Of a DNA stretch of 64,000 bases, positions 1 through 64,000 are shown piece by piece (positions within the stretch are counted from its first letter, which is position 1; every line of letters begins with the position of its first letter). Origin of the DNA: Mesorhizobium alhagi CCNWXJ12-2 (GTDB taxonomy: Bacteria > Pseudomonadota > Alphaproteobacteria > Rhizobiales > Rhizobiaceae); assembly GCF_000236565.1 (NCBI RefSeq), contig NZ_AHAM01000300.1, forward strand, positions 1 through 64,000, in the 5' to 3' direction. The position numbers and the translations under genes were made by a program. The notes under the pieces are model-generated. The model made no database searches, was not told the DNA's origin, and was given only the letters and a program-made list of their open reading frames with translations.

Positions 1-469
1 CTTCGAACGCCTTGAAGTGCGGCTTGTAGGCACCCGCCTCTTCGGCGGTCAAGACGGCATGGAAGGGCGCACCGAGCTTTGCCACGTTCGACGGAATCTG
101 GGCCATCATGGAGTTCGTCAGGGTGACCAGCGGAATTTCCTTGGCCAGTTTGGCCAATCCCGCGGGGACGTCAGGATGCGGTCCCCATGTCGGGATGCGA
201 TTGTAGATCGTTTCAGCGTCTTCGGCACGGAATGCGATGTTGTTGCGGCGGCAGGTGCGCTCGAGCGCATTGTGAACGACATCCGCATAGGGCTTCCAGT
301 CCTGCATCACCTCATCCAGGCGGTACCCCTGGAAGTTCCTGATGAATTCATCCATGCGCGGGCCACCCAGGAGATGGCCGAACAGATCCCGGGCGGCTTC
401 CGCCATCTGGAAATTGATGAGGGTGCCGTGGCAATCAAAAGTCACGTATTTCGGCCGGAAGCGATTCAT
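1..469 (-). CDS. HAD-superfamily type II haloacid dehalogenase, partial (3' end off the left edge)
   Basis: The frame reads leftward from an ATG at 469 to the window edge with no stop, giving about 156 N-terminal residues. It opens with the HAD nucleophile motif VTFDCHGTL, where the Asp would form the phospho- or ester-enzyme intermediate, and has a later TLTNSM segment corresponding to motif II. It is clearly paralogous to the complete HAD gene at 22081-22770: both share a TWGPHPDVPAGLA block and a GAYKP block (motif III lysine). Enzymes of this family hydrolyse 2-haloacids or small phosphates; the substrate here is unknown. It is the last visible gene of the minus-strand group that begins near 6607, 237 bases after otnC. 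The family assignment is secure, the substrate is not. Confidence 0.85.
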   Translation of the reverse strand, partial: MNRFRPKYVTFDCHGTLINFQMAEAARDLFGHLLGGPRMDEFIRNFQGYRLDEVMQDWKPYADVVHNALERTCRRNNIAFRAEDAETIYNRIPTWGPHPDVPAGLAKLAKEIPLVTLTNSMMAQIPSNVAKLGAPFHAVLTAEEAGAYKPHFKAFE

Positions 470-706
470 GTCCTTGGTTCCTGTCAATCTGCCCTATCAG
501 CCGAGCATAATCGCAGGTGTTTGGCAGAATGTGCCACAATGCATGGTCATTCAGCAGAAGGCCCTCCGGTCGGCTGCCAAACCAGCACGCCCTTTCGCTG
601 TGCGACCGTTCTCGCATTTTTGAGCCGAAGCGCCCTGAAAGGGGCACGCACGTTTTGGCAGGTCTTCCCGACCCGCTGGCGTCTGGCTGAGTCACTCTCA
701 GCGGAA

Positions 707-1372
707 CTAGCAACACAGGGCGCGTTGGCGACCGCTAAAATTCAACGGATAGCGCTTCTGGAGGTCGTCGACTTGCGCCTGGGTCAGGGGACGGGTTGCC
801 ATGCCCCTGAGGGCGAGGAACAGCTTCGCCGTTTCTTCCAACTCCTCGGTCGCGTAGACCGCATCGTCCAGGGTCTTTCCAGCCACGACCGGTCCGTGAT
901 TGGCCAGCAGCACCGCATGGTGCCGCGATGCGAGCTCGCCGACGGCCCGGGCCAGGTCAATATCTCCAGGAGCGAAGTACGGTATTAGAGGGAGCGTGCC
1001 CACGCGCATAACGTAGTAAGCGGTCAAGGGCGGCAGCACGTTTGAGTGGTCCACCCCACACAGGCATGAAACGGCGACTGAATGGGTGGAATGCAAATGA
1101 ACGACGGCGCCGGCGCGGGCGCGCCTGTCGTAGACAACCGGGTGAAGAAACGCTTCCTTTGTTGGCGGATCCCCTCCAACCAGTTGCCCCGCAGCATCGA
1201 TCTTCGCAAGCCGGGCGGGATCAAGTGCTCCGAGACTGGTTCCCGTCGGCGTCATCAGCCATCCATCGGCCAGCCTGACGGAAATGTTACCCGGCGATCC
1301 GAACATCAGTCCTCGGTCAAACATTGACTTTCCAAGCCGGGCAACTTTCTCGCGTAGTGCGGCTTCGGTCAT
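707..1372 (-). CDS. otnC: OtnC-like class II aldolase, probable 3-oxo-tetronate 4-phosphate decarboxylase
   Basis: A 221-residue class II aldolase/adducin-family protein. The ATG at 1372 overlaps the stop of the upstream otnK remnant as ATGA, which decides the start; the frame is open further upstream but only through the otnK remnant. Visible signatures are the GSPGNISVR phosphate-binding loop near the N-terminus, the zinc-ligand motif HLHSTHS in the middle and a LLANHGP segment providing a further histidine ligand. Known OtnC enzymes decarboxylate 3-oxo-tetronate 4-phosphate to dihydroxyacetone phosphate after OtnK phosphorylates the acid. Here the adjacent kinase is truncated, so the substrate would have to come from a kinase elsewhere. 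An alternative is another class II aldolase acting on a sugar phosphate. Residues between 707 and 1372 look intact. Confidence 0.85.
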   Translation of the reverse strand: MTEAALREKVARLGKSMFDRGLMFGSPGNISVRLADGWLMTPTGTSLGALDPARLAKIDAAGQLVGGDPPTKEAFLHPVVYDRRARAGAVVHLHSTHSVAVSCLCGVDHSNVLPPLTAYYVMRVGTLPLIPYFAPGDIDLARAVGELASRHHAVLLANHGPVVAGKTLDDAVYATEELEETAKLFLALRGMATRPLTQAQVDDLQKRYPLNFSGRQRALCC

Positions 1373-1740
1373 GGGAGCATTCCAAAAGCATCTCGGAAGA
1401 ATGTCGGACAACCGAAGTTGCCTGACTTGAGCGCCACGGCTAGCGGCCGCTCGCTTCCGACGACGTCGCACCAAGGAACCCCTGGCGCAATTTCGGCGCC
1501 AATGCGCAGCGTTCTCACGCCAAGGGCGAGTGACACGGCGCCAGAGGTTTCGCCGCCTGCGACCACGATCCGGCTGAAACCTTCCTTCTGCAGCCGCGCT
1601 GCAAGACCACTGAGAATTTCCTCGACTTTTCTGCCCGCCTCCAGGGTTCCGTATCTGGCTTGCGACTCCAGAAGCTCTTCGGCGATCGACGGACCGGCAG
1701 CGGCGGTGATTGGCGTGTCCGACCCGGTCAAGCCGGCGCG
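1369..1740 (-). pseudogene. Truncated otnK (four-carbon acid sugar kinase), C-terminal remnant
   Basis: Only the last 120 or so residues of a roughly 420-residue OtnK/DUF1537 kinase remain. The nucleotide-binding half shows the family signature VVAGGETSGAV followed by ALGVRTLRIG and APGVPWC. The frame has no family-like sequence upstream of about 1740, where it runs into the 3' end of the aldehyde dehydrogenase gene (stop at 1766). The N-terminal substrate-binding domain and any start codon have therefore been replaced. The end still overlaps otnC as ATGA, preserving the ancestral otnK-otnC coupling. This looks like a deletion or recombination junction between an otn operon and the oxidase/ALDH operon. 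A functional fragment is unlikely. Confidence 0.8.
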
Positions 1741-1765
1741 CCCTCGGCGCTTGGCAAGATGTCGC

Positions 1766-3220
1766 CTAGAAATAGCCGAGGATGGATTTGACTTCGAGAT
1801 ACTCCAACAAACCCTCGAGGCCGTACTCGCGTCCGTTTCCGGAGTGCTTGAAGCCGCCAAACGGCGCGTGTGGATCCCATGCTGGGTAGTTGAGATGCAC
1901 TTGACCGGCGCGGATCTGCGACGCGACGTCCTTGACGACGTCCATATCCTTGCCCTGCACATGGGCCCCTAGGCCATAGACGGTATCATTGGCGATGGTG
2001 ATGGCCTCCTCCACTGTCTCGTAGGGGATGATGCAAAGAACCGGTCCGAAGATCTCCTCCTGGGCGATGCGCATGCCCGTGCGCACCTCGGAAAAAACCG
2101 TCGGTTTTATGTAGAGCCCGACATTCAGGCCGGCTGGACGGCCCTGTCCGCCGGTGAGAAGCTTCGCGCCTTCCGAAATGCCGACGCCGATCATGGTTTG
2201 GATTCGGTCGAACTGAGCACGGTTTGCGATTGCACCGTGGGTGGTGGCTTCCGAGAGAGGATCTCCGACGACGATTTCATCTGCGGCCCGCTTGGCAATT
2301 GGCTCGATCTCGGAAAGCAACGCGCGCGGCACGATCATGCGCGTCGGCGCGCTGCATGACTGGCCAAGATTGCGGAAGGCAGCGGCTATGCCCAGCGAAA
2401 CGGCGCGATCGAGATCGGCGTCGGGCAGGATCACGTTCGGCGACTTGCCGCCGAGCTCCTGCGCGACGCGCTTGACCGTCGGCGCGGCGGCCTCGGCCAC
2501 CGCGATGCCGGCACGGGTAGAGCCGGTAATGGAGATCATGTCGACATCCGCATGGGACGCGAGACCTGCACCGACGCCGGGGCCGTTACCTTGGACGAGG
2601 TTGAAGACACCGGCCGGGAAGCCGGCTTCCTCGATCGCCTCCGCGAACAGAAGGGCGCTCAAAGGAGAAAGCTCGCTCGGCTTCAGCACAACCGTGCAGC
2701 CTGCGGCGAGCGCCGGCGCGACCTTGGCGGTGATCTGGTAGAGCGGCCAGTTCCACGGCGTGATCAGCGCGCAAACACCGATCGGTTCGCGGGTGACCGC
2801 GGTGTGGCCGCGCTGCTCGACGAAGGGGAAGGTTGTGAGGACATCGCGAGCGACCTGCACGTGGGCAATCGCTAGCGGCAACTGCGCGGTACGCGCATAT
2901 CCGATCGCCGCGCCCATTTCGAGAGTCAGGCATTGTGCAAGCAGTTCAATGCGCGCTTCGAGCAGCGCCTGCAGGCGATCGAGCAGACCCGCGCGAAATT
3001 CCGGCTTGGTACGGCTCCAGGTGGCGAACGCCCGGCGGGCCGCCGAAACGGCCGCATCAACGTCCTCGCCATTTCCGAGCGGAAACCGGGTCACGGCCTC
3101 TTCCGTGGCCGGATTGACCACAACGCCCGTGGCGGTGCCCTGCGGCTCGCGCCATTCGCCATCGATGAAGAACCTGCCCAGGCGGCCGTTGCGAGACAGG
3201 TGTTCGAGGGGCGTGGTCAT
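1766..3220 (-). CDS. NAD(P)-dependent aldehyde dehydrogenase
   Basis: A 484-residue ALDH-superfamily enzyme of normal length. The start is the ATG at 3220, which overlaps the stop of the upstream FAD oxidoreductase as ATGA. Seen in order: the TPWNWPLYQ cofactor segment, KPSELSPLSA, a Rossmann FTGST-type loop (ISITGSTRAG), the general-base block ELGGKSPNV and the catalytic cysteine in NLGQSCSAP, then EEIFGPVL near the C-terminus. It oxidises an aldehyde to the carboxylate in the cytoplasm. Translational coupling to an amine or amino-acid oxidase suggests it removes the aldehyde released by that oxidase. Paralogues lie at 22872-24347 (intact) and 25405-25995 (deleted). The exact aldehyde is unknown. 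Confidence 0.93.
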   Translation of the reverse strand: MTTPLEHLSRNGRLGRFFIDGEWREPQGTATGVVVNPATEEAVTRFPLGNGEDVDAAVSAARRAFATWSRTKPEFRAGLLDRLQALLEARIELLAQCLTLEMGAAIGYARTAQLPLAIAHVQVARDVLTTFPFVEQRGHTAVTREPIGVCALITPWNWPLYQITAKVAPALAAGCTVVLKPSELSPLSALLFAEAIEEAGFPAGVFNLVQGNGPGVGAGLASHADVDMISITGSTRAGIAVAEAAAPTVKRVAQELGGKSPNVILPDADLDRAVSLGIAAAFRNLGQSCSAPTRMIVPRALLSEIEPIAKRAADEIVVGDPLSEATTHGAIANRAQFDRIQTMIGVGISEGAKLLTGGQGRPAGLNVGLYIKPTVFSEVRTGMRIAQEEIFGPVLCIIPYETVEEAITIANDTVYGLGAHVQGKDMDVVKDVASQIRAGQVHLNYPAWDPHAPFGGFKHSGNGREYGLEGLLEYLEVKSILGYF

Positions 3221-4491
3221 GTCACGAGGTCTTTCATGCGGTAATAGGCGCCGAGGATTGGCAGGAACCAGGGACGCCCGAAATAGCCGGGGATCGCGGG
3301 CCAGTCGAAATCCCTCCACGGATTGAGCTCGGGGCGCCCGTCCATGACCTCGGTCATGATACTGCCCATCAGCGTCGACATATGGGTGCCGTGCCCGCTA
3401 TAGCCCATTGAGTAGTAGACGCCGTCGCGCTCGCCGGCGCGGGGCAGGCGGTCGCGGGTCATGTCGACCAACCCACCCCAGCAGTAGTCGACCCGGACAC
3501 CCGCCATTTCGGGGTAGACGTCGACCATCGCCGCTTTCAGGATTCGGCCGCTTTTTTCGTCTGACTGAGGGTTGGAACCCGCAAACCGAGCCCGGCCGCC
3601 GAACAGCAGGCGATTGTCCGGGGTCAGCCGCCAGTAGACGACGAGGTTGCGCGTGTCGACCACATTGCGGCCCGTCGGCATCAGGCGCTTGATCTGCGGA
3701 GGCGACAGCGGTTCCGTCACGATCAGGAAGGCGCCGACCGGCACGATGCGGCGGCGGATCCATCCAAGCGGACCGACCTTGGAAATGCCGCTCGCCAGCA
3801 GAACCTGCCGCGCGACGATCTTGCCTCGAGGGGTCTCAACCTCATGCCCGCCGGCGACCTTGCGCATGGCCATGACCGGAGCATGTTCATAGACCTCCGC
3901 GCCACGCCGCGCCGCTGCGGTCGCCAGTCCCCGGACGAAACGCCCGACATGCATGCTGGCGCTCTTGGGAAACAGCAGCCCGCCGTGGTAGCGGTCGGTC
4001 CCGACCTCGCCCTGCAGGTCGGGCCGGGCGATCATCCTCGTTCCGGGATCGACATTGGCCGCCAGCAGCTCCTGGCTGCGTGCCAGCATGTCGTAGTGCT
4101 CGGGCTTGGCCGCAAGCTTGAGCTTTCCCACGCGCGAGAAGCTGCAGTCGATGTGTTCGTCCTGGACCAGCCGCTCGACCAAATCGACGCCGGCGTCGAA
4201 AGCCTTGTAGAGCGCGTTTGCGGCATCCTTGCCGTACTTGCCGGCCATGATCGCATAGTTTTGAGCAAAGCCGTTGTTGCACATGCCGCCATTGCGCCCC
4301 GACGCGGCGTTGCCGATTGTTTCAGCCTCGAGCAGGGCAACCCGGGCGCCCTTCTTGGCGAGGGCCAATGCGGCGGAGGATCCGGTCAGACCGCCGCCGA
4401 CCACGGCCACGTCATAGCGACCTTCGAGGGGGTTGGACGATCCGTCATCGAACGGTTGAGACGTATCCAGCCAATAGGACGTAAGTTTCAT
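3217..4491 (-). CDS. FAD-dependent oxidoreductase of the DAO family (PuuB/OrdL-like)
   Basis: A 424-residue DadA/PuuB-like flavoprotein. The ATG at 4491 begins MKLTSYWLD; an upstream extension of 28 codons lacks family character. The dinucleotide-binding motif VAVVGGGLTGSSAA is near residue 30, followed by ALLEAETIGNAASGRNGGM, the usual GRNGG signature of glycine/D-amino acid and gamma-glutamylputrescine oxidases. The C-terminus has the FAD-contacting GYSGHGTHM and ends in a GAYYRMKD tail. Members oxidise amines or amino acids to an imine or aldehyde plus ammonia. It lies between the PLP enzyme (59 bases upstream) and a coupled aldehyde dehydrogenase. The closest relative in the window is the scrambled pseudogene at 16360-16960; intact relatives are at 9362 and 17180. 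The substrate is inferred only by context. Confidence 0.9.
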   Translation of the reverse strand: MKLTSYWLDTSQPFDDGSSNPLEGRYDVAVVGGGLTGSSAALALAKKGARVALLEAETIGNAASGRNGGMCNNGFAQNYAIMAGKYGKDAANALYKAFDAGVDLVERLVQDEHIDCSFSRVGKLKLAAKPEHYDMLARSQELLAANVDPGTRMIARPDLQGEVGTDRYHGGLLFPKSASMHVGRFVRGLATAAARRGAEVYEHAPVMAMRKVAGGHEVETPRGKIVARQVLLASGISKVGPLGWIRRRIVPVGAFLIVTEPLSPPQIKRLMPTGRNVVDTRNLVVYWRLTPDNRLLFGGRARFAGSNPQSDEKSGRILKAAMVDVYPEMAGVRVDYCWGGLVDMTRDRLPRAGERDGVYYSMGYSGHGTHMSTLMGSIMTEVMDGRPELNPWRDFDWPAIPGYFGRPWFLPILGAYYRMKDLVT

Positions 4492-4550
4492 TTTGCACCA
4501 CCAGTGCGTCAATTTGCATGGGCGCCATGCAAAGCGTAGAGATTGAAGCC

Positions 4551-5720
4551 CTACCAGCCGCGGATCCGCTCCCAACGCGCCTCGATCTCGGGGCTCTCAC
4601 CGTTGATGACGCTGTAGAAGTCATGCTGGGCGGCCATCGCGCAGGCATGGTTGGGCAGGATCCGGATCCGCGTACCGACCGGGAGCTCGGGCATGCTCTT
4701 GCCGGAACCGTTGCGGATCGCGAGGATGCCGTGCTCCTGGCTGGCCTGGGACACGACTACATCTTCGAGCACCCGCCCCTTTTCGTCACAGACCACACCA
4801 TAGCCTTGGTCGAGCTGCTGGTTCGCGGTTCCGCGGTCGCGCGAAAGCGCCATCCACCCAGCATCGACCAACACCCATCCTTTTTCCGGCTTGGCGCCGA
4901 TCACAGTGGCCAACACGGAAATCGCGATATCGTCGATGGTACAGACCCCGACCCCGTGCTGGACGAGGTCGAAGAACATGTAGACCCCGGCGCGCAACTC
5001 CGTGACGCCCTCGAGTTTCTGGGCGAAGTGCGCCGTCGGCGTCGAGCCTAGGCTGACGATCGGGCAGGCATGGCCGTGGGCACGCAAAGTTTCGGCCGCG
5101 CGCACGGTGGCCGAACGCTCGTTCTCGGCTGCCTCGACCAGTGCATCGGGCGTGCTCAAGCCATAGGACTCGCCCGCATGGGCGAGAACGCCGACGAGCT
5201 TGGCGCCCGCCGCGACGACCCTTTCGGCCACCTCGAGCAGCCTGGGATCGTCCGGCTTCAAGCCACCGCGATGGTCATCGCAGTCCAGTTCGATGAAGAC
5301 GGACGGTGTCACGCCGGTGGTCTCGCGCACGTCGGCCAAAGCATCGGCCTGCTCCACGGAATCGAGCAGCAGCTTCACATCAGCGCCGGTACGGCGACAA
5401 ATCTCCATGGCGCGCTTAGCCGAAACCGGCGACATGCCGACCGCATAAGTCATGTCGCGAAAGCCGTGGCCCGCGAAATACTCCGCCTCGGCGATGGTCG
5501 AGACCGTGATCGCGCCGGGTTCGCGGGGAAAGACGCCTCGGGCGACGTCGATGCTCTTGGCCGTCTTCATGTGAGGGCGCAGCACCACGCCCAGCTTTCT
5601 GGCGCGCTCGGCGAGACGCTGAACGTTGCGCTCGAGCCGTCCGCGGTCCAGAAGCAGCGACGGGGTGATGAGGGCGTCGATCGTTTTGGCCGCTTCACGC
5701 GCTTTTACGTTTGGCTCCAT
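4551..5720 (-). CDS. D-threonine aldolase / D-serine dehydratase-like PLP enzyme
   Basis: A 389-residue fold-type III PLP protein (alanine-racemase-like N-terminal barrel plus D-serine dehydratase-like C-terminal domain). The PHMKT motif near residue 50 supplies the PLP lysine, and the C-terminal NHACAMAAQHD block near residue 355 supplies the His and Cys that bind the divalent metal in this family. Known members cleave D-threonine and other D-beta-hydroxy amino acids to glycine and an aldehyde, or dehydrate D-serine. It sits 20 bases after the GNAT gene and before an FAD oxidase and an aldehyde dehydrogenase, which could process the glycine and aldehyde it would release. Aldolase versus dehydratase cannot be settled from sequence alone. 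Confidence 0.88.
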   Translation of the reverse strand: MEPNVKAREAAKTIDALITPSLLLDRGRLERNVQRLAERARKLGVVLRPHMKTAKSIDVARGVFPREPGAITVSTIAEAEYFAGHGFRDMTYAVGMSPVSAKRAMEICRRTGADVKLLLDSVEQADALADVRETTGVTPSVFIELDCDDHRGGLKPDDPRLLEVAERVVAAGAKLVGVLAHAGESYGLSTPDALVEAAENERSATVRAAETLRAHGHACPIVSLGSTPTAHFAQKLEGVTELRAGVYMFFDLVQHGVGVCTIDDIAISVLATVIGAKPEKGWVLVDAGWMALSRDRGTANQQLDQGYGVVCDEKGRVLEDVVVSQASQEHGILAIRNGSGKSMPELPVGTRIRILPNHACAMAAQHDFYSVINGESPEIEARWERIRGW

Positions 5721-5740
5721 CTTTCCCGTATCCTTATTCC

Positions 5741-6607
5741 TTAACCGAACGACTGGTTTGCCAAGGCATACATGCGGGCGGCCCCATCGGACACTGGCCG
5801 CCGCCCCTTGACCATAGCGGTCGCATAACCGACTCGCTCGAGGCCTAGGCTCTCCAGCCAGTCGCCCAACCCGTGTTCGGCATAGACGTCGATGCGCACG
5901 AATTGCCGGTGAAGCGACGAAAGCTGGGCCAGGATCAGGAGGCGCGCGTCTTGTGCGCTTTCAGCTGCAACAGGGCCGATCACGTAGCCGCGCCCGAACC
6001 TCCTGGCGATGACGTAACCCGCAACCCTTCCCCAGCGTTCGATGACCAATACATTGCCCACTTCAGCGAGCGCCGCCACCATCGACGGCCGGGGCATGCC
6101 CGTGGCCCGTCCGTCGAAGGCCTGAATCGCCGCGAGGTCGGAGACTGTCGCCTGGCGAACGTCGGTGCGCGCACTCTGCGTCACCGGGAGGGTCAGCGGG
6201 CCCTGATGCTGGAGCACGGTACCCCAGGCGGTGAAGCCGCGTCGCTTGTAGAGCGTGAGCCCCTCTTCGGTCGAATTGAGCAACACGTCGCGGCCGTCCG
6301 TTGCCTCAAGCAGTCCATTAAAGAGTCGCGAGCCGTAGCCACCGCCTTGTGCGGAGGCGGTGACGATGATCATCCCGGCGGTGGCATATGTCTGTCCGTA
6401 GTTCCACCACAGGGCCGTGCCGATCACTTCGCCTGCCCGCTCCAAGACCAGGCCCTGGCCGACCATGGCGGCGAATTCCCAGTCTTCATGGCGATAAGGC
6501 CAGGCCATCTCCTGCGACAGCCTCAGCGCGCCCGGCACGTGGCGGGTTTCGAAGTTCATCAGCTCGATTGGGGCGCTGACGGTGTCTCTCTCATATTCGA
6601 GGGCCAT
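5741..6607 (-). CDS. Two-domain GNAT-family N-acetyltransferase
   Basis: A 288-residue protein made of two acetyltransferase-like halves. The N-terminal half (about 15-150) has the acetyl-CoA pyrophosphate loop AQGGGYGSRL; the C-terminal half (about 160-285) has the weaker GRGYVIGPVA segment typical of the YitH/Acetyltransf_18 partner domain. It is the first gene of the minus-strand operon running to at least 707 and faces the divergent reductase gene at 6915 across 307 bases. A close paralogue with the same two-domain plan is at 28829-29707, again beside catabolic genes. The acetyl acceptor is unknown; acylation of an amino group of the pathway substrate or of a toxic analogue is possible. 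Confidence 0.85.
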   Translation of the reverse strand: MALEYERDTVSAPIELMNFETRHVPGALRLSQEMAWPYRHEDWEFAAMVGQGLVLERAGEVIGTALWWNYGQTYATAGMIIVTASAQGGGYGSRLFNGLLEATDGRDVLLNSTEEGLTLYKRRGFTAWGTVLQHQGPLTLPVTQSARTDVRQATVSDLAAIQAFDGRATGMPRPSMVAALAEVGNVLVIERWGRVAGYVIARRFGRGYVIGPVAAESAQDARLLILAQLSSLHRQFVRIDVYAEHGLGDWLESLGLERVGYATAMVKGRRPVSDGAARMYALANQSFG

Positions 6608-6914
6608 TGGTGGAACGCTGTCTCTTGGTCCGAGGTCGTTTTGAAGTCAGACCTTAAAGTCGCTCCAGACAGGCAGATTTCCCTGCTGTTTTACCCTGTT
6701 AACTCGACGGGATCATTCGTTTTGACCCCGTCCCTCGGCATACAAAATGGCGCAAATCGAGTGAAACTACTCATCTGCCATCCTGCGTCGCCCATCATGG
6801 TTGCCAGTCGGCGTGGCGTCCGCGCCTCTACACCGATGTAATCTCGGGCTGACCACGCCATGCACGGGAACACTTTGTCGCGATGAACGGCTTGATGCTC
6901 ACAAGGAAGTTTGG
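6608..6914. promoter_or_regulatory. Divergent intergenic region between the GNAT operon and the OCD-family gene
   Basis: These 307 bases separate two divergent transcription units and must hold both promoters. No clear sigma-70 or EcfG hexamer pair, operator palindrome or riboswitch was recognised. An AAGGAAG Shine-Dalgarno sequence at 6903-6909 precedes the ATG at 6915. The frame continuing upstream of 6915 has no family-like sequence. Confidence 0.45.
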
Positions 6915-7853
6915 ATGATCTACATCAGCGAAGAGGAGTCTGCCGCCCTTGTCACACATGAACTTGCCTTTGAGGCGGCGCGGCAAGCTCTCGTGGCCGC
7001 AGCTTGCAAGCAGAGCTGGGTCTTTCCCGCTGTTCTCGGGCGCACGCAGGAGGCGACCAATACCTTCTCAATCAAATCCGGTTCGTCTGACCACCTGACC
7101 GGCGTGAAAATTGGCTCCTTCTGGTCGGGCAACCCGGCACGTGGCCTTCCCCGCCACAACTCAACTGTCGTACTGCTCGATCAGCATACAGGTCGGCTCG
7201 GCGCCGTAATCGAGGCCGGGAAGGTCAACGCCTACAGGACGGCCGCCGCCGACGCGGTTGCGGCCGATCTTCTTGCGCGGGCGCAAGCCAAGGTTCTGGC
7301 GATATTCGGCGCCGGCAACCAGGCGGGCTTCGAAGTGATGGCGTTGGCACGCATCCGCCCAATCGAAACCATGCTGGTCGTGGCCCGCCCTTCGCCGCGA
7401 CGCGACGCGCTTGTCGATCAGATCGGCGAAAGGGGCCTGGAGGCGCGCGCTGCCTTGCCCGAGGAGGCCGTGCGCGCGGCCGACATCGTGGTGACGGCGA
7501 CACCCTCACGCGAACCGCTGTTCGACGCCGCTTGGGTGGGACCCGGAACCCATATTGTCAGCATGGGGTCGGATGCTCCGGGCAAGCGCGAATTGCCTAG
7601 CGAACTATTTCCCAGGGCACGTCTGTTTTGTGATCTGCTTTCCCAGTCAGTCCAGATCGGCGAGTTCCAACACGTGCGCGACGAGATCGACGCCGGCGTG
7701 CTTGCGGTAACACCAATCGGCGAGGTGATTGAGAAGCGTGCACCTGGACGCCGCTTCGACAACGAAATCACGGTCTTCGACAGTTCTGGTATCTCCCTAC
7801 AGGACCTCTACATGGCCGACGCACTGATCCGCGCAAACGCGTCCCACCGCTGA
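6915..7853 (+). CDS. Ornithine cyclodeaminase / mu-crystallin family protein (probable ketimine or pyrroline-2-carboxylate reductase)
   Basis: A 312-residue protein starting at ATG 6915 behind a good AAGGAAG ribosome-binding site. The family features are the K-x-G substrate loop (GVKIGSFWSGN), the INAYRTAA-type arginine segment (KVNAYRTAAADAV) and the Rossmann loop IFGAGNQAGFE near residue 133. Members either cyclise ornithine to proline or, more often in catabolic clusters, reduce or oxidise cyclic imino acids such as delta-1-pyrroline-2-carboxylate with NAD(P)H. The divergent position next to a D-amino-acid-type operon favours handling of an imino acid produced by one of the FAD oxidases. 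Choice among the family activities is open. Confidence 0.88.
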   Translation: MIYISEEESAALVTHELAFEAARQALVAAACKQSWVFPAVLGRTQEATNTFSIKSGSSDHLTGVKIGSFWSGNPARGLPRHNSTVVLLDQHTGRLGAVIEAGKVNAYRTAAADAVAADLLARAQAKVLAIFGAGNQAGFEVMALARIRPIETMLVVARPSPRRDALVDQIGERGLEARAALPEEAVRAADIVVTATPSREPLFDAAWVGPGTHIVSMGSDAPGKRELPSELFPRARLFCDLLSQSVQIGEFQHVRDEIDAGVLAVTPIGEVIEKRAPGRRFDNEITVFDSSGISLQDLYMADALIRANASHR

Positions 7854-8003
7854 CCTGTCGTGCTAGCCCGCGGCAAGCTGCACCACGCACCACCGTTAAC
7901 GATGGCGGCAAGACCAATCGGGCTTCGCTCAGGCGAGGTGCAATGTGCACCAAGCGGCAACCTTCGATCCTGTGCCGTGGCGTGTCCACGAGCCTAAGTA
8001 ACG

Positions 8004-9311
8004 TCAATGCAATTTGAGACGCGGACGGACAACCCGGTTGACCTGGCCAACCAAGATAAGAGCCAATCCCTTGACCCAGCCATGGACGGCCAGCAAGTGC
8101 ATGCGGTACAAAGACACGTAGATCATCCGGGCCAGCCGCCCCTCGATCGCCATCCGCCCCCCGACGAGGTTTCCCATCAAGCTACCAACGGTGGAAAATC
8201 GGCTCAATGACACCAGCGAGCCCTTGTCGCGATAGACAAATGGTTCCGGCGTTTCCCCGGCAATCAAGTGAAGAATGTTGCGATAAGCCGTCGATGCCAT
8301 CTGGTGGGCAGCCTGAGCGCGTGGTGGCACCGGGCTGCCCGCGCCCTCTGGCTTGAAAAAGCAGCAATCGCCTAAAGCGAAGATGCGCTCGTCCCGGCTC
8401 GTTTGCAGGGTGGGAAGGACGACAAGTTGTCTGCTGCGCGCCACCTCCAGTCCGTCGAGATCTTCCAGAATACGTGGCCCCTGCACTCCTGCAGCCCAGA
8501 CGCAAATATCGGCGTGTATCTCCTCTCCGCTAGCGCACCTCAGTCCCATTTCCATTGCTTCCGATACAGCTGTGTTTGCGAGCACCCGGACGCCGAGGGC
8601 CTCAAGTTCCTCATGCGCCGCTTTTGCCAAAGCTTCTGGCAGAACCGGAAGAATCCGCGGCCCCGCCTCAATCAGGGTGACCCTCATCCGCGTCTCGTCG
8701 AAGACTTCCAGGCCGTAATGCCTAAGAGATGATGCAGCATTGTAGAGTTCAGCAGCGAGCTCAACGCCGGTCGCGCCGCCACCTACGATAGCAATATCGA
8801 CGGACACGTCCTCGGCTGGATCAGCTGACATCGTCCTTGAAACCCGAAGACAATGATTCAGCAACTTCAGTCGAAAGCGATCGGCTTGATGACGATCTTC
8901 TAGGAAAAGACAGTGGCCCTTCACTCCCGGCGTACCGAAGTCGTTTGAGACCGAACCGATTGCGATAACGAGGTAATCGTACCGGAGCCGATGTCGACCA
9001 ACCAGTTCCGACCCGTCATCGTCGTAAATCGGCGCCACGATCACCTGCCGCGCTGTCCGATCGATGGCCTCCAACGAGCCGTAGAAGAAGCGGTAGCCCC
9101 AACGATAGCCGTGGCTGCGATAGCCAATCTCGTCGAGATTTGCATCGAGTGATCCAGCCGCAACCTCATGAAGAAGCGGCTTCCAGACATGAGTGTGGTT
9201 CCGCTCCACAAGAATGATGTCAAAATCCTTGCGGCCGAGCCGTGCTCCGAGCCGCCGCACGAGCTCCAGACCTCCAGCCCCACCGCCAACGACCACTATC
9301 TGAGTCTTCAT
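8004..9311 (-). CDS. Type II NADH dehydrogenase-like FAD/NAD-binding oxidoreductase
   Basis: A 435-residue two-dinucleotide-domain flavoprotein. The ATG at 9311 begins MKTQIVVVGGGAGG, the FAD-binding loop; the NADH-binding loop IAIVGGGATGVELA lies near residue 165, and the second FAD motif FALGDCCFF near residue 305. The C-terminal amphipathic region (LARMIYVSLYRMHLLAVHGW) is typical of NDH-2 enzymes that sit on the inner membrane and pass electrons from NADH to quinone without pumping protons. It begins 50 bases after the stop of an FAD amino-acid oxidase gene on the same strand. It may provide a route for NADH made by the several dehydrogenases here; that link is inference. Confidence 0.88.
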   Translation of the reverse strand: MKTQIVVVGGGAGGLELVRRLGARLGRKDFDIILVERNHTHVWKPLLHEVAAGSLDANLDEIGYRSHGYRWGYRFFYGSLEAIDRTARQVIVAPIYDDDGSELVGRHRLRYDYLVIAIGSVSNDFGTPGVKGHCLFLEDRHQADRFRLKLLNHCLRVSRTMSADPAEDVSVDIAIVGGGATGVELAAELYNAASSLRHYGLEVFDETRMRVTLIEAGPRILPVLPEALAKAAHEELEALGVRVLANTAVSEAMEMGLRCASGEEIHADICVWAAGVQGPRILEDLDGLEVARSRQLVVLPTLQTSRDERIFALGDCCFFKPEGAGSPVPPRAQAAHQMASTAYRNILHLIAGETPEPFVYRDKGSLVSLSRFSTVGSLMGNLVGGRMAIEGRLARMIYVSLYRMHLLAVHGWVKGLALILVGQVNRVVRPRLKLH

Positions 9312-9361
9312 TCCCGCTTGCCCGGTCCGTAGAGGAATGCCCTTCAAAAAATGCCCGCTTG

Positions 9362-10672
9362 TCAGCGGCTGGCGCGCCACCAGGCGATACGGTCCAACAG
9401 TGCGTAGCCCTTGATAACGGCCGGCATGAACCACGGATCGCCATGATAGAGCGGGATGGCCGCAGGCGGCCGAAAGTCGAATGCGGTGCGCGCCTGCTCA
9501 CCATGTCCCATCAGCTTGTAGGCGGCACGCGTGCCGACCCACGGCGCCCAGACGACGCCCGAACCGCAGAAGCCGGTGGCATAGACCACGCCGTCCTTCT
9601 CGAAGATGCGGGGCAGCATGTCGCGGTTCATGGCCACGTTGCCGAACCAGCTGTGGGAAAGGCGAACCTTCTCCAGCTCCGGGAAAAGTCCGACTAGCCC
9701 GTTGCGCAGACGGAGCGTCGGCGCTGCCGGATCGCCCACGCGCGAGCTGTCACGCCCACCCAGCAGAATGCGCCTGCCGTCCGGCGAAGGGCGGTAATAG
9801 AAGCCAAGCTCGCGGCCCTCGCCCATCATCATCCGCTTCGGCATCAGGCGAGCCATCATCTCAGGCGCGAGTTCCTCAGTTGCAATGATGCGGCTGCGAA
9901 CCGGCACCAGCCGGCGGCGCAGGAAGGGGTTGGCGCCATCCGTATAGCCGTTTGTACAGACCAGAATCTGCCGCGCCTGCACCGTCCCTGCCGAGGTCTC
10001 GACGCGGAACCCCGACCCATCCCTCTCCATCGAGGTCACGGGCGTGTTTGAATGCACCGTCAGTCCCGTAGCGAGCGCCACCCGCAGGAGCTCGGCGTGG
10101 AACTTGGCCGGGTGCAGCCCACCAATGTCCATCCGCACCACGCCGCCGCGGTAGAAGTCGGTCCCGATGTAGTTGCGCTGCTCCGAATGGGGAACGGGGT
10201 AAGATTCGACCGCAAGTTTCTTCGCCAAAGCCTCAGCGCCGCGGGCCATCTTCTCGTACTGTTCGTATCCGATGGCGCCTTTGAAAAGACCAACCAACTT
10301 GAGGTCGCAGTCGAGCTTTTCCGTTCTGATGAAATCGTAAAGGAATTCGCGCGCGATCTTGCCCTCGGCCTCGATCGCCAAGGCTTTCTCTTCGCCGAAG
10401 CGCCGGGTGATGGTGGCGTAGTCCAGCCGGATACTCCCACTCGTAATTCCGCCATTGCGCGTTGAAGCACCCTCGCCCGGATTCATCGCATCAAAAGCTG
10501 CAACCGAGCGTCCTTCGTGCGCCAGCGCGAGCCCGGCTGAAAGGCCGGCGTAGCCAGCGCCGACGATGGCTACATCAAGCTTCCTGGCCAAGGGCTGCGG
10601 CGGCAGCGGCACGACGGGCGCCGCCTCCCACCAGTAAGGTGTATTCTTGTCGGCGACGTTGGGCTCGTGCAC
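9362..10672 (-). CDS. FAD-dependent oxidoreductase of the DAO family (PuuB/OrdL-like)
   Basis: A DAO-fold flavoprotein of about 436 residues. Seen are YWWEAAP near the N-terminus, the FAD loop VAIVGAGYAGLSAG, the GASTRNGGI signature, and GFCGSGVVWAPW near the C-terminus. The start is uncertain: an ATG at 10762 would overlap the upstream permease by 32 bases and add 30 residues lacking family character, while a GTG at 10672 follows GAGAAG with normal spacing and gives the usual length; the GTG is preferred. It is the last gene of the dipeptide-type ABC transporter operon, so the imported compound is probably its substrate. Paralogues are at 3217 and 17180, with a scrambled relative at 16360. 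Confidence 0.85.
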   Translation of the reverse strand: MHEPNVADKNTPYWWEAAPVVPLPPQPLARKLDVAIVGAGYAGLSAGLALAHEGRSVAAFDAMNPGEGASTRNGGITSGSIRLDYATITRRFGEEKALAIEAEGKIAREFLYDFIRTEKLDCDLKLVGLFKGAIGYEQYEKMARGAEALAKKLAVESYPVPHSEQRNYIGTDFYRGGVVRMDIGGLHPAKFHAELLRVALATGLTVHSNTPVTSMERDGSGFRVETSAGTVQARQILVCTNGYTDGANPFLRRRLVPVRSRIIATEELAPEMMARLMPKRMMMGEGRELGFYYRPSPDGRRILLGGRDSSRVGDPAAPTLRLRNGLVGLFPELEKVRLSHSWFGNVAMNRDMLPRIFEKDGVVYATGFCGSGVVWAPWVGTRAAYKLMGHGEQARTAFDFRPPAAIPLYHGDPWFMPAVIKGYALLDRIAWWRASR

Positions 10673-10730
10673 GTGAGTGACTTCTCGCTGCGTTTGCTGG
10701 ATCGGGAATGGGCCGTGTTTGCCGGCGAGA

Positions 10731-11609
10731 TCAGACCCGATCGTCTCGCACGTCGAGCGCATCGCGCAGTCCGTCGCCGATGAAATTAAAGCTGGTTACG
10801 GCGATCGTGATGGCGGCCCCGGGAATGATCGCCAGCCAGGGCGCACTGTCCAGATATTGCTGGGCGCCCTCCAGCATGTTGCCCCAGCTGGGCAGCGGCG
10901 GCTGAATGCCATAACCCAGGAAACTGATATAGGCTTCCAGCAGGATTGCGCGCGCCACTGTCAGCGTCGCGGCCACGATGATCGGACCCATGGCGTTGGG
11001 CAGGATCTCGCGGAACATGATATGCGTGCCACTCAGCCCCACCATGCGCCCGGCCAGCACAAACTCGCGCTCGCGCAACGACCGAACCTCGGCCTCGACA
11101 ATTCGGGCCACCTCCATCCAGCTGGTGATAGCGACGATGACCGTGACCATGGCGGGGCTCGGCTTCAGTGCCGCGGCCAAGGCAAGCAACAAGAAGATGG
11201 AGGGGAATGACAGGAAGCCGTCGACCGTGCGCATCAGTGCTGCGCCGATCCAGCCGCCGCGGTAGCCCGCGATCACGCCGACGAGCGTTCCGATCAGCGT
11301 CGACAGCAGCATGGCGAAGAATGCCACCAGCAGGGAGGTCCTCCCCGCCATGAACAGTCGCGCCGCCACGTCCCGGCCCAAAGGGTCGGTCCCGAGATAA
11401 TGGTCGCCGGACAGGGGCGGTGAAAAGCGGGCGCGCAAATCGATGTAGAGGGAATCATAGGGCAGGAGATGAGGGCCAAAGACGCATGCCAGCGTAAGTA
11501 GGGTGATCATCGCCACCCCCAGCAACGCCAGATGATGGCTCGTGAAACGGCGCACGGTGCGGCTACGCCACCAGCGGCTTGGTTCTGCATTTGCGGCAAG
11601 AGCGGTCAT
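10731..11609 (-). CDS. Dipeptide/opine-type ABC transporter permease (DppC-like)
   Basis: A 292-residue inner-membrane permease with the N-terminal OppC_N segment and the YLGTDPLGRDV motif common to DppC/OppC proteins, about six hydrophobic segments, and the EAA cytoplasmic loop (EREFVLAGRMVGLSGTHIMFREILP) that contacts the ATPase. It lies 36 bases after the DppB-like permease and before an FAD oxidase. With the partner genes at 11645, 12665 and 14373 it forms a complete importer for peptides, opines or similar small molecules. Substrate specificity cannot be read from the permease. Confidence 0.93.
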   Translation of the reverse strand: MTALAANAEPSRWWRSRTVRRFTSHHLALLGVAMITLLTLACVFGPHLLPYDSLYIDLRARFSPPLSGDHYLGTDPLGRDVAARLFMAGRTSLLVAFFAMLLSTLIGTLVGVIAGYRGGWIGAALMRTVDGFLSFPSIFLLLALAAALKPSPAMVTVIVAITSWMEVARIVEAEVRSLREREFVLAGRMVGLSGTHIMFREILPNAMGPIIVAATLTVARAILLEAYISFLGYGIQPPLPSWGNMLEGAQQYLDSAPWLAIIPGAAITIAVTSFNFIGDGLRDALDVRDDRV

Positions 11610-11644
11610 TTCGGGTGCCTCCTGTTGGGCATGAGGTTAAGCAC

Positions 11645-12595
11645 TCAACCCAGACGAATGCGCGGGTCGACGATCGCCACCACGATGTCTGCGATCAGGT
11701 TGCCGAGAATGACGAGGATGGCTGAGAACATCAGCAGTCCCATCACGACCGGGTAGTCGCTGTAGCCGAGGCTGTCCAAGAACAGCCGACCCATCCCCGG
11801 CCAGGTAAACACTGTCTCCGTCACCAGCGCGCCGGTCAGGATGCTCGGAAGCTGCACCCCGGCCAGTGTGATCATCGGCAAAAGCGCATTGCCGACGACG
11901 TGCTTCATTATGACTCGGCGCTCGCTCAGGCCCTTGGCGCGGGCGGTCTTGACAAAATCCTGGCTGATGGCGTCGAGCGTTGCTGTGCGCATGTAGCGGC
12001 TCCAGATCGCGACATGCACCAGCGACAGCACGATGCTTGGCAGGATCAGGTGATGCAGGTAGTTCAGGACCGAACCGTCGCCGATCGTGTACATGTTGCC
12101 TGCAGGAACCCAGCCCAGCCGCAGGGAGAAGATGTAGATGCCGACGAGCCCGAACCAGAAGGTCGGGATCGACAGCGCGACCATAGCTCCGACCGTCGCC
12201 ACATGGTCGAACAGCGAATAGCGGTGCGTGGCGCCACGAATGCCGATCCAGGTGCCGATCGCGATGGCAATCGCGGTGGACGTACCCATCAGCAGCAGCG
12301 TGGCAAAGACGTGCCGGCCAATCACGGCCAGCACAGGCGCGCCGTCGCGGAAGGAGTGGCCCCAGTCGCCTTGGAGAAGCCGCCAGGCCCAGTCGAAATA
12401 CTGCATCCACAGCGGTCGATTCAGCCCCAATTGCTCTTTCAGGCGATCGAGATCGTCTTGCGTCATGCCGGGATCGAGCCCGAATTGCGCGAGCGGACCG
12501 CCCGGTAGCAGGTTCAGGACGAGGAACCCGATGACCGACACGATCAGGAGCAGGATGAGGCTCTGCGAGAGCCGGTTGAGCAGGAAGCCGCGCAT
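11645..12595 (-). CDS. Dipeptide/opine-type ABC transporter permease (DppB-like)
   Basis: A 316-residue permease with a typical DppB start (an N-terminal hydrophobic segment then NLLPGGP), a long periplasmic loop, and the EAA motif region DFVKTARAKGLSERRVIMKH that docks with the ATP-binding subunit. At least six membrane segments are visible. It is 70 bases after the substrate-binding-protein gene and 36 bases before the DppC-like gene. Length and order are normal for the family. It would form a heterodimeric channel with the DppC-like protein in the inner membrane. Confidence 0.93.
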   Translation of the reverse strand: MRGFLLNRLSQSLILLLIVSVIGFLVLNLLPGGPLAQFGLDPGMTQDDLDRLKEQLGLNRPLWMQYFDWAWRLLQGDWGHSFRDGAPVLAVIGRHVFATLLLMGTSTAIAIAIGTWIGIRGATHRYSLFDHVATVGAMVALSIPTFWFGLVGIYIFSLRLGWVPAGNMYTIGDGSVLNYLHHLILPSIVLSLVHVAIWSRYMRTATLDAISQDFVKTARAKGLSERRVIMKHVVGNALLPMITLAGVQLPSILTGALVTETVFTWPGMGRLFLDSLGYSDYPVVMGLLMFSAILVILGNLIADIVVAIVDPRIRLG

Positions 12596-12664
12596 TCAAC
12601 TCTCCTCTGTCAAGACAGCGCCGATGACTGGCCGCCGCCGCAAGGCGGCGGCGGCATAAGTATG

Positions 12665-14335
12665 TCAGCCCTTCCAATGCCATCCGGCGGCATGCCAGGA
12701 TGCGACGCGGGCGTTGGAGTTTGCCTCGAAACCCTCCAGCCCTTCCTTGCGGCCGAACACGTTGGCGTAGGCAAACAGAGGCAGGAACGGCAGATCCTGA
12801 CGGACGATTTCCTGCACACGCAGATAGATGGCGCGCCGCTCTTCCCGGTCGAAGGTGCGGGTGCCCTTGTCGAGCAGTGCATCGACCTCCGGGTTGGAGT
12901 ATTGGCCTGTGTTCGAGCCCTTTCCGCCCTTCGCAACAATCGCCTTGGTGTGCAGGCGGTTGGAAACGTCGGGGTCGCCCGCGATGACGTTGGTTACACC
13001 GGAGATCGCTGACTCGAACTGGGATTTGAGCCAGAAATCGCCCCACATGACGGCGGCCGGCAGGTTCGAGATGGTCATCTCCACCCCGATCTCGGCGAAT
13101 GTCTGCTGCAGGAACTGCTGCGTCTGCTCGCGCAGGTGGTTGCCGGAGGTGGTGGAGTTGGCGAACGACAGACGCACCCCGTCCTTCACTCGTATTCCGT
13201 CAGCTCCAGGTACCCAGCCGGCCTCGTCGAGGATCTGACCCGCGCGCTCGATGTTGAACTCCTGTGCCGGCAGGTTCGGATTGTAGTAGTAGGAATTCTG
13301 CGGCATGAAGGTCTCGGTGGGGTTGTGGACCCCGTAATAGAGTGCTTCGAGGATCGCTTTCCTATCGATTGCGGCGTAGAGCGCCTGGCGGACCGCCGGG
13401 TCCTTGAATTGCGGCTTCTCAAGATTGAGATAGATCGACTCGACCGATGCCCCGCGCTCCAGCATGACCGCGCGATCCGGTAGTTTGCTGGCTTCCTCAT
13501 AGTGGTCGGCGGTTATGAATGCCTGGTCGACAAGATCAATGTCGCCGCTCTTGAACTGGGTGTAGAGCACTGTCATGTCGGGGATGTATTTGAACACGAG
13601 CCGCTCCAAATAGGGGCCCTCCCCGGCATAATCCGCGTTCGCGACGAGTTCGATATGATCGCCGGCGATGCGCTGCGCCCACTTGAATGCGCCAGTGCCG
13701 ACAGGCGCCTGATTGAAGGCGGCGGCATTTGGGTCGGCTTCTTTTTCGAGGATGTGCTTGGGAACCATGAAGGTTTCGGCGAGAAACGACAGGTAGGGGG
13801 CGAAAGCCTCCTCCATCCGCCAGGTGAGCTCGGTCGGCGAGACCACCTTGATATCGCGCACCAGCGAATGGCCGGCCGTGCGCCACGCGCGGAATTTCGG
13901 ATTGGTGATGAGCTCGAGAGTGAATTTCACGTCATCGGCAGTGAAGGGCTCGCCGTCGTGCCAGCGGACGTCATCACGCAGGCGAATGCGCCACACAAGT
14001 CCGTCCTCTGAAATGCCGCCGTTGTCTTGGCTGGGCACTTCGACCACAAGATTGGGTTGAAGAACGCCTTTGGGATCCATGCGAACGAGTGTATCAAACA
14101 CTGAGAAATGCACAGCGTCATCGCACTCGGTATGCGGCATCAGTGGATTGAAGACGGTGGGTTCCTGCGAAAATCCGACGACGACGCGGCCGGTTGGGCT
14201 CGCCGGAGGCGTCTGGGCGAAGGCGGGTTTGCCCAACAGATTGGGCGCAATGAGGCCTGCAGCCCCGCCTATCGCCATCAACCGCATTGCATCGCGCCGC
14301 GAGTAGTTTGATTTGGAGTTTGAACGTTCAGTCAT
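12665..14335 (-). CDS. Periplasmic substrate-binding protein, SBP family 5 (peptide/opine type)
   Basis: A 556-residue SBP_bac_5 protein. The ATG at 14335 starts MTERSNSK; 13 residues later comes SRRDAMRLM followed by a hydrophobic stretch and AFAQ, a twin-arginine signal peptide, so export is probably folded and Tat-dependent. The body has the family block DGLVWRIRLRDDVRWHDGEPF. It is second in the operon (38 bases after the ATPase) and determines what the transporter brings in; cluster-5 proteins bind dipeptides, opines, nickel complexes or sugars. The linked FAD oxidase points to an N-containing ligand, which is inference. Confidence 0.92.
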   Translation of the reverse strand: MTERSNSKSNYSRRDAMRLMAIGGAAGLIAPNLLGKPAFAQTPPASPTGRVVVGFSQEPTVFNPLMPHTECDDAVHFSVFDTLVRMDPKGVLQPNLVVEVPSQDNGGISEDGLVWRIRLRDDVRWHDGEPFTADDVKFTLELITNPKFRAWRTAGHSLVRDIKVVSPTELTWRMEEAFAPYLSFLAETFMVPKHILEKEADPNAAAFNQAPVGTGAFKWAQRIAGDHIELVANADYAGEGPYLERLVFKYIPDMTVLYTQFKSGDIDLVDQAFITADHYEEASKLPDRAVMLERGASVESIYLNLEKPQFKDPAVRQALYAAIDRKAILEALYYGVHNPTETFMPQNSYYYNPNLPAQEFNIERAGQILDEAGWVPGADGIRVKDGVRLSFANSTTSGNHLREQTQQFLQQTFAEIGVEMTISNLPAAVMWGDFWLKSQFESAISGVTNVIAGDPDVSNRLHTKAIVAKGGKGSNTGQYSNPEVDALLDKGTRTFDREERRAIYLRVQEIVRQDLPFLPLFAYANVFGRKEGLEGFEANSNARVASWHAAGWHWKG

Positions 14336-14372
14336 TGGAATTCCCCTTGTTCTGGCGGTATCCGCCGTGCTC

Positions 14373-16037
14373 TTACCCATTTGCTGCAACCGGACGGGTC
14401 GGTCCCGGCTGCTCTCCAGGAATCGCCGCCACCAGCTCACGCGTGTAGGCTGATTGCGGGTCGAGGAAGATTTGCGAGGGGGGACCGCGTTCCACGATCC
14501 GCCCTTTCTGCATCACCGCGATTTCGTCGCAGATCTGGCTGGCGACGCGCAGATCGTGGGTGATGAAGATCATCGACACGCCGGTCTCCCGCTGGATCTG
14601 ATCCAGCAGCTGCAGGATCTGGGCCTGGATCGACACGTCGAGCGCCGACACAGCTTCGTCGGCGATCAGCAGCTTCGGTTTGAACATCAGCGCCCGAGCA
14701 ATGCCTATGCGCTGGCGCTGCCCACCGGAAAATTCGTGCGGATAGCGGCCAAAGGCGCCGGCATCGAGCCCGACATGAGCCAAAAGCGCCTTCGCCTCAT
14801 CACGCGCCTGGGCATAGGGCGTTCCGTGCGCGACTGGGCCAACGGTCAGGATGTGGCCGATCGTCGAGCGCGGGTTGAGCGAGGCGAAGGGGTCCTGGAA
14901 GATCATCTGAACCCGCGGCCGCAGCGGGCGGAACTCGGCTTCGGAAAGCCTGGCTATGTCGCGGCCCTCGAACAGAATCCCGCCGCCGTCGCTGTCCAGC
15001 AGCTTGATCAGAAGCCGGCCGAGCGACGATTTGCCCGAACCGCTTTCGCCCACCACGCCAAGCGTGCGCCCGGGCGCCAGATCGAACGAGACGTCGTTGA
15101 CCGCGGGCACGACGCGCGCTTTGCCGAACAGCGCACTGCCACTGCGGTAGGTCTTCACCAGGCCCTCGACCTTCAGGATCGGCGCCTTGTTGGCCGTTTC
15201 CAGAGGAACGCGGTCCTCGCCGGTCAGGCGCGGGACGGCCGCGATAAGGCGCCGGGTGTAGGGAGGGCCGGGCGATTTCAGGACCTGTTGGGCGCTGCCC
15301 TGCTCGACGATGTGGCCCTTCTCCATCACGACGACGCTGTCTGCTATCTCGGCCACCACCCCGAAGTCGTGGGTGATGAACATGACGCTCATTCCCTTGC
15401 GGCGCTGAATGTCGCGGATCAGCTCCAGAATCTGCGCCTGGGTGGTCACGTCGAGCGCGGTCGTCGGTTCATCCGCGATCAGGATCGTGGGTTCCAGCGC
15501 CAGCGCCATGGCAATCATCACCCGCTGCCGCTGCCCGCCGGAGAGGCGGAACGGATACTGGTGATACATGAGTTCCGGGTCGGGCAGTCCAACCTCGGTC
15601 AGCAACTCGAGAGCGCGGCCGCGGCGGGATTTCGGCGTGCCGACGCCATGCGCCGCCATGACCTCGTCGATCTGTGCGCCCACGGTCATCAGCGGATTGA
15701 GCGCCGAGAGCGGGTCCTGAAAGATCATCGACACCACCCGGCCGCGCAGGCTGCGCAGCTTGTCCGGCGACAGGCCTATGATGTTCATCCCGTCCAGGTG
15801 GATGGCTCCCGAGGAGACGTGGATCACCCGAGACAATAGTCCCATGATGGCGTTGGCGGTAACCGACTTGCCGGATCCGGACTCGCCTATGACGCACAGA
15901 ATCTGGCCGCGTTTCAGATCGAAGGAGATGTTCTCGACGGCATGGGTCCGTTCCATGCCTTCCGGCAAGGTTATCGTGAGATCACGCACCGAAAGGGCCA
16001 CATCGTGGGGGGCTACAGCCTGGATGCTTGCGACCAT
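14373..16037 (-). CDS. Dipeptide-type ABC transporter ATP-binding protein (fused DppD-DppF)
   Basis: A 554-residue double ATPase. The ATG at 16037 follows a strong GGAGGTGAT Shine-Dalgarno sequence, deciding the start over an ATG at 16115. Two complete nucleotide-binding domains are present: Walker [11 protein letters not shown], signature [12 protein letters not shown] and Walker [13 protein letters not shown] in the first half; [22 protein letters not shown] and [12 protein letters not shown] in the second. The second half reads ADEAVS where ADEPTS is common, as in many DppF proteins. Each half ends in the oligopeptide-transporter C-terminal extension. It is the first gene of the operon running leftward to 9362 and energises import through the 10731 and 11645 permeases. 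Confidence 0.94.
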
Positions 16038-16359
16038 CGAGATCACCTCCCTTGCAACCGCGCAGGCTGGCCCGTTGCGGATTGTGTTTTCGATCCCCGC
16101 CTCGCGGCGGTCCATCGGTCAAAACTGTTCCCTATTGTGAACTCTCCGGCTCACTGTCCAAGGCCCCTTCTGTGGCCCTTTAGAGCCTGCCTGCCTCTTG
16201 GCAGATGTCCGGGGAGCAACGCACCTTAATTGCCGATCAGTTTGACTCTTTCTGGCCGGCAGAGTCGCCGGAAGTTGGCGCCCAGGCAGCAGGAACTTCT
16301 GAAAAGGAGGTCGAAATTGGCATTTTCGCTCTGCGCCTGTTTCGGCGCCCGAGAACAAG
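16038..16359. promoter_or_regulatory. Upstream region of the peptide ABC transporter operon
   Basis: These 322 bases lie between the operon's first gene and the FAD-oxidase pseudogene and must contain the operon promoter. No operator palindrome, riboswitch or recognisable sigma-factor consensus was found. The short open frames here have no family-like sequence. Confidence 0.4.
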
Positions 16360-16960
16360 TCACGCAAGCCCGTCCTTGAACCGATAGTATGCGCCTACTA
16401 TGGGACGGAACCAAGGCTTGCCGGCATGCAAGGCCATGCCCTCGAGCGGGTTCTTGTCCCTGCGACCCATCGCGATGTCAGCCGGCGCATTGCCGATCAG
16501 GGTCGATCTATGTGCACGGTACCTCGAATAACCCATGCCATAGATCACACCGTCGGCGCTGCCGGCCGGAGGACGGCGATCCGGCATGCAACCGACGAGG
16601 CCGCCTCAGCAACAATCGATCTCGACGTTCGCCAGTGCGGCAACATGCCGACAATCTGCTCGCTGTTGTGGCGGGCCTATGACGCCTCGATCGACATGAT
16701 CGAGGCGATGATCGAGGAAGAGAAGATTGCGTGCAGCTTCCGCCGGACTGCAAGCTCAAGCTTGCTTCCAAGCCCTCGCATGTGCGACCAGACGCACCAT
16801 ACCCGACATTGGGCCTCGACGAGTGCGACCTTCACGCCAATTTGGCGAGCTTGCGCACAGCGTTCAAGCCGGTGAAGCCGGCGCCGATTACGATCACCTC
16901 AAAATCCCCCGAGACGGCGCCGGCCAAGGCTCCGCCAAATGGAACTGACGTGTCATGCAG
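16360..16960 (-). pseudogene. Scrambled FAD-dependent oxidoreductase pseudogene with an internal inversion
   Basis: Three blocks match different parts of the 3217-4491 oxidoreductase. On the minus strand, about 16960-16790 encodes the FAD loop VIVIGAGFTGLNA, then after a frameshift a GASGR segment. On the plus strand, about 16635-16790 encodes WRAYDASIDMIEAMI and, one frame on, CKLKLASKPSH, which match residues about 95-140 of the intact protein but read in the opposite direction. On the minus strand, about 16622-16360 encodes the C-terminus (VIYGMGYS and VGAYYRFKDGLA) with the expected tryptophan codon after IDCC changed to TGA. The middle of the protein is missing. This is a decayed paralogue rearranged by inversion and deletion. 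Confidence 0.8.
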
Positions 16961-17179
16961 TGGGAAGCAAACTTCATTGTTGCGTCACCCCATGCTCGTC
17001 TGAAGCCGTTCCGAATGCAGTGCGTTTATGTCCGAATCCGAGGGTGCGACCGGCGTTACGCGCAACAATTGCCTGTCCTGCGCGCCTGAAACCGCAGGAT
17101 ATTCCGTCCAAGCACAATCTCCGCAGCGTAGGCCTGTGGGCAGCAGGATAGAATGCGTCAAACATAAGGTTTCCTGCCC

Positions 17180-18505
17180 ATGCCCGCACCGCTCATGCAC
17201 ATTGAATCCAGTTCATCGCTGCCTCGGGAGGCAGATGTCGTGGTGATTGGCGGCGGCGTGGTGGGCGTGTTCAGCGCGTACTACCTGGCGCGCCGCGGCA
17301 TCAAGGTGGCTCTGGTCGAGAAGGGGCGGGTTGCAGCGGAGCAGTCCAGCCGCAACTGGGGCTGGTGCCGCCAGCAGAACCGCGATGCGCGCGAGCTGCC
17401 GATGGCAACGAAGAGCCTCGATCTCTGGGAGAAAGTGACACAGGAGACCGGCCAAGACACCGGCTTTCGCCGTTGCGGGCTCCTCTATCTCTCGCAAAGC
17501 GACGATGAGCTGGCGGGCTGGGCAAAGTGGCGCGATTTTGCGAGGACGGTCGGCGTCACGACGCATGTGCTGAGCGCCGAAGAAGCCACCGAGAAGGGTA
17601 AGGCAACCGGACGCAAGTGGAAGGGCGGCGTTTTCTCACCGACCGACGGAACGGCAGACACCTCGAAGGCCGTGCCTGTTGCCGCGCGTGGGATCATTGC
17701 AGCTGGCGGCACCGTGCATCAGCATTGCGCGGCTCGTGGCATAGAGCTGAGCGCCGGCCGGGTCAGTGGTGTCGTGACGGAAGCGGGAACCATCCAGACG
17801 AAGATCGTCGTCATGGCCGGAGGGGCGTGGGCTTCGTCCTTCTGCAACCAGCTTGGTATCCGCTTCCCACAAGCTTCCGTGCGTTCTTCCATTCTAGCCG
17901 TGGCGCCCGGCGCAAACGGCCTGCCGGATGCCCTGCATACTGCGCACGTCTCGCTGACGCGGCGCGGCAACGGTGGATTCACGCTGGCGATCAGCGGGCG
18001 CGCGCGCGTCGATTTCACGACGCAGCAGTTCAGGTTCAGCCGCGAGTTCGTGCCCATGTTCGCCCGCCGCTGGCGCAGTCTCGCCCCGGGTGCATTCGAG
18101 GGCTGGCGTCAAGGTCATGAAAGCCTGGGTAAATGGGCTCTCGACGACATCACACCAATGGAGCGGAACCGGATTCTCGACCCCAAGCCTGACATGAAGC
18201 AGATTCGCCTGACACATCAAAGAGCCTGCGAATTGCTGCCTGAACTCAAACGCGTCGCGATTTCCGATGCCTGGGCAGGTTATGTCGACAGCACGCCTGA
18301 CGGCATCCCGGCAATCGGTGAAGTGGAGGGGATTCCGGGCTTCATTCTAGCCGCGGGATTTAGCGGCCACGGGTTCGGGATCGGCCCCGGCGCGGGGCAC
18401 ATGATTGCCGATATCATCACCGGCAGCGAGCCGATCGTCGATCCGCGTCCCTACAAGCCCGAACGTCTGAAAATGGCTGCCTGGGGCAAGGTCGCTGAAT
18501 TCTGA
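17180..18505 (+). CDS. FAD-dependent D-amino-acid-dehydrogenase-like oxidoreductase
   Basis: A 441-residue DAO-family flavoprotein with the dinucleotide loop VVIGGGVVGVFSAYYLA near residue 20, the SSRNWGWCRQQ segment in place of the GRNGG signature of its paralogues, and a C-terminal AGFSGHGFGIGPGAG loop that closes over FAD. The ATG at 17180 has no obvious ribosome-binding site; an in-frame ATG at 17195 is an alternative. The stop overlaps an ATG at 18505 (TGATG), so the following dehydrogenase gene is in the same transcript. Members of this branch dehydrogenate D-amino acids, sarcosine-like or hydroxyproline-like secondary amines. It is more divergent from the 3217 and 9362 enzymes than those are from each other. 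Confidence 0.9.
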   Translation: MPAPLMHIESSSSLPREADVVVIGGGVVGVFSAYYLARRGIKVALVEKGRVAAEQSSRNWGWCRQQNRDARELPMATKSLDLWEKVTQETGQDTGFRRCGLLYLSQSDDELAGWAKWRDFARTVGVTTHVLSAEEATEKGKATGRKWKGGVFSPTDGTADTSKAVPVAARGIIAAGGTVHQHCAARGIELSAGRVSGVVTEAGTIQTKIVVMAGGAWASSFCNQLGIRFPQASVRSSILAVAPGANGLPDALHTAHVSLTRRGNGGFTLAISGRARVDFTTQQFRFSREFVPMFARRWRSLAPGAFEGWRQGHESLGKWALDDITPMERNRILDPKPDMKQIRLTHQRACELLPELKRVAISDAWAGYVDSTPDGIPAIGEVEGIPGFILAAGFSGHGFGIGPGAGHMIADIITGSEPIVDPRPYKPERLKMAAWGKVAEF

Positions 18506-18555
18506 TGAGGGCCGCCCTGGGCGGCGTCACGATAAGCAACACGGGGAAGTTCCGC

Positions 18556-19628
<1,073 letters not shown>

Positions 19629-19640
19629 TAGGCTTTTCCT

Positions 19641-20117
19641 ATGAAGCTCGACAAGATCGACATCAAAATTCTATGCGAATTGCAGAAGCATGGGCGGATT
19701 TCCAACGTCGAGCTGGCGGAACTGGTTAATCTTTCAGCGAGCCCATGTCTCATGCGGGTCAAACGGCTCCAGGCGGAGGGCTTCATTACCGGTTATTCCG
19801 CCCTGATCGACGTCTCCAAGCTTGGGCAGACTCTGACGGTTTTCACTGAGATCACGCTTAGGAACCATCGCCAGAACGACTTCGCACGGTTTCTCACAAC
19901 GGTCGAGAAGATCGATTCCGTCGTCGAGTGCCACCTTGTTTCAGGCGGCTACGACTACCTGGTGAAGTTTGTCACAGCCGGAATCACCGAATACCAGACT
20001 GTCATGGAGCGTTTGATCGAAATGGACATCGGCATCGACAAATATTTCAGCTTTGTCGTGCTGAAGTCGCCTATCGTGAAATCTCATCTGCCTCTCGACA
20101 TCATCTTCAGCAATTGA
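19641..20117 (+). CDS. Lrp/AsnC-family transcriptional regulator
   Basis: A 158-residue regulator with an N-terminal AsnC-type helix-turn-helix (DKIDIKILCELQKHGRIS, then NLSASPCLMRVKRLQAEGFI) and a C-terminal RAM ligand-binding domain (GGYDYLVKFVTAG). Such proteins form octamers that sense amino acids and control adjacent catabolic or transport genes. It starts 13 bases after the dehydrogenase stop and so is probably cotranscribed with the oxidase and dehydrogenase at 17180-19628. It probably regulates the surrounding amino-acid or amine genes; the ligand is unknown. Confidence 0.92.
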   Translation: MKLDKIDIKILCELQKHGRISNVELAELVNLSASPCLMRVKRLQAEGFITGYSALIDVSKLGQTLTVFTEITLRNHRQNDFARFLTTVEKIDSVVECHLVSGGYDYLVKFVTAGITEYQTVMERLIEMDIGIDKYFSFVVLKSPIVKSHLPLDIIFSN

Positions 20118-20326
20118 GAAGGGCGACCTCTGCCTTCAGCGCAAGATGAGGGTCTGGCAAACGGCCTGGGTCCCGCTCAAGGGCGTTTTAGCCAGCTTCA
20201 TTTGAGCTACCAGGGCACACGAAGTGAGGGCGCCAATAACCGTGGACTGCCTCGCCGTCAATGCGTGAAACCCTGCTGACGGAGTTTAACCCAAGTAGCC
20301 GGACTACTCCGGCTGAAGCCGTCGGA

Positions 20327-21703
20327 TCATCCGTTCATCGCAGCCCGCACATCCTTGTCTTCAAGCGTCTGGTCAAGCGTCATCCGCGTGCGTTCGATGA
20401 TACCGTCAATGTCCTCATCGGTACAGCAGAGCGGCGGCGCATATCCCAGCACGCCATTCGCAAAAGCTCGGATGACGAGGCCGTTCTGCCATGCGCGGTC
20501 GAAGATGCGGCGCGCCGGATCGGCCTCCGGCGGCAGGCGCGTCTTGCGCTCCTTGTCGGTGACGAGTTCGACAGCCGCAAGCATGCCGCGACCGCGAACG
20601 TCGCCGACCAGAGGGTGATCGGCGAGCGAACGAAGGCCCTCCATCAGGCGCTTTCCGGCCTTTCGCCCATTGTCCAACAGGCCCTCTTCGTAGAGGCGCA
20701 GGCATTCGAGCGCGACCGCTGCGCTCACAGGATGCGCGGAATAGGTGTAGCCATGGCCGACGAGCGCCTCACCGGCCCCGTCCGCGATCGTGTCGTAAAC
20801 GTGGTCGGAGATGAAAACGGCGCCCATCGGCACATAGCCCGAGGTCAGGCCCTTCGCCGTGGTCATGAGGTCGGGGACGACAGCATCGTCTTCACACGCA
20901 AAGAGCGGACCAGTACGGCCGAAGCCGGTGATGACTTCGTCGACAACGAACAGGACATCGTGTTCCTTGCAGACAGCGCGCATGGCCTTCAGCCAGCCGG
21001 CCGGCGGAACGAGAACACCACCCGATCCCTGGATCGGCTCCACATAGAAGGCGGCGACGCGATCCGCGCCGACTTCCGAGATCTTCGCCCTTAGGGCGGC
21101 GACCGACGCTTCGATGATCGCCCGCGGATCGGAGCCGACGGGATTGCGATAGGAATAATGGGAGGGGATCTTGTGTTGCCAGTCATAAGGCACGCCGAAG
21201 CCCGCGTGAAAGACCGATAGCGCGGTCAGGCCGGACCCCGCTGTCGAGGATCCATGGTAGCCGTATTCGACCGAAATGAACTGGTCCTTCTGCGGCGTAC
21301 CCTTGGCATGGTTGTAATATCGAATGAACCGGATCGTGCTGTCGACCGCATCTGAGCCGCCGAGTGTGAAGTAAATGTGGTTGAGATCTCCCGGCGCCAG
21401 TTCGGCCAGCCTCGCAGCGAGGCGAATGGCTGGCTCGGAGCCGAGCCCGAAATAGCCCGTCGCATAGGGAAGCTCGCGCAGTTGCTTGGCGGCAGCCTCG
21501 ACGATGCTGTCCTGCCCGTAGCCGGCATTGACGCACCACAGTCCCGCAAACCCGTCGAGCAGACTGTGCCCCGTGTCGTCGGTTACCGTCGCACCCTTTG
21601 CCGATTTCAGCACCCGCACGCCCATCGCTTCATGGCCGCGATAGGACGCGACCGGGTGAACCAGATGCGCGCGGTCGAGTTCGATCAACGAGTTCGCAAG
21701 CAT
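20327..21703 (-). CDS. Class III aminotransferase (omega-amino acid/putrescine:pyruvate type)
   Basis: A 458-residue PLP aminotransferase. The start is the ATG at 21703 preceded by GGAGGA; an in-frame TTG four codons earlier is less likely. Conserved parts are GYFGLGSEPA, YHGSSTAGS, the PLP-ring aspartate in VVDEVITGFGRTG (Asp255) and the Schiff-base lysine in TTAKGLTSGY (Lys284). This subclass moves a terminal amino group from beta-alanine, putrescine or similar amines to pyruvate, leaving a semialdehyde. A succinate-semialdehyde-type dehydrogenase lies close by at 22872-24347, consistent with a transamination-then-oxidation route. It is convergent with the Lrp gene and divergent from the HAD gene at 22081. 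Confidence 0.93.
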   Translation of the reverse strand: MLANSLIELDRAHLVHPVASYRGHEAMGVRVLKSAKGATVTDDTGHSLLDGFAGLWCVNAGYGQDSIVEAAAKQLRELPYATGYFGLGSEPAIRLAARLAELAPGDLNHIYFTLGGSDAVDSTIRFIRYYNHAKGTPQKDQFISVEYGYHGSSTAGSGLTALSVFHAGFGVPYDWQHKIPSHYSYRNPVGSDPRAIIEASVAALRAKISEVGADRVAAFYVEPIQGSGGVLVPPAGWLKAMRAVCKEHDVLFVVDEVITGFGRTGPLFACEDDAVVPDLMTTAKGLTSGYVPMGAVFISDHVYDTIADGAGEALVGHGYTYSAHPVSAAVALECLRLYEEGLLDNGRKAGKRLMEGLRSLADHPLVGDVRGRGMLAAVELVTDKERKTRLPPEADPARRIFDRAWQNGLVIRAFANGVLGYAPPLCCTDEDIDGIIERTRMTLDQTLEDKDVRAAMNG

Positions 21704-22080
21704 TTCTTCCTCCAAATTAACCGAGTGCCTGACTGGTCAACGCATAGTTGTGTGGTCATGATGCAGTTCCGGCCTTCGTCTCCAGGGCGCAAGTTAGGCT
21801 GCCGCAGACCGCAGTTCCTCCCGACCAGAACCGATGCGATAGGCGTTTTGACTTTCCTTTGCCGCTGGCACCGCACCTTATGCCGAAGCACCGCCGATAG
21901 TCGCACTCCCGCCAAAGTTCGAAGCGAACTGCGGCGCAACTCTCTGCCAAAGCCCTTACACAATACAAAACAATCTGCTTCAGGGCGCATCGAATGCGGC
22001 GACTAGTCTTATCCGGTTCTCACTATGATCCTTCCCGTTAGCGGCACGCAGTGCCGACAGGATTGGAAGGATCGACGCCC
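21704..22080. promoter_or_regulatory. Divergent intergenic region between the aminotransferase and HAD genes
   Basis: A 377-base stretch between two divergently transcribed genes. It must hold both promoters, but no confident consensus, operator or structured leader was recognised. A GGAAGGA site near 22070 is the likely ribosome-binding site for the HAD gene. No open frame in it shows family character. Confidence 0.4.
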
Positions 22081-22770
22081 ATGACCCAGTTCAGACCGAA
22101 ATACATCACCTTCGACTGCTATGGCACGCTGACCAACTTCGATATGGCCGGCGCGGCGCGGCGCGTCTACGGCGAGCGCCTCTCCCCAGAGGCAATGGCC
22201 AGTTTCGTGGAGGCCTTTAGAGGCTATCGCCTTGACGAGGTGCTGGGGCAATGGAAACCCTTCCTCGAGGTGGTGCAGAATTCCATCGAACGCAGCTGCA
22301 AGCGCATTGGTATCCAGTTCAAACCCGAAGACGCCCAACGCATCTATGACGAAGTGCCGACCTGGGGTCCGCACCCCGACGTCCCGGCGGGACTGGCCAC
22401 GGTCGCCAAGGAAATCCCACTGGTGATCCTGTCCAACTCCATGGACAGCCTGATCATGTCGAATGTGGAAAAGCTCGGTGCGCCATTTCACACCGTCATC
22501 ACCGCCGAAGAGGTTGGCGCCTATAAGCCGCTGATGAAGGGCTTTGAATACATGCTCGACAAGCTCGGCTGCGGCCCGGAGGACATCACTCATGTCTCCT
22601 CCTCATTCCGCTACGACCTGATGACGGCCTACGATCTCGGCATCAAGAACAAAGTTTGGGTGAACCGAGGCCATGAGCCCGCGAACCCCTTTTACGAATA
22701 TAGCGAGATCAGGGATATCTCGGGCCTGGCCGCCGCTGTCGGCCTGGAGCCTGTTCGGGAAGTCGCGTGA
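22081..22770 (+). CDS. HAD-superfamily type II haloacid dehalogenase
   Basis: A 229-residue complete HAD enzyme of normal length. Motif I is ITFDCYGTLTNF with the nucleophilic Asp, motif II is VILSNSMD, the motif III lysine is in GAYKPLMKGF, and the motif IV region follows at THVSSSFRYD. ATG 22081 lies behind GGAAGGA; an upstream in-frame ATG at 22051 would add ten unconserved residues. It resembles the partial gene at 1-469 over its whole visible length. Type II members dehalogenate 2-haloacids; many relatives are phosphatases on small metabolites. A strong terminator follows 40 bases after the stop. Confidence 0.92.
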   Translation: MTQFRPKYITFDCYGTLTNFDMAGAARRVYGERLSPEAMASFVEAFRGYRLDEVLGQWKPFLEVVQNSIERSCKRIGIQFKPEDAQRIYDEVPTWGPHPDVPAGLATVAKEIPLVILSNSMDSLIMSNVEKLGAPFHTVITAEEVGAYKPLMKGFEYMLDKLGCGPEDITHVSSSFRYDLMTAYDLGIKNKVWVNRGHEPANPFYEYSEIRDISGLAAAVGLEPVREVA

Positions 22771-22810
22771 CGCGGGCGTCCTGTCTGTGACACCGCACTG
22801 CCTGAAGTAG

Positions 22811-22839
22811 AAAAAGGGGCGGTTGGACCGCCCCTTTTT
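22811..22839 (+). terminator. Rho-independent terminator, likely bidirectional
   Basis: AAAAAGGGGCGG and CCGCCCCTTTTT form a perfect 12-base inverted repeat around a five-base TTGGA loop, ending in T5 on the plus strand and T5 on the minus strand as well. It closes the HAD gene (stop at 22770) and, read the other way, the convergent dehydrogenase gene ending at 22872. Confidence 0.9.
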
Positions 22840-22871
22840 GTTGTAGTGGTGTTTGGTCGCAAGTGAACTGT

Positions 22872-24347
22872 CTAGTCCAGCCCGCCGACATGAAGCGTCT
22901 TGATCTCAAGGTACTCTTCCAACCCGAGCTGCGATCCTTCACGTCCCAGCCCTGACTGCTTTACTCCGCCGAAAGGCGCGACTTCGGTTGAGATCGTGCC
23001 GGTATTGAGTCCGACCATGCCGAACTCCAGCGCCTCGGCCACACGCCACGACCGTTTGAGGTTCTCCGTGTAGAAATAGGCGGCAAGGCCGAACGGCGTT
23101 CCGTTGGCGATCGCAATTGCTTCGTTCTCGGTCTCGAAGCGGAAAAGCGGCGCCACGGGTCCGAAAGTCTCTTCTGATGCCAGAAGCATTTCAGTCGTTG
23201 CCTCACCAAGTACGATGGGACGGGCGTACTGCCGGCCCTCCGGTACCAATTCGCTCTGCGCCATGATCCTTGCGCCCTTGTCCAGGGCATCCGCGAGATG
23301 CCGCTCGATCTTTTCGATGGCTGCGCCGTTGATCATTGGCCCGATGACGACACCCTCCTCAGTACCGGCGCCAACCTTCATCTTCGCTACTCGGCTGGCA
23401 AGCTTTGCAGCAAACGCCTCATAGACGCCGGTCTGCACGAGAATGCGGTTGGCGCAGACGCAGGTCTGGCCGCCATTGCGAAATTTGGAGTTTACCGCCC
23501 CTTCGACGGCGAGATCGAGATCGGCGTCGTCGAAGACGATGAAGGGCGCATTCCCGCCGAGCTCAAGGCTAAGCCTTTTGATGCCGTCGGCGGCACCCTT
23601 CATCAGAAGCGCACCGACGCGGGTCGAACCGGTGAAGGAGATCTTGCGCACCGTTTCGTTGGCCATCAGCTCTTTGCCAATCTCCGCCGGCATGCCGGTC
23701 ACGATGTTGATAACGCCTGCCGGGATACCCGCTCGCTCCGCCAGGACGCCGAGCGCGAGCGCCGAAAAGGGTGTGAACTCGGACGGCTTGATCACCACCG
23801 TGCAGCCGGCGGCAAGGGCGGGCGCAACCTTGCGCGTGATCATCGCGTTTGGGAAGTTCCAGGGCGTGATGATCGCGCAGACACCGACCGCCTCTTTCAA
23901 CACCAAAATGCGCCGATCGTGGGTAGGTGACGGTATGGTCGACCCACTGACCCTGCGCGCCTCTTCCGCGAACCATTTGACGAAGGATGCCCCGTAGCGG
24001 ATTTCCGCGAGCGCTTCGGCAAGTGGCTTGCCTTGTTCCAGCGTCAGCAAGAGCGCCAGATCCTGCTCGTGCTTGCGCATGAGATCATGCCAACGCTCCA
24101 GAAGCGCCGCACGCTCGGCATGGGTCTTCCTCTTCCAGCCTTTGAACGCGTCGGACGCGGCGTCGATTGCAGCTCTGGTCTCGTCACGCCCCATATCGGG
24201 AACGGTCCCAAGAACCCTGAGGCTGGCAGGATCGGTGACATCGACCGTGGCATTTGTGTGCGCATGCTGCCAGACATCACCTACAAGTGCCTGTTGGCGG
24301 AACAGGTCCGGATCGTTCAAAGCACCAATTTTCGTGATCGCATTCAT
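22872..24347 (-). CDS. gabD: NAD(P)-dependent succinate-semialdehyde dehydrogenase-type ALDH
   Basis: A 491-residue aldehyde dehydrogenase close to GabD. Visible are TPWNFPNAMITRKVAPALAAG, the FTGSTRVG nucleotide loop, the general-base block ELGGNAPFIVFDDADLD, the catalytic cysteine in GGQTCVCANR and EETFGPVA. The two cysteines flanking V in TCVCAN are characteristic of GabD-type enzymes. The product would be succinate from the semialdehyde left by an aminotransferase such as 20327-21703. ATG 24347 overlaps the stop of the tartrate-type dehydrogenase gene as ATGA. Glutarate-semialdehyde is an alternative substrate. Confidence 0.92.
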   Translation of the reverse strand: MNAITKIGALNDPDLFRQQALVGDVWQHAHTNATVDVTDPASLRVLGTVPDMGRDETRAAIDAASDAFKGWKRKTHAERAALLERWHDLMRKHEQDLALLLTLEQGKPLAEALAEIRYGASFVKWFAEEARRVSGSTIPSPTHDRRILVLKEAVGVCAIITPWNFPNAMITRKVAPALAAGCTVVIKPSEFTPFSALALGVLAERAGIPAGVINIVTGMPAEIGKELMANETVRKISFTGSTRVGALLMKGAADGIKRLSLELGGNAPFIVFDDADLDLAVEGAVNSKFRNGGQTCVCANRILVQTGVYEAFAAKLASRVAKMKVGAGTEEGVVIGPMINGAAIEKIERHLADALDKGARIMAQSELVPEGRQYARPIVLGEATTEMLLASEETFGPVAPLFRFETENEAIAIANGTPFGLAAYFYTENLKRSWRVAEALEFGMVGLNTGTISTEVAPFGGVKQSGLGREGSQLGLEEYLEIKTLHVGGLD

Positions 24348-25408
24348 GATCGTTCCTCTGCACCTTCAGTTATTGCCGCAAGCACAGCTTGCGTGATTGC
24401 TTCCGTCCGGTCCTTGCCCGCGATCGTGCCTATTCCCCGCGCGGTCACAGACTCGATTGCCGACATCACTTCGCCTGCCGCGTTCCGCTCGCCCAGATGT
24501 TCGAGCATCATCGCTCCGGACCAGATCGCGGCGATGGGATTGGCAATGCCGAGATGCGCGATATCGGGGGCAGAACCATGCACCGGTTCGAACATGGAAG
24601 GCGCCTCGCGGTCAGGATTGATATTGGCGGATGCGGCGAAGCCCAATCCGCCCTGGATAGCCGCTCCAAGATCGGTCAGGATGTCGCCGAAAAGGTTCGA
24701 AGCAACAATCACATCGAGGCTTTCGGGCGCCATGACCATGCGGGCCGCCATGGCGTCGATGTGGTAGTGCGAGACCTCCACGTCGCGATATTCCTTTGCT
24801 ACCTCGCGCGTCACCTCATCCCAGAAGACCATGGAATATTTCTGTGCATTGGATTTGGTCACCGATGCGAGTTTCTTCCGGCGCGCACGCGCCTGCTCGA
24901 AGCCGAAGCGGATGATGCGTTCGACACCCACACGCGTGAAGATCGCGGTTTCAACCGCAACTTCATTACCCGTGCCCGAATGAACACGTCCACCGGCGCC
25001 AGAATATTCGCCTTCCGTGTTTTCACGGATGCACAGAATATCGAATCCTTCGGAGCGAAGTGGTCCCTGAACGCCCGGCAATAGCCTGTGCGGCCTTATG
25101 TTGGCATATTGCGTGAACGCCTTTCGGATCGGCAGCAGCAGCCCGTGGAGCGATACCGCGTCCGGCACCTCGGCCGGCCAGCCGACAGAGCCGAGATAGA
25201 TCGCATCAAATTTTCGCAAGATCTCGATGCCGTCCTTCGGCATCATTGCGCCTGTTTTCCGGTAGTATGCGCAGGACCACGGGAAGTTCGTCCCTTCGAG
25301 GCCGAAACCACCGCGCTTTGCGGCTGCCCGCAACACCTGCCATGCGGCTTGCGTTACATCCTTGCCGACGCCGTCGCCCGGGATCAGCGCTATGGAATAG
25401 GTCTTCAT
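24344..25408 (-). CDS. Tartrate dehydrogenase/decarboxylase-like beta-decarboxylating dehydrogenase
   Basis: A 354-residue member of the isocitrate/isopropylmalate dehydrogenase family, of normal length. It carries IALIPGDGVGKDV at the N-terminus, CIRENTEGEYSG, the VTKSNAQKYSMVFWDEV catalytic lysine region, ASNLFGDILTDLGA with metal-binding aspartates, and FEPVHGSAPDIA adenine-binding loop. It oxidises and decarboxylates D-malate, tartrate or similar acids with NAD and Mn or Mg. It is coupled by ATGA overlaps both to the deleted ALDH upstream and to gabD downstream. It is the intact paralogue of the frameshifted gene at 18556-19628. Confidence 0.92.
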   Translation of the reverse strand: MKTYSIALIPGDGVGKDVTQAAWQVLRAAAKRGGFGLEGTNFPWSCAYYRKTGAMMPKDGIEILRKFDAIYLGSVGWPAEVPDAVSLHGLLLPIRKAFTQYANIRPHRLLPGVQGPLRSEGFDILCIRENTEGEYSGAGGRVHSGTGNEVAVETAIFTRVGVERIIRFGFEQARARRKKLASVTKSNAQKYSMVFWDEVTREVAKEYRDVEVSHYHIDAMAARMVMAPESLDVIVASNLFGDILTDLGAAIQGGLGFAASANINPDREAPSMFEPVHGSAPDIAHLGIANPIAAIWSGAMMLEHLGERNAAGEVMSAIESVTARGIGTIAGKDRTEAITQAVLAAITEGAEERS

Positions 25409-25995
25409 GGACAGCCTTTCCTAGAGATCAATATGCACGCTCTTGGATTTGCGATTGGCGAGGTACGCTTCCGGCCCGAGATTCTTGCGCCGGATGTTTG
25501 TAGCCGCTGGTCGGAAGGATATGATGGCGCGTGCGACCCATATCGGTTCACCCCGCCCGTTCCCGCCTGCAGAGCCTTGGCGATACGAACGGCGCCGGAA
25601 AGATCGCGGGTGTAGGGCCGGGGCCTAGGTCGGGCAATCGGCATCTGCTCGGCAATCACCTTGACGTCGGTGCCGACAAGCTGTGCAATCGGACGCGCTG
25701 TCGAGACGGCTTCAAGCCGCCCCAGCGTCAATGCCTCCTTCTGGATCAAATCGGCCCAACGCTGCAGCGCAACGACCCGTTCGCGCGGCCTGACATCCGC
25801 CCAGCCGCTCGTCCTCAGCAACTGTTTTGCCGTTTGCACGACGCAGTCGACCAAATCCGCGACGGGCCAAGCGCCATAGCGCTTGCCATCGGACGGGCGG
25901 CGCATTTCCAGTGCGCCGTCCGTCTGCACCCGTTCACCGCCGATGCAGTGATAAAGCGGAAGATCGGGTGTGTCGGGGTCGAAGCTTAACGTCAC
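25405..25995 (-). pseudogene. Aldehyde dehydrogenase pseudogene with a large internal deletion
   Basis: The first 115 or so residues match the N-terminus of an ALDH (YHCIGGERV, then ALQRWADLI and KEALTLGRLEAVSTARP), but the next recognisable piece is the C-terminal RIAKALQAGT and VNRYG. About 300 residues, including the nucleotide loop, the general base and the catalytic cysteine, are missing, and the tail after VNRYG is degenerate. The open frame of 196 residues persists and ends in an ATGA overlap with the downstream dehydrogenase, so it may still be translated and could serve coupling only. It would be enzymatically dead. Confidence 0.8.
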
Positions 25996-26146
25996 TGTGC
26001 ACCTCGCACGATCGTTTCATCGGAACGATAGTGGACCGCGCACCGCATTTTTCATCGAGGATGAGCCCACTGACAGTGTCGAATTGCGTAAGTCAGGATT
26101 GGGACAGCCAATTGTTCTGGAATGCCGGCGCACCTAAAGGCCGCAC

Positions 26147-26503
26147 TCAATCAGAGACGCAGACATAGATCTTTCGCACAGTTTCGATCGTGCGCCAGAC
26201 GCCGACAAAGCCGGGCTTCATCACAAAGCTGTCGCCGGCGCGGTAAGTCTTCGTCTCACCGCCCTTTTCCTCGATTTCGACGAGCCCCGAAATGATGTGA
26301 CAGAACTCGCAGGTTGTGCCCTTGATCGAATGCGTCTCGCCGGGCGTCGCCTCCCAGACGCCGGTCAGAACCTTCTCACCTTTCGAGGCGTCCTGCGCCC
26401 AGGTCTTGAAGGATGGAGTACCGGAAATGAGCCGCTCCGGCATCGGCAATGCCTCCTTCGGCGTGAAGGCGGGATTTGTGTCGATCGTGATCAGAAGTGA
26501 CAT
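26147..26503 (-). CDS. Cupin domain protein (DUF861 type)
   Basis: A 118-residue single-domain cupin. The first cupin motif is seen around WEATPGETHSIKGTTCEFCHIISG and the second around RAGDSFVMKPGFVGVW. DUF861-type cupins include ureidoglycine aminohydrolase-like proteins and many small proteins found next to amino-acid oxidases, whose roles are mostly unknown. It follows the hydroxypyruvate reductase gene by 14 bases on the same strand. The metal-ligand pattern is reduced (few histidines), so catalysis is uncertain and a binding role is possible. Confidence 0.85.
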   Translation of the reverse strand: MSLLITIDTNPAFTPKEALPMPERLISGTPSFKTWAQDASKGEKVLTGVWEATPGETHSIKGTTCEFCHIISGLVEIEEKGGETKTYRAGDSFVMKPGFVGVWRTIETVRKIYVCVSD

Positions 26504-26517
26504 TTGAGGTTTCCTGG

Positions 26518-27441
26518 TTAGTAGCCGAGCGTCTGATCGATGAGGCCGATCAGAGCTTTCCCGGCGCGGTGGCGCCGGATGTTGTCCACGACGGATTGCG
26601 CCGCCGTATGTGGTTGCGTCACCGAGGCGATATGCGGCGTGATCGCCACTTTCGGGTGCTGCCAGAGCGGATGGTCTTCCTGCAGCGGCTCGGGATCGGT
26701 GACATCGAGCATTGCCGCGGCGAGATGACCACTATCGAGGGCGTTGATCAGCGCAGCTTGATCCAGTTGCGGCCCGCGGCCCACATGTAGCAGCCGCGCC
26801 CCAAACGGCAGCATGGAGAATAGCTCTGCATGGAGAACGCCGCGGGTTTGTTCCGTAAGCGGCAGAAGGCAGACGAGAATATCCGTCTGCGCAAGAAAGT
26901 CGGCAAGCTGGTGGGCGCCATGAAAGCAGACGACCCCTTCGATCTCCTTCTTGCTTCGGCTCCAACCGGTGAGAGGAAAGCGAAACGGCTGCAATCGCTC
27001 GATAGCCGCCTGCGCCAGCATACCGAGGCCGAGAAAACCCACACGACGCTCGGTTGCCTGCGGGACGGCAAGAGCCCGCCACGTGTGGCTCTTTTGCTGT
27101 TCGCGATAGGCAAACATCTCCCGGTGTAGGCTCAGCACTCCCAGAACGACGTATTCCTGCATCATGCATATGATGCCGTCCTCCACCATGCGCACCAGCT
27201 TGACGCCTTCGGGCACACTTCCAGACGTGAACTGGTCGACGCCGGCGCCGAGGGAAAACAGAACTTCGAGATTGCGATAGCGCGAGATATCGTCAGGCGC
27301 CGTCCAGGTCAGAAGGTAGCGCACCTCTCTCGGGTCAACTGTTTCGCTGCAATGGAAGAATGCGAGGTCCGGAAGCTCGCGCCCAAAAACCTCGCGGAAG
27401 ACTGCCCCGCGCGCGGCATCGGAATTGAAAAGAAATGCCAT
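26518..27441 (-). CDS. ghrA: Glyoxylate/hydroxypyruvate reductase A-like 2-hydroxyacid dehydrogenase
   Basis: A 307-residue D-2-hydroxyacid dehydrogenase of the GhrA branch. The start is the ATG at 27441 (MAFLFNSDA). It has the NAD-binding glycine-rich region [11 protein letters not shown], the substrate-binding [10 protein letters not shown] with its catalytic arginine, and the [15 protein letters not shown] segment followed by TPHIAS carrying the catalytic histidine. It reduces glyoxylate or hydroxypyruvate with NADPH. It is 19 bases after the ArgE-like gene. Glyoxylate could arise from glycine oxidation elsewhere in the island, which is an inference. Confidence 0.9.
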
Positions 27442-27460
27442 GGAACCCGCCCTCTCCAAT

Positions 27461-28585
27461 TCATGCTGCAAGGCGCGCGCCGAGATCCTCGATCATGCTC
27501 TGGCAGGCAGCAAGTTCGCCAATCTCGATATACTCGTCAGGACGATGTGCGCGGCCGATATTCCCGGGGCCGCAAATGATCGCGTCAATGCCGGCCTGCT
27601 GATAGAGGCCGGCCTCCGTGCCGTAGCTCACCGCAGAAAGTGGCTCCTGCCCCGTCAACTCGACCAGAAGGACTGCCAGATCACTCTCCTCGGCAAGCGA
27701 AAGCCCAGGGTAGGCGCTCAGCTCGCGCCACCCCACTTCAAAGCCGTTGTCGCGCAGAGCCAATAGCTGGGCTTTCACCGGCTCCAGCAGGGATGACGGG
27801 GAAACACCCGGCACAGCACGTACCTCGATATCGGCCGTGCAGCGGTCAGGGATGATGTTGACGGCCTGGCCGCCGGCGATAACGCCGACCTGCAATGACG
27901 AGTATGGCGGCGCAAAATCTTCGTGGAAGGGTCCGTTCGCCAGGGATTGGCCGTAGGCCACGACCCGAGTGATCAGGCCGGACATGGCGTGAACCGCGTT
28001 GAGTCCCAGATCCGGGCGTGAGGAATGTCCGGAGCGCCCGATCACCTCGAGCTGCACGGCAGCCTTGCCCTTATGTGCGCATACGGCCTGCATCCCGCTC
28101 GGTTCACCTATAACTGCTCCGAGGGGCCGCTCGCATAGACTCGGCAGCGCTGCGATGAGATGTGGAACGCCGCGGCCGCCCGCCTCCTCGTCATATGAGA
28201 ATGCAAGGTGAATGGGCCGTCGCAAATTCATGGTCGCTAGCCGCGGCAAGGCGGCCAGGGCGCAGGCAAGAAACCCCTTCATGTCAGTGGCGCCGCGACC
28301 GTAAAGCCTGTCGCCATTACGGCGCAAAGTGAACGGATCGGAGGTCCATTCCGATTCACCGGCCGGCACGACATCCATGTGGCCGGACAAGATGTACCCC
28401 CGGCCGTCGCGCGGGCCGATCGTCGCAAAAAGGTTGGACCGGTCACCTTCGGGGCCGGGATGGACCGACACGGCGGTGCCGGCTGCATCACAGTATCCAC
28501 GTATCCAATCGACGATCTCGCCGTTTGGCATACCCACAACAGTAGGAAATGCGATTAGCCTCGCGAGAATTTCTTCCACATTCAC
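27461..28585 (-). CDS. ArgE-like M20 deacylase (acetylornithine deacetylase family)
   Basis: A 374-residue M20 metallopeptidase. The likely start is the GTG at 28585 behind GGAG, because the preceding in-frame residues back to 28741 have no family character. Metal and catalytic sites are visible: [10 protein letters not shown] (His and Asp), [10 protein letters not shown] (bridging Asp), [10 protein letters not shown] (general-base Glu pair) and the C-terminal [16 protein letters not shown] (last His). The dimerisation domain lies between. It removes an acyl group from N-acyl amino acids, and so could undo the acetylation catalysed by the GNAT proteins here. It is the first gene of the 28585-26147 operon. 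Confidence 0.9.
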
Positions 28586-28828
28586 GGGTACCGCTCCACT
28601 CGCGCAATTTGCTGCGTACAGACAATGTAACAGCCGGCGGGAGCATTCTCTGCCGAATGGCGGTGGGCTTTGGCTGAAGATTTCGAATATATGCCCGGAA
28701 CTAGCGAAACATGCTGGCCTTGGAGTGCGATGGTAGGGCAAAAGACGCCTGCGGCAGCATTGCAGCAGGTAGCAGGATCAAGGCATGCTCGTGGACTTGG
28801 GTATTTGCTGAAGGAGCGGATGAACTGA

Positions 28829-29707
28829 ATGGAGAGATCGGTGCGCCTGAAGTCCTTCGAATTGGTGGCGCGGGACATTAATGATGCCGACGTGGAGCTG
28901 CTGCACGCGCTCTCCATTTCAGTCGGCTGGCCTCATCGGCCGAAGGATTGGGACTTTCTGCGCCGTGTCGGCCGCGGCCTCGTTGCCGTAGACGGCATCG
29001 GACGCGTTTTCGGCAGTGCGATGTGGTTTCCTCATGGCGACGATTTCGCCACCATCGGCGTAGTGATCACAACGCCTCGCGCACAGGCGCAAGGAGGCGG
29101 CCGATGGCTCATGGAACAGGTGCTTGAACAGTGCGGCGATCGCAACTTGGCACTCAATGCTACCCATGCTGCCTACCCTCTCTACGTCTCACTGGGCTTC
29201 ACGACCGAGGCGATCGTATACATGCGCCAGGGGGAGGTTCCACAAACACTCTCGACAATGCCAGCCTTGGACGGTGAATTGCAGGCGCAATCCATGGACG
29301 GGCTGGAGGAGATCACGGCGCTGGATGCGCGCGCGTTTGGGACAAACCGCGAGAGGCTGCTCGCGTTGCTCTCAGCGGGCGCCACAATCTGCACTTTGAG
29401 CCGTGGCGGCGAGATCGTCGGCTATTCCATGCGTCGCGAATTCGGGCGCGGTCATGTGATCGGCCCCATAGTCGCGCGGAACGATGAAGACGCGGTCCAT
29501 CTCACAGCGGTGCATCTGAGAGATCTGTCAGGACGGTTCGTTCGCGTCGATACGCGCGAGAAAGATGGCATGTTTGCCGAGTTTCTTCAGCAGAGCGGCC
29601 TCGGCGTTGCCGAGACAGTTACAACCATGTCCAAAGGGCGGCGTTTCCTGAACCGGGAAACGGGTGAGTCGTGGATTTATGGATTGGCCGGCCACGCATT
29701 GAGCTGA
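28829..29707 (+). CDS. Two-domain GNAT-family N-acetyltransferase
   Basis: A 292-residue protein with the same bipartite plan as the gene at 5741-6607. The N-terminal domain has the acetyl-CoA loop AQAQGGGRWLM, and the second domain has GRGHVIGPIV and ends WIYGLAGHALS. Both paralogues share the YSMRREFGRG/YVIARRFGRG region and the ALWW/AMWF strand. It is divergent from the ArgE-like deacylase across 243 bases. Pairing an acetyltransferase with a deacylase could regulate acetylation of one amino compound; this is inferred from position only. Confidence 0.85.
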   Translation: MERSVRLKSFELVARDINDADVELLHALSISVGWPHRPKDWDFLRRVGRGLVAVDGIGRVFGSAMWFPHGDDFATIGVVITTPRAQAQGGGRWLMEQVLEQCGDRNLALNATHAAYPLYVSLGFTTEAIVYMRQGEVPQTLSTMPALDGELQAQSMDGLEEITALDARAFGTNRERLLALLSAGATICTLSRGGEIVGYSMRREFGRGHVIGPIVARNDEDAVHLTAVHLRDLSGRFVRVDTREKDGMFAEFLQQSGLGVAETVTTMSKGRRFLNRETGESWIYGLAGHALS

Positions 29708-29763
29708 ACACAGGAACTGCAAGACCCCGAACAGTCCTGTCAGCAGATCGTGACGCAGTGCCG

Positions 29764-29923
29764 TGCCCGACGCTCGTCGCATTCGTGTAGGCAATCTCTG
29801 GTTCTGGCATTGGCTTCGGGCCGGACAATATCTTCGTTGTGACCCAATCGGCCGTACATGGTTGGCGGGAGAGCATCGCTGTAACTCTGGCTATTTGCGC
29901 CGGTCTCATCTTACATGTCGCAT
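29764..29923 (+). pseudogene. LysE-family exporter, N-terminal remnant
   Basis: One frame reads TLVAFV, an in-frame TAG at 29788, then GSGIGFGPDNIFVVTQSAVHG and VTLAICAGLILHVA before a TGA at 29921-29923. The GPDNIFV motif and the following VTLAICAG segment are characteristic of LysE/RhtB amino-acid exporters. Only the first of the expected six membrane segments is present, with a premature stop and no continuation. It is a short decayed fragment. Confidence 0.65.
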
Positions 29924-30344
29924 GAGACCATCAGCTCGACGGTTTTCTCATCGCCGGTGTCGGCTTAAACGCCGGCCGCCCGCGGCCTCGTGCTGATTTC
30001 GTCATTGACCGTTTTTGGCGTTCCTCGGCGGCTGACCCGAAATTTCCGCAGCGTGAAGAAATTTTGTGAACGTGACACCCGTGCGGTTGGACCCCCCAGA
30101 GGCCCCAGAGATATGCACCCCCCTACCGGAGAAGCCGATTGCTGTTTCCGTGCTGGGGCGGTAAGGGATCGGCGGCCATAGCGGTTCCGCGAAATTGTTA
30201 TGGTCAGGCCCGATCATGCGCCCCTCTCCATTGCCAGCCTTGGTCGGGCCGCTCCTTCTGAAGGTTCATTGTGGCACTGCTGCCGTCGGGGTATACTAAG
30301 GGGCAGCCATGACGGGTTTCCGCAGCATGTCCACGTCGTGGCCG
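29924..30344. other. Intergenic stretch without a supportable gene
   Basis: No open frame with family character was found here. A 43-codon open frame at 30309-30440 runs through the hairpin described below and is not considered a gene. The motif TTGGTCGGGCC of the hairpin also occurs at 30240-30250. Confidence 0.4.
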
Positions 30345-30386
30345 GGCCCGACCAAAAAGCTAATCCCTCGTTGGTCGGGCCTTTTT
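30345..30386 (+). terminator. Rho-independent terminator-like hairpin
   Basis: An 11-base inverted repeat, GGCCCGACCAA and TTGGTCGGGCC, encloses a 15-base loop and is followed by T5. It ends just before the HNH remnant on the opposite strand, so it may be the terminator of the lost HNH unit or of an upstream plus-strand transcript. Confidence 0.7.
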
Positions 30387-30391
30387 GTAGC

Positions 30392-30580
30392 TCAGAACCT
30401 CTCCGCCATCCTGCTCGCCCTTGCCTTCGCCAGGGTATGATGACGGCCGCAGAGGCATTGGTGACGTCGAGTGGGTCACCGCCGTCCTTTCGTTCCCGGA
30501 TATGATCGACTGAGCTGTTCCACCCCAGCTTGTAGAACCAAGCCGCTTCGGTTCTTGCTGCCGCCGGCGCTCGTTGCGCT
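30392..30580 (-). pseudogene. HNH endonuclease remnant
   Basis: The minus strand encodes VDHIRERKDGGDPLDVTNA, which matches the core of HNH nucleases where the DH pair and the DGG turn build the metal site. After a frame change it continues with CGRHHTLAKARASRMAERF and a stop at 30392, matching the terminal CxxHH-type half of the motif. No start region or upstream zinc ligands are recognisable. It is therefore a broken small HNH gene, of the kind often found in phage or integrated elements. Confidence 0.55.
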
Positions 30581-30680
30581 TGGCTGCCCAAGGAAACGCC
30601 CGGGGTTGTCAGCCCCTGATGACCCAATGGACAACCGGCGCGACCTTACATATAGGCACGCGGTGGAAATGGGGACCCAT

Positions 30681-30854
30681 ATGCGCGAACAATTGATATC
30701 ACTCATGAAGCGGCTCAAGGACGAACAGCAGAGGCTACTTTTCGCCGCCGCGGAATCTGCGACGCTGCCAAGCCTCAGCACGATTCAGCGGGTGGCTGAT
30801 ATTGAACTCAATATCGCTGCGATTGAGAACACATTAGCCGAGTTGCCGTCCTGA
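30681..30854 (+). CDS. Small conserved-looking hypothetical protein
   Basis: A 57-residue protein starting MREQLISLMKRLKDEQQ, with an ATG at 30681 behind GGGGACC; an ATG at 30669 would add four residues. It is predicted largely alpha-helical, with two amphipathic stretches (residues 3-25 and 30-52) that could form a helical hairpin. The frame remains open upstream to 30471 but that part reads as unconserved low-quality sequence. No function is recognised and there is no partner gene; the region around is decayed. Confidence 0.45.
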   Translation: MREQLISLMKRLKDEQQRLLFAAAESATLPSLSTIQRVADIELNIAAIENTLAELPS

Positions 30855-31061
30855 TCTGAGACGAGCTACCGCGCTGCTCCACGCGTGGCGTTCTGCTTTT
30901 TTCGTTTATACGGGAAGGTGGCATCGCCATCCTAATTCCTTGGTGATGAGAGGGGGGCGAGATGGCAACCGACATGACAGCCCCCTTGCTGGAATGGCAA
31001 TTTGCCGTAGATGTATTCGGCAAATTGCCAATTTGCAATGACGGCAATCTTCGCTGAAAAC
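30855..31061. other. Intergenic stretch without recognised features
   Basis: Nothing was identified in this short stretch apart from an imperfect repeat of GGCAAATTGCCA around 31017-31030, a 12-base palindrome that could be an operator but has no intact neighbour to control. Confidence 0.3.
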
Positions 31062-31259
31062 ATGGTCGGGACGGTCGGAATACTGGCATATGGATCGTTG
31101 ATCGGCGATCCTGGCGACGAAATCGCGCCAATCATCACCTCGCGCCTTGCGTTCAGACACCGTTCCCCCGTGGAGTTCGCGGGCAAAGTCGAACGAGAAG
31201 GTGGGCCGACGCTGGTCCGAGCGAACACGGCTGCCCGGCAAGAGCTGAGGTACTCATAG
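31062..31259 (+). pseudogene. Gamma-glutamylcyclotransferase-like N-terminal remnant
   Basis: The frame starting MVGTVGILAYGSLIGDPG carries the YGSL glutamate/pyroglutamate-binding signature of the gamma-glutamylcyclotransferase/AIG2 fold, followed by SPVEFAGKVEREGGPTLVR, the second strand typical of small GGCT-like proteins. It stops after 65 residues, whereas family members have about 120-190. The missing part includes the catalytic glutamate region. It is a truncated remnant immediately before the sugar ABC operon on the opposite strand. Confidence 0.6.
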
Positions 31260-31309
31260 TCGAGCTCGATGCGACCGATCACGGATTCGGCCTCAAACGC
31301 GTGCGGCCG

Positions 31310-32257
31310 TTAGCCCGAGGGTTTGCGACCGCTGGCGATAGTGATAACCGCGATGATGATCATACCGGTGAGCACCATGCGGATACCGGCTCCGAAGCCG
31401 TAAGTGTTGAGCATGGTGACGAGCAGGAACAACAGCATGGCTGCACCCCACAGGCCCGGCAGATTGGCGAAGCCCCCCGCCACCGAGGTCCCGCCGATCA
31501 CCACGACGGCAATCGAGGCGAGCAGGTACTCCGCGCCCATGTTGAGTGCGGCGCCGCCGGAGAAGCCGGAGACCAGATAGCCGGTCAGGCCGGCGAACAT
31601 ACCGCACATGACATAGGTGGCGAAGCGCACGCGGTCGACCGGCAGGCCCGCAAGTCGCGCGGCGCGCGCGTTCTGGCCGATCGCCGTCACGGTCCGTCCG
31701 AACACCGTACGGTTCAGGATCACGCTCATCACGAACGTGATGACCATGCCGGCGACGGCAAGGAGCGGGATGCCCCACAGGATCCAAGTGGTGAAGTCGG
31801 CGAGCAGTGGTGGCGGCTTGATGCGCAGGCCCCGGCTATATGAGATGGCGGCGGACAGAAACAGGAAGCTGGACGACAGCGTGGCGATGATTGGCGGTAT
31901 GCGAAGCAACCGGATCAGCCCGTAGTTGAAGACGCCGACGCCGGCGCCGCAGCCGAGCGCGATCGCCAGCCCCGGCACGATCATCGCGTTGCTGCCGTCC
32001 ATGATCTTCATTGAGACCGCTCCGGCGAGTGTCATGGTGGCGGGAATGGAGAGGTCGACGTTGCCCGGACCGAGCGTGATGACATACATCTGCCCGATTG
32101 CTACCAGCACCGAGAAGGTGGCGAAGGACAGCGCAGCGGTCAGCACGCCGCCGCCGCCCAGCCCCTCGGTGAAGGCGATGGTGGCGAGCCAAATCGCCAG
32201 TGCCCCGGCATAGGCGCCGAGCCACGGTTTTCTGAGGATCTGGCGCAGCGCCGTCAT
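31310..32257 (-). CDS. Sugar ABC transporter permease (RbsC family)
   Basis: A 315-residue BPD_transp_2-family inner-membrane permease. Its ATG at 32257 overlaps the stop of the second permease gene, giving an operon order of binding protein, ATPase, permease, permease. Around eight hydrophobic segments are visible; LGPGNVDLSIPATMTLAGAVS near residue 60 and AIGQNARAARLAGLPVDRVR near residue 185 are the conserved family regions, the latter being the ATPase-contact loop. It would pair with the 32254-33197 product, which is frameshifted, so function of the complex depends on whether that frameshift is real. Confidence 0.92.
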   Translation of the reverse strand: MTALRQILRKPWLGAYAGALAIWLATIAFTEGLGGGGVLTAALSFATFSVLVAIGQMYVITLGPGNVDLSIPATMTLAGAVSMKIMDGSNAMIVPGLAIALGCGAGVGVFNYGLIRLLRIPPIIATLSSSFLFLSAAISYSRGLRIKPPPLLADFTTWILWGIPLLAVAGMVITFVMSVILNRTVFGRTVTAIGQNARAARLAGLPVDRVRFATYVMCGMFAGLTGYLVSGFSGGAALNMGAEYLLASIAVVVIGGTSVAGGFANLPGLWGAAMLLFLLVTMLNTYGFGAGIRMVLTGMIIIAVITIASGRKPSG

Positions 32258-33197
32258 AGGCCACTCGCCTCGGCGCGGTTTATGATCACGCGCAGCGCCA
32301 GCACCAGAATGAGGATGGCGCCCTGCGCGCCGATCTGCCAGTCGGGGTTGAGCCGCAAGAAGGACAGGAAGGACCCGGCAAGCGTCAGCGTCATGGCGCC
32401 GATGACCGCGCCGACCGGCGAGATGCGACCGCCCGTGAACTCTCCGCCGCCGAGGATAACGCCGGCGATCGAGAGCAGCGTATAGCGCAAGGCGATGTTG
32501 GCGTCGCCGGAAGTAGTGAGGCCGACCAGCGACAGGCCCGAGAACATGCCGAACAGCCCGGCAAACGCAAACATGATCACCTTGGCTTTCAGCAGCGACC
32601 AGCCGGCGCGCTCGACCGAGCGTGGATTGCCGCCCACGCCGCGCAGCACCACGCCCAGGGCGGAGCGCATCAGCCCGAAATGCACGACCACCGCGAGAGC
32701 GAGCAGGGCGTAGATCGTGAACGGCACCAGCGGCGTCTTCCAGGTCATCAGCGCTCGCAGCCAGTCCGGTGCCTTGCCGCCGGGCGTCGGCAGCACGAGG
32801 ATCGCCAGGCCGAGCCAGACAAAGGACATGCCAAGCGTCACGACGATGGATGGCAGGTTCCTGAGATGGATCAACGCGCCGACCGCGGCATAGATCAGAA
32901 TGCCCCGCCTGCCAGCGCCGCCATCCCGAGCAGCGGCTGCTCGGTGAGCCAGGTGGCCGCGACGCAGGCGACGAACCCGACATAGGCGCCGAGCGACAGG
33001 TCGAGATCGTTTACTGTGATGACGAACATCTGGGCGATAGTCGCAAAGGCGATCGGCAGCGCGAGATTGAGCAGCAGGTTAAGGCCGACATAACTCATGG
33101 CGCGCGGCTGCAGCCAGAATACCGCCAGCAGGATGGCGACGAAGGACAGCATTGGCAGCAGGATGCGGGCGTTGCGGGCCAGGAATGAGACTGGCAT
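32254..33197 (-). pseudogene. Sugar ABC transporter permease (RbsC family), frameshifted
   Basis: The ATG at 33197 overlaps the ATPase stop (TGATG). The first 99 residues (MPVSFLARN to MAALAGGAF) include the family segment VNDLDLSLGAYVGF. The remainder, beginning LIYAAVGALIHLRNLPSIV, is in another frame and runs to a stop at 32254 with RGVGGNPRSVERAGW. The break is at about 32898, where one base appears to be missing after GGGGCATT. All other parts are conserved and of normal total length, so this could be a very recent mutation or a sequence error. If real, the transporter would lack one permease. Confidence 0.85.
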
Positions 33198-34675
33198 CAG
33201 GCGGCAGCCTCGAAGGAGGAATGCAGCACCCGTTCCTCAATGATGGAGTCGCCCGAAAGCTCGTCAACGATGCGCCCGTTGCGGAACACATAAACCCGGT
33301 CGCAATGCTTCAACTCGTCCATCTCGGTCGTGTACCAGAGGAACGTGCGCCCCGCCGCCGCTTCCTGCCTCAGCATGCCGTAAACTTCCTGCTTCGTGCC
33401 GATGTCGACACCGCGCATAGGATCGTCCATGAGGATGATGTCGGCGTCAGAACCGAGGGCGCGAGCGAACAGCACCTTTTGCTGATTGCCGCCGGATAGG
33501 GAGAGGATAGGATTGGCCATGTCCGGCGTACGGATGCCGATCTTCTGCTTCCACTCCTCGCCCATGCGCGCTTCCGCGCGCGGATCGATTAGCCAGCCTT
33601 TGGTCAGCCGCGTCAGAGAACTGATGGTGGCGTTGCCGCAAATCGACCAGAGCGGAAACAAGCCGTCGGCCTGCCGGTCGCCCGCAACCATTGCCGTGCT
33701 GCCGGACACCGTGACCCCGGCCTGCGCCTTGCGCTGCCCATGGAAGATGCGGACCAACATTTCGGTCTGGCCATGGCCCCCGAGGCCAGCGAGACCGATG
33801 ACCTCGCCGCGGTTGGCCACCAGAGTGGTCGCGTCGCCCTGCACCGCGGGTGCCGCCGAGACCTTGAGTTCGACGGCGGCGGTTGCCGAGCGCTGCTCGC
33901 GCGGGGCCTGTTCCTGTGCCACGCTGCCCATGCTCTCGACGAGCGTGACCCGTGTGAAGTCGCGCGCCACACGGTCTGCGACAACGCCGCCGTCGCGCAT
34001 GACCACGATGCGGCCGGCGGTCGTCAGGATTTCATTGAGAAGGTGCGAGATGAGGATCACTGCGCCGCCGCCGGTGACGAAGTTTCGTACAAAAGCGAGT
34101 AACTGGCCGGCCAGCACGCCGTCCAGCGACGAGGTCGGCTCGTCAAGGATAACCAGCCGGACCTGCGTGTCGGTTGCCGAGAAGGCGCGGGCGATCTCGA
34201 CCATCTGCCGCCTCGCGATGGAAAGGTCGCCTACGAGCTGTGACGGGTCGATGTCATGGCCAGGAAAAATTGAGTCGAGCATGCCGCCGATCAGCGTTGC
34301 GGCGCGGCGGCGCCAGCCGATCCCCTTTAGCGGCGGATGCATGATTCGAGCGTTCTCGGCGACCGACAGGTTCGGGCAGAGCGACAGCTCCTGGAAGACG
34401 CAGCGTATGCCCAAGCGGTTTGCGGCGGCAACTCCATAGCGCTCGGAAACATCATCGCCCGAAACGAGAATGCGGCCGGCTGAAGCCGAAAGCGTGCCGG
34501 CGAGGATGTTCATCAGCGTTGACTTGCCGGCGCCGTTGTGCCCGACAAGGCCGAGGCACACGCCGGCCGGCACCGCGAGGCTGACCCGCGCAAGCGCGCG
34601 AACGGCGCCGAAATTCTTTTCGACGCCATCCAGATGAATGAGGACGTTATGATTGTTCTGCAACTGCATCTGCAT
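33197..34675 (-). CDS. Sugar ABC transporter ATP-binding protein (double domain, RbsA/XylG type)
   Basis: A 492-residue protein with two ATPase domains. The first has Walker [13 protein letters not shown] and Walker [12 protein letters not shown] but a degenerate signature (LSIARRQM). The second has a degenerate Walker A region ([11 protein letters not shown]), as usual in the family, and a good [13 protein letters not shown] signature with [10 protein letters not shown]. It powers uptake of a monosaccharide through the two downstream permeases. The start at 34675 lies 46 bases after the binding-protein gene. Confidence 0.93.
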
Positions 34676-34721
34676 CGGCCAGGCGGGCTGCCTGTCGAGT
34701 GGCTGCCCGCCTGGTCCAATA

Positions 34722-35732
34722 TTACATGCCGCCGATGACCTTCTGCGCGTCCTCGAGCGAATATTCGGTGTTGGCCACGCCGCCCGCTTCCGTATTGGCC
34801 AGGTTCTCCTCGAGATTCGCCTGGTCGATGCGCAGGAATGGCACGGTCAGATCCTTGGGTACGTCCTTGCCGTCCAGGATCTGCTGGGCAACCCAGAACG
34901 CCAGTGTCGAGACGCCGGGCGCGATCGACACCGACATGGTCTCGTAGCCGTTGGCGTCCTTCTGTTCCTTCCACCAGGCGAGTTCATCCTGGCGATTGCC
35001 CATGATGATGAGCGGTGTCGGCCGGTTCGCGGCTTTGAAGGCCTGTGCCGCACCATAGCCGTCGCCGCCCTGCGTCACGACCGCCTTGATCTCCGGCAGC
35101 GAAGGTAGAACGCCGGCAACAGCCTTCTGCGCGACATCCTGAGCCCAGTCGCCGTGAACCGAGCCGACAATCTTGAACTGCGGGTTCTCCGCCACGCCTT
35201 CGTGGATGCCTTTCGATATCTCGTCGTCGACGAAGACGCCGGCGAGGCCGCGGATCTCCAGCAGATTGCCGCCTTCGGGCATTTTTTCCTTCAGGTAAAG
35301 GACCTCATCCTTGCCCATCTGCTTGAAGTCGACGGCAATGCGCCATGCGCAGGGCTCAGTGACGATGCCATCGAAGGACACGACCGTTATGCCAGCGTCG
35401 CATGCCTCCTTCACGGCGCCGTTGAGCGCGTCCGGCGAGGCCGCGTTGATGACGATCGCATCATAACCCTGGAGGATCATGTTCTGAATTTGCGCCGCCT
35501 GCTCGGTTACCTGGTTCTCGGCCGTGGTGAACGCGTCAGCCGCAGCGACGACCCTGTCGGCGACTGCCTGCTTGGTGACCTTGTCCCAGCTCTTCAGCAT
35601 GGCCTGGCGCCACGAATTGCCGGCATAGTTGTTGGAAAGCGCGATCCGCTTGTCCGAGGTATCGGCTTGGGATGCGGTTGCCGCGAGGATGAACCCCGTG
35701 GCCAGAATTGCCCGATGCACAACTTTGTTCAT
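34722..35732 (-). CDS. Periplasmic sugar-binding protein (RbsB-like)
   Basis: A 336-residue Peripla_BP_4 protein. The ATG at 35732 is followed by a Sec signal peptide of about 23 residues ([18 protein letters not shown]) ending at SQA. The mature part starts with [15 protein letters not shown] and contains [21 protein letters not shown], the typical N-terminal lobe of ribose/xylose/galactose-type binding proteins. It is the first gene of the operon and faces the GntR gene across 155 bases. The sugar or sugar-acid bound is unknown. Confidence 0.92.
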
Positions 35733-35887
35733 TACTTCCTCCCTTTGACGTCGTCGTCGCTGTTGGCGTGATCGACTGCCGGTTTGCTGCCTAATTGCGG
35801 ATTTGTGCAAATTGCCCGAACCCCTCCACTTCGGCCCGGGCCAAAGCCGCCATTGGCACGCGGCAATCAACCTACTAACATGCCAGT
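35733..35887. promoter_or_regulatory. Divergent promoter region between the sugar transporter operon and gntR
   Basis: A 155-base region holding both promoters and, by analogy with other GntR-controlled transporters, the operator. GAGGGAGGAAGTAATG marks the binding-protein start on the minus strand. No unambiguous GntR palindrome was found by eye. Confidence 0.5.
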
Positions 35888-36604
35888 ATGGGCGCAACTG
35901 AAGAAACGGGTCTGACGGTGGGCTCCCCCGTAGTGCGCATGACGCGGCCCTCGGGGGCTACAGCTCGGGTCGTCGACGGGCTGCGCCGCGCCATCGTCAA
36001 CCTGGAATTTGAACCCGGGGCCAAACTGGACAAGGCGGAGCTGACGCGGCGGTTCGGCGTGTCGCGTTTCCCGGTCGCCGAGGCGTTGAACCGCCTCAAG
36101 GAGGAGGGTCTGGTCGACATCCGCCCGCAAAGCGGATCCATCGTTTCGCGCATACGCCTTGCCGACGCGCGAGAGAATATGTTCCTCCGCCGCGCCCTGG
36201 AAGGGGAAGCAGTTGCGTACCACGCGCAACACCGCTCGAAAGAGCTGCTTTCAGCATTGCGGCTCAACATGGGCCAGCAGAAAGTAGCGATCGCTGGGGA
36301 CGAGCGCGCCCAATTCCACCGACTCGACCTAGAATTGCACGACCTGTTTGTCTCGGTGATCGGCTATCCGCGCGCACGGGCCGTGGCGGAGGGGGCGCGA
36401 TTGTCGCTCGACCGCGCCCGCCGGTTGCTGATCACACCGAGGCGCATTGCCCTGACCTTCAGGGAACATGCCGCAATCGTCGCGGCGATCGCCGCCGGCG
36501 ATGCCCTTGCTGCCCGAAAAGCAATGTCGGCCCATCTGGATTCGGTGATTGGTGAACTGGAAGACTTCGCCAGGGAATACCCGGCGTTATTTGACGGCAA
36601 CTGA
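35888..36604 (+). CDS. GntR-family (FadR subfamily) transcriptional regulator
   Basis: A 238-residue regulator with an N-terminal winged helix (TARVVDGLRRAIVNLEFEPGAKLDKAELT, then FGVSRFPVAEALNRLKEEGLV) and a C-terminal all-helical FCD ligand-binding domain in which HRLDLELHDLF and FREHAAIVAAI carry the histidines that usually hold a metal and a carboxylate effector. It is divergent from the sugar ABC operon and is likely to control it. FadR-type effectors are often sugar acids or hydroxy acids, suggesting the operon imports such a compound rather than a plain sugar; this is inference. Confidence 0.9.
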   Translation: MGATEETGLTVGSPVVRMTRPSGATARVVDGLRRAIVNLEFEPGAKLDKAELTRRFGVSRFPVAEALNRLKEEGLVDIRPQSGSIVSRIRLADARENMFLRRALEGEAVAYHAQHRSKELLSALRLNMGQQKVAIAGDERAQFHRLDLELHDLFVSVIGYPRARAVAEGARLSLDRARRLLITPRRIALTFREHAAIVAAIAAGDALAARKAMSAHLDSVIGELEDFAREYPALFDGN

Positions 36605-36963
36605 CTGGTGTACGAGGCCCCGCGCACGCTCCGGCAGAGAATATCTTGACGTGGTGAGTGCATTCGTCGGGCAGCCTTCAACGCGCTTGAAATCTTCCCA
36701 GTTGCATTGCAGCAGCCACAACGGGTCAGCTCCTTTTTGTGGAATCCGGATCCATGAATTCGTGCTAGCATTCCATGCCCGTCTTTCCTGCGCTGCTGAT
36801 CAAACTGTGAATATCCATGTCATTTCTTCTTCGTCCGCCATCGCCTCCCAAGCAGACATTGGCAGACAGCAGTGAGCGAGCGATGCCACGCCGGCCGCTC
36901 GTGAATTGAGTTTGGACCAACTTGCCGCGATGGCGAGGCTGCCCTCCGGGGTCTCTCAGCCCT
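36605..36963. other. Intergenic stretch without a supportable gene
   Basis: These 359 bases downstream of gntR hold only short frames with no family-like sequence. No hairpin with a T-run was recognised. Confidence 0.4.
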
Positions 36964-37480
36964 CACGCCTGACGCACACGCCATGCCAGCCAGGCGAGTG
37001 CAAAACCCTCGCTGACCAACCCGATGGCCAAAAGCGCTCCCAGCAGCCACGCTGCAGCGACGGGCATGCTGTCCCAGAGCACCAGCGCCAGCACGATGCC
37101 GACAATGCCGCTGAGGAGTACCCAGCCCCAATTCGGAAACGGCCTGATGGTCAGAGCGAAGATGACCTTCGACTGCCCTCCGCCATGAACAGTACGATCA
37201 AGAGAAGCGTCAGTGTCAGTAAGCTCTCGCCGGGGTTGCGCAGGAACAGCGCGCCGACTAGAACGAACAGCACGACCGAGAGGAGCTGAAGCCAGAATTC
37301 CGGCGCAGCCCCGGCGCCGAAGAGCCCCAGCGCCTGCACGACGCCGCAGAAGACGACCGCTGCCACCGCGACAGTACCGGGAAAATCAGCGCCAGTATGC
37401 CACGCTTTGCGAAGAACTCGTGGACCGTCGTCACGCCGGCTTTGACGCTAGGCTTATGCTTCTTCCAGACCTCCTTCTGA
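36964..37480 (-). pseudogene. HdeD-family (DUF308) membrane protein, multiply frameshifted
   Basis: Three adjacent frames on the minus strand make one HdeD-like protein: AKRGILALIFP, then GTVAVAAVVFCGVVQALGLF to LIVLFMAEG, then QSKVIFALTIRPFPNWGWVLLSGI to a stop at 36964. Each junction (about 37384 and 37173) is explained by one missing base. HdeD proteins have six short membrane segments in about 190 residues, and roughly that content is present. The start codon region is unclear. HdeD relatives are envelope acid-stress proteins, fitting the stress cluster to the right, but this copy is broken. Confidence 0.7.
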
Positions 37481-38039
37481 TTGTCGAGCGAGGCGGAGGC
37501 GACCGTGCGAAGCTGCCGACACCCCGCCTACGACCCTGTCCCACCGTTCGCACACCTACGGGCGCGAACTCCCCTTCACTTTCCGGCAGTATCGCGATGC
37601 GGCTATTCGGGGCGAACAGCTACTCGACGACGAGGCCGAACGTGGTATCGCGACCTGGACATCGCCTGCCGAAATCGCTCGGCTTCTACTGATGCGACGC
37701 ATTCCAAGACCTATTCGCCACGAGAGCGACCTTTGGCGCTTCAGGGTGCTCGGCGCCATCACCCGATCTCGATGGCATCGTTGCCGCGGAACAGGAGAAC
37801 CTACCCACGCCCGCAAGTCCGACCTTCGGCTTCACATGCGACCGGCGCGGCTGGCCGGGATAGCAATTGTCGAGCGTGCCCGACCGGAAATGCTCCGAAT
37901 GCTGCGTCGCCACATGGTGGGCGACAACAGGTTCCGATTCACCGACACCACCGAACGCATGATAGCCCAAGCCCACTGGCCGGGGTCTTTCCTGCTGCAG
38001 CAAATTTGAAAACCACCCAGGCAGGATTCTCATAATTGA
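37481..38039. other. Region with an open but unrecognised reading frame
   Basis: The plus strand is open from about 37503 to 38009 (reading HTYGRELPFTFRQYRDAAIRG, later MRRIPRPIRHESDLWRF) but lacks a convincing start, ribosome-binding site or family. It may be another decayed gene. Nothing else is supported here. Confidence 0.3.
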
Positions 38040-38290
38040 ATGATCAACCCGAGCCAAACTCGGCGCATTCTTACGTTCAATGCCAAACGACAGGAAGGCT
38101 ACGACCGCCAACCAAAGCGGAGTGCCCTCCAAGATTCGCGGCATGAGGTCCACACTCATAACCGCGATTGCCACGCCCACTGCGGCATGAAGCGCCGACC
38201 CTATCACTCATCCTGGGGCGAGGGGTGCTTTCGGCGATGCGCTTCCAATGCCGCTGCCACCAGCGGGAAGCAGGGCTATCGCAACACATC
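38040..38290 (-). pseudogene. Possible ZIP-type metal transporter remnant
   Basis: The minus strand reads IALLPAGGSGIGSASP, then after a stop IGSALHAAVGVAIAVMSVDLM and TPLWLAVVAFLSFGIERK, which resembles the start of bacterial ZIP-family transporters where the second helix has this Ala/Val-rich character. Only two or three of eight membrane segments are visible and at least one stop interrupts them. The assignment rests on general similarity and is tentative. Confidence 0.4.
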
Positions 38291-38300
38291 AGGCATGCCG

Positions 38301-39452
38301 TCATGGGCGCTCTTCATCCTCGACGTAGAAGCGGAGGATAAAGACGCGTCCAATGGCGGCGAGCGGTGTTGCCAGAGCAAGACCGTACAATCCGAAGAGC
38401 ACGCCGAGAACGATCTGGCTAGCGAAGAGGACGGCCGGAGGCACCGAGATCGCGCGCTTCTGGATCATGGGAGTGAGGAGATAGCTTTCCAGGGCTTGCA
38501 CCCCGACATAGATCGCCAGTGCGCCGATAACGCCATACAATCCGCTGGCGAGGCTTGCCAGCATGATCGCGATGCCCGAAACGAGCGGCCCGACTGTCGG
38601 GATGAAGGCGAGCAAGCCTGCTTGCAATCCAAGCGCGAAGGAAGGTCCCACACCGACAAGCCACAGGCCGAGCCAGGTGACCAGGAAGATGACCGTCATG
38701 GTCAAGGATTGGCCGAGCAGCCAGTGACGGAGCGTCTCGCCCGCCTCGTCCAGCACTGCCCGACCCCGCTCGCGGCGCGCAGGCTGAAAAAGAAGCAGCA
38801 GCAGGTCCCGATAGACCGCTGGTTGAGCGGCGATGAAGACCCCGAGAAAGATGATCACGACGGCGTTGCCGAGCAGGCCGAACACCACCGCGAGCGCCGT
38901 CCATGCGGTTCCGAACAGGGCCTGCAAATCTGGAAGGAAGGATTGGATGCTTGGCGTATCGGATTCGCTGCCGGTCGGCTCGCTATCCGGAGGCTCGCCT
39001 GCGGCATTCTCGGAACCGACAAGGGTGTCGGGAACCTGCAATCCGCGTTGTTCGAGCCAACCGAGCACCTGGTTGAGTTGCTCGCGAAGCGTTGTCATCA
39101 GTTCGGTCGCCTGCATGGCGACGACGGCGCTGCCCCAAACGATCCCCGCCACGATCAGAAGGCCGAGAATGGTGCAGACGATGGCCAGGCGGATTCCATG
39201 GCTCCATTCGACCAGCCTGCCGAGGAGACGGGTAAGACCATCGAGAAACGCCCCGAACAGGATGCCCGCGAAGATCAGGAGAAAGGCGTTGCTCGCCGTC
39301 CATAGGATAAACAGCATGGCAACCGCAAATGCGACGAGAGCGACCGCGTACCTGACGATCGTCAGCGGGTGAATTCCGGGGGAGCTGTCCCTGATCCTTG
39401 CCACGGGTTTGCCTTCATGTTCGGATCGACGCCGACGCCGATCTTTCCCCAT
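38301..39452 (-). CDS. AI-2E-type (PerM family) transporter
   Basis: A 383-residue polytopic membrane protein (392 if the ATG at 39479 is used; neither start has a strong ribosome-binding site). It has about eight hydrophobic segments: two at the N-terminus, a long hydrophilic loop around residues 120-175 that is unusually acidic (ENAAGEPPDSEPTGSES), then a cluster with FIPTVGPLVSGI and GVQALESYLLTPMIQKR, the conserved C-terminal PerM motif. Members export autoinducer-2 or act as Na/H antiporters; the actual role here is unknown. It is downstream of the BrkB gene on the same strand. Confidence 0.88.
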   Translation of the reverse strand: MGKDRRRRRSEHEGKPVARIRDSSPGIHPLTIVRYAVALVAFAVAMLFILWTASNAFLLIFAGILFGAFLDGLTRLLGRLVEWSHGIRLAIVCTILGLLIVAGIVWGSAVVAMQATELMTTLREQLNQVLGWLEQRGLQVPDTLVGSENAAGEPPDSEPTGSESDTPSIQSFLPDLQALFGTAWTALAVVFGLLGNAVVIIFLGVFIAAQPAVYRDLLLLLFQPARRERGRAVLDEAGETLRHWLLGQSLTMTVIFLVTWLGLWLVGVGPSFALGLQAGLLAFIPTVGPLVSGIAIMLASLASGLYGVIGALAIYVGVQALESYLLTPMIQKRAISVPPAVLFASQIVLGVLFGLYGLALATPLAAIGRVFILRFYVEDEERP

Positions 39453-39628
39453 TTCCGAAGCGACCCTCGAACGCGGCATGCCCGTTGATGCGCATCAGGC
39501 ACCGGCAGGTGAGTCCTTCACCTCTCTCGCGCCCAGCCCCAGGCATGGGCACCGCGCACTCGCAAAACCGGACTGGACGTTGGAGGTGGAGCTCACGCCT
39601 AATACCCATTTCTCCCTGGGCTGAACGT

Positions 39629-40639
39629 TCAGGGCTTCTCGATCGATGACTTACCGATCGTGTCGGCCATGGTGGCACCTCGAGAGCCAATCGGCAGAGG
39701 CTCGCCGGTCGTCGTATCCTTTGCGGTCTGATGTTCCAGTTCGGCGTTGAGTTCGGCGCCAAAGAGCAGGATCATGACTGAGATCCAGACCCAGACCATG
39801 AAGCCGATCACGGCGCCAAGGGTGCCGTAGGTTGCGTTGTAGTTGGCGAAGTTCTCCAGATAGTACGAAAAGGCCATCGACGTGACGACCCAGACCACCG
39901 TGGCAATTCCAGAGCCCCATGTGAGCCACCGCCATTGTGGACGCTCGCGACTTGGACCAAAGCGGTAGATGAGCGAAATCGCTGCTGCAACCACGATCAG
40001 CAGGACGGGCCAGCGCAGCGTCTTGACGAGGGTCTCCGCCCACTGGCCAAGGTTCAGGAAGGCGAGCACGGCCGGCACTACGCCCACCGAGACCAGGAAC
40101 AGAATGCCGATAAGGATCGAGCCGATCGTGAACGAGAATGTGACAAGATGCAGCCGAACCAGACCGCGCTTCTCCTGTTCTTCATGGGCGATGTTCATGG
40201 CTTGAAAGGTGGCTTTGATCCCATTGTTGGCGCTCCACAGCGCGATAGCCAGTCCGGCGACGAAGCCGAAGCTCAAGGCATTGGTTTCCTGGTCGGCCAG
40301 TGATCCAAGCTGGCTGCGGATGAGGTCCATGCCACCAGAGGGAAGCAGGCCGCCCAGAAACGAGATATGTTCCGCAATCGTATGCGGATTGGCCACAAAG
40401 CCATAGAGCGAGACGAAAGCGGCGAGCGCTGGAAACAGAGCCAACAGCAAGTAAAACGTCACACCTGCCGCGACCAGCATTATGCGATCCTCATTGCTCT
40501 CGCGAGCCACACGCCACAGCACATCCTTCCATCCAGCCAGCGGTATTCGCGAAGGGCCGGCCGCCTGCCGGCCTCGGCCCTGTTCACCAGCGCGTCGGCT
40601 AGTCGCCGCGTCCACCGAATGCGACCTCGGCTGGCTCAT
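39629..40639 (-). CDS. YihY/virulence factor BrkB family membrane protein
   Basis: A 336-residue YihY/BrkB-type protein with about six membrane helices. Conserved points are AAGVTFYLLLALFPALAAF in the first helix, LWSANNGIKATFQAMNIA and a C-terminal WISVMILLFGAELNAELEHQ. The ATG at 40639 lies three bases after the stop of the DUF992 gene, so the two are cotranscribed. The family lost its early annotation as RNase BN and has no established function, although members are frequent in stress regulons of rhizobia. Confidence 0.92.
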   Translation of the reverse strand: MSQPRSHSVDAATSRRAGEQGRGRQAAGPSRIPLAGWKDVLWRVARESNEDRIMLVAAGVTFYLLLALFPALAAFVSLYGFVANPHTIAEHISFLGGLLPSGGMDLIRSQLGSLADQETNALSFGFVAGLAIALWSANNGIKATFQAMNIAHEEQEKRGLVRLHLVTFSFTIGSILIGILFLVSVGVVPAVLAFLNLGQWAETLVKTLRWPVLLIVVAAAISLIYRFGPSRERPQWRWLTWGSGIATVVWVVTSMAFSYYLENFANYNATYGTLGAVIGFMVWVWISVMILLFGAELNAELEHQTAKDTTTGEPLPIGSRGATMADTIGKSSIEKP

Positions 40640-40642
40640 CCT

Positions 40643-41131
40643 CTACGCTTTCATCAAGCTGAGTTCGAGCTCGAGGATGGAAAGCGCGGCATTGACGAAG
40701 TCGGGGGCAGCGGTAAGCGGCTTGAGGTGGATCGACGACTCCATTCCGCCGATCAGGCCATTCTCTGGCTGCGTGCCCAGGGATCCCACATAGCGTCCTT
40801 CGAGATGGCCGGCTGGGGTGTTGATCGAGGGCCCGAACACGGTCCACGCCATGACGATCTGCCCTGGGTCCGGGACCGATGCGCCGATGCGCTTGACAAT
40901 GCCCCGGAAGTTCGCCCGCGGCCCCTTGAAGAGTTCGAAATCACACGATAGCTCCCGCTCAATCCCGAACGGCTCCTCCGAGGCAGGAGAGAGTACGCAG
41001 GTCAGCGTTCCCATATGGGCCGTCGGGGATTGGGCCCCTGCCCGCGTAGTCGCGAACGCACCCGTGATCGCCATGGCAGCCAGGGTTAACGCCAGTGCAG
41101 CCGCGGTTGAGATCATCGGCGTATGCATCAT
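40643..41131 (-). CDS. DUF992 domain secreted protein
   Basis: A 162-residue protein starting with the double ATG at 41131/41128 behind AGGTGAG. Residues 1-32 are a Sec signal peptide (AALALTLAAMAITGAFA). The mature part contains GTLTCVLSPASEEPFG and SCDFELFKG, the conserved cysteine pair of DUF992, and ENGLIGGMESSIHLKPL near the end. DUF992 proteins are small periplasmic proteins of unknown role common in Hyphomicrobiales. It is the first gene of a unit with brkB and has an EcfG-type promoter at 41168-41192. Confidence 0.88.
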   Translation of the reverse strand: MMHTPMISTAAALALTLAAMAITGAFATTRAGAQSPTAHMGTLTCVLSPASEEPFGIERELSCDFELFKGPRANFRGIVKRIGASVPDPGQIVMAWTVFGPSINTPAGHLEGRYVGSLGTQPENGLIGGMESSIHLKPLTAAPDFVNAALSILELELSLMKA

Positions 41132-41167
41132 CTCGCTCACCTTTCTTTGCACGGTGTTACAAACGCG

Positions 41168-41192
41168 AACCCACGGCGCTTGGTATTGTTCC
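41168..41192 (-). promoter_or_regulatory. EcfG-type general-stress promoter for the DUF992-brkB unit
   Basis: On the minus strand GGAAC (41192-41188) is followed after 16 bases by GGTT (41171-41168), matching the alphaproteobacterial EcfG pattern GGAAC-N16/17-[CG]GTT. It lies 37 bases before the ATG of the DUF992 gene. Confidence 0.75.
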
Positions 41193-41587
41193 CTAGCTGG
41201 TTGGCAGTTTCGCAGACCTCAGAAGGTGCATGCTTGGCCGCCGCGCAGACGCGACTCAAAAGATGATGGTTGCCGAAGCCACAGCTTTGTCTCGAGTTTC
41301 TGAAGCCACACCCTAGTAAGTTCACCTAGCGAAATGTTGAATTTTGAAACGATCAGCCTCGTCACGATGCGGGGCCCGGTCCCGCTGCCTGCTGAAATGC
41401 GCGATCGGGCCGCCGATGGAAGTGGCGGCGGGCAGGGCATCGACTGCAAGAAGGGCAACCTGATCGGCGGCTCCGACCCGCACAAGGACGGCTGCGCGCT
41501 CGACTCGCTGTTGCTCTGCGGGTCAATGCCTCCGGTTCTCAAACAGAAAGTTGCGTTGCCGAGCCGAGAAACTCGCGACCGGTGACT
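41193..41587. other. Intergenic stretch between the DUF992 promoter and the DUF2254 gene end
   Basis: Short frames on both strands show no family-like sequence. An open plus-strand frame at 41334-41585 has no ribosome-binding site and no recognisable motif, and is not called. Confidence 0.35.
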
Positions 41588-42862
41588 TCAGGAAGTCGCC
41601 TTGGCGGTTGCCAATTCTTCAACCGCCGCCCTAACGGCGGCAATATCTTGGGGAAGCTTCATTGAGAACTCGGCCCGGGCAAGGATCTCCTGAGCGAGTT
41701 GCATCGCGGGCTTCCGGAAATCGGAAGGCGCCGCCTTAGCAAGCGTCTTCAGGCCCCGCACCATGGCCAAGGTCACATCGACGGATGCAGACGCATCTCG
41801 CGAGATCGAGCCGAACGCTTCCGCAATGAGCTCGGCCGGCGCCACCGGTTCCACGGAGATGCGGCCGAATTTTGACTCTGCCTGCTCTCCATAAGCGCTT
41901 CGGGCCCAGTCGCCAAGGAGCCGGGTTTGCGAGAAGATGACGTCGATGGCGGTGCCGGGATCGTTCACTGCCGTGGACAATGCCCGACGCGCGATCTCCG
42001 CCAGAATGGTCAGACCATATCCGGGATCGTAGTCGAAGGTTCTTTCACCGCCCACTAGAAAGGCCTGGCGCATGCTTGTCAGACTGTCGTCGGGCGCCTC
42101 TCCAGCAGCCTGCGCCAGTATGGTGTCGTAGTCGACATAACTGCCCGGGCGGGCCAGGACGTGTATGCTGAGTTTGTGTCCCTCGGCAATTTCCTGGAGG
42201 CGTTCCCTGTCGAAGTGCTGGACGAAACCGACCCGCTCGGCCCGCACCGCGAATCCGCTGCCTGTCACGGACGTGCTTCTGCAGCACCCGTAGAGCGCAG
42301 CCGGACCGAGACGCTCGAGAGCGTCCTTCGTGGCCTTTTCCACACGATCGATCGTCTCGCCGACACGGCCGACGACCGAAATCTGTCCGATCCACCTGAT
42401 GAGCGAAAACACGATCGCCAGCACGACGACGACGGTGGCGCCGAATAGAATGAGCCGCCCGCTCGTACTGTAGATCTCGCCGGACAACCCGATGATTCCG
42501 ACGATGCTGAAAAGGAAAGCGCCGATGAACACGGATATGGATGTCTGTGCACGCCTGTCCTCAACGATGAGCGGAACGGCCCTGGGCGTCCCGGACTGGG
42601 ATACGTTCGCCAGCAGGTTCACCAGTGTCGATAGAGCGAACACAGAGACCGTCAGCATGCTCGCGGCCACTATGCTGAGGATGCTTTCTACCGCCTCCTG
42701 CGAGACTGTGATCGGAAGATTACCGGGTCTGATCGGATCGGCAAAAAAGATGGTGGAGAAATAGGCGGCGGCAAGGACCAGGACGGCAAAGACCGAGAAC
42801 AGCGCCGGCAGGAACCAAAGCCCCCGCGTGATCCGTTTGAACAGGAACCAATTGAGCGGCAA
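41588..42862 (-). CDS. DUF2254 domain membrane protein
   Basis: A 424-residue protein with four N-terminal membrane segments (WFLPALFSVFAVLVL, a segment ending in STLVNLLANVS, FIGAFLFSIVGIIGL and ILFGATVVVVLAIVF) and a soluble C-terminal half with DPGYGLTILAEIARRALS and NDPGTAIDVI, the usual DUF2254 signature. I place the start at a TTG (42862) preceded by AGGAGG, because the ATG at 42880 lies upstream of the predicted transcript start of the EcfG promoter at 42906-42882. DUF2254 function is unknown. Confidence 0.85.
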   Translation of the reverse strand: MPLNWFLFKRITRGLWFLPALFSVFAVLVLAAAYFSTIFFADPIRPGNLPITVSQEAVESILSIVAASMLTVSVFALSTLVNLLANVSQSGTPRAVPLIVEDRRAQTSISVFIGAFLFSIVGIIGLSGEIYSTSGRLILFGATVVVVLAIVFSLIRWIGQISVVGRVGETIDRVEKATKDALERLGPAALYGCCRSTSVTGSGFAVRAERVGFVQHFDRERLQEIAEGHKLSIHVLARPGSYVDYDTILAQAAGEAPDDSLTSMRQAFLVGGERTFDYDPGYGLTILAEIARRALSTAVNDPGTAIDVIFSQTRLLGDWARSAYGEQAESKFGRISVEPVAPAELIAEAFGSISRDASASVDVTLAMVRGLKTLAKAAPSDFRKPAMQLAQEILARAEFSMKLPQDIAAVRAAVEELATAKATS

Positions 42863-42881
42863 ATCGTCCTCCTGCTGCACG

Positions 42882-42906
42882 AACGCGGCGAGGTAGCGGA
42901 TGTTCC
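42882..42906 (-). promoter_or_regulatory. EcfG-type general-stress promoter for the DUF2254 gene
   Basis: GGAAC (42906-42902), 16 bases, CGTT (42885-42882) on the minus strand: an exact consensus. Transcription would begin near 42875, inside the apparent first codons of the open frame, which supports the TTG start at 42862. Confidence 0.8.
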
Positions 42907-42920
42907 GCTAACCATGTGCC

Positions 42921-42946
42921 GGAACCAAGGCCATTCGGGAGCCGTT
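42921..42946 (+). promoter_or_regulatory. EcfG-type general-stress promoter facing the mgtC-yetF unit
   Basis: GGAAC (42921-42925), 17 bases, CGTT (42943-42946) on the plus strand, an exact consensus. It is only 15 bases from the oppositely oriented promoter of the DUF2254 gene. The next confident gene, mgtC, begins 335 bases downstream; the interval has open frames but none recognised. Confidence 0.7.
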
Positions 42947-43280
42947 ATGCCAAATCGGAAGCCGTGCGAGCAGGTGAGAGTAGCCGCCGGGCGTTGGCGA
43001 TCGGGTATCCGCGGCAAGCCGTCTAGACGCCCACATTGATCGCCTCGGGATTTCGGCGGCGGCATCTGGATCAACTTGTCGGAGCCAACCTACCGCTTGC
43101 ACGGCGCGCCCGAGCCGGAACTGGTCGACAAGACCCATTCGGATTGCCGCGTTCGCATGACCAACTGGAGCTTGCTGAGGTGGTTGAGCAGGGCACGATC
43201 GTGGAGTTCGTCGACAGGCAGCCCAATCACACCCGCAGCCATTTGCCTCACGTCGGGTCCAGAGGCTGACAAGGCCGCAG

Positions 43281-43760
43281 TTGGAGAAGGAAGTGCCTGA
43301 CCTTGGCTTTGATCTCGATGTGCTCGTCTCCGATGTTGCACTGGTGCTGCTCGCCTTCGGACTTGCCTTTCCGATCGGCTGGGAACGCGGGCGTGGCCGT
43401 CACAGCGCAGGCTTTCGCACCCTGCCGATCGTGGCCATGGCAGCTTGCGGCTTTGCGATCATCATCGAGATGACGGCGCCTCAGGACACGGAAGCGCGTG
43501 CCCGAGTCTTGCAAGGGGTCATTACCGGGATCGGATTCATCGGCGGCGGTGCGATCCTTAAAAACGGCGGCAACGTCAAGGGCTTGGTGACGGCTGCCAG
43601 CATCTGGAACGCAGGCGCGATCGGAGTTGCGGTTGGACTTGGAAGAGCCAACATCGCGGTCGTGCTCAGTGTGGTCAATCTCCTCAGCCTGTGGCTGCTC
43701 ACAAGGGCCAACCATGCGACCGGCAATGGGGATGGGCATAAAGGTGGAGACCGTGACTGA
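43281..43760 (+). CDS. MgtC/SapB-family membrane protein
   Basis: A 159-residue protein with four or five membrane segments. The family motif is GLAFPIGWERGR (arginine/glutamate-rich first loop), followed by GFRTLPIVAMAACGF, GVITGIGFIGGGAILK and TAASIWNAGAIGVAVGLG, all hallmarks of the MgtC N-terminal domain. The start is uncertain: a TTG at 43281 or a GTG at 43293. It lacks the long C-terminal ACT-like domain of true MgtC. Relatives affect membrane potential and acid or magnesium-limitation survival. It overlaps or abuts the DUF421 gene. Confidence 0.88.
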   Translation: MEKEVPDLGFDLDVLVSDVALVLLAFGLAFPIGWERGRGRHSAGFRTLPIVAMAACGFAIIIEMTAPQDTEARARVLQGVITGIGFIGGGAILKNGGNVKGLVTAASIWNAGAIGVAVGLGRANIAVVLSVVNLLSLWLLTRANHATGNGDGHKGGDRD

Positions 43761-44232
43761 ACCGATGCTGTTCGACACGTGGGGCAGTCTCCTGCGTATT
43801 CTGATAGTGGGCACTGCTGCCTATGTTGCCTTGATCATCATGCTTCGGGCGTCCGGCAAGCGGACCCTGAGCAAGATGAATGCCTTTGATCTGGTGGTCA
43901 CTGTTGCGCTGGGATCGACACTTTCCAGCGTTCTTCTCAGCAGGTCCGTTCCGTTGGCTGATGGCGTGCTGGCCCTGGCGCTGCTGGTGTGCCTCCAATA
44001 CGCGATCACGTGGCTCGCGGTGCGCTCGGATCGAGTACGCAACCTGGTAAAGAGCGAGCCTACGCTTCTGGTCAGGGATGGCACGTTCCTTGACCGGGCG
44101 ATGAAGTCGCAGCGAGTGACCCGAGAGGAAATCCTGGCCGCGTTACGGCAGCAGGGCTCCGATGACATCAGCGAGGCGGCCTGTGTGGTTTTGGAGACCG
44201 ACGGCTCGATCAGCATAGTCCAAAGTCGCTAA
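43753..44232 (+). CDS. YetF/DUF421 family membrane protein
   Basis: A 159-residue protein with three N-terminal hydrophobic segments and a soluble DUF421 domain. Signature sequences are LRASGKRTLSKMNAFDLVVTVALGST and the C-terminal TREEILAALRQQGSDDISEAACVVLE. The start could be the GTG at 43753 (GGTGGAG four bases upstream), ATG 43765 or ATG 43732. It overlaps the last bases of the mgtC frame, so the two are one transcript. YetF proteins are of unknown biochemical function and are commonly induced by stress in alphaproteobacteria. Confidence 0.88.
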   Translation: MTEPMLFDTWGSLLRILIVGTAAYVALIIMLRASGKRTLSKMNAFDLVVTVALGSTLSSVLLSRSVPLADGVLALALLVCLQYAITWLAVRSDRVRNLVKSEPTLLVRDGTFLDRAMKSQRVTREEILAALRQQGSDDISEAACVVLETDGSISIVQSR

Positions 44233-45132
44233 CGTCATGACAACAAGAGGCTGGTTCTCCGTTTTCAACGCAGACCGACGCGTTCAAAGACCTCCGCCCC
44301 GCGATTGCCGATTCATCTCCAAATTCATGATGATTATTCGCGCCGGAAGGTCTGATGTGGCGGTTTCCATTAGTGAACACGAGACCTGAGCAGTGGAACC
44401 TTATCTCATTGAAACTGTTCGGCTCGGTTCTGCTTGTGAAGAAGCAGAGTTGGCCGTCACCGGATGTGATGTCGTTCCTTCTGGCGACTTGCCCTCCACG
44501 ATCGGAGGGCGCGAGTTCGGCATATCGCCAACACTCGCGACTTGACCGAGCGGTAACGGCTACAATTGCGAAACGCTTGAGCGTCAAGCAGAGGGCTGGC
44601 GGGCAAAGCGCATTTCTAAGTTGCCCATCCGCTCTGATTTCCAAAAGCGTCACCTCAGCTTTTGCACGAGTGGGGCTGTTCCCTTAGGAAATCAGCTTCG
44701 GCCTCGCCGATCTTCCAGCCGATCGCGAATAGACCCATACAGGCCTCCTCCCGCAGAATCAGTTGATCCGGTCCAACGGCTTGACCCCAAAGACCACGAC
44801 TGTGGGAACGACTCCCATCTGTTCGCGCACCCAGCGACGCCAGAGCTTCCACACCCCTTGCGGAAGTCTGCAACTGCCGCAAGATCAGAGCTACAAGGTC
44901 AGTCGGAAATCTCTTGATGGACGACAGAAAGATAGTCAGGCCAAACTCCTGCGTACAAAGGACTGTAACCATGACTAAGATTATCTATGGCCTACCCGGC
45001 GCGACGGGGGTTTCCCGCGCCGGCCCAGGTTCGGCAACGTACAGCGGCATTTGCATCTCGCAAGTGGCCCGCCAAACAGCGTGGCCACTTCTTTGTTCCG
45101 AAATACATGCAGCGCTTTTTTCGAACTCTTTC
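44233..45132. other. Long intergenic stretch without a confident gene
   Basis: About 900 bases. The longest frames (plus 44355-44687, minus 44655-44972) show no recognised family. The minus frame has a helical-looking C-terminal part (MGLFAIGWKIGEAEADFL), so a small unknown gene cannot be excluded. No repeat or RNA structure was identified. Confidence 0.35.
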
Positions 45133-45157
45133 GGAACAACCATGTGGGCGCCGGGTT
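45133..45157 (+). promoter_or_regulatory. EcfG-type general-stress promoter for the manganese catalase gene
   Basis: GGAAC (45133-45137), 16 bases, GGTT (45154-45157) on the plus strand. The predicted start of transcription lies about 20 bases before the ATG at 45183, leaving a short leader with GGAGG at 45171-45175. Confidence 0.75.
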
Positions 45158-45182
45158 GGGCAAGCCCAACGGAGGTTACCAC

Positions 45183-46013
45183 ATGTACTACACCGATAAG
45201 AAACTGCAGTTTCCCGTCCGGGTTGAAAAGCCCAATCCGGTCTTTGCCCGCGCTCTTCAACAGGCCATTGGCGGTGTCGAAGGCGAAATTCGCGTGGCGC
45301 TGCAATACTTCTTCCAAGCCTGGGGCGCGCGCGGGCCAACCAAGTATCGCGACATGCTTCTGAACACGGCCACGGAGGAGCTTTCTCATATCGAGATGCT
45401 CTCGACCGCCGTTGCACTCAACCTTGAAAACGCTCCCATGTCCCTGAAGGAGCAGGTCTCGGAGGACGCGGTGGGGGGATCGGTGCTCAACGGAATGAAC
45501 TTCCGGCACATATTGTCGACAGGCTTGGCCGCGCTTCCTGAGAACTCGAACGGCGTCCCTTTCAATGCATCGCATGTCTATGCCAGCGGAAATTTGGCCG
45601 CCGACATGATGGCCAATGTCACCGCGGAGAGCAGCGGCAGGGTTCTCGCGGTTCGGCTGTACAACATGACCGACGATCCGGGCATGAAGGAGATGCTTTC
45701 TTTCCTGATAGCGAGGGACACCATGCACCAGCAGCAATGGTTGGCCGCCATCGAGGACATGGGTGGGCTTGCGGCCTCGCTGCCGATTCCCAATTCGTTC
45801 CCGCAGGAACAGGAGCAGCAATATGTGAGCTACGCGTTTGTCAATTGTTTCGTCGAAGGCATTGATCCACCCGAGGGCCGGTGGTCGAGCGGCCCGTCGC
45901 TCGACGGCAAGGGGGAGTTCTCGACGGTTGCTGGCGAACCGACGGGAAGCGAGCCCGTGTTGGCGCCGCCGCGGCCAGACAGCGGCGCCCAGCACGAGCA
46001 GATCAGGGGATAG
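45183..46013 (+). CDS. Manganese catalase
   Basis: A 276-residue non-heme catalase that breaks hydrogen peroxide down to water and oxygen at a di-manganese site. All five expected ligands are present at the expected positions: Glu35 (in VEGEIR), Glu66 and His69 (TATEELSHIEM), Glu149 (VTAESSGR) and His182 (RDTMHQQQW). The ATG at 45183 follows GGAGG with good spacing; the frame is open upstream but without family sequence. The C-terminal tail is proline and acid rich and varies in the family. An EcfG-type promoter precedes it, fitting a role in general stress. Confidence 0.95.
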   Translation: MYYTDKKLQFPVRVEKPNPVFARALQQAIGGVEGEIRVALQYFFQAWGARGPTKYRDMLLNTATEELSHIEMLSTAVALNLENAPMSLKEQVSEDAVGGSVLNGMNFRHILSTGLAALPENSNGVPFNASHVYASGNLAADMMANVTAESSGRVLAVRLYNMTDDPGMKEMLSFLIARDTMHQQQWLAAIEDMGGLAASLPIPNSFPQEQEQQYVSYAFVNCFVEGIDPPEGRWSSGPSLDGKGEFSTVAGEPTGSEPVLAPPRPDSGAQHEQIRG

Positions 46014-46053
46014 GCTTCGAAGCCGAACTGGCAGGCTAGCTATCCGCAGATAA

Positions 46054-46084
46054 GGAGGCCCACCACCAAAGACGGTGGGCCTCC
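46054..46084 (+). terminator. Strong hairpin after the catalase gene
   Basis: A perfect 11-base inverted repeat, GGAGGCCCACC and GGTGGGCCTCC, with a nine-base loop, 40 bases after the catalase stop. There is no T-run on either side, so it may act as a transcript-stabilising or weak termination hairpin. Confidence 0.6.
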
Positions 46085-46289
46085 CAACAAGCTATTACGC
46101 TTGCTGTCGCGCAGCAGCCAGCGCTGGCTAAAGGCGTTGAAGTTGCCGACGAGAACTGCCCGGCAACATCGCCATGGGGTCCGCTCCGGCTCTCGAAGGT
46201 CACGCAGGAGCTGGAATCACGAGTTGACAAGGCCGGCCTCCTTGCCATTGCAATGGAAAGGGAGGCCAACGGCCACCCATTCCAAATGG

Positions 46290-46817
46290 TCATGCAGCTT
46301 GTTGCAATGCGCGTTCGTTGACACCGCCCTCGCCAAGGGCGGAGAGCGCTTCGTCTGTTTTCGTCTCTTCTTCGAGTGTGGCCTTCAGGAGCTTCACCGC
46401 CTCGGATTTTCCAAGCTGTTCCGCCCACGCGATGAGGGTCCCATAGCGGGCGATCTCGTAATGCTCGACCGCCTGGGCCGCTGCCACGAGACCGGCGTCC
46501 AGGGCCGGAGCGCCCTTATACTCTTCGAGGATCTCCGAGCCTTCTTCCAGGATGCCGTCAATGGCCGGGCAGGTCTTGCCGCGAGCGGACTTGCCGAACA
46601 GTTCGAAGACCTGGTCGAGACGGTCTACCTGGCCTTCGGTCTCGGCCCGGTGCTTCTCAAAAGCCGCCGTCACCTCTTCGGATTCGGCTCCCTTCGCCAT
46701 TTTCGGCAGCGCCCTCAAGATCTTCTTCTCGGCGTAATACAGGTCCTTCAAGCCGTCGAGGAATAGGTCTTCCAGACCCTTGGTTTCCGTTTTTGAGGCC
46801 TTCTTCGTGGTTGCCAT
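46290..46817 (-). CDS. DUF892 (YciE-type) ferritin-like protein
   Basis: A 175-residue ferritin-like protein starting at ATG 46817 behind GGAGACG. The domain begins LEDLFLDGLKDLYYAEKKIL and includes EKHRAETEGQVDRLDQVFEL and AQAVEHYEIARYGTLIAWA, with the Glu and Glu-x-x-His residues that would bind a di-iron or di-manganese centre in a four-helix bundle. YciE-like proteins are general stress proteins with no established reaction. It is convergent with the catalase gene and has an EcfG-type promoter at 46868-46892. Confidence 0.92.
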   Translation of the reverse strand: MATTKKASKTETKGLEDLFLDGLKDLYYAEKKILRALPKMAKGAESEEVTAAFEKHRAETEGQVDRLDQVFELFGKSARGKTCPAIDGILEEGSEILEEYKGAPALDAGLVAAAQAVEHYEIARYGTLIAWAEQLGKSEAVKLLKATLEEETKTDEALSALGEGGVNERALQQAA

Positions 46818-46867
46818 TGTGTTCGTCTCCGGGTTGGTAGAAGCCTCGCCTGACGGAGGCCCCTGAT

Positions 46868-46892
46868 AACCCGCCGCCCCAACAGTTGTTCC
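46868..46892 (-). promoter_or_regulatory. EcfG-type general-stress promoter for the DUF892 gene
   Basis: GGAAC (46892-46888), 16 bases, GGTT (46871-46868) on the minus strand, 51 bases upstream of the DUF892 start codon. Confidence 0.75.
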
Positions 46893-46915
46893 CATCATTT
46901 CGGGGTTTCAAGCGA

Positions 46916-47109
46916 TCAGCCGTCCATCATTTCCAGGAGGCCGACTTCCTCCTCAACCTGTTCAAGCTTGACCTGCGCCGATATTTGCGTCCTTGCGGAA
47001 CGCCTCGGCCAGTTCGGGCGCGCCGACTCCGCGGCTCGCCGAAGACGCGCGGCTTGTCGATATCCTCCTTCGCCCATCGGCGAATGAAGACCAGGCCCTT
47101 GAAGCTCAT
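46916..47109 (-). pseudogene. Frameshifted small gene coupled to the DUF768-like gene
   Basis: The ATG at 47109 overlaps the stop of the upstream DUF768-like gene as ATGA. The frame begins MSFKGLVFIRRWAKEDIDKPRV and then loses coherence. Other frames continue plausibly with GVGAPELAEAFRKDANIGA and then QVKLEQVEEEVGLLEMMDG to a stop at 46916. Taken together they would make a protein of about 64 residues with an acidic C-terminus. Two frame changes are needed. The family is not recognised. Confidence 0.4.
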
Positions 47110-47333
47110 GCAGGATTTCCTTTGGGCGCTGCAACCGTCAGCTCGTCGGTGATCGCTTGTTCTATGTCGACCACGACCTCTTCCAGTTCCTCAAGCGGAA
47201 CGCCCGCTTTCTTGGCGTCATTGGCGCACTTTTCCGCGAGGATCGGCGCCGACTTCTCCGGCGCCTTGAGGTGCCGGTCGGTAACTTTGGCATCGAGCCA
47301 ACTGTCCATGAAGTCTTCTGCGCGTTTGCTCAT
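47106..47333 (-). CDS. DUF768-like small rhizobial protein
   Basis: A 75-residue acidic protein starting at ATG 47333 behind GGGAGG. It starts MSKRAEDFMDSWLDAKV and ends with a helical EELEEVVVDIEQAITDEL segment. The beginning and the pattern of a tryptophan-containing helix plus an acidic C-terminal helix resemble the DUF768 family, known almost only from Mesorhizobium and relatives; I recall the family rather than having aligned it. No function is known. It is followed by a coupled but frameshifted small gene. Confidence 0.65.
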   Translation of the reverse strand: MSKRAEDFMDSWLDAKVTDRHLKAPEKSAPILAEKCANDAKKAGVPLEELEEVVVDIEQAITDELTVAAPKGNPA

Positions 47334-47560
47334 TTGAGCCTCCCAGCGATTTCTTGAGCGGTCACTCGACACAACGCCATGCTGTGCAAAAGGATGCCGA
47401 CAGCGGAACGACCGGCTATGCGGCGTGAGTGACAGAACGCCTGCGCCAAGCGTGTGCGATGCCAACCTGCACCGGTATCGATGTCTATAGATCACGGGCG
47501 GGAGGCTCGGTTGTAAGCATTGTCGCTTTCGAATCTTCCGCAAATCTGGAATCGGCAAAA

Positions 47561-47597
47561 GCCGCTTCGGTGGGGAAGCGGCCTTGCAGAATTTTTC
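47561..47597 (-). terminator. Hairpin with T-runs on both strands
   Basis: GCCGCTTC (47561-47568) pairs with GAAGCGGC (47575-47582) around a short loop. TTTT follows the hairpin on the minus strand and TTTTT (47592-47596) lies ten bases after it on the plus strand. On the minus strand it is downstream of the scpB remnant. Confidence 0.6.
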
Positions 47598-47738
47598 ATC
47601 GGCTCAGCGTTTCGGCTGCGAGCACGTCTTGTCGCGGACGGATTCCTCGGTCCGTTCGGCCGCGGACTTGAACACCTCGCTGACCCGGTCGATGGCAAAA
47701 GACACCACAAAGCCGAAATTCAAAATGACGAACTGCTC

Positions 47739-47993
47739 TACCCAGCCTCAACATCTTCATCGCGGGCTGGATCATCGAGCGCCGCCGGCATGTCTCCCGC
47801 CAGCAGCTTTTCCTTCGAAAGCAAGCTCGTCCTCGAGCGCCTCGGCGTCGGGCAGGCCGCGCAGCGAATTGAACCCGAACTGCAGCAGGAACTGTTTCGT
47901 CGTCACATAGGTAGGGCGCGCCCGGCGTCGGGCTGCGCGGCCCGGAGGTATGCCATGGAAGGAACTTTGGGCGTTGATGTTCGGCCATCGCAT
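47739..47993 (-). pseudogene. ScpB (segregation and condensation protein B) C-terminal remnant
   Basis: The minus strand reads TYVTTKQFLLQFGFNSLRGLP and DAEALEDELAFE, the well-known second winged-helix end of ScpB, then after a frame change KLLAGDMPAALDDPARDEDVE and a stop at 47739. The N-terminal two thirds are missing. ScpB normally works with ScpA and SMC in chromosome segregation, so the functional copy must be elsewhere and this is a duplicated, decayed piece. Confidence 0.7.
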
Positions 47994-48214
47994 GTCAGCC
48001 GGATTCCTCCACCATCGCGTGTTTACCGCAAAACAATCCGGGCGCGAAGGCTCGCCTCGTACTGATCTTGGGGGATCGCATGACAGGGCTTCTCGCTCTA
48101 TCGAGAGCCATTGACCGTATGAATGAGTGGCGCGCCTCCCCGTTGCGGCGGTGGTGCTTGACGCGGAAGGTCACACCGGCGCCGTCGATCGCAGTCAGGC
48201 CGCTGTGGCAATGG

Positions 48215-48365
48215 CGATAGCGAGCCGCACGTATGTAGGACGGCGGTTAAGCATGCGGGTGCCGAGGCGGCGCCGAACGGGAGGTCATGGATCACCGCCT
48301 TGTTCTGATCGGCGACGGCGGCGGTCTCGACCGGCAAGGTGAAGTCGAGGTGGAGGTAGTCGACC
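48215..48365 (-). pseudogene. IS91-family transposase remnant
   Basis: The frame reads DYLHLDFTLPVETAAVADQ and NKAVIHDL, then TAVLHTCGSL after an internal deletion. This matches the conserved FTLP, NKAV and VLHTWGS blocks of IS91/ISCR-type transposases. Only about 50 of more than 300 residues remain, and no ends of the element were found. Confidence 0.6.
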
Positions 48366-48482
48366 GGCTAGAGATTGGCAGGTGTATTGCATATTCATCC
48401 CGATGAAGCCACTGTTAGGCTTCCGACGCCCCCGGCTGGCTTGCCCCGCACGGGGGCGCGTCACGCCTGGGGTCCCGTCTAC

Positions 48483-49940
48483 GTGAATAGAATTGCCGTT
48501 CGCGCCGCGATCCACGTTGCAGCCGTCTTCGCCCTCTATCTCTCCGCCGCGATGCTGATCCCGGCGGCGGTCGACCTCTATTTCGGCAACCAAGACTGGC
48601 GGGTCTTCGCCTTTTCGGCGCTGTTCATGGGCGGGCTTGCAATCGCGGTGGCGCTCGCAACGCAGGGACACGCGCCGCCGGTGACGACGCGGTTCGGCTT
48701 CTTCCTCGTCAATCTGCTCTGGCTGACTATGGCCATCGCCGGCGCTGTGCCATTTCTGGCCTCGTCACTGGAAATGAGCATGGCGGATGCCTTCTTCGAA
48801 TCCGTCTCCGGCATCACCACCACCGGATCGACAGTGATAAGCGGGCTCGACAATGCCCCTCCGGGGCTGATCCTGTGGCGCTCGCTGCTGAACTTCATGG
48901 GTGGCCTCGGGGTCATCGCGCTCGGCCTATTCCTGCTGCCTTTCCTGAACGTCGGCGGCGTTTCCTATTTCAAGATCGAATCGTCGGACATCGAGGACAG
49001 ACCGTTCGAGCGTTTCCAGACCTTCGCCATCAGCCTGATCGCAATCTACACCGGCCTCGTCGTTACCTGCGCCATCAGCTATGCGGCTGCGGGGATGGAA
49101 GGATTCAACGCCGTCAACCACGCAATGGCGACGCTCGCGACCGGCGGGTTCTCCCCCCACGACACGTCGTTCGTCCGCTATGCCGAAATGCCGGCGATCC
49201 TCTGGATCGGGGTTTTCTTCATGTTTCTCGGCGCCCTGCCATTTTCGATCATGATTCTGTTTGCGGTTCGCGGCCGTTTCGACGCACTGCGCGATCCGCA
49301 GATCCGGGTTTTCGCCGGCTATTGCATCGTGTTTACGGTCGCCGTCGCGATCTATCTGCGTGTCCAGCTCGATACGCCGTTCTTCGAGGCGCTGACGCAT
49401 TCGGCCTTCAATTTTATGTCTATTATCACCACAACGGGATTCGCCAGCGACGACTACACGCAATGGGGTCCTTTCGCGGTCGTCTGCATCTTCGTCGCAA
49501 CCTTCCTCGGCGGCTGCTCGGGTTCCACGACCGGCGCCATCAAGGCTTACCGGTTCCTGATCCTGTTCGAACTGATGGCCAACGGCCTGCGCCGGCTGAT
49601 CTATCCGCATACAGTGCTGCCGGTTCGTTATGGAGACCGCACGATCGACCACGACATGCAGCGGACGATCGTGCTTTTCATCGCAGCCTTCTTCGTTATC
49701 TGGGCGATCGCGACGATCATGCTCGGCGCGACCGGCCTCGACCTCGTGACAGCGATGACCGGCGCGTTGACCGCGCTCACCAATGTCGGTCCCGGCCTCG
49801 GCCCGATCATCGGCCCAGTCGGTAATTTCTCATCGCTGCCGGATTCGGCCAAATGGATTCTTTCCTTCGCCATGCTGCTCGGACGTCTCGAGATTCTCGC
49901 CGTGCTGGTGATCTTCACACCGACTTTCTGGGCGCGCTGA
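48483..49940 (+). CDS. trkH: TrkH-type potassium uptake protein
   Basis: A 485-residue potassium-transporter subunit if the GTG at 48483 is used, which matches the usual TrkH length; an ATG at 48375 would add 36 residues without family character. The four selectivity-filter loops are visible: ESVSGITTTGSTV, MATLATGGFSPHD, MSIITTTGFASDD and TALTNVGPGLGP. TrkH forms the membrane channel that works with the NAD-binding TrkA, which is not in this window. It lies beside an IS91 remnant and has no EcfG-type promoter. Confidence 0.93.
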   Translation: MNRIAVRAAIHVAAVFALYLSAAMLIPAAVDLYFGNQDWRVFAFSALFMGGLAIAVALATQGHAPPVTTRFGFFLVNLLWLTMAIAGAVPFLASSLEMSMADAFFESVSGITTTGSTVISGLDNAPPGLILWRSLLNFMGGLGVIALGLFLLPFLNVGGVSYFKIESSDIEDRPFERFQTFAISLIAIYTGLVVTCAISYAAAGMEGFNAVNHAMATLATGGFSPHDTSFVRYAEMPAILWIGVFFMFLGALPFSIMILFAVRGRFDALRDPQIRVFAGYCIVFTVAVAIYLRVQLDTPFFEALTHSAFNFMSIITTTGFASDDYTQWGPFAVVCIFVATFLGGCSGSTTGAIKAYRFLILFELMANGLRRLIYPHTVLPVRYGDRTIDHDMQRTIVLFIAAFFVIWAIATIMLGATGLDLVTAMTGALTALTNVGPGLGPIIGPVGNFSSLPDSAKWILSFAMLLGRLEILAVLVIFTPTFWAR

Positions 49941-50111
49941 TCTTCCGCAAAGCTGGGCCAGCGCTCACTGGCGGAAAGAATTGTTTTCAAGGAATCCGGC
50001 TGGCATGCATTTTTGCGCCTTCCCAACCAACCAGCGATCAGCTGATTGCATATACAGCGCGGCGCAAGACCCTAATAAGCGCGCAACACAAAAACCCAAG
50101 GACCGTGAAAG

Positions 50112-50878
50112 ATGGCACCGCCACATGAGAAATTGGCCGAGTCGCTCGCTGCGCTAAAAGAACTGCAGGATCAGCGGATCGTCGCCATCCGTTCGAGCAA
50201 TCCCTCCCGCACCCATCGCGAACGGCCCCTCAAAGGCGGCTTTCTGCAAGAAGTCATGAAGGGTTGGTACCTTGCGACCAATCCGCATCAGCGCCAGGGC
50301 GAGACGACGGGCTGGTACGCCTCGTTTTGGGACTTTTGCGCCAGCTATTTGAGTGACCGCTTCGGCAAAGACTGGTGCATCGCCCCCGGGACCCTCGATC
50401 GCCCTTCATAACGGCAATCGCACGGTTCCGGGGCAATTGCTGGTGCGATCTCCCGTTGGCGGCAACAAGCCCACTTCCCTTTTGCACGGCACCTCGATTT
50501 TTGACTTGCCGGCTAGCACGCCCGCGATATTGCCGAATCAGACGGCCTTCGTCTCTACGCCCCTTACCGGTGGCGCTCATCGAAGCCTCACACGCCTTCT
50601 TCACGCAAAAGCGGACCGGCGCGAGGACGGCATTGGCGATGTTCTCGGACGCATCTGAAATTCTCGCGCGCCTCCTCGAAGGAGGTCACAGCACGATTGC
50701 CGGCCGCCTCGCCGGTGCTTTTCGCAACATCGGCCGCGAGCGGATAGCCGATGACATTGTCCGCAGTATGCAGGCTGCCGACTACACGGTTCGGGAGATC
50801 GACCCGTTCGATATACGGCTAGAGTTGTCTCTGCCGCGCCGCGAGACGTCACCCTATGCCGGACGTACTGGTCGATAG
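50112..50878 (+). pseudogene. Fic-type protein N-terminal half, frameshifted twice
   Basis: Frame one (50112 to about 50390) reads LAESLAALKELQDQ and GGFLQEVMKGWYLATNP, then WYASFWDFCASYL. Frame two continues LLVRSPVGGNKPTSLLHGTSIFDLP. Frame three continues LAMFSDASEILARLLEGGHS, AGRLAGAFRNIGRERIADD and LPRRETSPY. As I recall, this order is the N-terminal region of a family of long Fic proteins whose catalytic HPFxxGN domain follows. Here the Fic core is absent and a CoiA-like piece follows instead. It is dead both by frameshift and truncation. Confidence 0.6.
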
Positions 50879-50879
50879 G

Positions 50880-51211
50880 AACGGCGCGAGTCCTTTCCGT
50901 CTGTACGACATGTGGATCGGCGATGATTTCCAAATACGGTCCGCACATCATGCATCGGTGGCGCACTTCGACCGCACGACTGCGATCCATGGTGGGAGAG
51001 CGAGACCCCGTCGCACCGCGAATGGAAGAACAGGTTTCGCGAGGAATGCAGGGAGATCTCTCATATTGCGCCCGACGGGAAATCCACCGTGCCGACATAA
51101 AGACCCCATCCGGAATCGTTATCGAGGGTGCAGCACTCGGCGATGACGGATGCGGAACGGCTGTCTCGGGAAGCCTTCTACGAGAACCTGGTGTGGGTGG
51201 TCGACGGCTGA
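50880..51211 (+). pseudogene. CoiA-like competence protein remnant
   Basis: Three plus-strand frames give pieces in order: ISKYGPHIMHRW (around 50925), then SETPSHREWKNRFREECREIS, HRADIKTPSGIVIE (about 51090-51125) and QHSAMTDAERLSREAFYENLVWVVDG ending at a TGA near 51211. These match the CoiA family core, including the K and E residues of its nuclease-like fold. Several frame changes and the missing C-terminus show it is not functional. Confidence 0.6.
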
Positions 51212-51383
51212 TCCGTCGTTTTTGTCAAATCGGAGCTCCTGTCTGCCGGGGAGCCTCTTGCTAGGCATGCACTATGCCGCACACCAAAATTTCGCGCTCG
51301 TCCGGGCTGCAGTCGGCAACAGCCTGTTAATGCTTCAGGTGGCAAAGTTACGGAAGAACAAGAACAATTGCCGGTTTCATGTA

Positions 51384-53597
51384 ATGGGTCACTTCGGAAG
51401 CCCAAGCGCCCTGCGCTTCTTCATCCGCACTGTCGTTCCCTTTTTTGCCGCCGCGATAAGTCTCAACCTGATCGCGGGTAGCCTCTTGTACTGGTCGACG
51501 GCAGAGGCGGATCGGATCTCCGTAGAGCGCCAGAGGGCGCTGGTCGATCTCGTGGTGTCGCAGTTGCGATCCACGGTCGCACATGATCAGGAAAGCGTCA
51601 CCGTATGGGACGACGCGGTCGAGAATGTTCGCGCAGGGGCGACGGACTGGATCGACGTCAATCTCGGCAGCTGGATGAACACCTACTTCGGACATGACGG
51701 TGCTTATGTCATCGATTCAGAAAACCGGCCGCTCTACGCTGCCGTAGACGGAACAATGGCCGATCCGGAGATGGTTCGTGATATCTGGCCACAAACTCAG
51801 CCCCTTGTAGAGGAGTTGAGGAACCGCTTGAGATCTGGAGACGCATCGGGGACTTCGGATCAGGTTCTGACGATCGGCACCTCGGAGATTTCGGTGGTTT
51901 CCGGACGGCCCGCAATCATAAGTGTCAAGCCGATCGTATCGGATAGCGGTGAAATTGAGCAGCCTGCGGGAGGGGAAGCCCTGCACATCGCGGTCCGCTA
52001 CCTTGACGACAGCCTCGTAAGGGAACTCCAAAACAGCTATCTGCTCGACGGCCTCAGGTTCTCCTGGACACAAGATCATGGTCGGGATGAAGGTGTCAGC
52101 CCGTTGATCGACTCGGCTGGCAAAGCGATCGGACACTACGTCTGGACGCCGTATCGCCCAGGCACGGTCGTATTCGGCGATGTCTGGCCGGTGCTTCTGG
52201 CCCTCTTCATCGCGGGCATAGTGGCCTTGGTAGGTTTCTTGATCGTGCTCCGCCGCCGCTCCTTGTCCCTCAACCGCACGCAGGCTGAAATAAGGCACCT
52301 CGCCTCCCACGACGTGCTCACCGGATTGCCGAACAGAAAGCAGTTCGAGATCCGTTTGGATGAAGCACTTGCTGCAATCGCGAAAGCCGGGGAGCGGGTG
52401 GCGGTCCTCTACCTCGATCTGGACAAGTTCAAGGAGGTGAACGACACGCTGGGGCACCCGGCGGGTGATGAGCTGCTGCGCGAGTTCGCCGATCGGTTGC
52501 GCCGCCTGACGGACGAACGCGATACGGTCGCGAGGTTGGGCGGCGATGAGTTCACGATTATTCTCCGCAATCCCGCCGATGAAGCCCAGATCGAGCAGCT
52601 ATGCACAAGGATCGTCGAAACTGCCCGCCATCCCTTTGAACTTGCCGGAACGCAGGTCTTTATTGGGGTAAGCGTCGGCGCAGCAATTGCACCGAAGGAC
52701 GGTGTGGAACGCGTTGCCATTACCCGCAAGGCTGATATCGCGCTTTACACGGCCAAAGCAAACGGCCGGAGCGGCTATGCAATTTTCTCCCCTGCCCAGG
52801 AAGAGTTGGTTACGGAAAGGCGCGCACTCGAGCGGGACCTTCGTGAAGCTCTAGATGACTCTGGCCAGTTCTGCGTCTACTATCAGCCTCTCTACGCCGC
52901 CCGGAGCCGCGGGCTTGCCGGAGCAGAGGCACTCGTCCGCTGGGACCATCCCGTACGTGGTCGCGTGGCGCCTGATGCCTTCATTCCGCTGGCGGAGGAA
53001 ACAGGCCTGATCGAGCGGCTGGGCGCATTTGTGCTCAATGAAGCGTGTAGCGCGGCAGTCAACTGGTCTGTCGAGACGCTCGCCGTCAACGTCTCGGCAG
53101 TTGAGCTACGGAGCCCAGTGTATGCTGTTCGTGTCGCCAACATACTCATGGCAACGGGCATGAGTCCGCGTCGGCTCGAGCTTGAAGTGACGGAAACGGC
53201 CCTTTCCGACAAGGACGGGCACGTGCAGCAAAATATCCAAGCACTCAAGGAGCTTGGCGTGAGGTTCGCGCTCGACGACTTCGGAACCGGGTTTTCCTCT
53301 CTGGGCCGCCTGCAACAGCTCGATGTGGATCGCATCAAGATCGATCGCAGCTTCGTCCAGGGCTTTGGTTCCGAAAATGGTGACGAGGCGATCGTCAGAG
53401 CGATCGTCGACCTCGCAAAGGCAACGGGCCTTAAGACGACTGCGGAAGGCGTCGAAACCGTCGAGCAGGATCGCTTCTTGGGGTCGATCGGCTGCGACGA
53501 GCTTCAGGGCTTCCTGCTGTCACGTCCACTACCGAGATACGAATTCGAGGAGATTCTTGCAGGCCTGCAGTCACAGGTTAGGCAAAATCGGATCTAG
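51384..53597 (+). CDS. Membrane-bound GGDEF-EAL cyclic-di-GMP enzyme with CHASE4-like sensor
   Basis: A 737-residue protein if started at ATG 51384; the frame is open to 51150 through CoiA-remnant DNA. A first membrane segment (about 10-32) and a second (about 268-290) enclose a 235-residue extracytoplasmic domain of CHASE4 type. The diguanylate cyclase domain has an intact GGDEF at 386-390; the phosphodiesterase domain has an intact EAL at 515-517 and DDFGTGFSSLGRL and KIDRSFV farther on. Both domains could be active, so the net direction of c-di-GMP control is not predictable. A terminator follows at 53743. Confidence 0.92.
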   Translation: MGHFGSPSALRFFIRTVVPFFAAAISLNLIAGSLLYWSTAEADRISVERQRALVDLVVSQLRSTVAHDQESVTVWDDAVENVRAGATDWIDVNLGSWMNTYFGHDGAYVIDSENRPLYAAVDGTMADPEMVRDIWPQTQPLVEELRNRLRSGDASGTSDQVLTIGTSEISVVSGRPAIISVKPIVSDSGEIEQPAGGEALHIAVRYLDDSLVRELQNSYLLDGLRFSWTQDHGRDEGVSPLIDSAGKAIGHYVWTPYRPGTVVFGDVWPVLLALFIAGIVALVGFLIVLRRRSLSLNRTQAEIRHLASHDVLTGLPNRKQFEIRLDEALAAIAKAGERVAVLYLDLDKFKEVNDTLGHPAGDELLREFADRLRRLTDERDTVARLGGDEFTIILRNPADEAQIEQLCTRIVETARHPFELAGTQVFIGVSVGAAIAPKDGVERVAITRKADIALYTAKANGRSGYAIFSPAQEELVTERRALERDLREALDDSGQFCVYYQPLYAARSRGLAGAEALVRWDHPVRGRVAPDAFIPLAEETGLIERLGAFVLNEACSAAVNWSVETLAVNVSAVELRSPVYAVRVANILMATGMSPRRLELEVTETALSDKDGHVQQNIQALKELGVRFALDDFGTGFSSLGRLQQLDVDRIKIDRSFVQGFGSENGDEAIVRAIVDLAKATGLKTTAEGVETVEQDRFLGSIGCDELQGFLLSRPLPRYEFEEILAGLQSQVRQNRI

Positions 53598-53742
53598 CCA
53601 TCGCCTTAGGCATCAGCTCAACCCCGACGTCGAGCCACGAAAGCGGGTGCCCAAGGATTTGGAACAAGATGCTCTTGCGGCAGTTTTCAAGTATCCAAGG
53701 GGAACTCCTCAGGGCAACCCCGAACCCCTTGGAAAAAGGAAG

Positions 53743-53783
53743 CCCGCCGCTGCTTCGGGTCCCCTCTCGCGCGGCGGGTTTCT
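53743..53783 (+). terminator. Rho-independent terminator after the GGDEF-EAL gene
   Basis: CCCGCCGC (53743-53750) pairs with GCGGCGGG (53771-53778), followed by TTTCTT. It lies 146 bases after the stop codon. Confidence 0.65.
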
Positions 53784-53970
53784 TGCGTTCAGACCCGGCA
53801 GATGATTTCCGAGTACATTGAACCGGTGCGGTTAAACGTGCGCAGCAGCCGCAACACGTCGCGTCATCGAGCGTATCGCCCAGCTTCCTTCGCTTCGACA
53901 GGCGAACCTTGCCGGGATCAAGCCAGGCATCGAATGCGGTATGGTCGAGAATTTCAGGCATCCGGCCGCG
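53784..53970 (-). pseudogene. SRAP (YedK/HMCES) family C-terminal remnant
   Basis: The minus strand reads GRMPEILDHTAFDAWLDPG, the conserved segment in which the catalytic-site histidine and the RMP motif of SRAP proteins lie, followed by a short tail with TAPVQCTRKSSA. The N-terminal catalytic cysteine region is missing. SRAP proteins protect abasic sites in DNA; this copy is only a fragment. Confidence 0.5.
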
Positions 53971-54254
53971 GATTCACAAACACCGGTCCCACACATCACG
54001 ACCCCCGCGCGGAACAATTCGGGCCAAATGTGGTTGAAGAACCACGACCCGGAGGGCGGGAGGTAGAACCTCTGGGCAGGGTGAGAGCCGAGCCACCTCC
54101 TCGTGTGTGCGCCGGCTCTCCCCGCTTCGCCGCCAAATAGCAGTATTACCGCTGGCGCTTCGCGCCTGGACATGGCGATCTCCGATACTTTGAGAATTGC
54201 CGCACTAGAACATAATTCTTCAGTCGTCATTCTCCCAAGAGGAGCCCTCCATTT

Positions 54255-54280
54255 TGGAACAATTGCCCGCTAGGGCGGGT
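54255..54280 (+). promoter_or_regulatory. EcfG-type general-stress promoter for the DUF3606 gene
   Basis: GGAAC (54255-54259), 17 bases, GGTT (54277-54280) on the plus strand. The start codon is 24 bases downstream, behind AGGGAG. Confidence 0.7.
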
Positions 54281-54303
54281 TCGCTCTCGACAGGGAGAGC
54301 GTG

Positions 54304-54510
54304 ATGGCAGATGGTAAAAGCAAGAACAGCAAACAGGACCAAGGTCGCCTATCGTCCGGTGATCACTATGAGATTCGCGACTTCGCCCATGAGTTCGACA
54401 TGTCCCTAGGGCAGGTCCGCGACTTGATCAGGCGGCACGGCAATGACCGTGCGACGCTTGAACGCGAGGCTCGGAAGCTGAAGAGGATAAGCCATTCAAC
54501 GAATGCCTAG
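54304..54510 (+). CDS. DUF3606 domain small protein
   Basis: A 68-residue protein starting at ATG 54304 behind AGGGAG. It has a polar, lysine-rich N-terminus and then YEIRDFAHEFDMSLGQVRDL and HGNDRATLEREARKLK, which is the DUF3606 helix-turn-helix-like repeat. The family is widespread as small stress-induced proteins of unknown function in Hyphomicrobiales. The leader and promoter match that view. Confidence 0.82.
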   Translation: MADGKSKNSKQDQGRLSSGDHYEIRDFAHEFDMSLGQVRDLIRRHGNDRATLEREARKLKRISHSTNA

Positions 54511-54744
54511 GCTGCGCATCTCGCAAAAAACCGGACAACGATTCCGCTGCGTCGCGGACAGTGCTTTACTGGGCTGTGACCAAATCAACAAAATCGGGGG
54601 AGCGCGCCTGAACGCTGGGTACTCGCCGACATCCGCTCAGACCAAGCCGGACATGCAACGGGTGAGGCTGCCGAGCGTTTCATGATGCCGGAATCGGTCC
54701 GGATAGCGCAAAACAATGGCAGCGGAAGTAGCTCATAAAGAACT

Positions 54745-54996
54745 ATGACGTCAGGTGAATTTCGGGCAATCCGCAAGCGGCTCGGCCTTACTCAAGCGCA
54801 ATTGGCGTCGCTGCTCGGTTACACCAGCTCGATGACAATATCGGCGTTCGAGCGGCGCACAAACCCAAGGATTATCCCGGCGCATCTGGGCTGGCTGATG
54901 GAGGCGCTCGACAACGGTTTCTGGCCGCGCGAATGGCCGCCGAAAAGGTCTAACGTACAAGGAGGCGATGGCGCAGATGGTGGTGCGGCATATTGA
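54745..54996 (+). CDS. XRE-type helix-turn-helix protein
   Basis: An 83-residue single-domain DNA-binding protein. The helix-turn-helix is FRAIRKRLGLTQAQLASLLGYTSSMTISAFE, with the TQAQLA and recognition helices typical of Cro/CI-like proteins. The region after it (PAHLGWLMEALDNGFWPREW) is a short dimerisation-like helix and a proline-rich end. No ribosome-binding site is obvious. It stands alone among decayed mobile-element genes, so it may be a survivor of an element or of a toxin-antitoxin pair. Confidence 0.75.
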   Translation: MTSGEFRAIRKRLGLTQAQLASLLGYTSSMTISAFERRTNPRIIPAHLGWLMEALDNGFWPREWPPKRSNVQGGDGADGGAAY

Positions 54997-55705
54997 AATG
55001 GATGCCTCTCCGTGTCAGCGGCAATATCGAACTTTGTCAACCAATGACGCTTTCGGGTAGGTTGGTGACCGGTTGAACGCTCGCTTCACAGACCTGTTGG
55101 AGACACACCAAGACTCGTCCCGTGTCGGTTTTGTACACACGCCCACAGATCGACGGCGCGCACCCTCATACTTAATTATCGGCTGCACGATGTTACGGGC
55201 GCAGCCGACCAGGCGATACGCGTGCTCTTGCCCTTTGAAAAAGGGGGGAGCCGATGCCGCACTCCGCAAATTCGCTTTACAGAACAGGGTGCTCTGCATG
55301 CTCAACCTGCAGGACCGGTTCCTGATCTCGCCCCATCTGGATGTGAAGCTTGGACTGCGCAATCACCTGGAACAGCGGCATGGCGATCAAGTTCGTGTAC
55401 TTCTTCGAGGAACGCATCGGCTCGATTGTCGCCGAGATGGCGACTGGCCGGGAGGCCGAAGCGGGCATTCTGGGCCATGAGACATGACAGGAACGGCTGC
55501 CGTTCTCGGCGACGATCTGGCGCCGCAACGGATCGATCCGTGCCAAGCGGCAAAATCGTCATCCGTGATCGAAAGCGCTGATCGCGCCCGCTGAGGGTAG
55601 CTATGGCGCACCCGAAGCTGGGTACGAAAGGCCGATCAGTGGCAGTCCAGTCCGCTCGAAGGCTGTGGGATCTCGACAGCAGTGAGCCCATAGGAGACTA
55701 ACCGC
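54997..55705. other. Long stretch without a supportable gene
   Basis: About 700 bases with only short frames. A small frame at 55379-55486 (MAIKFVYFFEERIGSIVAEM) has no partner motif and is not called. No repeat, tRNA or hairpin terminator was recognised. Confidence 0.35.
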
Positions 55706-55906
55706 ATGGCCCTTTCCCTTTATTATTTGGACCTACGCAACAATGACCGGCTCTTTTCGGACACCGAAGGAACATGGCTGGCCGGCGACAGGAATGCGGC
55801 CAGGACCGAGGCTTTTAGCGCCCTCATCGACTATGCACGGGAAGTCACACCCACGGTCATGCGCCGTCTTGCCGTTGAAGTCGGCGACGAAAACAGCACC
55901 TCTTGA
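55706..55906 (+). CDS. Small DUF6894-like protein
   Basis: A 66-residue protein starting MALSLYYLDLRNNDRLFSD; GGAG lies ten bases before the ATG. The pattern of an aromatic N-terminal strand followed by D-x-EGTWLAGDRNAARTEAFSALIDYAR resembles the DUF6894 family of small rhizobial proteins, in which a DxEG turn precedes an alanine-rich helix. It ends abruptly after GDENSTS and may be slightly short compared with relatives. The function is unknown. Confidence 0.6.
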   Translation: MALSLYYLDLRNNDRLFSDTEGTWLAGDRNAARTEAFSALIDYAREVTPTVMRRLAVEVGDENSTS

Positions 55907-56176
55907 AAGCCGTAATGGCGTTGGTCATCGAGGTCGCTGTCTCAGAGGCCCCCAACCGCCAAAGCACCAGAAAAATCGGGACGCGGGCTGCAATTCTCCG
56001 CCCACGGCTCGCGATGAATTCCGCTGCATGGGCTAATCAGCGCGCCACGGATACGGTCCCAATCGACGGCTCCGATACGAGCATTGCTCGGTATACGTTC
56101 GGACACTGTCGGAGACTGGCGTTTGCCGAGCACCTATTGTAGGTTGTGTTTCGATTGAGGCATAACGCAGTTTTTC

Positions 56177-56887
56177 ATGCAGACATTGTTGCAGTTCGTC
56201 CGTGCACATCCGATTGGAGTGTCATTGACGGAGGATGAACGCGAGGCTTATGCATTCCTCAATGTTGCTGCGAAACGCTACCGTTCCCACACGGTAATCA
56301 GCCGCCAGGACGACACGGACGAAAGAATCTTCATCGTCAAATCTGGCTGGGGGTGTCTTTACCGCGAACTCCACAACGGCGGCAGGCAGATCATCGACAC
56401 GCCTCTTAGGGGCGACATCATCGGCGTCAGGGCTGTCGACGGGCCGAACTACGCCACACTGTCGGCGATATCGGAGCTGTCGCTGTTCGAAGTTCCGAAG
56501 CGGGCACTGGACCGTGCGATGCTCCTGCACCAAGCCATCGGCAGTACGCTGACCCGCGCCATCGCGCGCCAGAATTCTATCTTAGCGGAACACCTGATCA
56601 ACGCCGGGCGACGCAATGCGATAACCAGGACCGCCCACCTTTTGCTCGAACTGGAGGAAAGGCTGGCAGCGTACGGCCTGGCCGCCCGAGGGAGATTCGA
56701 TTGCCCACTCACCCAGCAGGATCTTGCCGATATCCTTGGCCTCACGGCTGTTCATGTCAGCCGGACCTTTGGGGCGTTGCGGAAGGCCGATATCGCCTCG
56801 TTCAAGGCTGGATCTGTTGAGATAATCAACCGTACCAAACTGATGAAACTGTCGAGCTTCGACAGCGAGTATCTAAGGCTGACATAG
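56177..56887 (+). CDS. Crp/Fnr-family transcriptional regulator
   Basis: A 236-residue regulator with an N-terminal cyclic-nucleotide-type beta-roll (FLNVAAKRYRSHTVISRQD, then ERIFIVKSGWGCLYREL and GRQIIDTPLRGDIIG) and a C-terminal helix-turn-helix (LTQQDLADILGLTAVHVSRT). There is no N-terminal cysteine cluster, so it would not sense oxygen through an iron-sulfur centre. This type of short Crp/Fnr protein is common next to stress genes in rhizobia. The last 62 bases overlap the 3' end of a convergent small gene. Confidence 0.9.
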   Translation: MQTLLQFVRAHPIGVSLTEDEREAYAFLNVAAKRYRSHTVISRQDDTDERIFIVKSGWGCLYRELHNGGRQIIDTPLRGDIIGVRAVDGPNYATLSAISELSLFEVPKRALDRAMLLHQAIGSTLTRAIARQNSILAEHLINAGRRNAITRTAHLLLELEERLAAYGLAARGRFDCPLTQQDLADILGLTAVHVSRTFGALRKADIASFKAGSVEIINRTKLMKLSSFDSEYLRLT

Positions 56888-57119
56888 CTGGCCGGACCCT
56901 AACTCCAGCAGCTGTACTTGTCGCAATTGCGTCGCGTCGTGTCGGCCGAAATGCTGGGACTTCCGCTTTGCACAGGTTCATCCTGTGTTCGGCGGTGGCC
57001 ACGCGATCGAGCAGAAGGTCAATGGCCTGCCGGACTTCCACGCCCGTTGTATCGTCGCCCGCCAGCTTGACCCAAGCGAGTTCCAGATGCTCTCGCGCCA
57101 GCGCCAAATCGGACGTCAT
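56826..57119 (-). CDS. Small hypothetical protein
   Basis: A 97-residue protein starting at ATG 57119 behind GGAGACG. The first 50 residues (LALAREHLELAWVKLAG, then VEVRQAIDLLLDRVATAEHR) look like an amphipathic helical bundle of a kind seen in small rhizobial stress proteins, though I do not recognise the family. The C-terminal part reads as low complexity and overlaps the Crp/Fnr gene by 62 bases on the other strand, so the real protein may be shorter or frameshifted there. Confidence 0.5.
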   Translation of the reverse strand: MTSDLALAREHLELAWVKLAGDDTTGVEVRQAIDLLLDRVATAEHRMNLCKAEVPAFRPTRRDAIATSTAAGVRVRPAMSALDTRCRSSTVSSVWYG

Positions 57120-57374
57120 TTTGCGTCTCCGGATCACTGCGCCCCCGGGCACGCCGATGCACAGGCATGAGAGATTTTCGGCTAAGATCGACGCGGGTAT
57201 TTGAGGCAAATTGGAACCAACGAGGCGGTTCCTGCAAATTCGCAGCCTTTGATGTCGCCAGCCCCGGGGCAATTGTACATCCCCACGCCGATGGCGCTAA
57301 CCAAAATGTTCTCTGTGGAGACGGATTTAGCTATTGCGGAATTGGGAGCCAATGCCGGTGTTCAGCCGCCGCGC

Positions 57375-57866
57375 TCAGCCTCCCGCCACCTTCGTGACCC
57401 TAGCTCCGTAGCCTTCCAGGTGCTCGATCACCAGATGTTCGTCGCGGGACGGCACCCACCGCAGCACGACGCCATCGACGCTATTTCCCGCCGCCAATCG
57501 CATTCCGAGATCGTCGGCTTCGTCTTCCGGCAACCCGTGGGTCTTTAACGCACTGGCGACCGCCTTCGGCCACACACCCCTCCAGCGGGCTTGATCCGGC
57601 ATCAGGTGGAGCGTGAATGGCTCGCGCGGTTCGCCGCCTCCCCACTCCGCATGGATGCCATGTGTTTCCATCTCACTTTCGAACTCATCCCTTGAAAACA
57701 CGAGCTCGATCTCGACACCCTGGACAGTCTCTCCTGCCTGCAATCTGGCGGCGGTTTCCACCGCCACCTTGAAACCGACCCCCCGTCGGGTCAGGGCCTG
57801 TGTCAACGCGGCGACCAACGCGCCGTCGGTGATCCTGCCGTGCTTGGAGACGAGACTGTATCGCAT
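57375..57866 (-). CDS. Unknown protein with two internally repeated domains
   Basis: A 163-residue protein starting at ATG 57866 behind AGGGG. It consists of two similar halves. Half one (about 15-70) has LVAALTQAL, ARLQAGETVQGVEIELVFSRDEFES and THGI; half two (about 98-155) has AVASALKTH, MRLAAGNSVDGVVLRWVPSRDEHLV and GYGA. Shared points are the R-L-x-A-G-x-x-V-x-G-V turn and the SRDE motif followed by a short helix. No known family is recognised. It has no obvious operon partner and is convergent with the Crp/Fnr region. A small binding or adaptor fold is possible. Confidence 0.65.
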   Translation of the reverse strand: MRYSLVSKHGRITDGALVAALTQALTRRGVGFKVAVETAARLQAGETVQGVEIELVFSRDEFESEMETHGIHAEWGGGEPREPFTLHLMPDQARWRGVWPKAVASALKTHGLPEDEADDLGMRLAAGNSVDGVVLRWVPSRDEHLVIEHLEGYGARVTKVAGG

Positions 57867-58369
57867 AGGCGCGCCCCTGAAATTGTCGAGTAGGACGACA
57901 GACTATGCAGGTGCCTCGCGGACCTCAATTGCAATTGCAACGCCGCGGCCAACAGGACTGGGTTCACCTCGGCAATTTGTATCGAATCGTCAGGGGCGCC
58001 TTTGCCCATTTCCGGGTGGGACAAAATGCGATCACCCTTCCCGCTGTTTTGCATGCATCACATCACAGCACGTGGGCATTCGATGGTTCGGGCCGGGAAT
58101 CGCCAACGACCAAATGCACATCGCCGGGATCTATGTCGACGCTTGGCACACCGCTTGCGACTGCCGCGAATGTCGAATGGGATTCAAGCGGATGCCTACC
58201 CACTGTCCCGCGTGGCTGCTGTGGCGCGGGGAGTGCCGAGCTTTTCCAGCGTGCGGCGCGCCGGCGGATGGACTGCTCGACGAGCCGTACGATCTCAAGC
58301 TTCTCGGAGGCGGAATATCATATAAGTCGAGGGCGTCATTTCAAGCGGGGTTGCCGGTTGGTCGCATCA
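57867..58369. other. Intergenic stretch without a confident gene
   Basis: About 500 bases. A plus-strand frame contains a cysteine-rich piece (WHTACDCRECRMGF, later WRGECRAFPACGAP) that resembles nothing recognised and has no good start. It runs directly into the IS66 remnant. Confidence 0.35.
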
Positions 58370-58690
58370 CTTGGGAAGGCGAAGCCCGGCGGCGCCAAGC
58401 CGGGAGATAAGGGGCACAGCCGCGCGCTGAGCGAGGATGCCGATCGCATCATCGACCAGCATCGCGACCAATGCCCTTGCTGCCGGGCCAGCCTGTCGAA
58501 GATCTTCCAGCCGAAACCGTCAGCGAGCACGATAAGATTGAGCTGCTCGCGATCAGGCCTTTGATTGAGCGCCATCGGCGTCTGGCAGTCCGTTGCCCGT
58601 CCTGCGGCACGCTGGTCGTCGCGGCTGTGCCAGATGCGGCGAAGGGGACGCAGCTGGGTTCCGGCGTTTGGATAAAGCCGCCTATGCGAC
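58370..58690 (+). pseudogene. IS66-family transposase N-terminal remnant
   Basis: Frame one reads KPGDKGHSRALSEDADRI and DQCPCC, then frame two reads VEDLPAETVSEHDKIELLAI and HRRLAVRCPSCGTLVVAAVP. This is the IS66 transposase zinc-finger region with both CxxC pairs; the catalytic DDE domain that should follow is missing. One frameshift near 58490 and truncation after GTQLGSG mark it as dead. Confidence 0.75.
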
Positions 58691-59157
58691 GAACGAGCGA
58701 CCACAATCGGTCATGTCCCCCAGAAGTTGGATAACGCAAGCCGTAAAGCCAAAATGCTGAATCCGTCGATTCATGAGAATATCTTGAACGTGATGATATC
58801 TTTAGCCGCGTGCAGGTTCGTACCCGGCGGGGAGGCTTCGTGATCTCCGGGAATTTCCGGCGTCGGCTTGGCAACGTATCGCGGGCGCTCAATCGTCTGA
58901 CAGGCGGCACGAGAGGCCAGACGTTGTGCGCTCGCGTGGCGGAGACATTTGGCCAGCACTGCCTGTTCTGTCGGCTGGTAGGCGCAGCGCTTCGTGAGCC
59001 GGCCCACTGCGCCGACCAACTGCTTCGGTGGCGCAGCATACGCGATGCTCCATCGGAACGTTCCCCGAGATTCGGTTGACGCTTCTTTATGCCGCGCATC
59101 GCGCACCTGAAGGGCGATTTTAACGACTTGTGATGCGATGCGCATGGAGAAGTTAGC
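58691..59157. other. Intergenic stretch between mobile-element remnants
   Basis: About 470 bases with no recognised gene. Minus-strand frames are open for over 100 codons but have no family features. The DNA may be the missing middle of the integrase or transposase genes, too decayed to identify. Confidence 0.35.
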
Positions 59158-59364
59158 TCACTCGTTGGCCTTTTCGCGCGCACTCTCGCGGCTCGCTTGG
59201 TCAAGCGTACGGCAATGGCTGCTGGCGTCCGCGGCGACCTGTCGGAGAGCGAACGAGAGAAGAAGTTCTCCGGCCATTTGCTGCGGGCCGGCCTTGCCTC
59301 TTCGGCGGAAGTCGACGAGCGCTATGTCCAGAAGCAGCTCGGCCACGCCGCGTCCGGGCTCTAA
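59158..59364 (+). pseudogene. Tyrosine recombinase (phage-type integrase) C-terminal remnant
   Basis: One frame reads LVKRTAMAAGVRGDLSESE, then FSGHLLRAGLASSAEVDER and YVQKQLGHAAS before a TAA at 59362. The HxxR (HLLR) and LGH blocks are the second and third catalytic boxes of tyrosine recombinases. The last catalytic tyrosine region and the whole N-terminal part are missing. It shows that an integrated element once ended near here. Confidence 0.7.
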
Positions 59365-59479
59365 AAAGTCCCTCCCCTCCCCCGCTAAAGACCGCGATGT
59401 CTCGGCCCGAGAGAGCAGGATTTTCACCTAAGCTTTTCAATTGAAATCGGGAAGTGAAACCGACACAGGGCATAGAGCG

Positions 59480-59708
59480 TTACCGCAAATCGTCCAGAAG
59501 TTCGGGATGTTTTTGGAGGAGCGGGAGCGCTCGGCTCGACTAGGCCGCGTTCGTATTTGTCGAAGGCGTTCTCCCCGACTTTGAACAGCGCCCCGGCTTC
59601 CCGCTGCGACAATTTCAGCTTGGCGCGAATCTGCCGGATGGTCGCCGGCGCCGGCAGACCGTCAACCTTTTCCTTGAGGCTACGCAGCGCCTCGTCGACT
59701 ACGCTCAT
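59480..59708 (-). pseudogene. MqsA/HigA-like antitoxin, N-terminally truncated and frameshifted
   Basis: From an ATG at 59708 the frame reads MSVVDEALRSLKEKVDGL, then IRQIRAKLKLSQREAGALF and FDKYERGLVEPSA, the helix-turn-helix of MqsA-type antitoxins. The correct end, LPLLQKHPELLDDLR, is in another frame and stops at 59480. The N-terminal zinc-binding CxxC domain that normally precedes it is not recognisable in the 59709-59906 DNA. No toxin gene (MqsR or similar) is present. Confidence 0.65.
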
Positions 59709-59894
59709 ATCTTTGCCGACGTGCACGCCGTCCCCCTCCCGATTGGCATGTCCAGCGAAGGGTAAGAAGCACCTCCCCTTGGCCTTGCGGCGGGGATAAC
59801 CCCTCAATTCACCCTTTGTTCCTTTTCGAATATGGCTGGCGACATATAGTCTGGTGTTTTCCTTTAACTGATTCCTCAGGGAGGCAGCGCGTAG

Positions 59895-61211
59895 ATGACC
59901 GTCCAACCCAAAGCCATGCTGCAGGGCGACAGGATTCTCAATGAACCGACAATCAGCTGTCCAACCTGCAAGACGGAAATCAAGCTCAATGAGTCGCTCG
60001 CGGCCCCGTTGATTGCAGCCACGCGCGAAGAATACGAAGTGCGGCTAGCGCAGAGCAACGCATCGATGGCTGCCAGAGAAGAGGAGCTCAAGCGCCAGCA
60101 GGCTGAGATTGCCGCCGCGAAAGAGGACATCGGCAACCAGGTGGCCGAGAAAGTTAAGCTTGAGCGTGCCGGAATCGCGAGCGAGGAGGCCCGCAAGGCA
60201 AAATTGCTGCTGTCGGTAGACCTGGAGGACAAGGATAAGAAGCTCGCAGAGCTGGAGGCGTTGTTGAAGGCGCGTGACGAAAAGCTCACTGCGGCCCAGC
60301 AGCAACAGGCTGAATTCCTGAAAAAGCAGCGTGCGCTTGACGATGAAAAGCGCGAGATGGCGCTGACCATCGAAACGAAGATCCAGGAAGGGTTGGACGC
60401 CGTTCGCGTCAAGGCGAGGTCCGAGGCCGAAGACGGCCTCAAGATGAAGGTTGCGGAAAAAGAGGAACAGATCGCCGGCATGCAGCGTCAGATTGAGGAG
60501 CTGAAGCGCCGTGCGGAACAGGGTTCCCAGCAGCTGCAGGGCGAGGTTCTGGAGCTCGAACTGGAGTCCCTGATCGCTAGTCGGTTCCCAATGGACATCA
60601 TTGAACCGGTGGCCAAGGGCGAGTTCGGTGGAGATGTCCTGCACCGTGTTGTGGGACCGGCCGGCCAGCCATGCGGCGCGATTTTATGGGAATCGAAACG
60701 CACCAAAAACTGGAGCCAGGGCTGGCTGGGGAAGCTCAGGGCGGATCAACGGGCGGCGAAAGCGGATATCGCGCTGATGATCTCGGAGGCGCTGCCTCCC
60801 AGTGTGGAAACGTTCGATCTTCTGGACGGGGTCTATGTCGCCCATACCAAATGCGCGATTCCAATCGCCATCATGCTCCGGCAATCCCTCATCGAGCTGG
60901 CGAACTCCCGCCTCGCCCAGAACGGCCAGGCTACCAAAATGGAGCAGGTCTATGGCTATCTGACCGGTCCCCGGTTCCGCCACCGCGTCGAAGCGATCGT
61001 CGAAAAATTCTCTGATATGCAGGAGGACCTGGCCAAGGAACGCAAGGCCACAACACGGCTGTGGGCCAAGCGGGAGGCTCAGATCCAAGGCGTGATCGAG
61101 TCGACCGTCGGGATGTACGGCGACTTGCAAGGCATCGCTGGAAAGGTGATGCAAGAAATTGAAGGATTAGACGTCCTGGCCATTGAAGCATCTTCGCCCG
61201 ATGCCGAATAG
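59895..61211 (+). CDS. DUF2130 coiled-coil protein with a PD-(D/E)xK-like C-terminal domain
   Basis: A 438-residue protein starting at ATG 59895 behind GGGAGG. Residues 20-30 carry a CPTC motif (a single CxxC). Residues about 45-220 are a long charged coiled coil (many EEA/KLA heptads). The C-terminal half is the DUF2130 domain, containing VAKGEFGGD (Asp247) and ILWESKRTKNW (Glu266-x-Lys268), the arrangement of a PD-(D/E)xK nuclease site, and VYVAHTKCAIP. DUF2130 has no established activity. It stands alone among remnants of integrase, transposases and toxin-antitoxin genes; a DNA-processing or defence-related role is inference. Confidence 0.85.
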   Translation: MTVQPKAMLQGDRILNEPTISCPTCKTEIKLNESLAAPLIAATREEYEVRLAQSNASMAAREEELKRQQAEIAAAKEDIGNQVAEKVKLERAGIASEEARKAKLLLSVDLEDKDKKLAELEALLKARDEKLTAAQQQQAEFLKKQRALDDEKREMALTIETKIQEGLDAVRVKARSEAEDGLKMKVAEKEEQIAGMQRQIEELKRRAEQGSQQLQGEVLELELESLIASRFPMDIIEPVAKGEFGGDVLHRVVGPAGQPCGAILWESKRTKNWSQGWLGKLRADQRAAKADIALMISEALPPSVETFDLLDGVYVAHTKCAIPIAIMLRQSLIELANSRLAQNGQATKMEQVYGYLTGPRFRHRVEAIVEKFSDMQEDLAKERKATTRLWAKREAQIQGVIESTVGMYGDLQGIAGKVMQEIEGLDVLAIEASSPDAE

Positions 61212-61261
61212 GCAATCGGTATTTTGGGGCGGAGGTGAGAGTGGGCAGCAGTCTTCTTCCG

Positions 61262-61805
61262 TCACGCCAAGCCGGGCGCGCCGAGAAGCGCTACAACGCG
61301 CTTCGGCTGAAGCTTCGGTATCGCACGATCATTGATTGCGAGATTGGTCGAGCCGTTGAGGCGCGAGGGATAAATGATCCCGTCAGGCTGAGATGAATGC
61401 TCGTGAAATGCCAGCGACCACCGGCGGGCCAGGTTCTGGCGGCGGCCGGCACACCCATCCTAACCGCATTGCCGCCCCTCGGGTCGACCAGGCGAAACTC
61501 CGCCGTGGTCGTGATCTCCGCATAGCGCCGTTGGGTCAACTCCAACGCCTCTATCGGAACGTCGTCGACAAGACCTTCGCGGCGGTCGCGGAGCACCGTT
61601 TCGAAGAAGCACACCTTGAGGGCGGCGCCGAGGTACAGACGCTGAAGCGATTGGCATCGACACGGCGCCGAGGATCGCTGAAACGGCTTGGCGATTTTCC
61701 GTATCCCAGGGGATCAGGATAAGTGCTCCAGTAGATCCGCCCGGCAGGATTGTCTCGACTTCGAGCGTTGCACGCGCAAATCGGCTGGGGTGGAATGCTG
61801 GGCAT
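61262..61805 (-). pseudogene. RES-domain toxin, two frameshifts
   Basis: Minus-strand frames in order give NPAGRIYWSTYPDPLGYG and SRFSDPRRRVDANRFS, then LYLGAALKVCFFETVLRDRR to RLVDPRGGNAVRMGVP, then SLAFHEHSSQPDGIIYPSRL and NLAINDRAIPKLQ with a stop at 61262. These contain the R, E and S residues after which RES toxins are named; active members degrade NAD. Junctions near 61640 and 61430 each correspond to a single-base change. Its antitoxin remnant lies immediately upstream. Confidence 0.75.
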
Positions 61806-61857
61806 TCAGTCAAAGTCGCCCCAAGCCACACTTTCCGCCTCGGCCAACACCGAGGCT

Positions 61858-62160
61858 TCATCGCCCTGCTAAAGGGCTCGAAGGCCTCGTCCGCCCATCG
61901 AGTGCACCATAGGGCGATACCAGAAACCGGTAGACCGCCCAGGCAGTATTGCCCAACGTCGCATGGAGCGCAGGCAGCACCATAAAAGGGCGGCCATCCT
62001 CATCAAGCTGCCAGACGGGAAAGCGGAAGCGGCGTTGGCGCCATCAACCCCGAGCACCTGCCCGCTCTGCCTGACGAGGATCGGGAAGGTCCGGCCCGGA
62101 TGGAAAATCGTCGTTCGCGTCGTTGATTGATGGCCGTTCCGCCGTATCGCACCGAGACGG
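61858..62160 (-). pseudogene. Xre/MbcA/ParS-type antitoxin (DUF2384) remnant
   Basis: One frame reads ILVRQSGQVLGVDGANAAS and the next RFPVWQLDEDGRPFMVLPAL, then NTAWAVYRFLVSPYGALDG with a stop at 61858. The WQLDEDGRP and WAVYRFL pieces match the toxin-binding domain of antitoxins that pair with RES toxins. The helix-turn-helix half is not recognisable. It ends 53 bases before the RES remnant, the usual antitoxin-toxin gene order. Confidence 0.65.
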
Positions 62161-62225
62161 CGGGCCTTCGCGCCAATCGTTCTAAAAGGAATATCTGGGA
62201 TCGCCAATCGGTTGGTGGCGACGGA

Positions 62226-63434
62226 TCAGCGTCCCTGGGCGGCTCCGGACGAGAATAGCACGTCGATCTCCTCCCCGGCATAGCCCGCCTCGTCCAGGAT
62301 TTCGCGAGTATGTTCCCCGAGGACGGGGGCCGGTCGGCCGGTTTCGCCCTGCGTTGTGGAAAACTTGATCGGAAAGCCGATCGCTTTCGTCGCACCTGCT
62401 ACCGGATGCTGCATGTCGAGCACCATGTTGCGGGCGAGCGCCTGCGGATCCCGGTGCATGGCATCGATCGAGAGGACCGGCCCGGCAGGCACGGCCGCTG
62501 TGGCGAAGGCTTTGAGCCATTCTTCCGTGGAGCGGCGTCTGAAGATCGGCGCAAGCTGTTGCTCGAGCGCGGCGAGGTTCTGCATGCGATGGCGGTTGGA
62601 CCGGAAGCGCGGATCGGTGACCAGTTCCGGCGCCTCGATAAGCGTCGCGAGCCGCTCCCAGTTGCGCTGGTTCGCCGCCCCGACGTTGATCCAGCCGTCC
62701 GACGTCTGGAAGGCCTGATAGGGGGCGTTGAGCGGATGGGCGGAGCCCATCGGCTCCGGCGAGACGCCAGTGGCGGCGGCAATGGCCGACTGCCAGTAGG
62801 TGTGGACGATGCCGGCCTCGAAAAGGGACGTATCAACGCGCTGCCCTTCGCCGGTCTGCAGCCGCTTGGCGTAGGCCGCGGCGACGCCGAGAGCGGCCAG
62901 AATGCCGGCGGTGATGTCGGTGACCGGCGCTCCGACCTTGACGGGCGGCCGGCCCGGCCCCTCGCCGGTGATTGACATCAGCCCGGACATGCCCTGCGCG
63001 ATCAGGTCAAAGCCGCCGCGATCGGCATAGGGGCCGGTGCGTCCGAAGCCGGAGATCTCGCAATAGATCAGGCCGGGATTTTCCTTGCGGAGGATCTCGT
63101 ATCCGAGCCCGAGCTTAGCCATCGTCCCCTTGCGGTAGTTCTCGATCACAACATCCGCATCGAGCAGCAACCGGCGCAGCGCCTCCTTGCCCTCGGCGCT
63201 TTTCAGATCGAGGACGATGCCGCGCTTGTTGCGGTTCATCATCATGAAGGCGGCGGATTCGCCGTTGATGTCGGGCGGCAGGAAGCGGCGGCTGTCGTCG
63301 CCTTCCGGCTTCTCCACCTTGACGACATCGGCGCCCATGTCGGCGAGCATCAGGCCGCAGACCGGGCCGGCCATGATGTGCGCCAATTCGATCACCCGCA
63401 TGCCGGCGAGCGGCCCTTTGGCGGCTTCGGCCAT
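62226..63434 (-). CDS. CaiB/BaiF family CoA-transferase
   Basis: A 402-residue family III CoA-transferase starting at ATG 63434, four bases after the enoyl-CoA hydratase stop. It has LAGMRVIELAHIMAGPVCGLMLADMGADVVKVEKPEGDD in pieces typical of the N-terminus, NRNKRGIVLDLK, and GRTGPYADRGGFDLIAQG, where the Asp of GGFD is the catalytic residue that carries the CoA intermediate. It moves CoA between a dicarboxylic or aromatic acid and a donor. With the hydratase it forms an acyl-CoA degradation module; the acid is unknown. Confidence 0.93.
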   Translation of the reverse strand: MAEAAKGPLAGMRVIELAHIMAGPVCGLMLADMGADVVKVEKPEGDDSRRFLPPDINGESAAFMMMNRNKRGIVLDLKSAEGKEALRRLLLDADVVIENYRKGTMAKLGLGYEILRKENPGLIYCEISGFGRTGPYADRGGFDLIAQGMSGLMSITGEGPGRPPVKVGAPVTDITAGILAALGVAAAYAKRLQTGEGQRVDTSLFEAGIVHTYWQSAIAAATGVSPEPMGSAHPLNAPYQAFQTSDGWINVGAANQRNWERLATLIEAPELVTDPRFRSNRHRMQNLAALEQQLAPIFRRRSTEEWLKAFATAAVPAGPVLSIDAMHRDPQALARNMVLDMQHPVAGATKAIGFPIKFSTTQGETGRPAPVLGEHTREILDEAGYAGEEIDVLFSSGAAQGR

Positions 63435-63438
63435 CGGG

Positions 63439-64000
63439 TCAGCGCCCCTTCCATTCGGCCGGCCGCTTCTCCAGGAAGGCCTCAAGCCCTTCGCGGAAAT
63501 CGGCGCTCGTGTAGCACATGGCGATGAGGTCATCGCCGTCGGTGCGGCCCTGCCGGACGCGCCGAAGCGCCTCCTTGGTAGCCCGCAGGGTCAGCGGCGC
63601 ATGGCCGGCAAGTGTTTGGGCCAGCTTGGTGGCGCGGCTCATCAGCGCCTGATGATCGTCCAGCACCTCGGACACAAGTCCGGCCGCCATAGCTTCCTCC
63701 GCCTCCAGCAGGCGCGCTGTGAAGATCATCTCCATCACGCCACCCGCGCCGATCAGCGCGGCGAGCCGCGCATAATTCGCCATCGAAAGGCAATTGCCGA
63801 GCGTCCTGGCGATCGGAAAGCCGAATTTCGCGCCCCGCGCCGCGATGCGGAGGTCGCAGGCGGTGGCAATCCCGGCGCCGCCGCCGGTGCATGCCCCCGC
63901 GACAGCCGCGATCGTCGGCACGGCGCAGGTCTCAATCGCATCCAGTACGGCCTCGATACGCCGCTCGTAAGCCAGCGCGTCCTCGGCCGTGTTGAAATCA
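63439..64000 (-). CDS. Enoyl-CoA hydratase/isomerase family protein, partial (5' end off the right edge)
   Basis: The frame is open from the window edge to a stop at 63439, giving about 186 C-terminal residues. The visible part begins within the crotonase fold (DFNTAEDALAYERRIEAVLDAI) and includes the oxyanion-hole glycine motif in GACTGGGAGIATACDLRIAA and TARLLEAEEAMAAGLVSEVL. The typical C-terminal PLTLRATKEAL and REGLEAFLEKRPAEWKGR follow. It would hydrate or isomerise an enoyl-CoA. It is translated just before, and probably coupled to, the CoA-transferase gene. Confidence 0.93.
   Translation of the reverse strand, partial: DFNTAEDALAYERRIEAVLDAIETCAVPTIAAVAGACTGGGAGIATACDLRIAARGAKFGFPIARTLGNCLSMANYARLAALIGAGGVMEMIFTARLLEAEEAMAAGLVSEVLDDHQALMSRATKLAQTLAGHAPLTLRATKEALRRVRQGRTDGDDLIAMCYTSADFREGLEAFLEKRPAEWKGR

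Follow-up and report, generated by a model that had tools for sequence, protein, structure and literature searches.

The consensus for promoters of EcfG, the general stress sigma factor of alphaproteobacteria, is given as GAAC-N16,17-C/GGTT in the excerpted text of one study (PMC4814048) and as GGAAC-N16-CGTT in that of another (PMC3892343). In similarly partial texts, a putative Mn-catalase of Rhizobium etli, CH00462, is regulated by RpoE4 (PMC3188799, PMC3892343), and the RpoE2 sigma factor of Sinorhizobium meliloti has 76 genes with both a mapped start and a motif (PMC3616915).

We analysed a 64,000-nt stretch of DNA (the window) in which an original prediction had placed an EcfG-type general stress cluster. 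That prediction is supported: the cognate system is present in the genome, the strict motif occurs at about ten times the frequency of its reversed control, and the sites recur before homologues in other genera. We report the sites, their enrichment and recurrence in relatives, and the genes for the kinase, PhyR, NepR and EcfG. Judged from the sequence, most of the sites are very probably EcfG promoters. This kind of promoter is already known; the target assignments and the clustering are modestly new.

EcfG-type sites in the window and genome

A pattern scan of both strands for a -35 element GGAAC and a -10 element [CG]GTT with a spacer of 16 or 17 nt gave eight matches in the window (Table 1), compared with an expectation of 1.8 and a maximum of 6 in 100 dinucleotide shuffles. 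All six sites predicted originally are present, five of them at exactly the coordinates given; the sixth is at 54256-54281 rather than 54255-54280. Two further matches, 54011-54035 (+) and 59798-59822 (-), had not been listed. Of the neighbouring genes that had been named, Pfam confirms BrkB, DUF992, DUF2254, MgtC, YetF, Mn_catalase and DUF892, while DUF3606 scores slightly below the cutoff.

Table 1. Candidate EcfG-type promoter sites and adjacent genes in the window
Feature	Position	Strand	Basis
brkB-family membrane protein	39629..40639	-	Pfam PF03631, E 8.1e-66
DUF992 gene, alternative ATG starts 41131 and 41128	40643..41152	-	Pfam PF06186, E 1.3e-15
Candidate promoter of DUF992-brkB, GGAAC-N16-GGTT	41168..41192	-	Pattern scans, strict set
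DUF2254 membrane protein	41588..42880	-	Pfam PF10011, E 9.6e-85
Candidate promoter of DUF2254, GGAAC-N16-CGTT	42882..42906	-	Pattern scan
Site divergent from DUF2254 promoter, facing mgtC-yetF, GGAAC-N17-CGTT	42921..42946	+	Pattern scan, outside strict set
mgtC	43281..43760	+	Pfam PF02308, E 1.3e-28
yetF (DUF421), overlaps mgtC end	43753..44232	+	Pfam PF04239 and PF20730; overlap seen in sequence
Candidate promoter of Mn-catalase, GGAACAA-N14-GGTT	45133..45157	+	Pattern scans, strict set
Manganese catalase	45183..46013	+	Pfam PF05067, E 3.3e-85
DUF892, ferritin-like	46290..46817	-	Pfam PF05974, E 3.2e-60 on longer frame 46290-46898
Candidate promoter of DUF892, GGAACAA-N14-GGTT	46868..46892	-	Pattern scans, strict set
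Site upstream of DUF3606; no obvious gene immediately follows	54011..54035	+	Pattern scans, strict set
Candidate promoter of DUF3606, GGAACAA-N15-GGTT	54256..54281	+	Pattern scans, strict set
Small DUF3606 protein	54304..54510	+	Pfam PF12244, 24.0 bits, cutoff 24.3
MqsA-antitoxin-like gene, ATG at 59708	59424..59708	-	Pfam PF15731, E 1.2e-12 on longer frame 59424-59906
Site before MqsA-like helix-turn-helix gene	59798..59822	-	Pattern scans, strict set

DUF992, DUF2254, Mn-catalase, DUF892 and DUF3606 each have their start codon 20-51 nt from the site; for the MqsA-like gene the distance is 90 nt. The remaining two sites lie beyond ~100 nt, at 269 nt from DUF3606 (the 54011 site) and 335 nt from mgtC. 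The claim that five sites stand just before genes holds.

Could so short and degenerate a pattern simply have turned up by chance in this GC-rich DNA? The loose pattern GGAAC-N16/17-[CG]GTT has 265 matches in the whole genome versus 200 for the reversed pattern, so that one loose match on its own carries little weight, and 42921-42946 is a loose match. However, the strict form GGAACAA-N14/15-SGTT has 32 matches versus 3 reversed, and six of the 32 fall in the window, which makes up 0.9% of the genome; the two window sites outside this set are 42882-42906 (GGAACAT) and 42921-42946 (GGAACCA). In the comparison with genome background proposed originally, the strict pattern is enriched, while the loose one is mostly noise genome-wide. 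The strict sites are also clustered. In a simulation of 20,000 draws with the sites scattered uniformly along a single line of 6.97 Mb, six strict sites per 18.7 kb were reached in none of the draws (maximum 5) and eight loose sites in 0.2%; this stretch was picked after its sites had been seen, but the scan statistic is the highest count found at any place in the genome. Together with the recurrence at homologues described below, where reversed controls gave 0 and far-window rates were low, this makes chance a very unlikely explanation overall, and one already largely refuted for five genes.

Recurrence at homologous genes

We scanned homologues from the same bacterial family for a relaxed site (GGAAC-N16/17-NGTT) within 200 bp around the start. 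A site was found for 26/30 DUF892, 15/30 DUF992, 14/30 Mn-catalase and 12/30 MgtC homologues, and for 12/21 DUF3606 copies (eight genomes, window copy included). The reversed pattern gave 0 in every set, and opposite-strand matches numbered 1 (DUF892), 2 (DUF992), 3 (Mn-catalase) and 0 (DUF3606 and MgtC). Far-upstream windows at the same loci gave 6/150 for DUF892, 0/150 for DUF992, 2/150 for Mn-catalase, 8/105 for DUF3606 and 1/150 for MgtC. In four of the six homologue sets (DUF992, Mn-catalase, MgtC and DUF2254), at least half of the members are without a relaxed site. Conservation at the homologues of related genomes was seen for five gene families and, mainly within the genus, for DUF2254; in genus mates, DUF992, DUF2254, Mn-catalase and DUF892 each have a site in the corresponding location.

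The DUF992 site is 40 nt from the ATG at 41128 and is also found before the genus-mate orthologue, where the spacer has diverged. DUF992 and brkB, which adjoin in the genus mate G086 too, presumably form one operon; the DUF992 protein, judged by sight, is probably secreted. In named genomes, the relaxed site accompanies Mn-catalase at 15/30 alphaproteobacterial loci versus 0/50 others, mostly gammaproteobacteria (reversed control: 1/30 and 1/50). The family-wide case for Mn-catalase depends on the relaxed NGTT ending, because the stricter [CG]GTT ending gives 3/30, no better than the 2/30 of its reversed control. The neighbouring DUF892 gene is of the type commonly named YciF.

For DUF2254, a relaxed site was found in 3/30 homologues, two of them the genus members: both members of the genus carrying the gene have the site, against 1/28 homologues outside it, and leaving out the window copy gives 2/29 (p 0.07). 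In G086 the site occupies the position equivalent to 42882-42906, with 6/16 spacer positions identical. DUF2254 is thereby supported as an EcfG target mainly in this genus. Use of this promoter would probably place the translation start at the TTG at 42862, behind a GGAGGA ribosome site.

Control of mgtC-yetF by the divergent site is plausible but, given the 335 nt that separate the two, a weaker assignment; yetF is presumed to share an operon with mgtC. A putative decayed L,D-transpeptidase, spotted by eye between 42960 and 43280, received no support from Pfam. Behind the 54011 site we looked for an EcfG-driven small RNA: folding was not unusual (z -1.44), an Rfam search of 38000-64000 gave no match at the gathering threshold, and the loci compared included no relative.

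The cognate system and other sigma factors

The genome encodes an HWE kinase, PhyR, NepR, EcfG and a second EcfG (EcfG2). Profile searches found NepR (59.9 bits) and the PhyR, EcfG and HWE kinase domains, the kinase (HWE_HK, E 1.5e-22) adjoining phyR on contig C335. A single locus, which has EcfG-type promoters, holds the genes for EcfG, NepR and PhyR: nepR-ecfG and phyR are transcribed divergently and, in all three genus members, CGTT-type sites upstream of the nepR-linked ecfG face both ways.

On the model of the known pathway, from which we take both the signalling order and the actual transcription, stress would cause the HWE-type kinase to phosphorylate PhyR; phosphorylated PhyR would bind NepR; and EcfG, thereby freed, would guide RNA polymerase to the GGAAC / [CG]GTT elements. 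Mn-catalase, DUF892, DUF992-brkB, DUF3606 and DUF2254 would then be switched on, as would, probably, mgtC-yetF.

GGAAC is a common ECF -35 element, and the sites could be real ECF promoters served by a different ECF sigma factor that has this element in common with EcfG; at least one further ECF factor in the genome is related to EcfG2, at 33% identity. We give this only a slight chance: the promoters upstream of the nepR-linked ecfG share the elements, and no such site occurs upstream of seven ECF genes that are more distant. The NGTT -10 element and N16/17 spacing also fit the EcfG consensus as published in the excerpted texts (PMC4814048, PMC3892343).

Clustering around Mn-catalase and comparison with known regulons

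In seven other genomes, 17 GGAACA[AT] sites lie within 10 kb of Mn-catalase (its own excluded) versus ~1 expected. A conserved gene block was rejected, since the window genes lie apart in G086: DUF2254 is at 2.37 Mb, Mn-catalase at 3.77 Mb and DUF992-brkB at 3.81 Mb of C1 (the last 40 kb from Mn-catalase), and DUF892 is on C4. That the gene order is not kept suggests modular stress islands. Tentatively, EcfG targets in Mesorhizobium-like bacteria may gather around Mn-catalase in such islands, with the recurring cargo (Mn-catalase, DUF892, DUF3606, BrkB and small membrane proteins) shuffled between genomes; each gene would retain a GGTT-type EcfG promoter of its own, a type which may favour the second EcfG, and so arrive wired into the host stress response. 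If true, this would show accessory stress genes spreading while under the control of the recipient.

Strict sites are of the GGTT kind in 6/6 cases in the window versus 8/26 elsewhere in the genome (post hoc p 0.003), as are 19/21 GGAACA[AT] sites in the seven other genomes, counting near-Mn-catalase sites only. In addition, G086 carries a copy of ecfG2 ~1.1 kb past its Mn-catalase, which has a GGTT site, and the R. etli EcfGs each prefer their own promoter, according to the excerpted text of PMC3892343. Island promoters, nearly all GGTT, might be tuned to EcfG2 and make up a sub-regulon separate from the core promoters, which are CGTT. We consider this unlikely: CGTT is freely used at DUF892, MgtC and DUF992 homologues elsewhere, the ecfG2 promoter of genome G000 is itself CGTT, and the C/GGTT promoters recognised by the different EcfGs of Methylobacterium extorquens are much alike (PMC4814048, in part). 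A special GGTT class read by EcfG2, suggested by the counts and contradicted by these CGTT promoters, was rejected and is kept only as a rival.

Control by EcfG, for which promoters in many genomes speak, would tie several unknown families (DUF892, DUF992, DUF3606 and MgtC relatives; DUF2254 in this genus) to one known stress sigma factor and would indicate, for each family, under which condition and in which mutant its function could be tested. Originally, the families had been described as established members of rhizobial stress regulons; the excerpted text of PMC3188799 bears this out for Mn-catalase only (R. etli CH00462), and a literature search by DUF number gave no paper.

As far as the partial texts describe them, three regulons resemble this one. 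The R. etli EcfG regulon (RpoE4/EcfG1 and EcfG2) likewise has the motif GGAAC-N16-CGTT and two EcfG paralogues (PMC3892343, PMC3188799); unlike there, most island sites here are GGTT, and clustering of targets around Mn-catalase was not found in the excerpts of those papers. The M. extorquens regulon uses GAAC-N16,17-C/GGTT, essentially the pattern predicted originally (PMC4814048); its phyR locus contains no ecfG, though there are six such genes, whereas here nepR-ecfG is divergent from phyR. Finally, the general stress sigma factor of the S. meliloti RpoE2 regulon has many targets without predicted function (PMC3616915), as EcfG would have here.

EcfG-type sites in the window and in the genome

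A pattern scan of the window found all six promoter sites of the original prediction, five at the coordinates predicted and the last shifted by one base. The loose pattern (GGAAC-N16/17-[CG]GTT) gave eight matches there, two of them missed by the prediction (table), against 1.8 expected from shuffles. Across the genome (6.97 Mb, 375 contigs), where a comparison with background density had been proposed, the loose pattern gave 265 matches against 200 for the reversed control, a weak excess, so by itself it proves little. The strict pattern (GGAACAA-N14/15-SGTT) gave 32 against 3, and six of the 32 fall in the window, in a stretch of 18.7 kb. When 32 sites were placed at random in 20 000 draws, uniformly along one line and ignoring contig ends and gene structure, six in 18.7 kb was never reached, the maximum being five. 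Admitting GGAACAT beside GGAACAA gave 51 matches against 7 reversed, with seven in the window. This pattern was less clean in nine other genomes (47 against 20 in G086 and 32 against 13 in G165, both genus members); pooled over seven genomes with named Mn-catalase loci, it gave 286 against 118.

Ten of the 26 strict sites outside the window, picked for recognisable genes, were annotated with Pfam. The genes 16 to 229 nt behind them encode myo-inositol-1-phosphate synthase, DUF982 (three), cytochrome c, cytochrome oxidase subunit II, a BON-domain protein, a transglutaminase, a glycine-zipper protein and an epimerase-VKOR fusion; several of the remaining 16 sites had no convincing gene behind them. 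Strict sites on five contigs (C96, C104, C105, C106 and C128) were unusually alike in spacer and -10, with GGTTCGCCGTT or a near variant at the end, and two of these stand before DUF982 genes. Partial copies of two stretches of the window, on contigs C89 and C108 (table), point to duplication.

Sites and other features of the window and of genus member G086
Feature	Location	Strand	Observation
Predicted site	42882		outside the GGAACAA set, inside the GGAACAA/T set
Predicted site	42921		outside the GGAACAA set
Further loose match	54011-54035	+	
Further loose match	59798-59822	-	
Interval before mgtC, after the 42921 site	42960-43280		by eye a decayed, frameshifted L,D-transpeptidase C-terminus; no Pfam confirmation
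Ends of Mn-catalase and DUF892	45834-46476		partial copy on C89, 97% identical
DUF892 promoter	46787-47334		partial copy on C108 (83%), with the promoter and a truncated gene
CHASE4-GGDEF-EAL protein	51150-53597		within the cluster; no EcfG-type site in front
Strict EcfG-type site, then 269 nt with no evident gene	54011-54300		GC-rich and foldable; folding no better than shuffles
G086, second EcfG-type sigma gene	L194:17967-18515 (C1:3769969-3770514)		about 1.1 kb beyond Mn-catalase; own GGAAC-N16-GGTT site
G086, another EcfG-type copy	C1:5.35 Mb		

Homologues of the putative target genes

We compared the best 30 homologue loci per gene, which are the closest rather than a random draw of all matches. 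We infer that the sampled family is Rhizobiaceae, since four of its loci match records of Tianweitania sediminis, Rhizobium albus, Gellertiella hungarica and Allorhizobium undicola without a difference over 200 bp at the Mn-catalase start. For DUF3606, 21 of 22 copies in eight genomes were used; the other (L329), its flank cut by a contig end, was left out of the relaxed and far-upstream tallies and carries a site in the stricter, wider scan.

Sites at homologue loci: relaxed pattern (GGAAC-N16/17-NGTT) in 200 bp around the start, window copies included, and a stricter, wider scan ([CG]GTT, N15-18, about 390 bp)
Family	Genomes sampled	Relaxed	Opposite strand	Far upstream	Stricter, wider (reversed; opposite strand)
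DUF892	297	26/30	1	6/150	20/30 (0; 1)
DUF992	297	15/30	2	0/150	15/30 (2; 3)
Mn-catalase	199	14/30	3	2/150	
DUF3606	eight	12/21	0	8/105	6/22 (0; 0)
MgtC	297	12/30	0	1/150	13/30 (1; 1)
DUF2254	199	3/30	1	1/150	

The reversed pattern gave no match around the start in any of the six sets. With the window copies removed, five families still showed a strong contrast between near and far positions (p at most 3e-6, values that are guides only, the loci being mutually related). DUF892, DUF992, Mn-catalase, DUF3606 and MgtC are thus supported as putative EcfG targets across many genomes.

DUF2254 appears to be a genus-level case. Without the window copy, two of 29 loci had a relaxed site (p 0.07, weak), and the three relaxed sites belong to the window, G086 and one genome of another genus. 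[CG]GTT within 440 bp was found at 3/30 loci (reversed 0); the third match ends 185 nt upstream, in a genome different from the third relaxed-site carrier. Equivalent sites stand before DUF992, DUF2254, Mn-catalase and DUF892 in G086, and before DUF892 in G165. Comparison of the window with G086 shows identity at 36/36 positions for the nine element bases and at 38/64 for the spacers, a contrast partly built in by finding the G086 sites with the pattern.

The 42921 site ends 335 nt upstream of mgtC and forms a divergent pair with the DUF2254 promoter, like the phyR/nepR pair. Of the three MgtC homologues closest to the window copy, one lacks a near site and the other two have theirs at 69 and 93 nt. 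We regard mgtC-yetF as a candidate EcfG target, likely but unproven.

Mn-catalase and the clustering of sites

In the family sample, [CG]GTT within 440 bp of Mn-catalase was not above control (3/30 against 2 reversed), so the family result rests on the relaxed -10. Named genomes served as a natural control: GGAAC-N15..18-NGTT occurred within 160 bp of Mn-catalase at 15/30 alphaproteobacterial loci versus 0/50 others, chiefly from Pantoea and Halomonas relatives (reversed control 1/30 and 1/50), and GGAAC alone at 24/30 versus 3/50. EcfG has been described as confined to Alphaproteobacteria (PMC3892343), and an R. etli Mn-catalase is already listed among RpoE4-regulated genes (PMC3188799).

Site clustering around Mn-catalase recurs in other genomes. 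Seven Mesorhizobium/Phyllobacterium genomes have 21 GGAACA[AT] sites within 10 kb of the gene, 17 of them besides its own, where the number of such sites in each genome predicts 0.97. Adding L116, with 200 bp masked ahead of Mn-catalase at each of the eight loci, gave 18 against 1 reversed. Because some loci (L117, L118) have near-identical sites, the nominal Poisson p (6e-16) exaggerates the significance. The excess is uneven: six at L113 (Mesorhizobium sp. N.Ca.ET.125.02.1), four at L118, three at L125, two at L115, one each at L117 and L120, and none at L114. L113 has seven sites in 20.8 kb, that of Mn-catalase included, neighbouring BrkB, DUF892, DUF3606-like (tblastn 1.7e-5; frame unscored by Pfam), COX1, DUF2243 and hydrolase genes. 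In G086, DUF2254 lies 1.4 Mb and DUF992-brkB 40 kb from Mn-catalase, with DUF892 on another contig; the window order therefore looks like an assembly of individually wired genes, not a block common with G086.

The first -10 base is biased. GGTT is used by 6/6 strict sites in the window versus 8/26 elsewhere in the genome, and by 19/21 GGAACA[AT] sites near Mn-catalase in the seven genomes. Homologues in other genomes also use CGTT, the published consensus permits both (PMC4814048), and both occur at EcfG-dependent S. melonis genes (PMC6599016).

The sigma factor module and the reading of the cluster

One nepR gene was found in the genome, adjoined by ecfG, with phyR there too, divergent, and an HWE histidine kinase gene adjoining phyR on the same contig. 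In each of the three genus members, CGTT-type sites facing both directions precede the nepR-linked ecfG, and these act as a positive control on the motif. Contig C349 carries a second EcfG-type gene with detected sigma domains.

From the sites and homologues together, this is very probably a cluster of EcfG-type general-stress promoters, a confidence slightly lowered because, in the family sample, the strict-pattern control was unfavourable for Mn-catalase. What the original prediction observed is confirmed, and its interpretation is mostly right. A literature search mostly outside subscription journals, and so weak evidence of novelty, found no paper joining the DUF numbers with EcfG; with the same limited coverage, stress-island terms gave no EcfG sigma paper among the matches listed. 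The kind of promoter is already known; what is added is multi-genome support for five target families, the genus-level DUF2254 case, the caution over mgtC-yetF and the recurring clustering around Mn-catalase.
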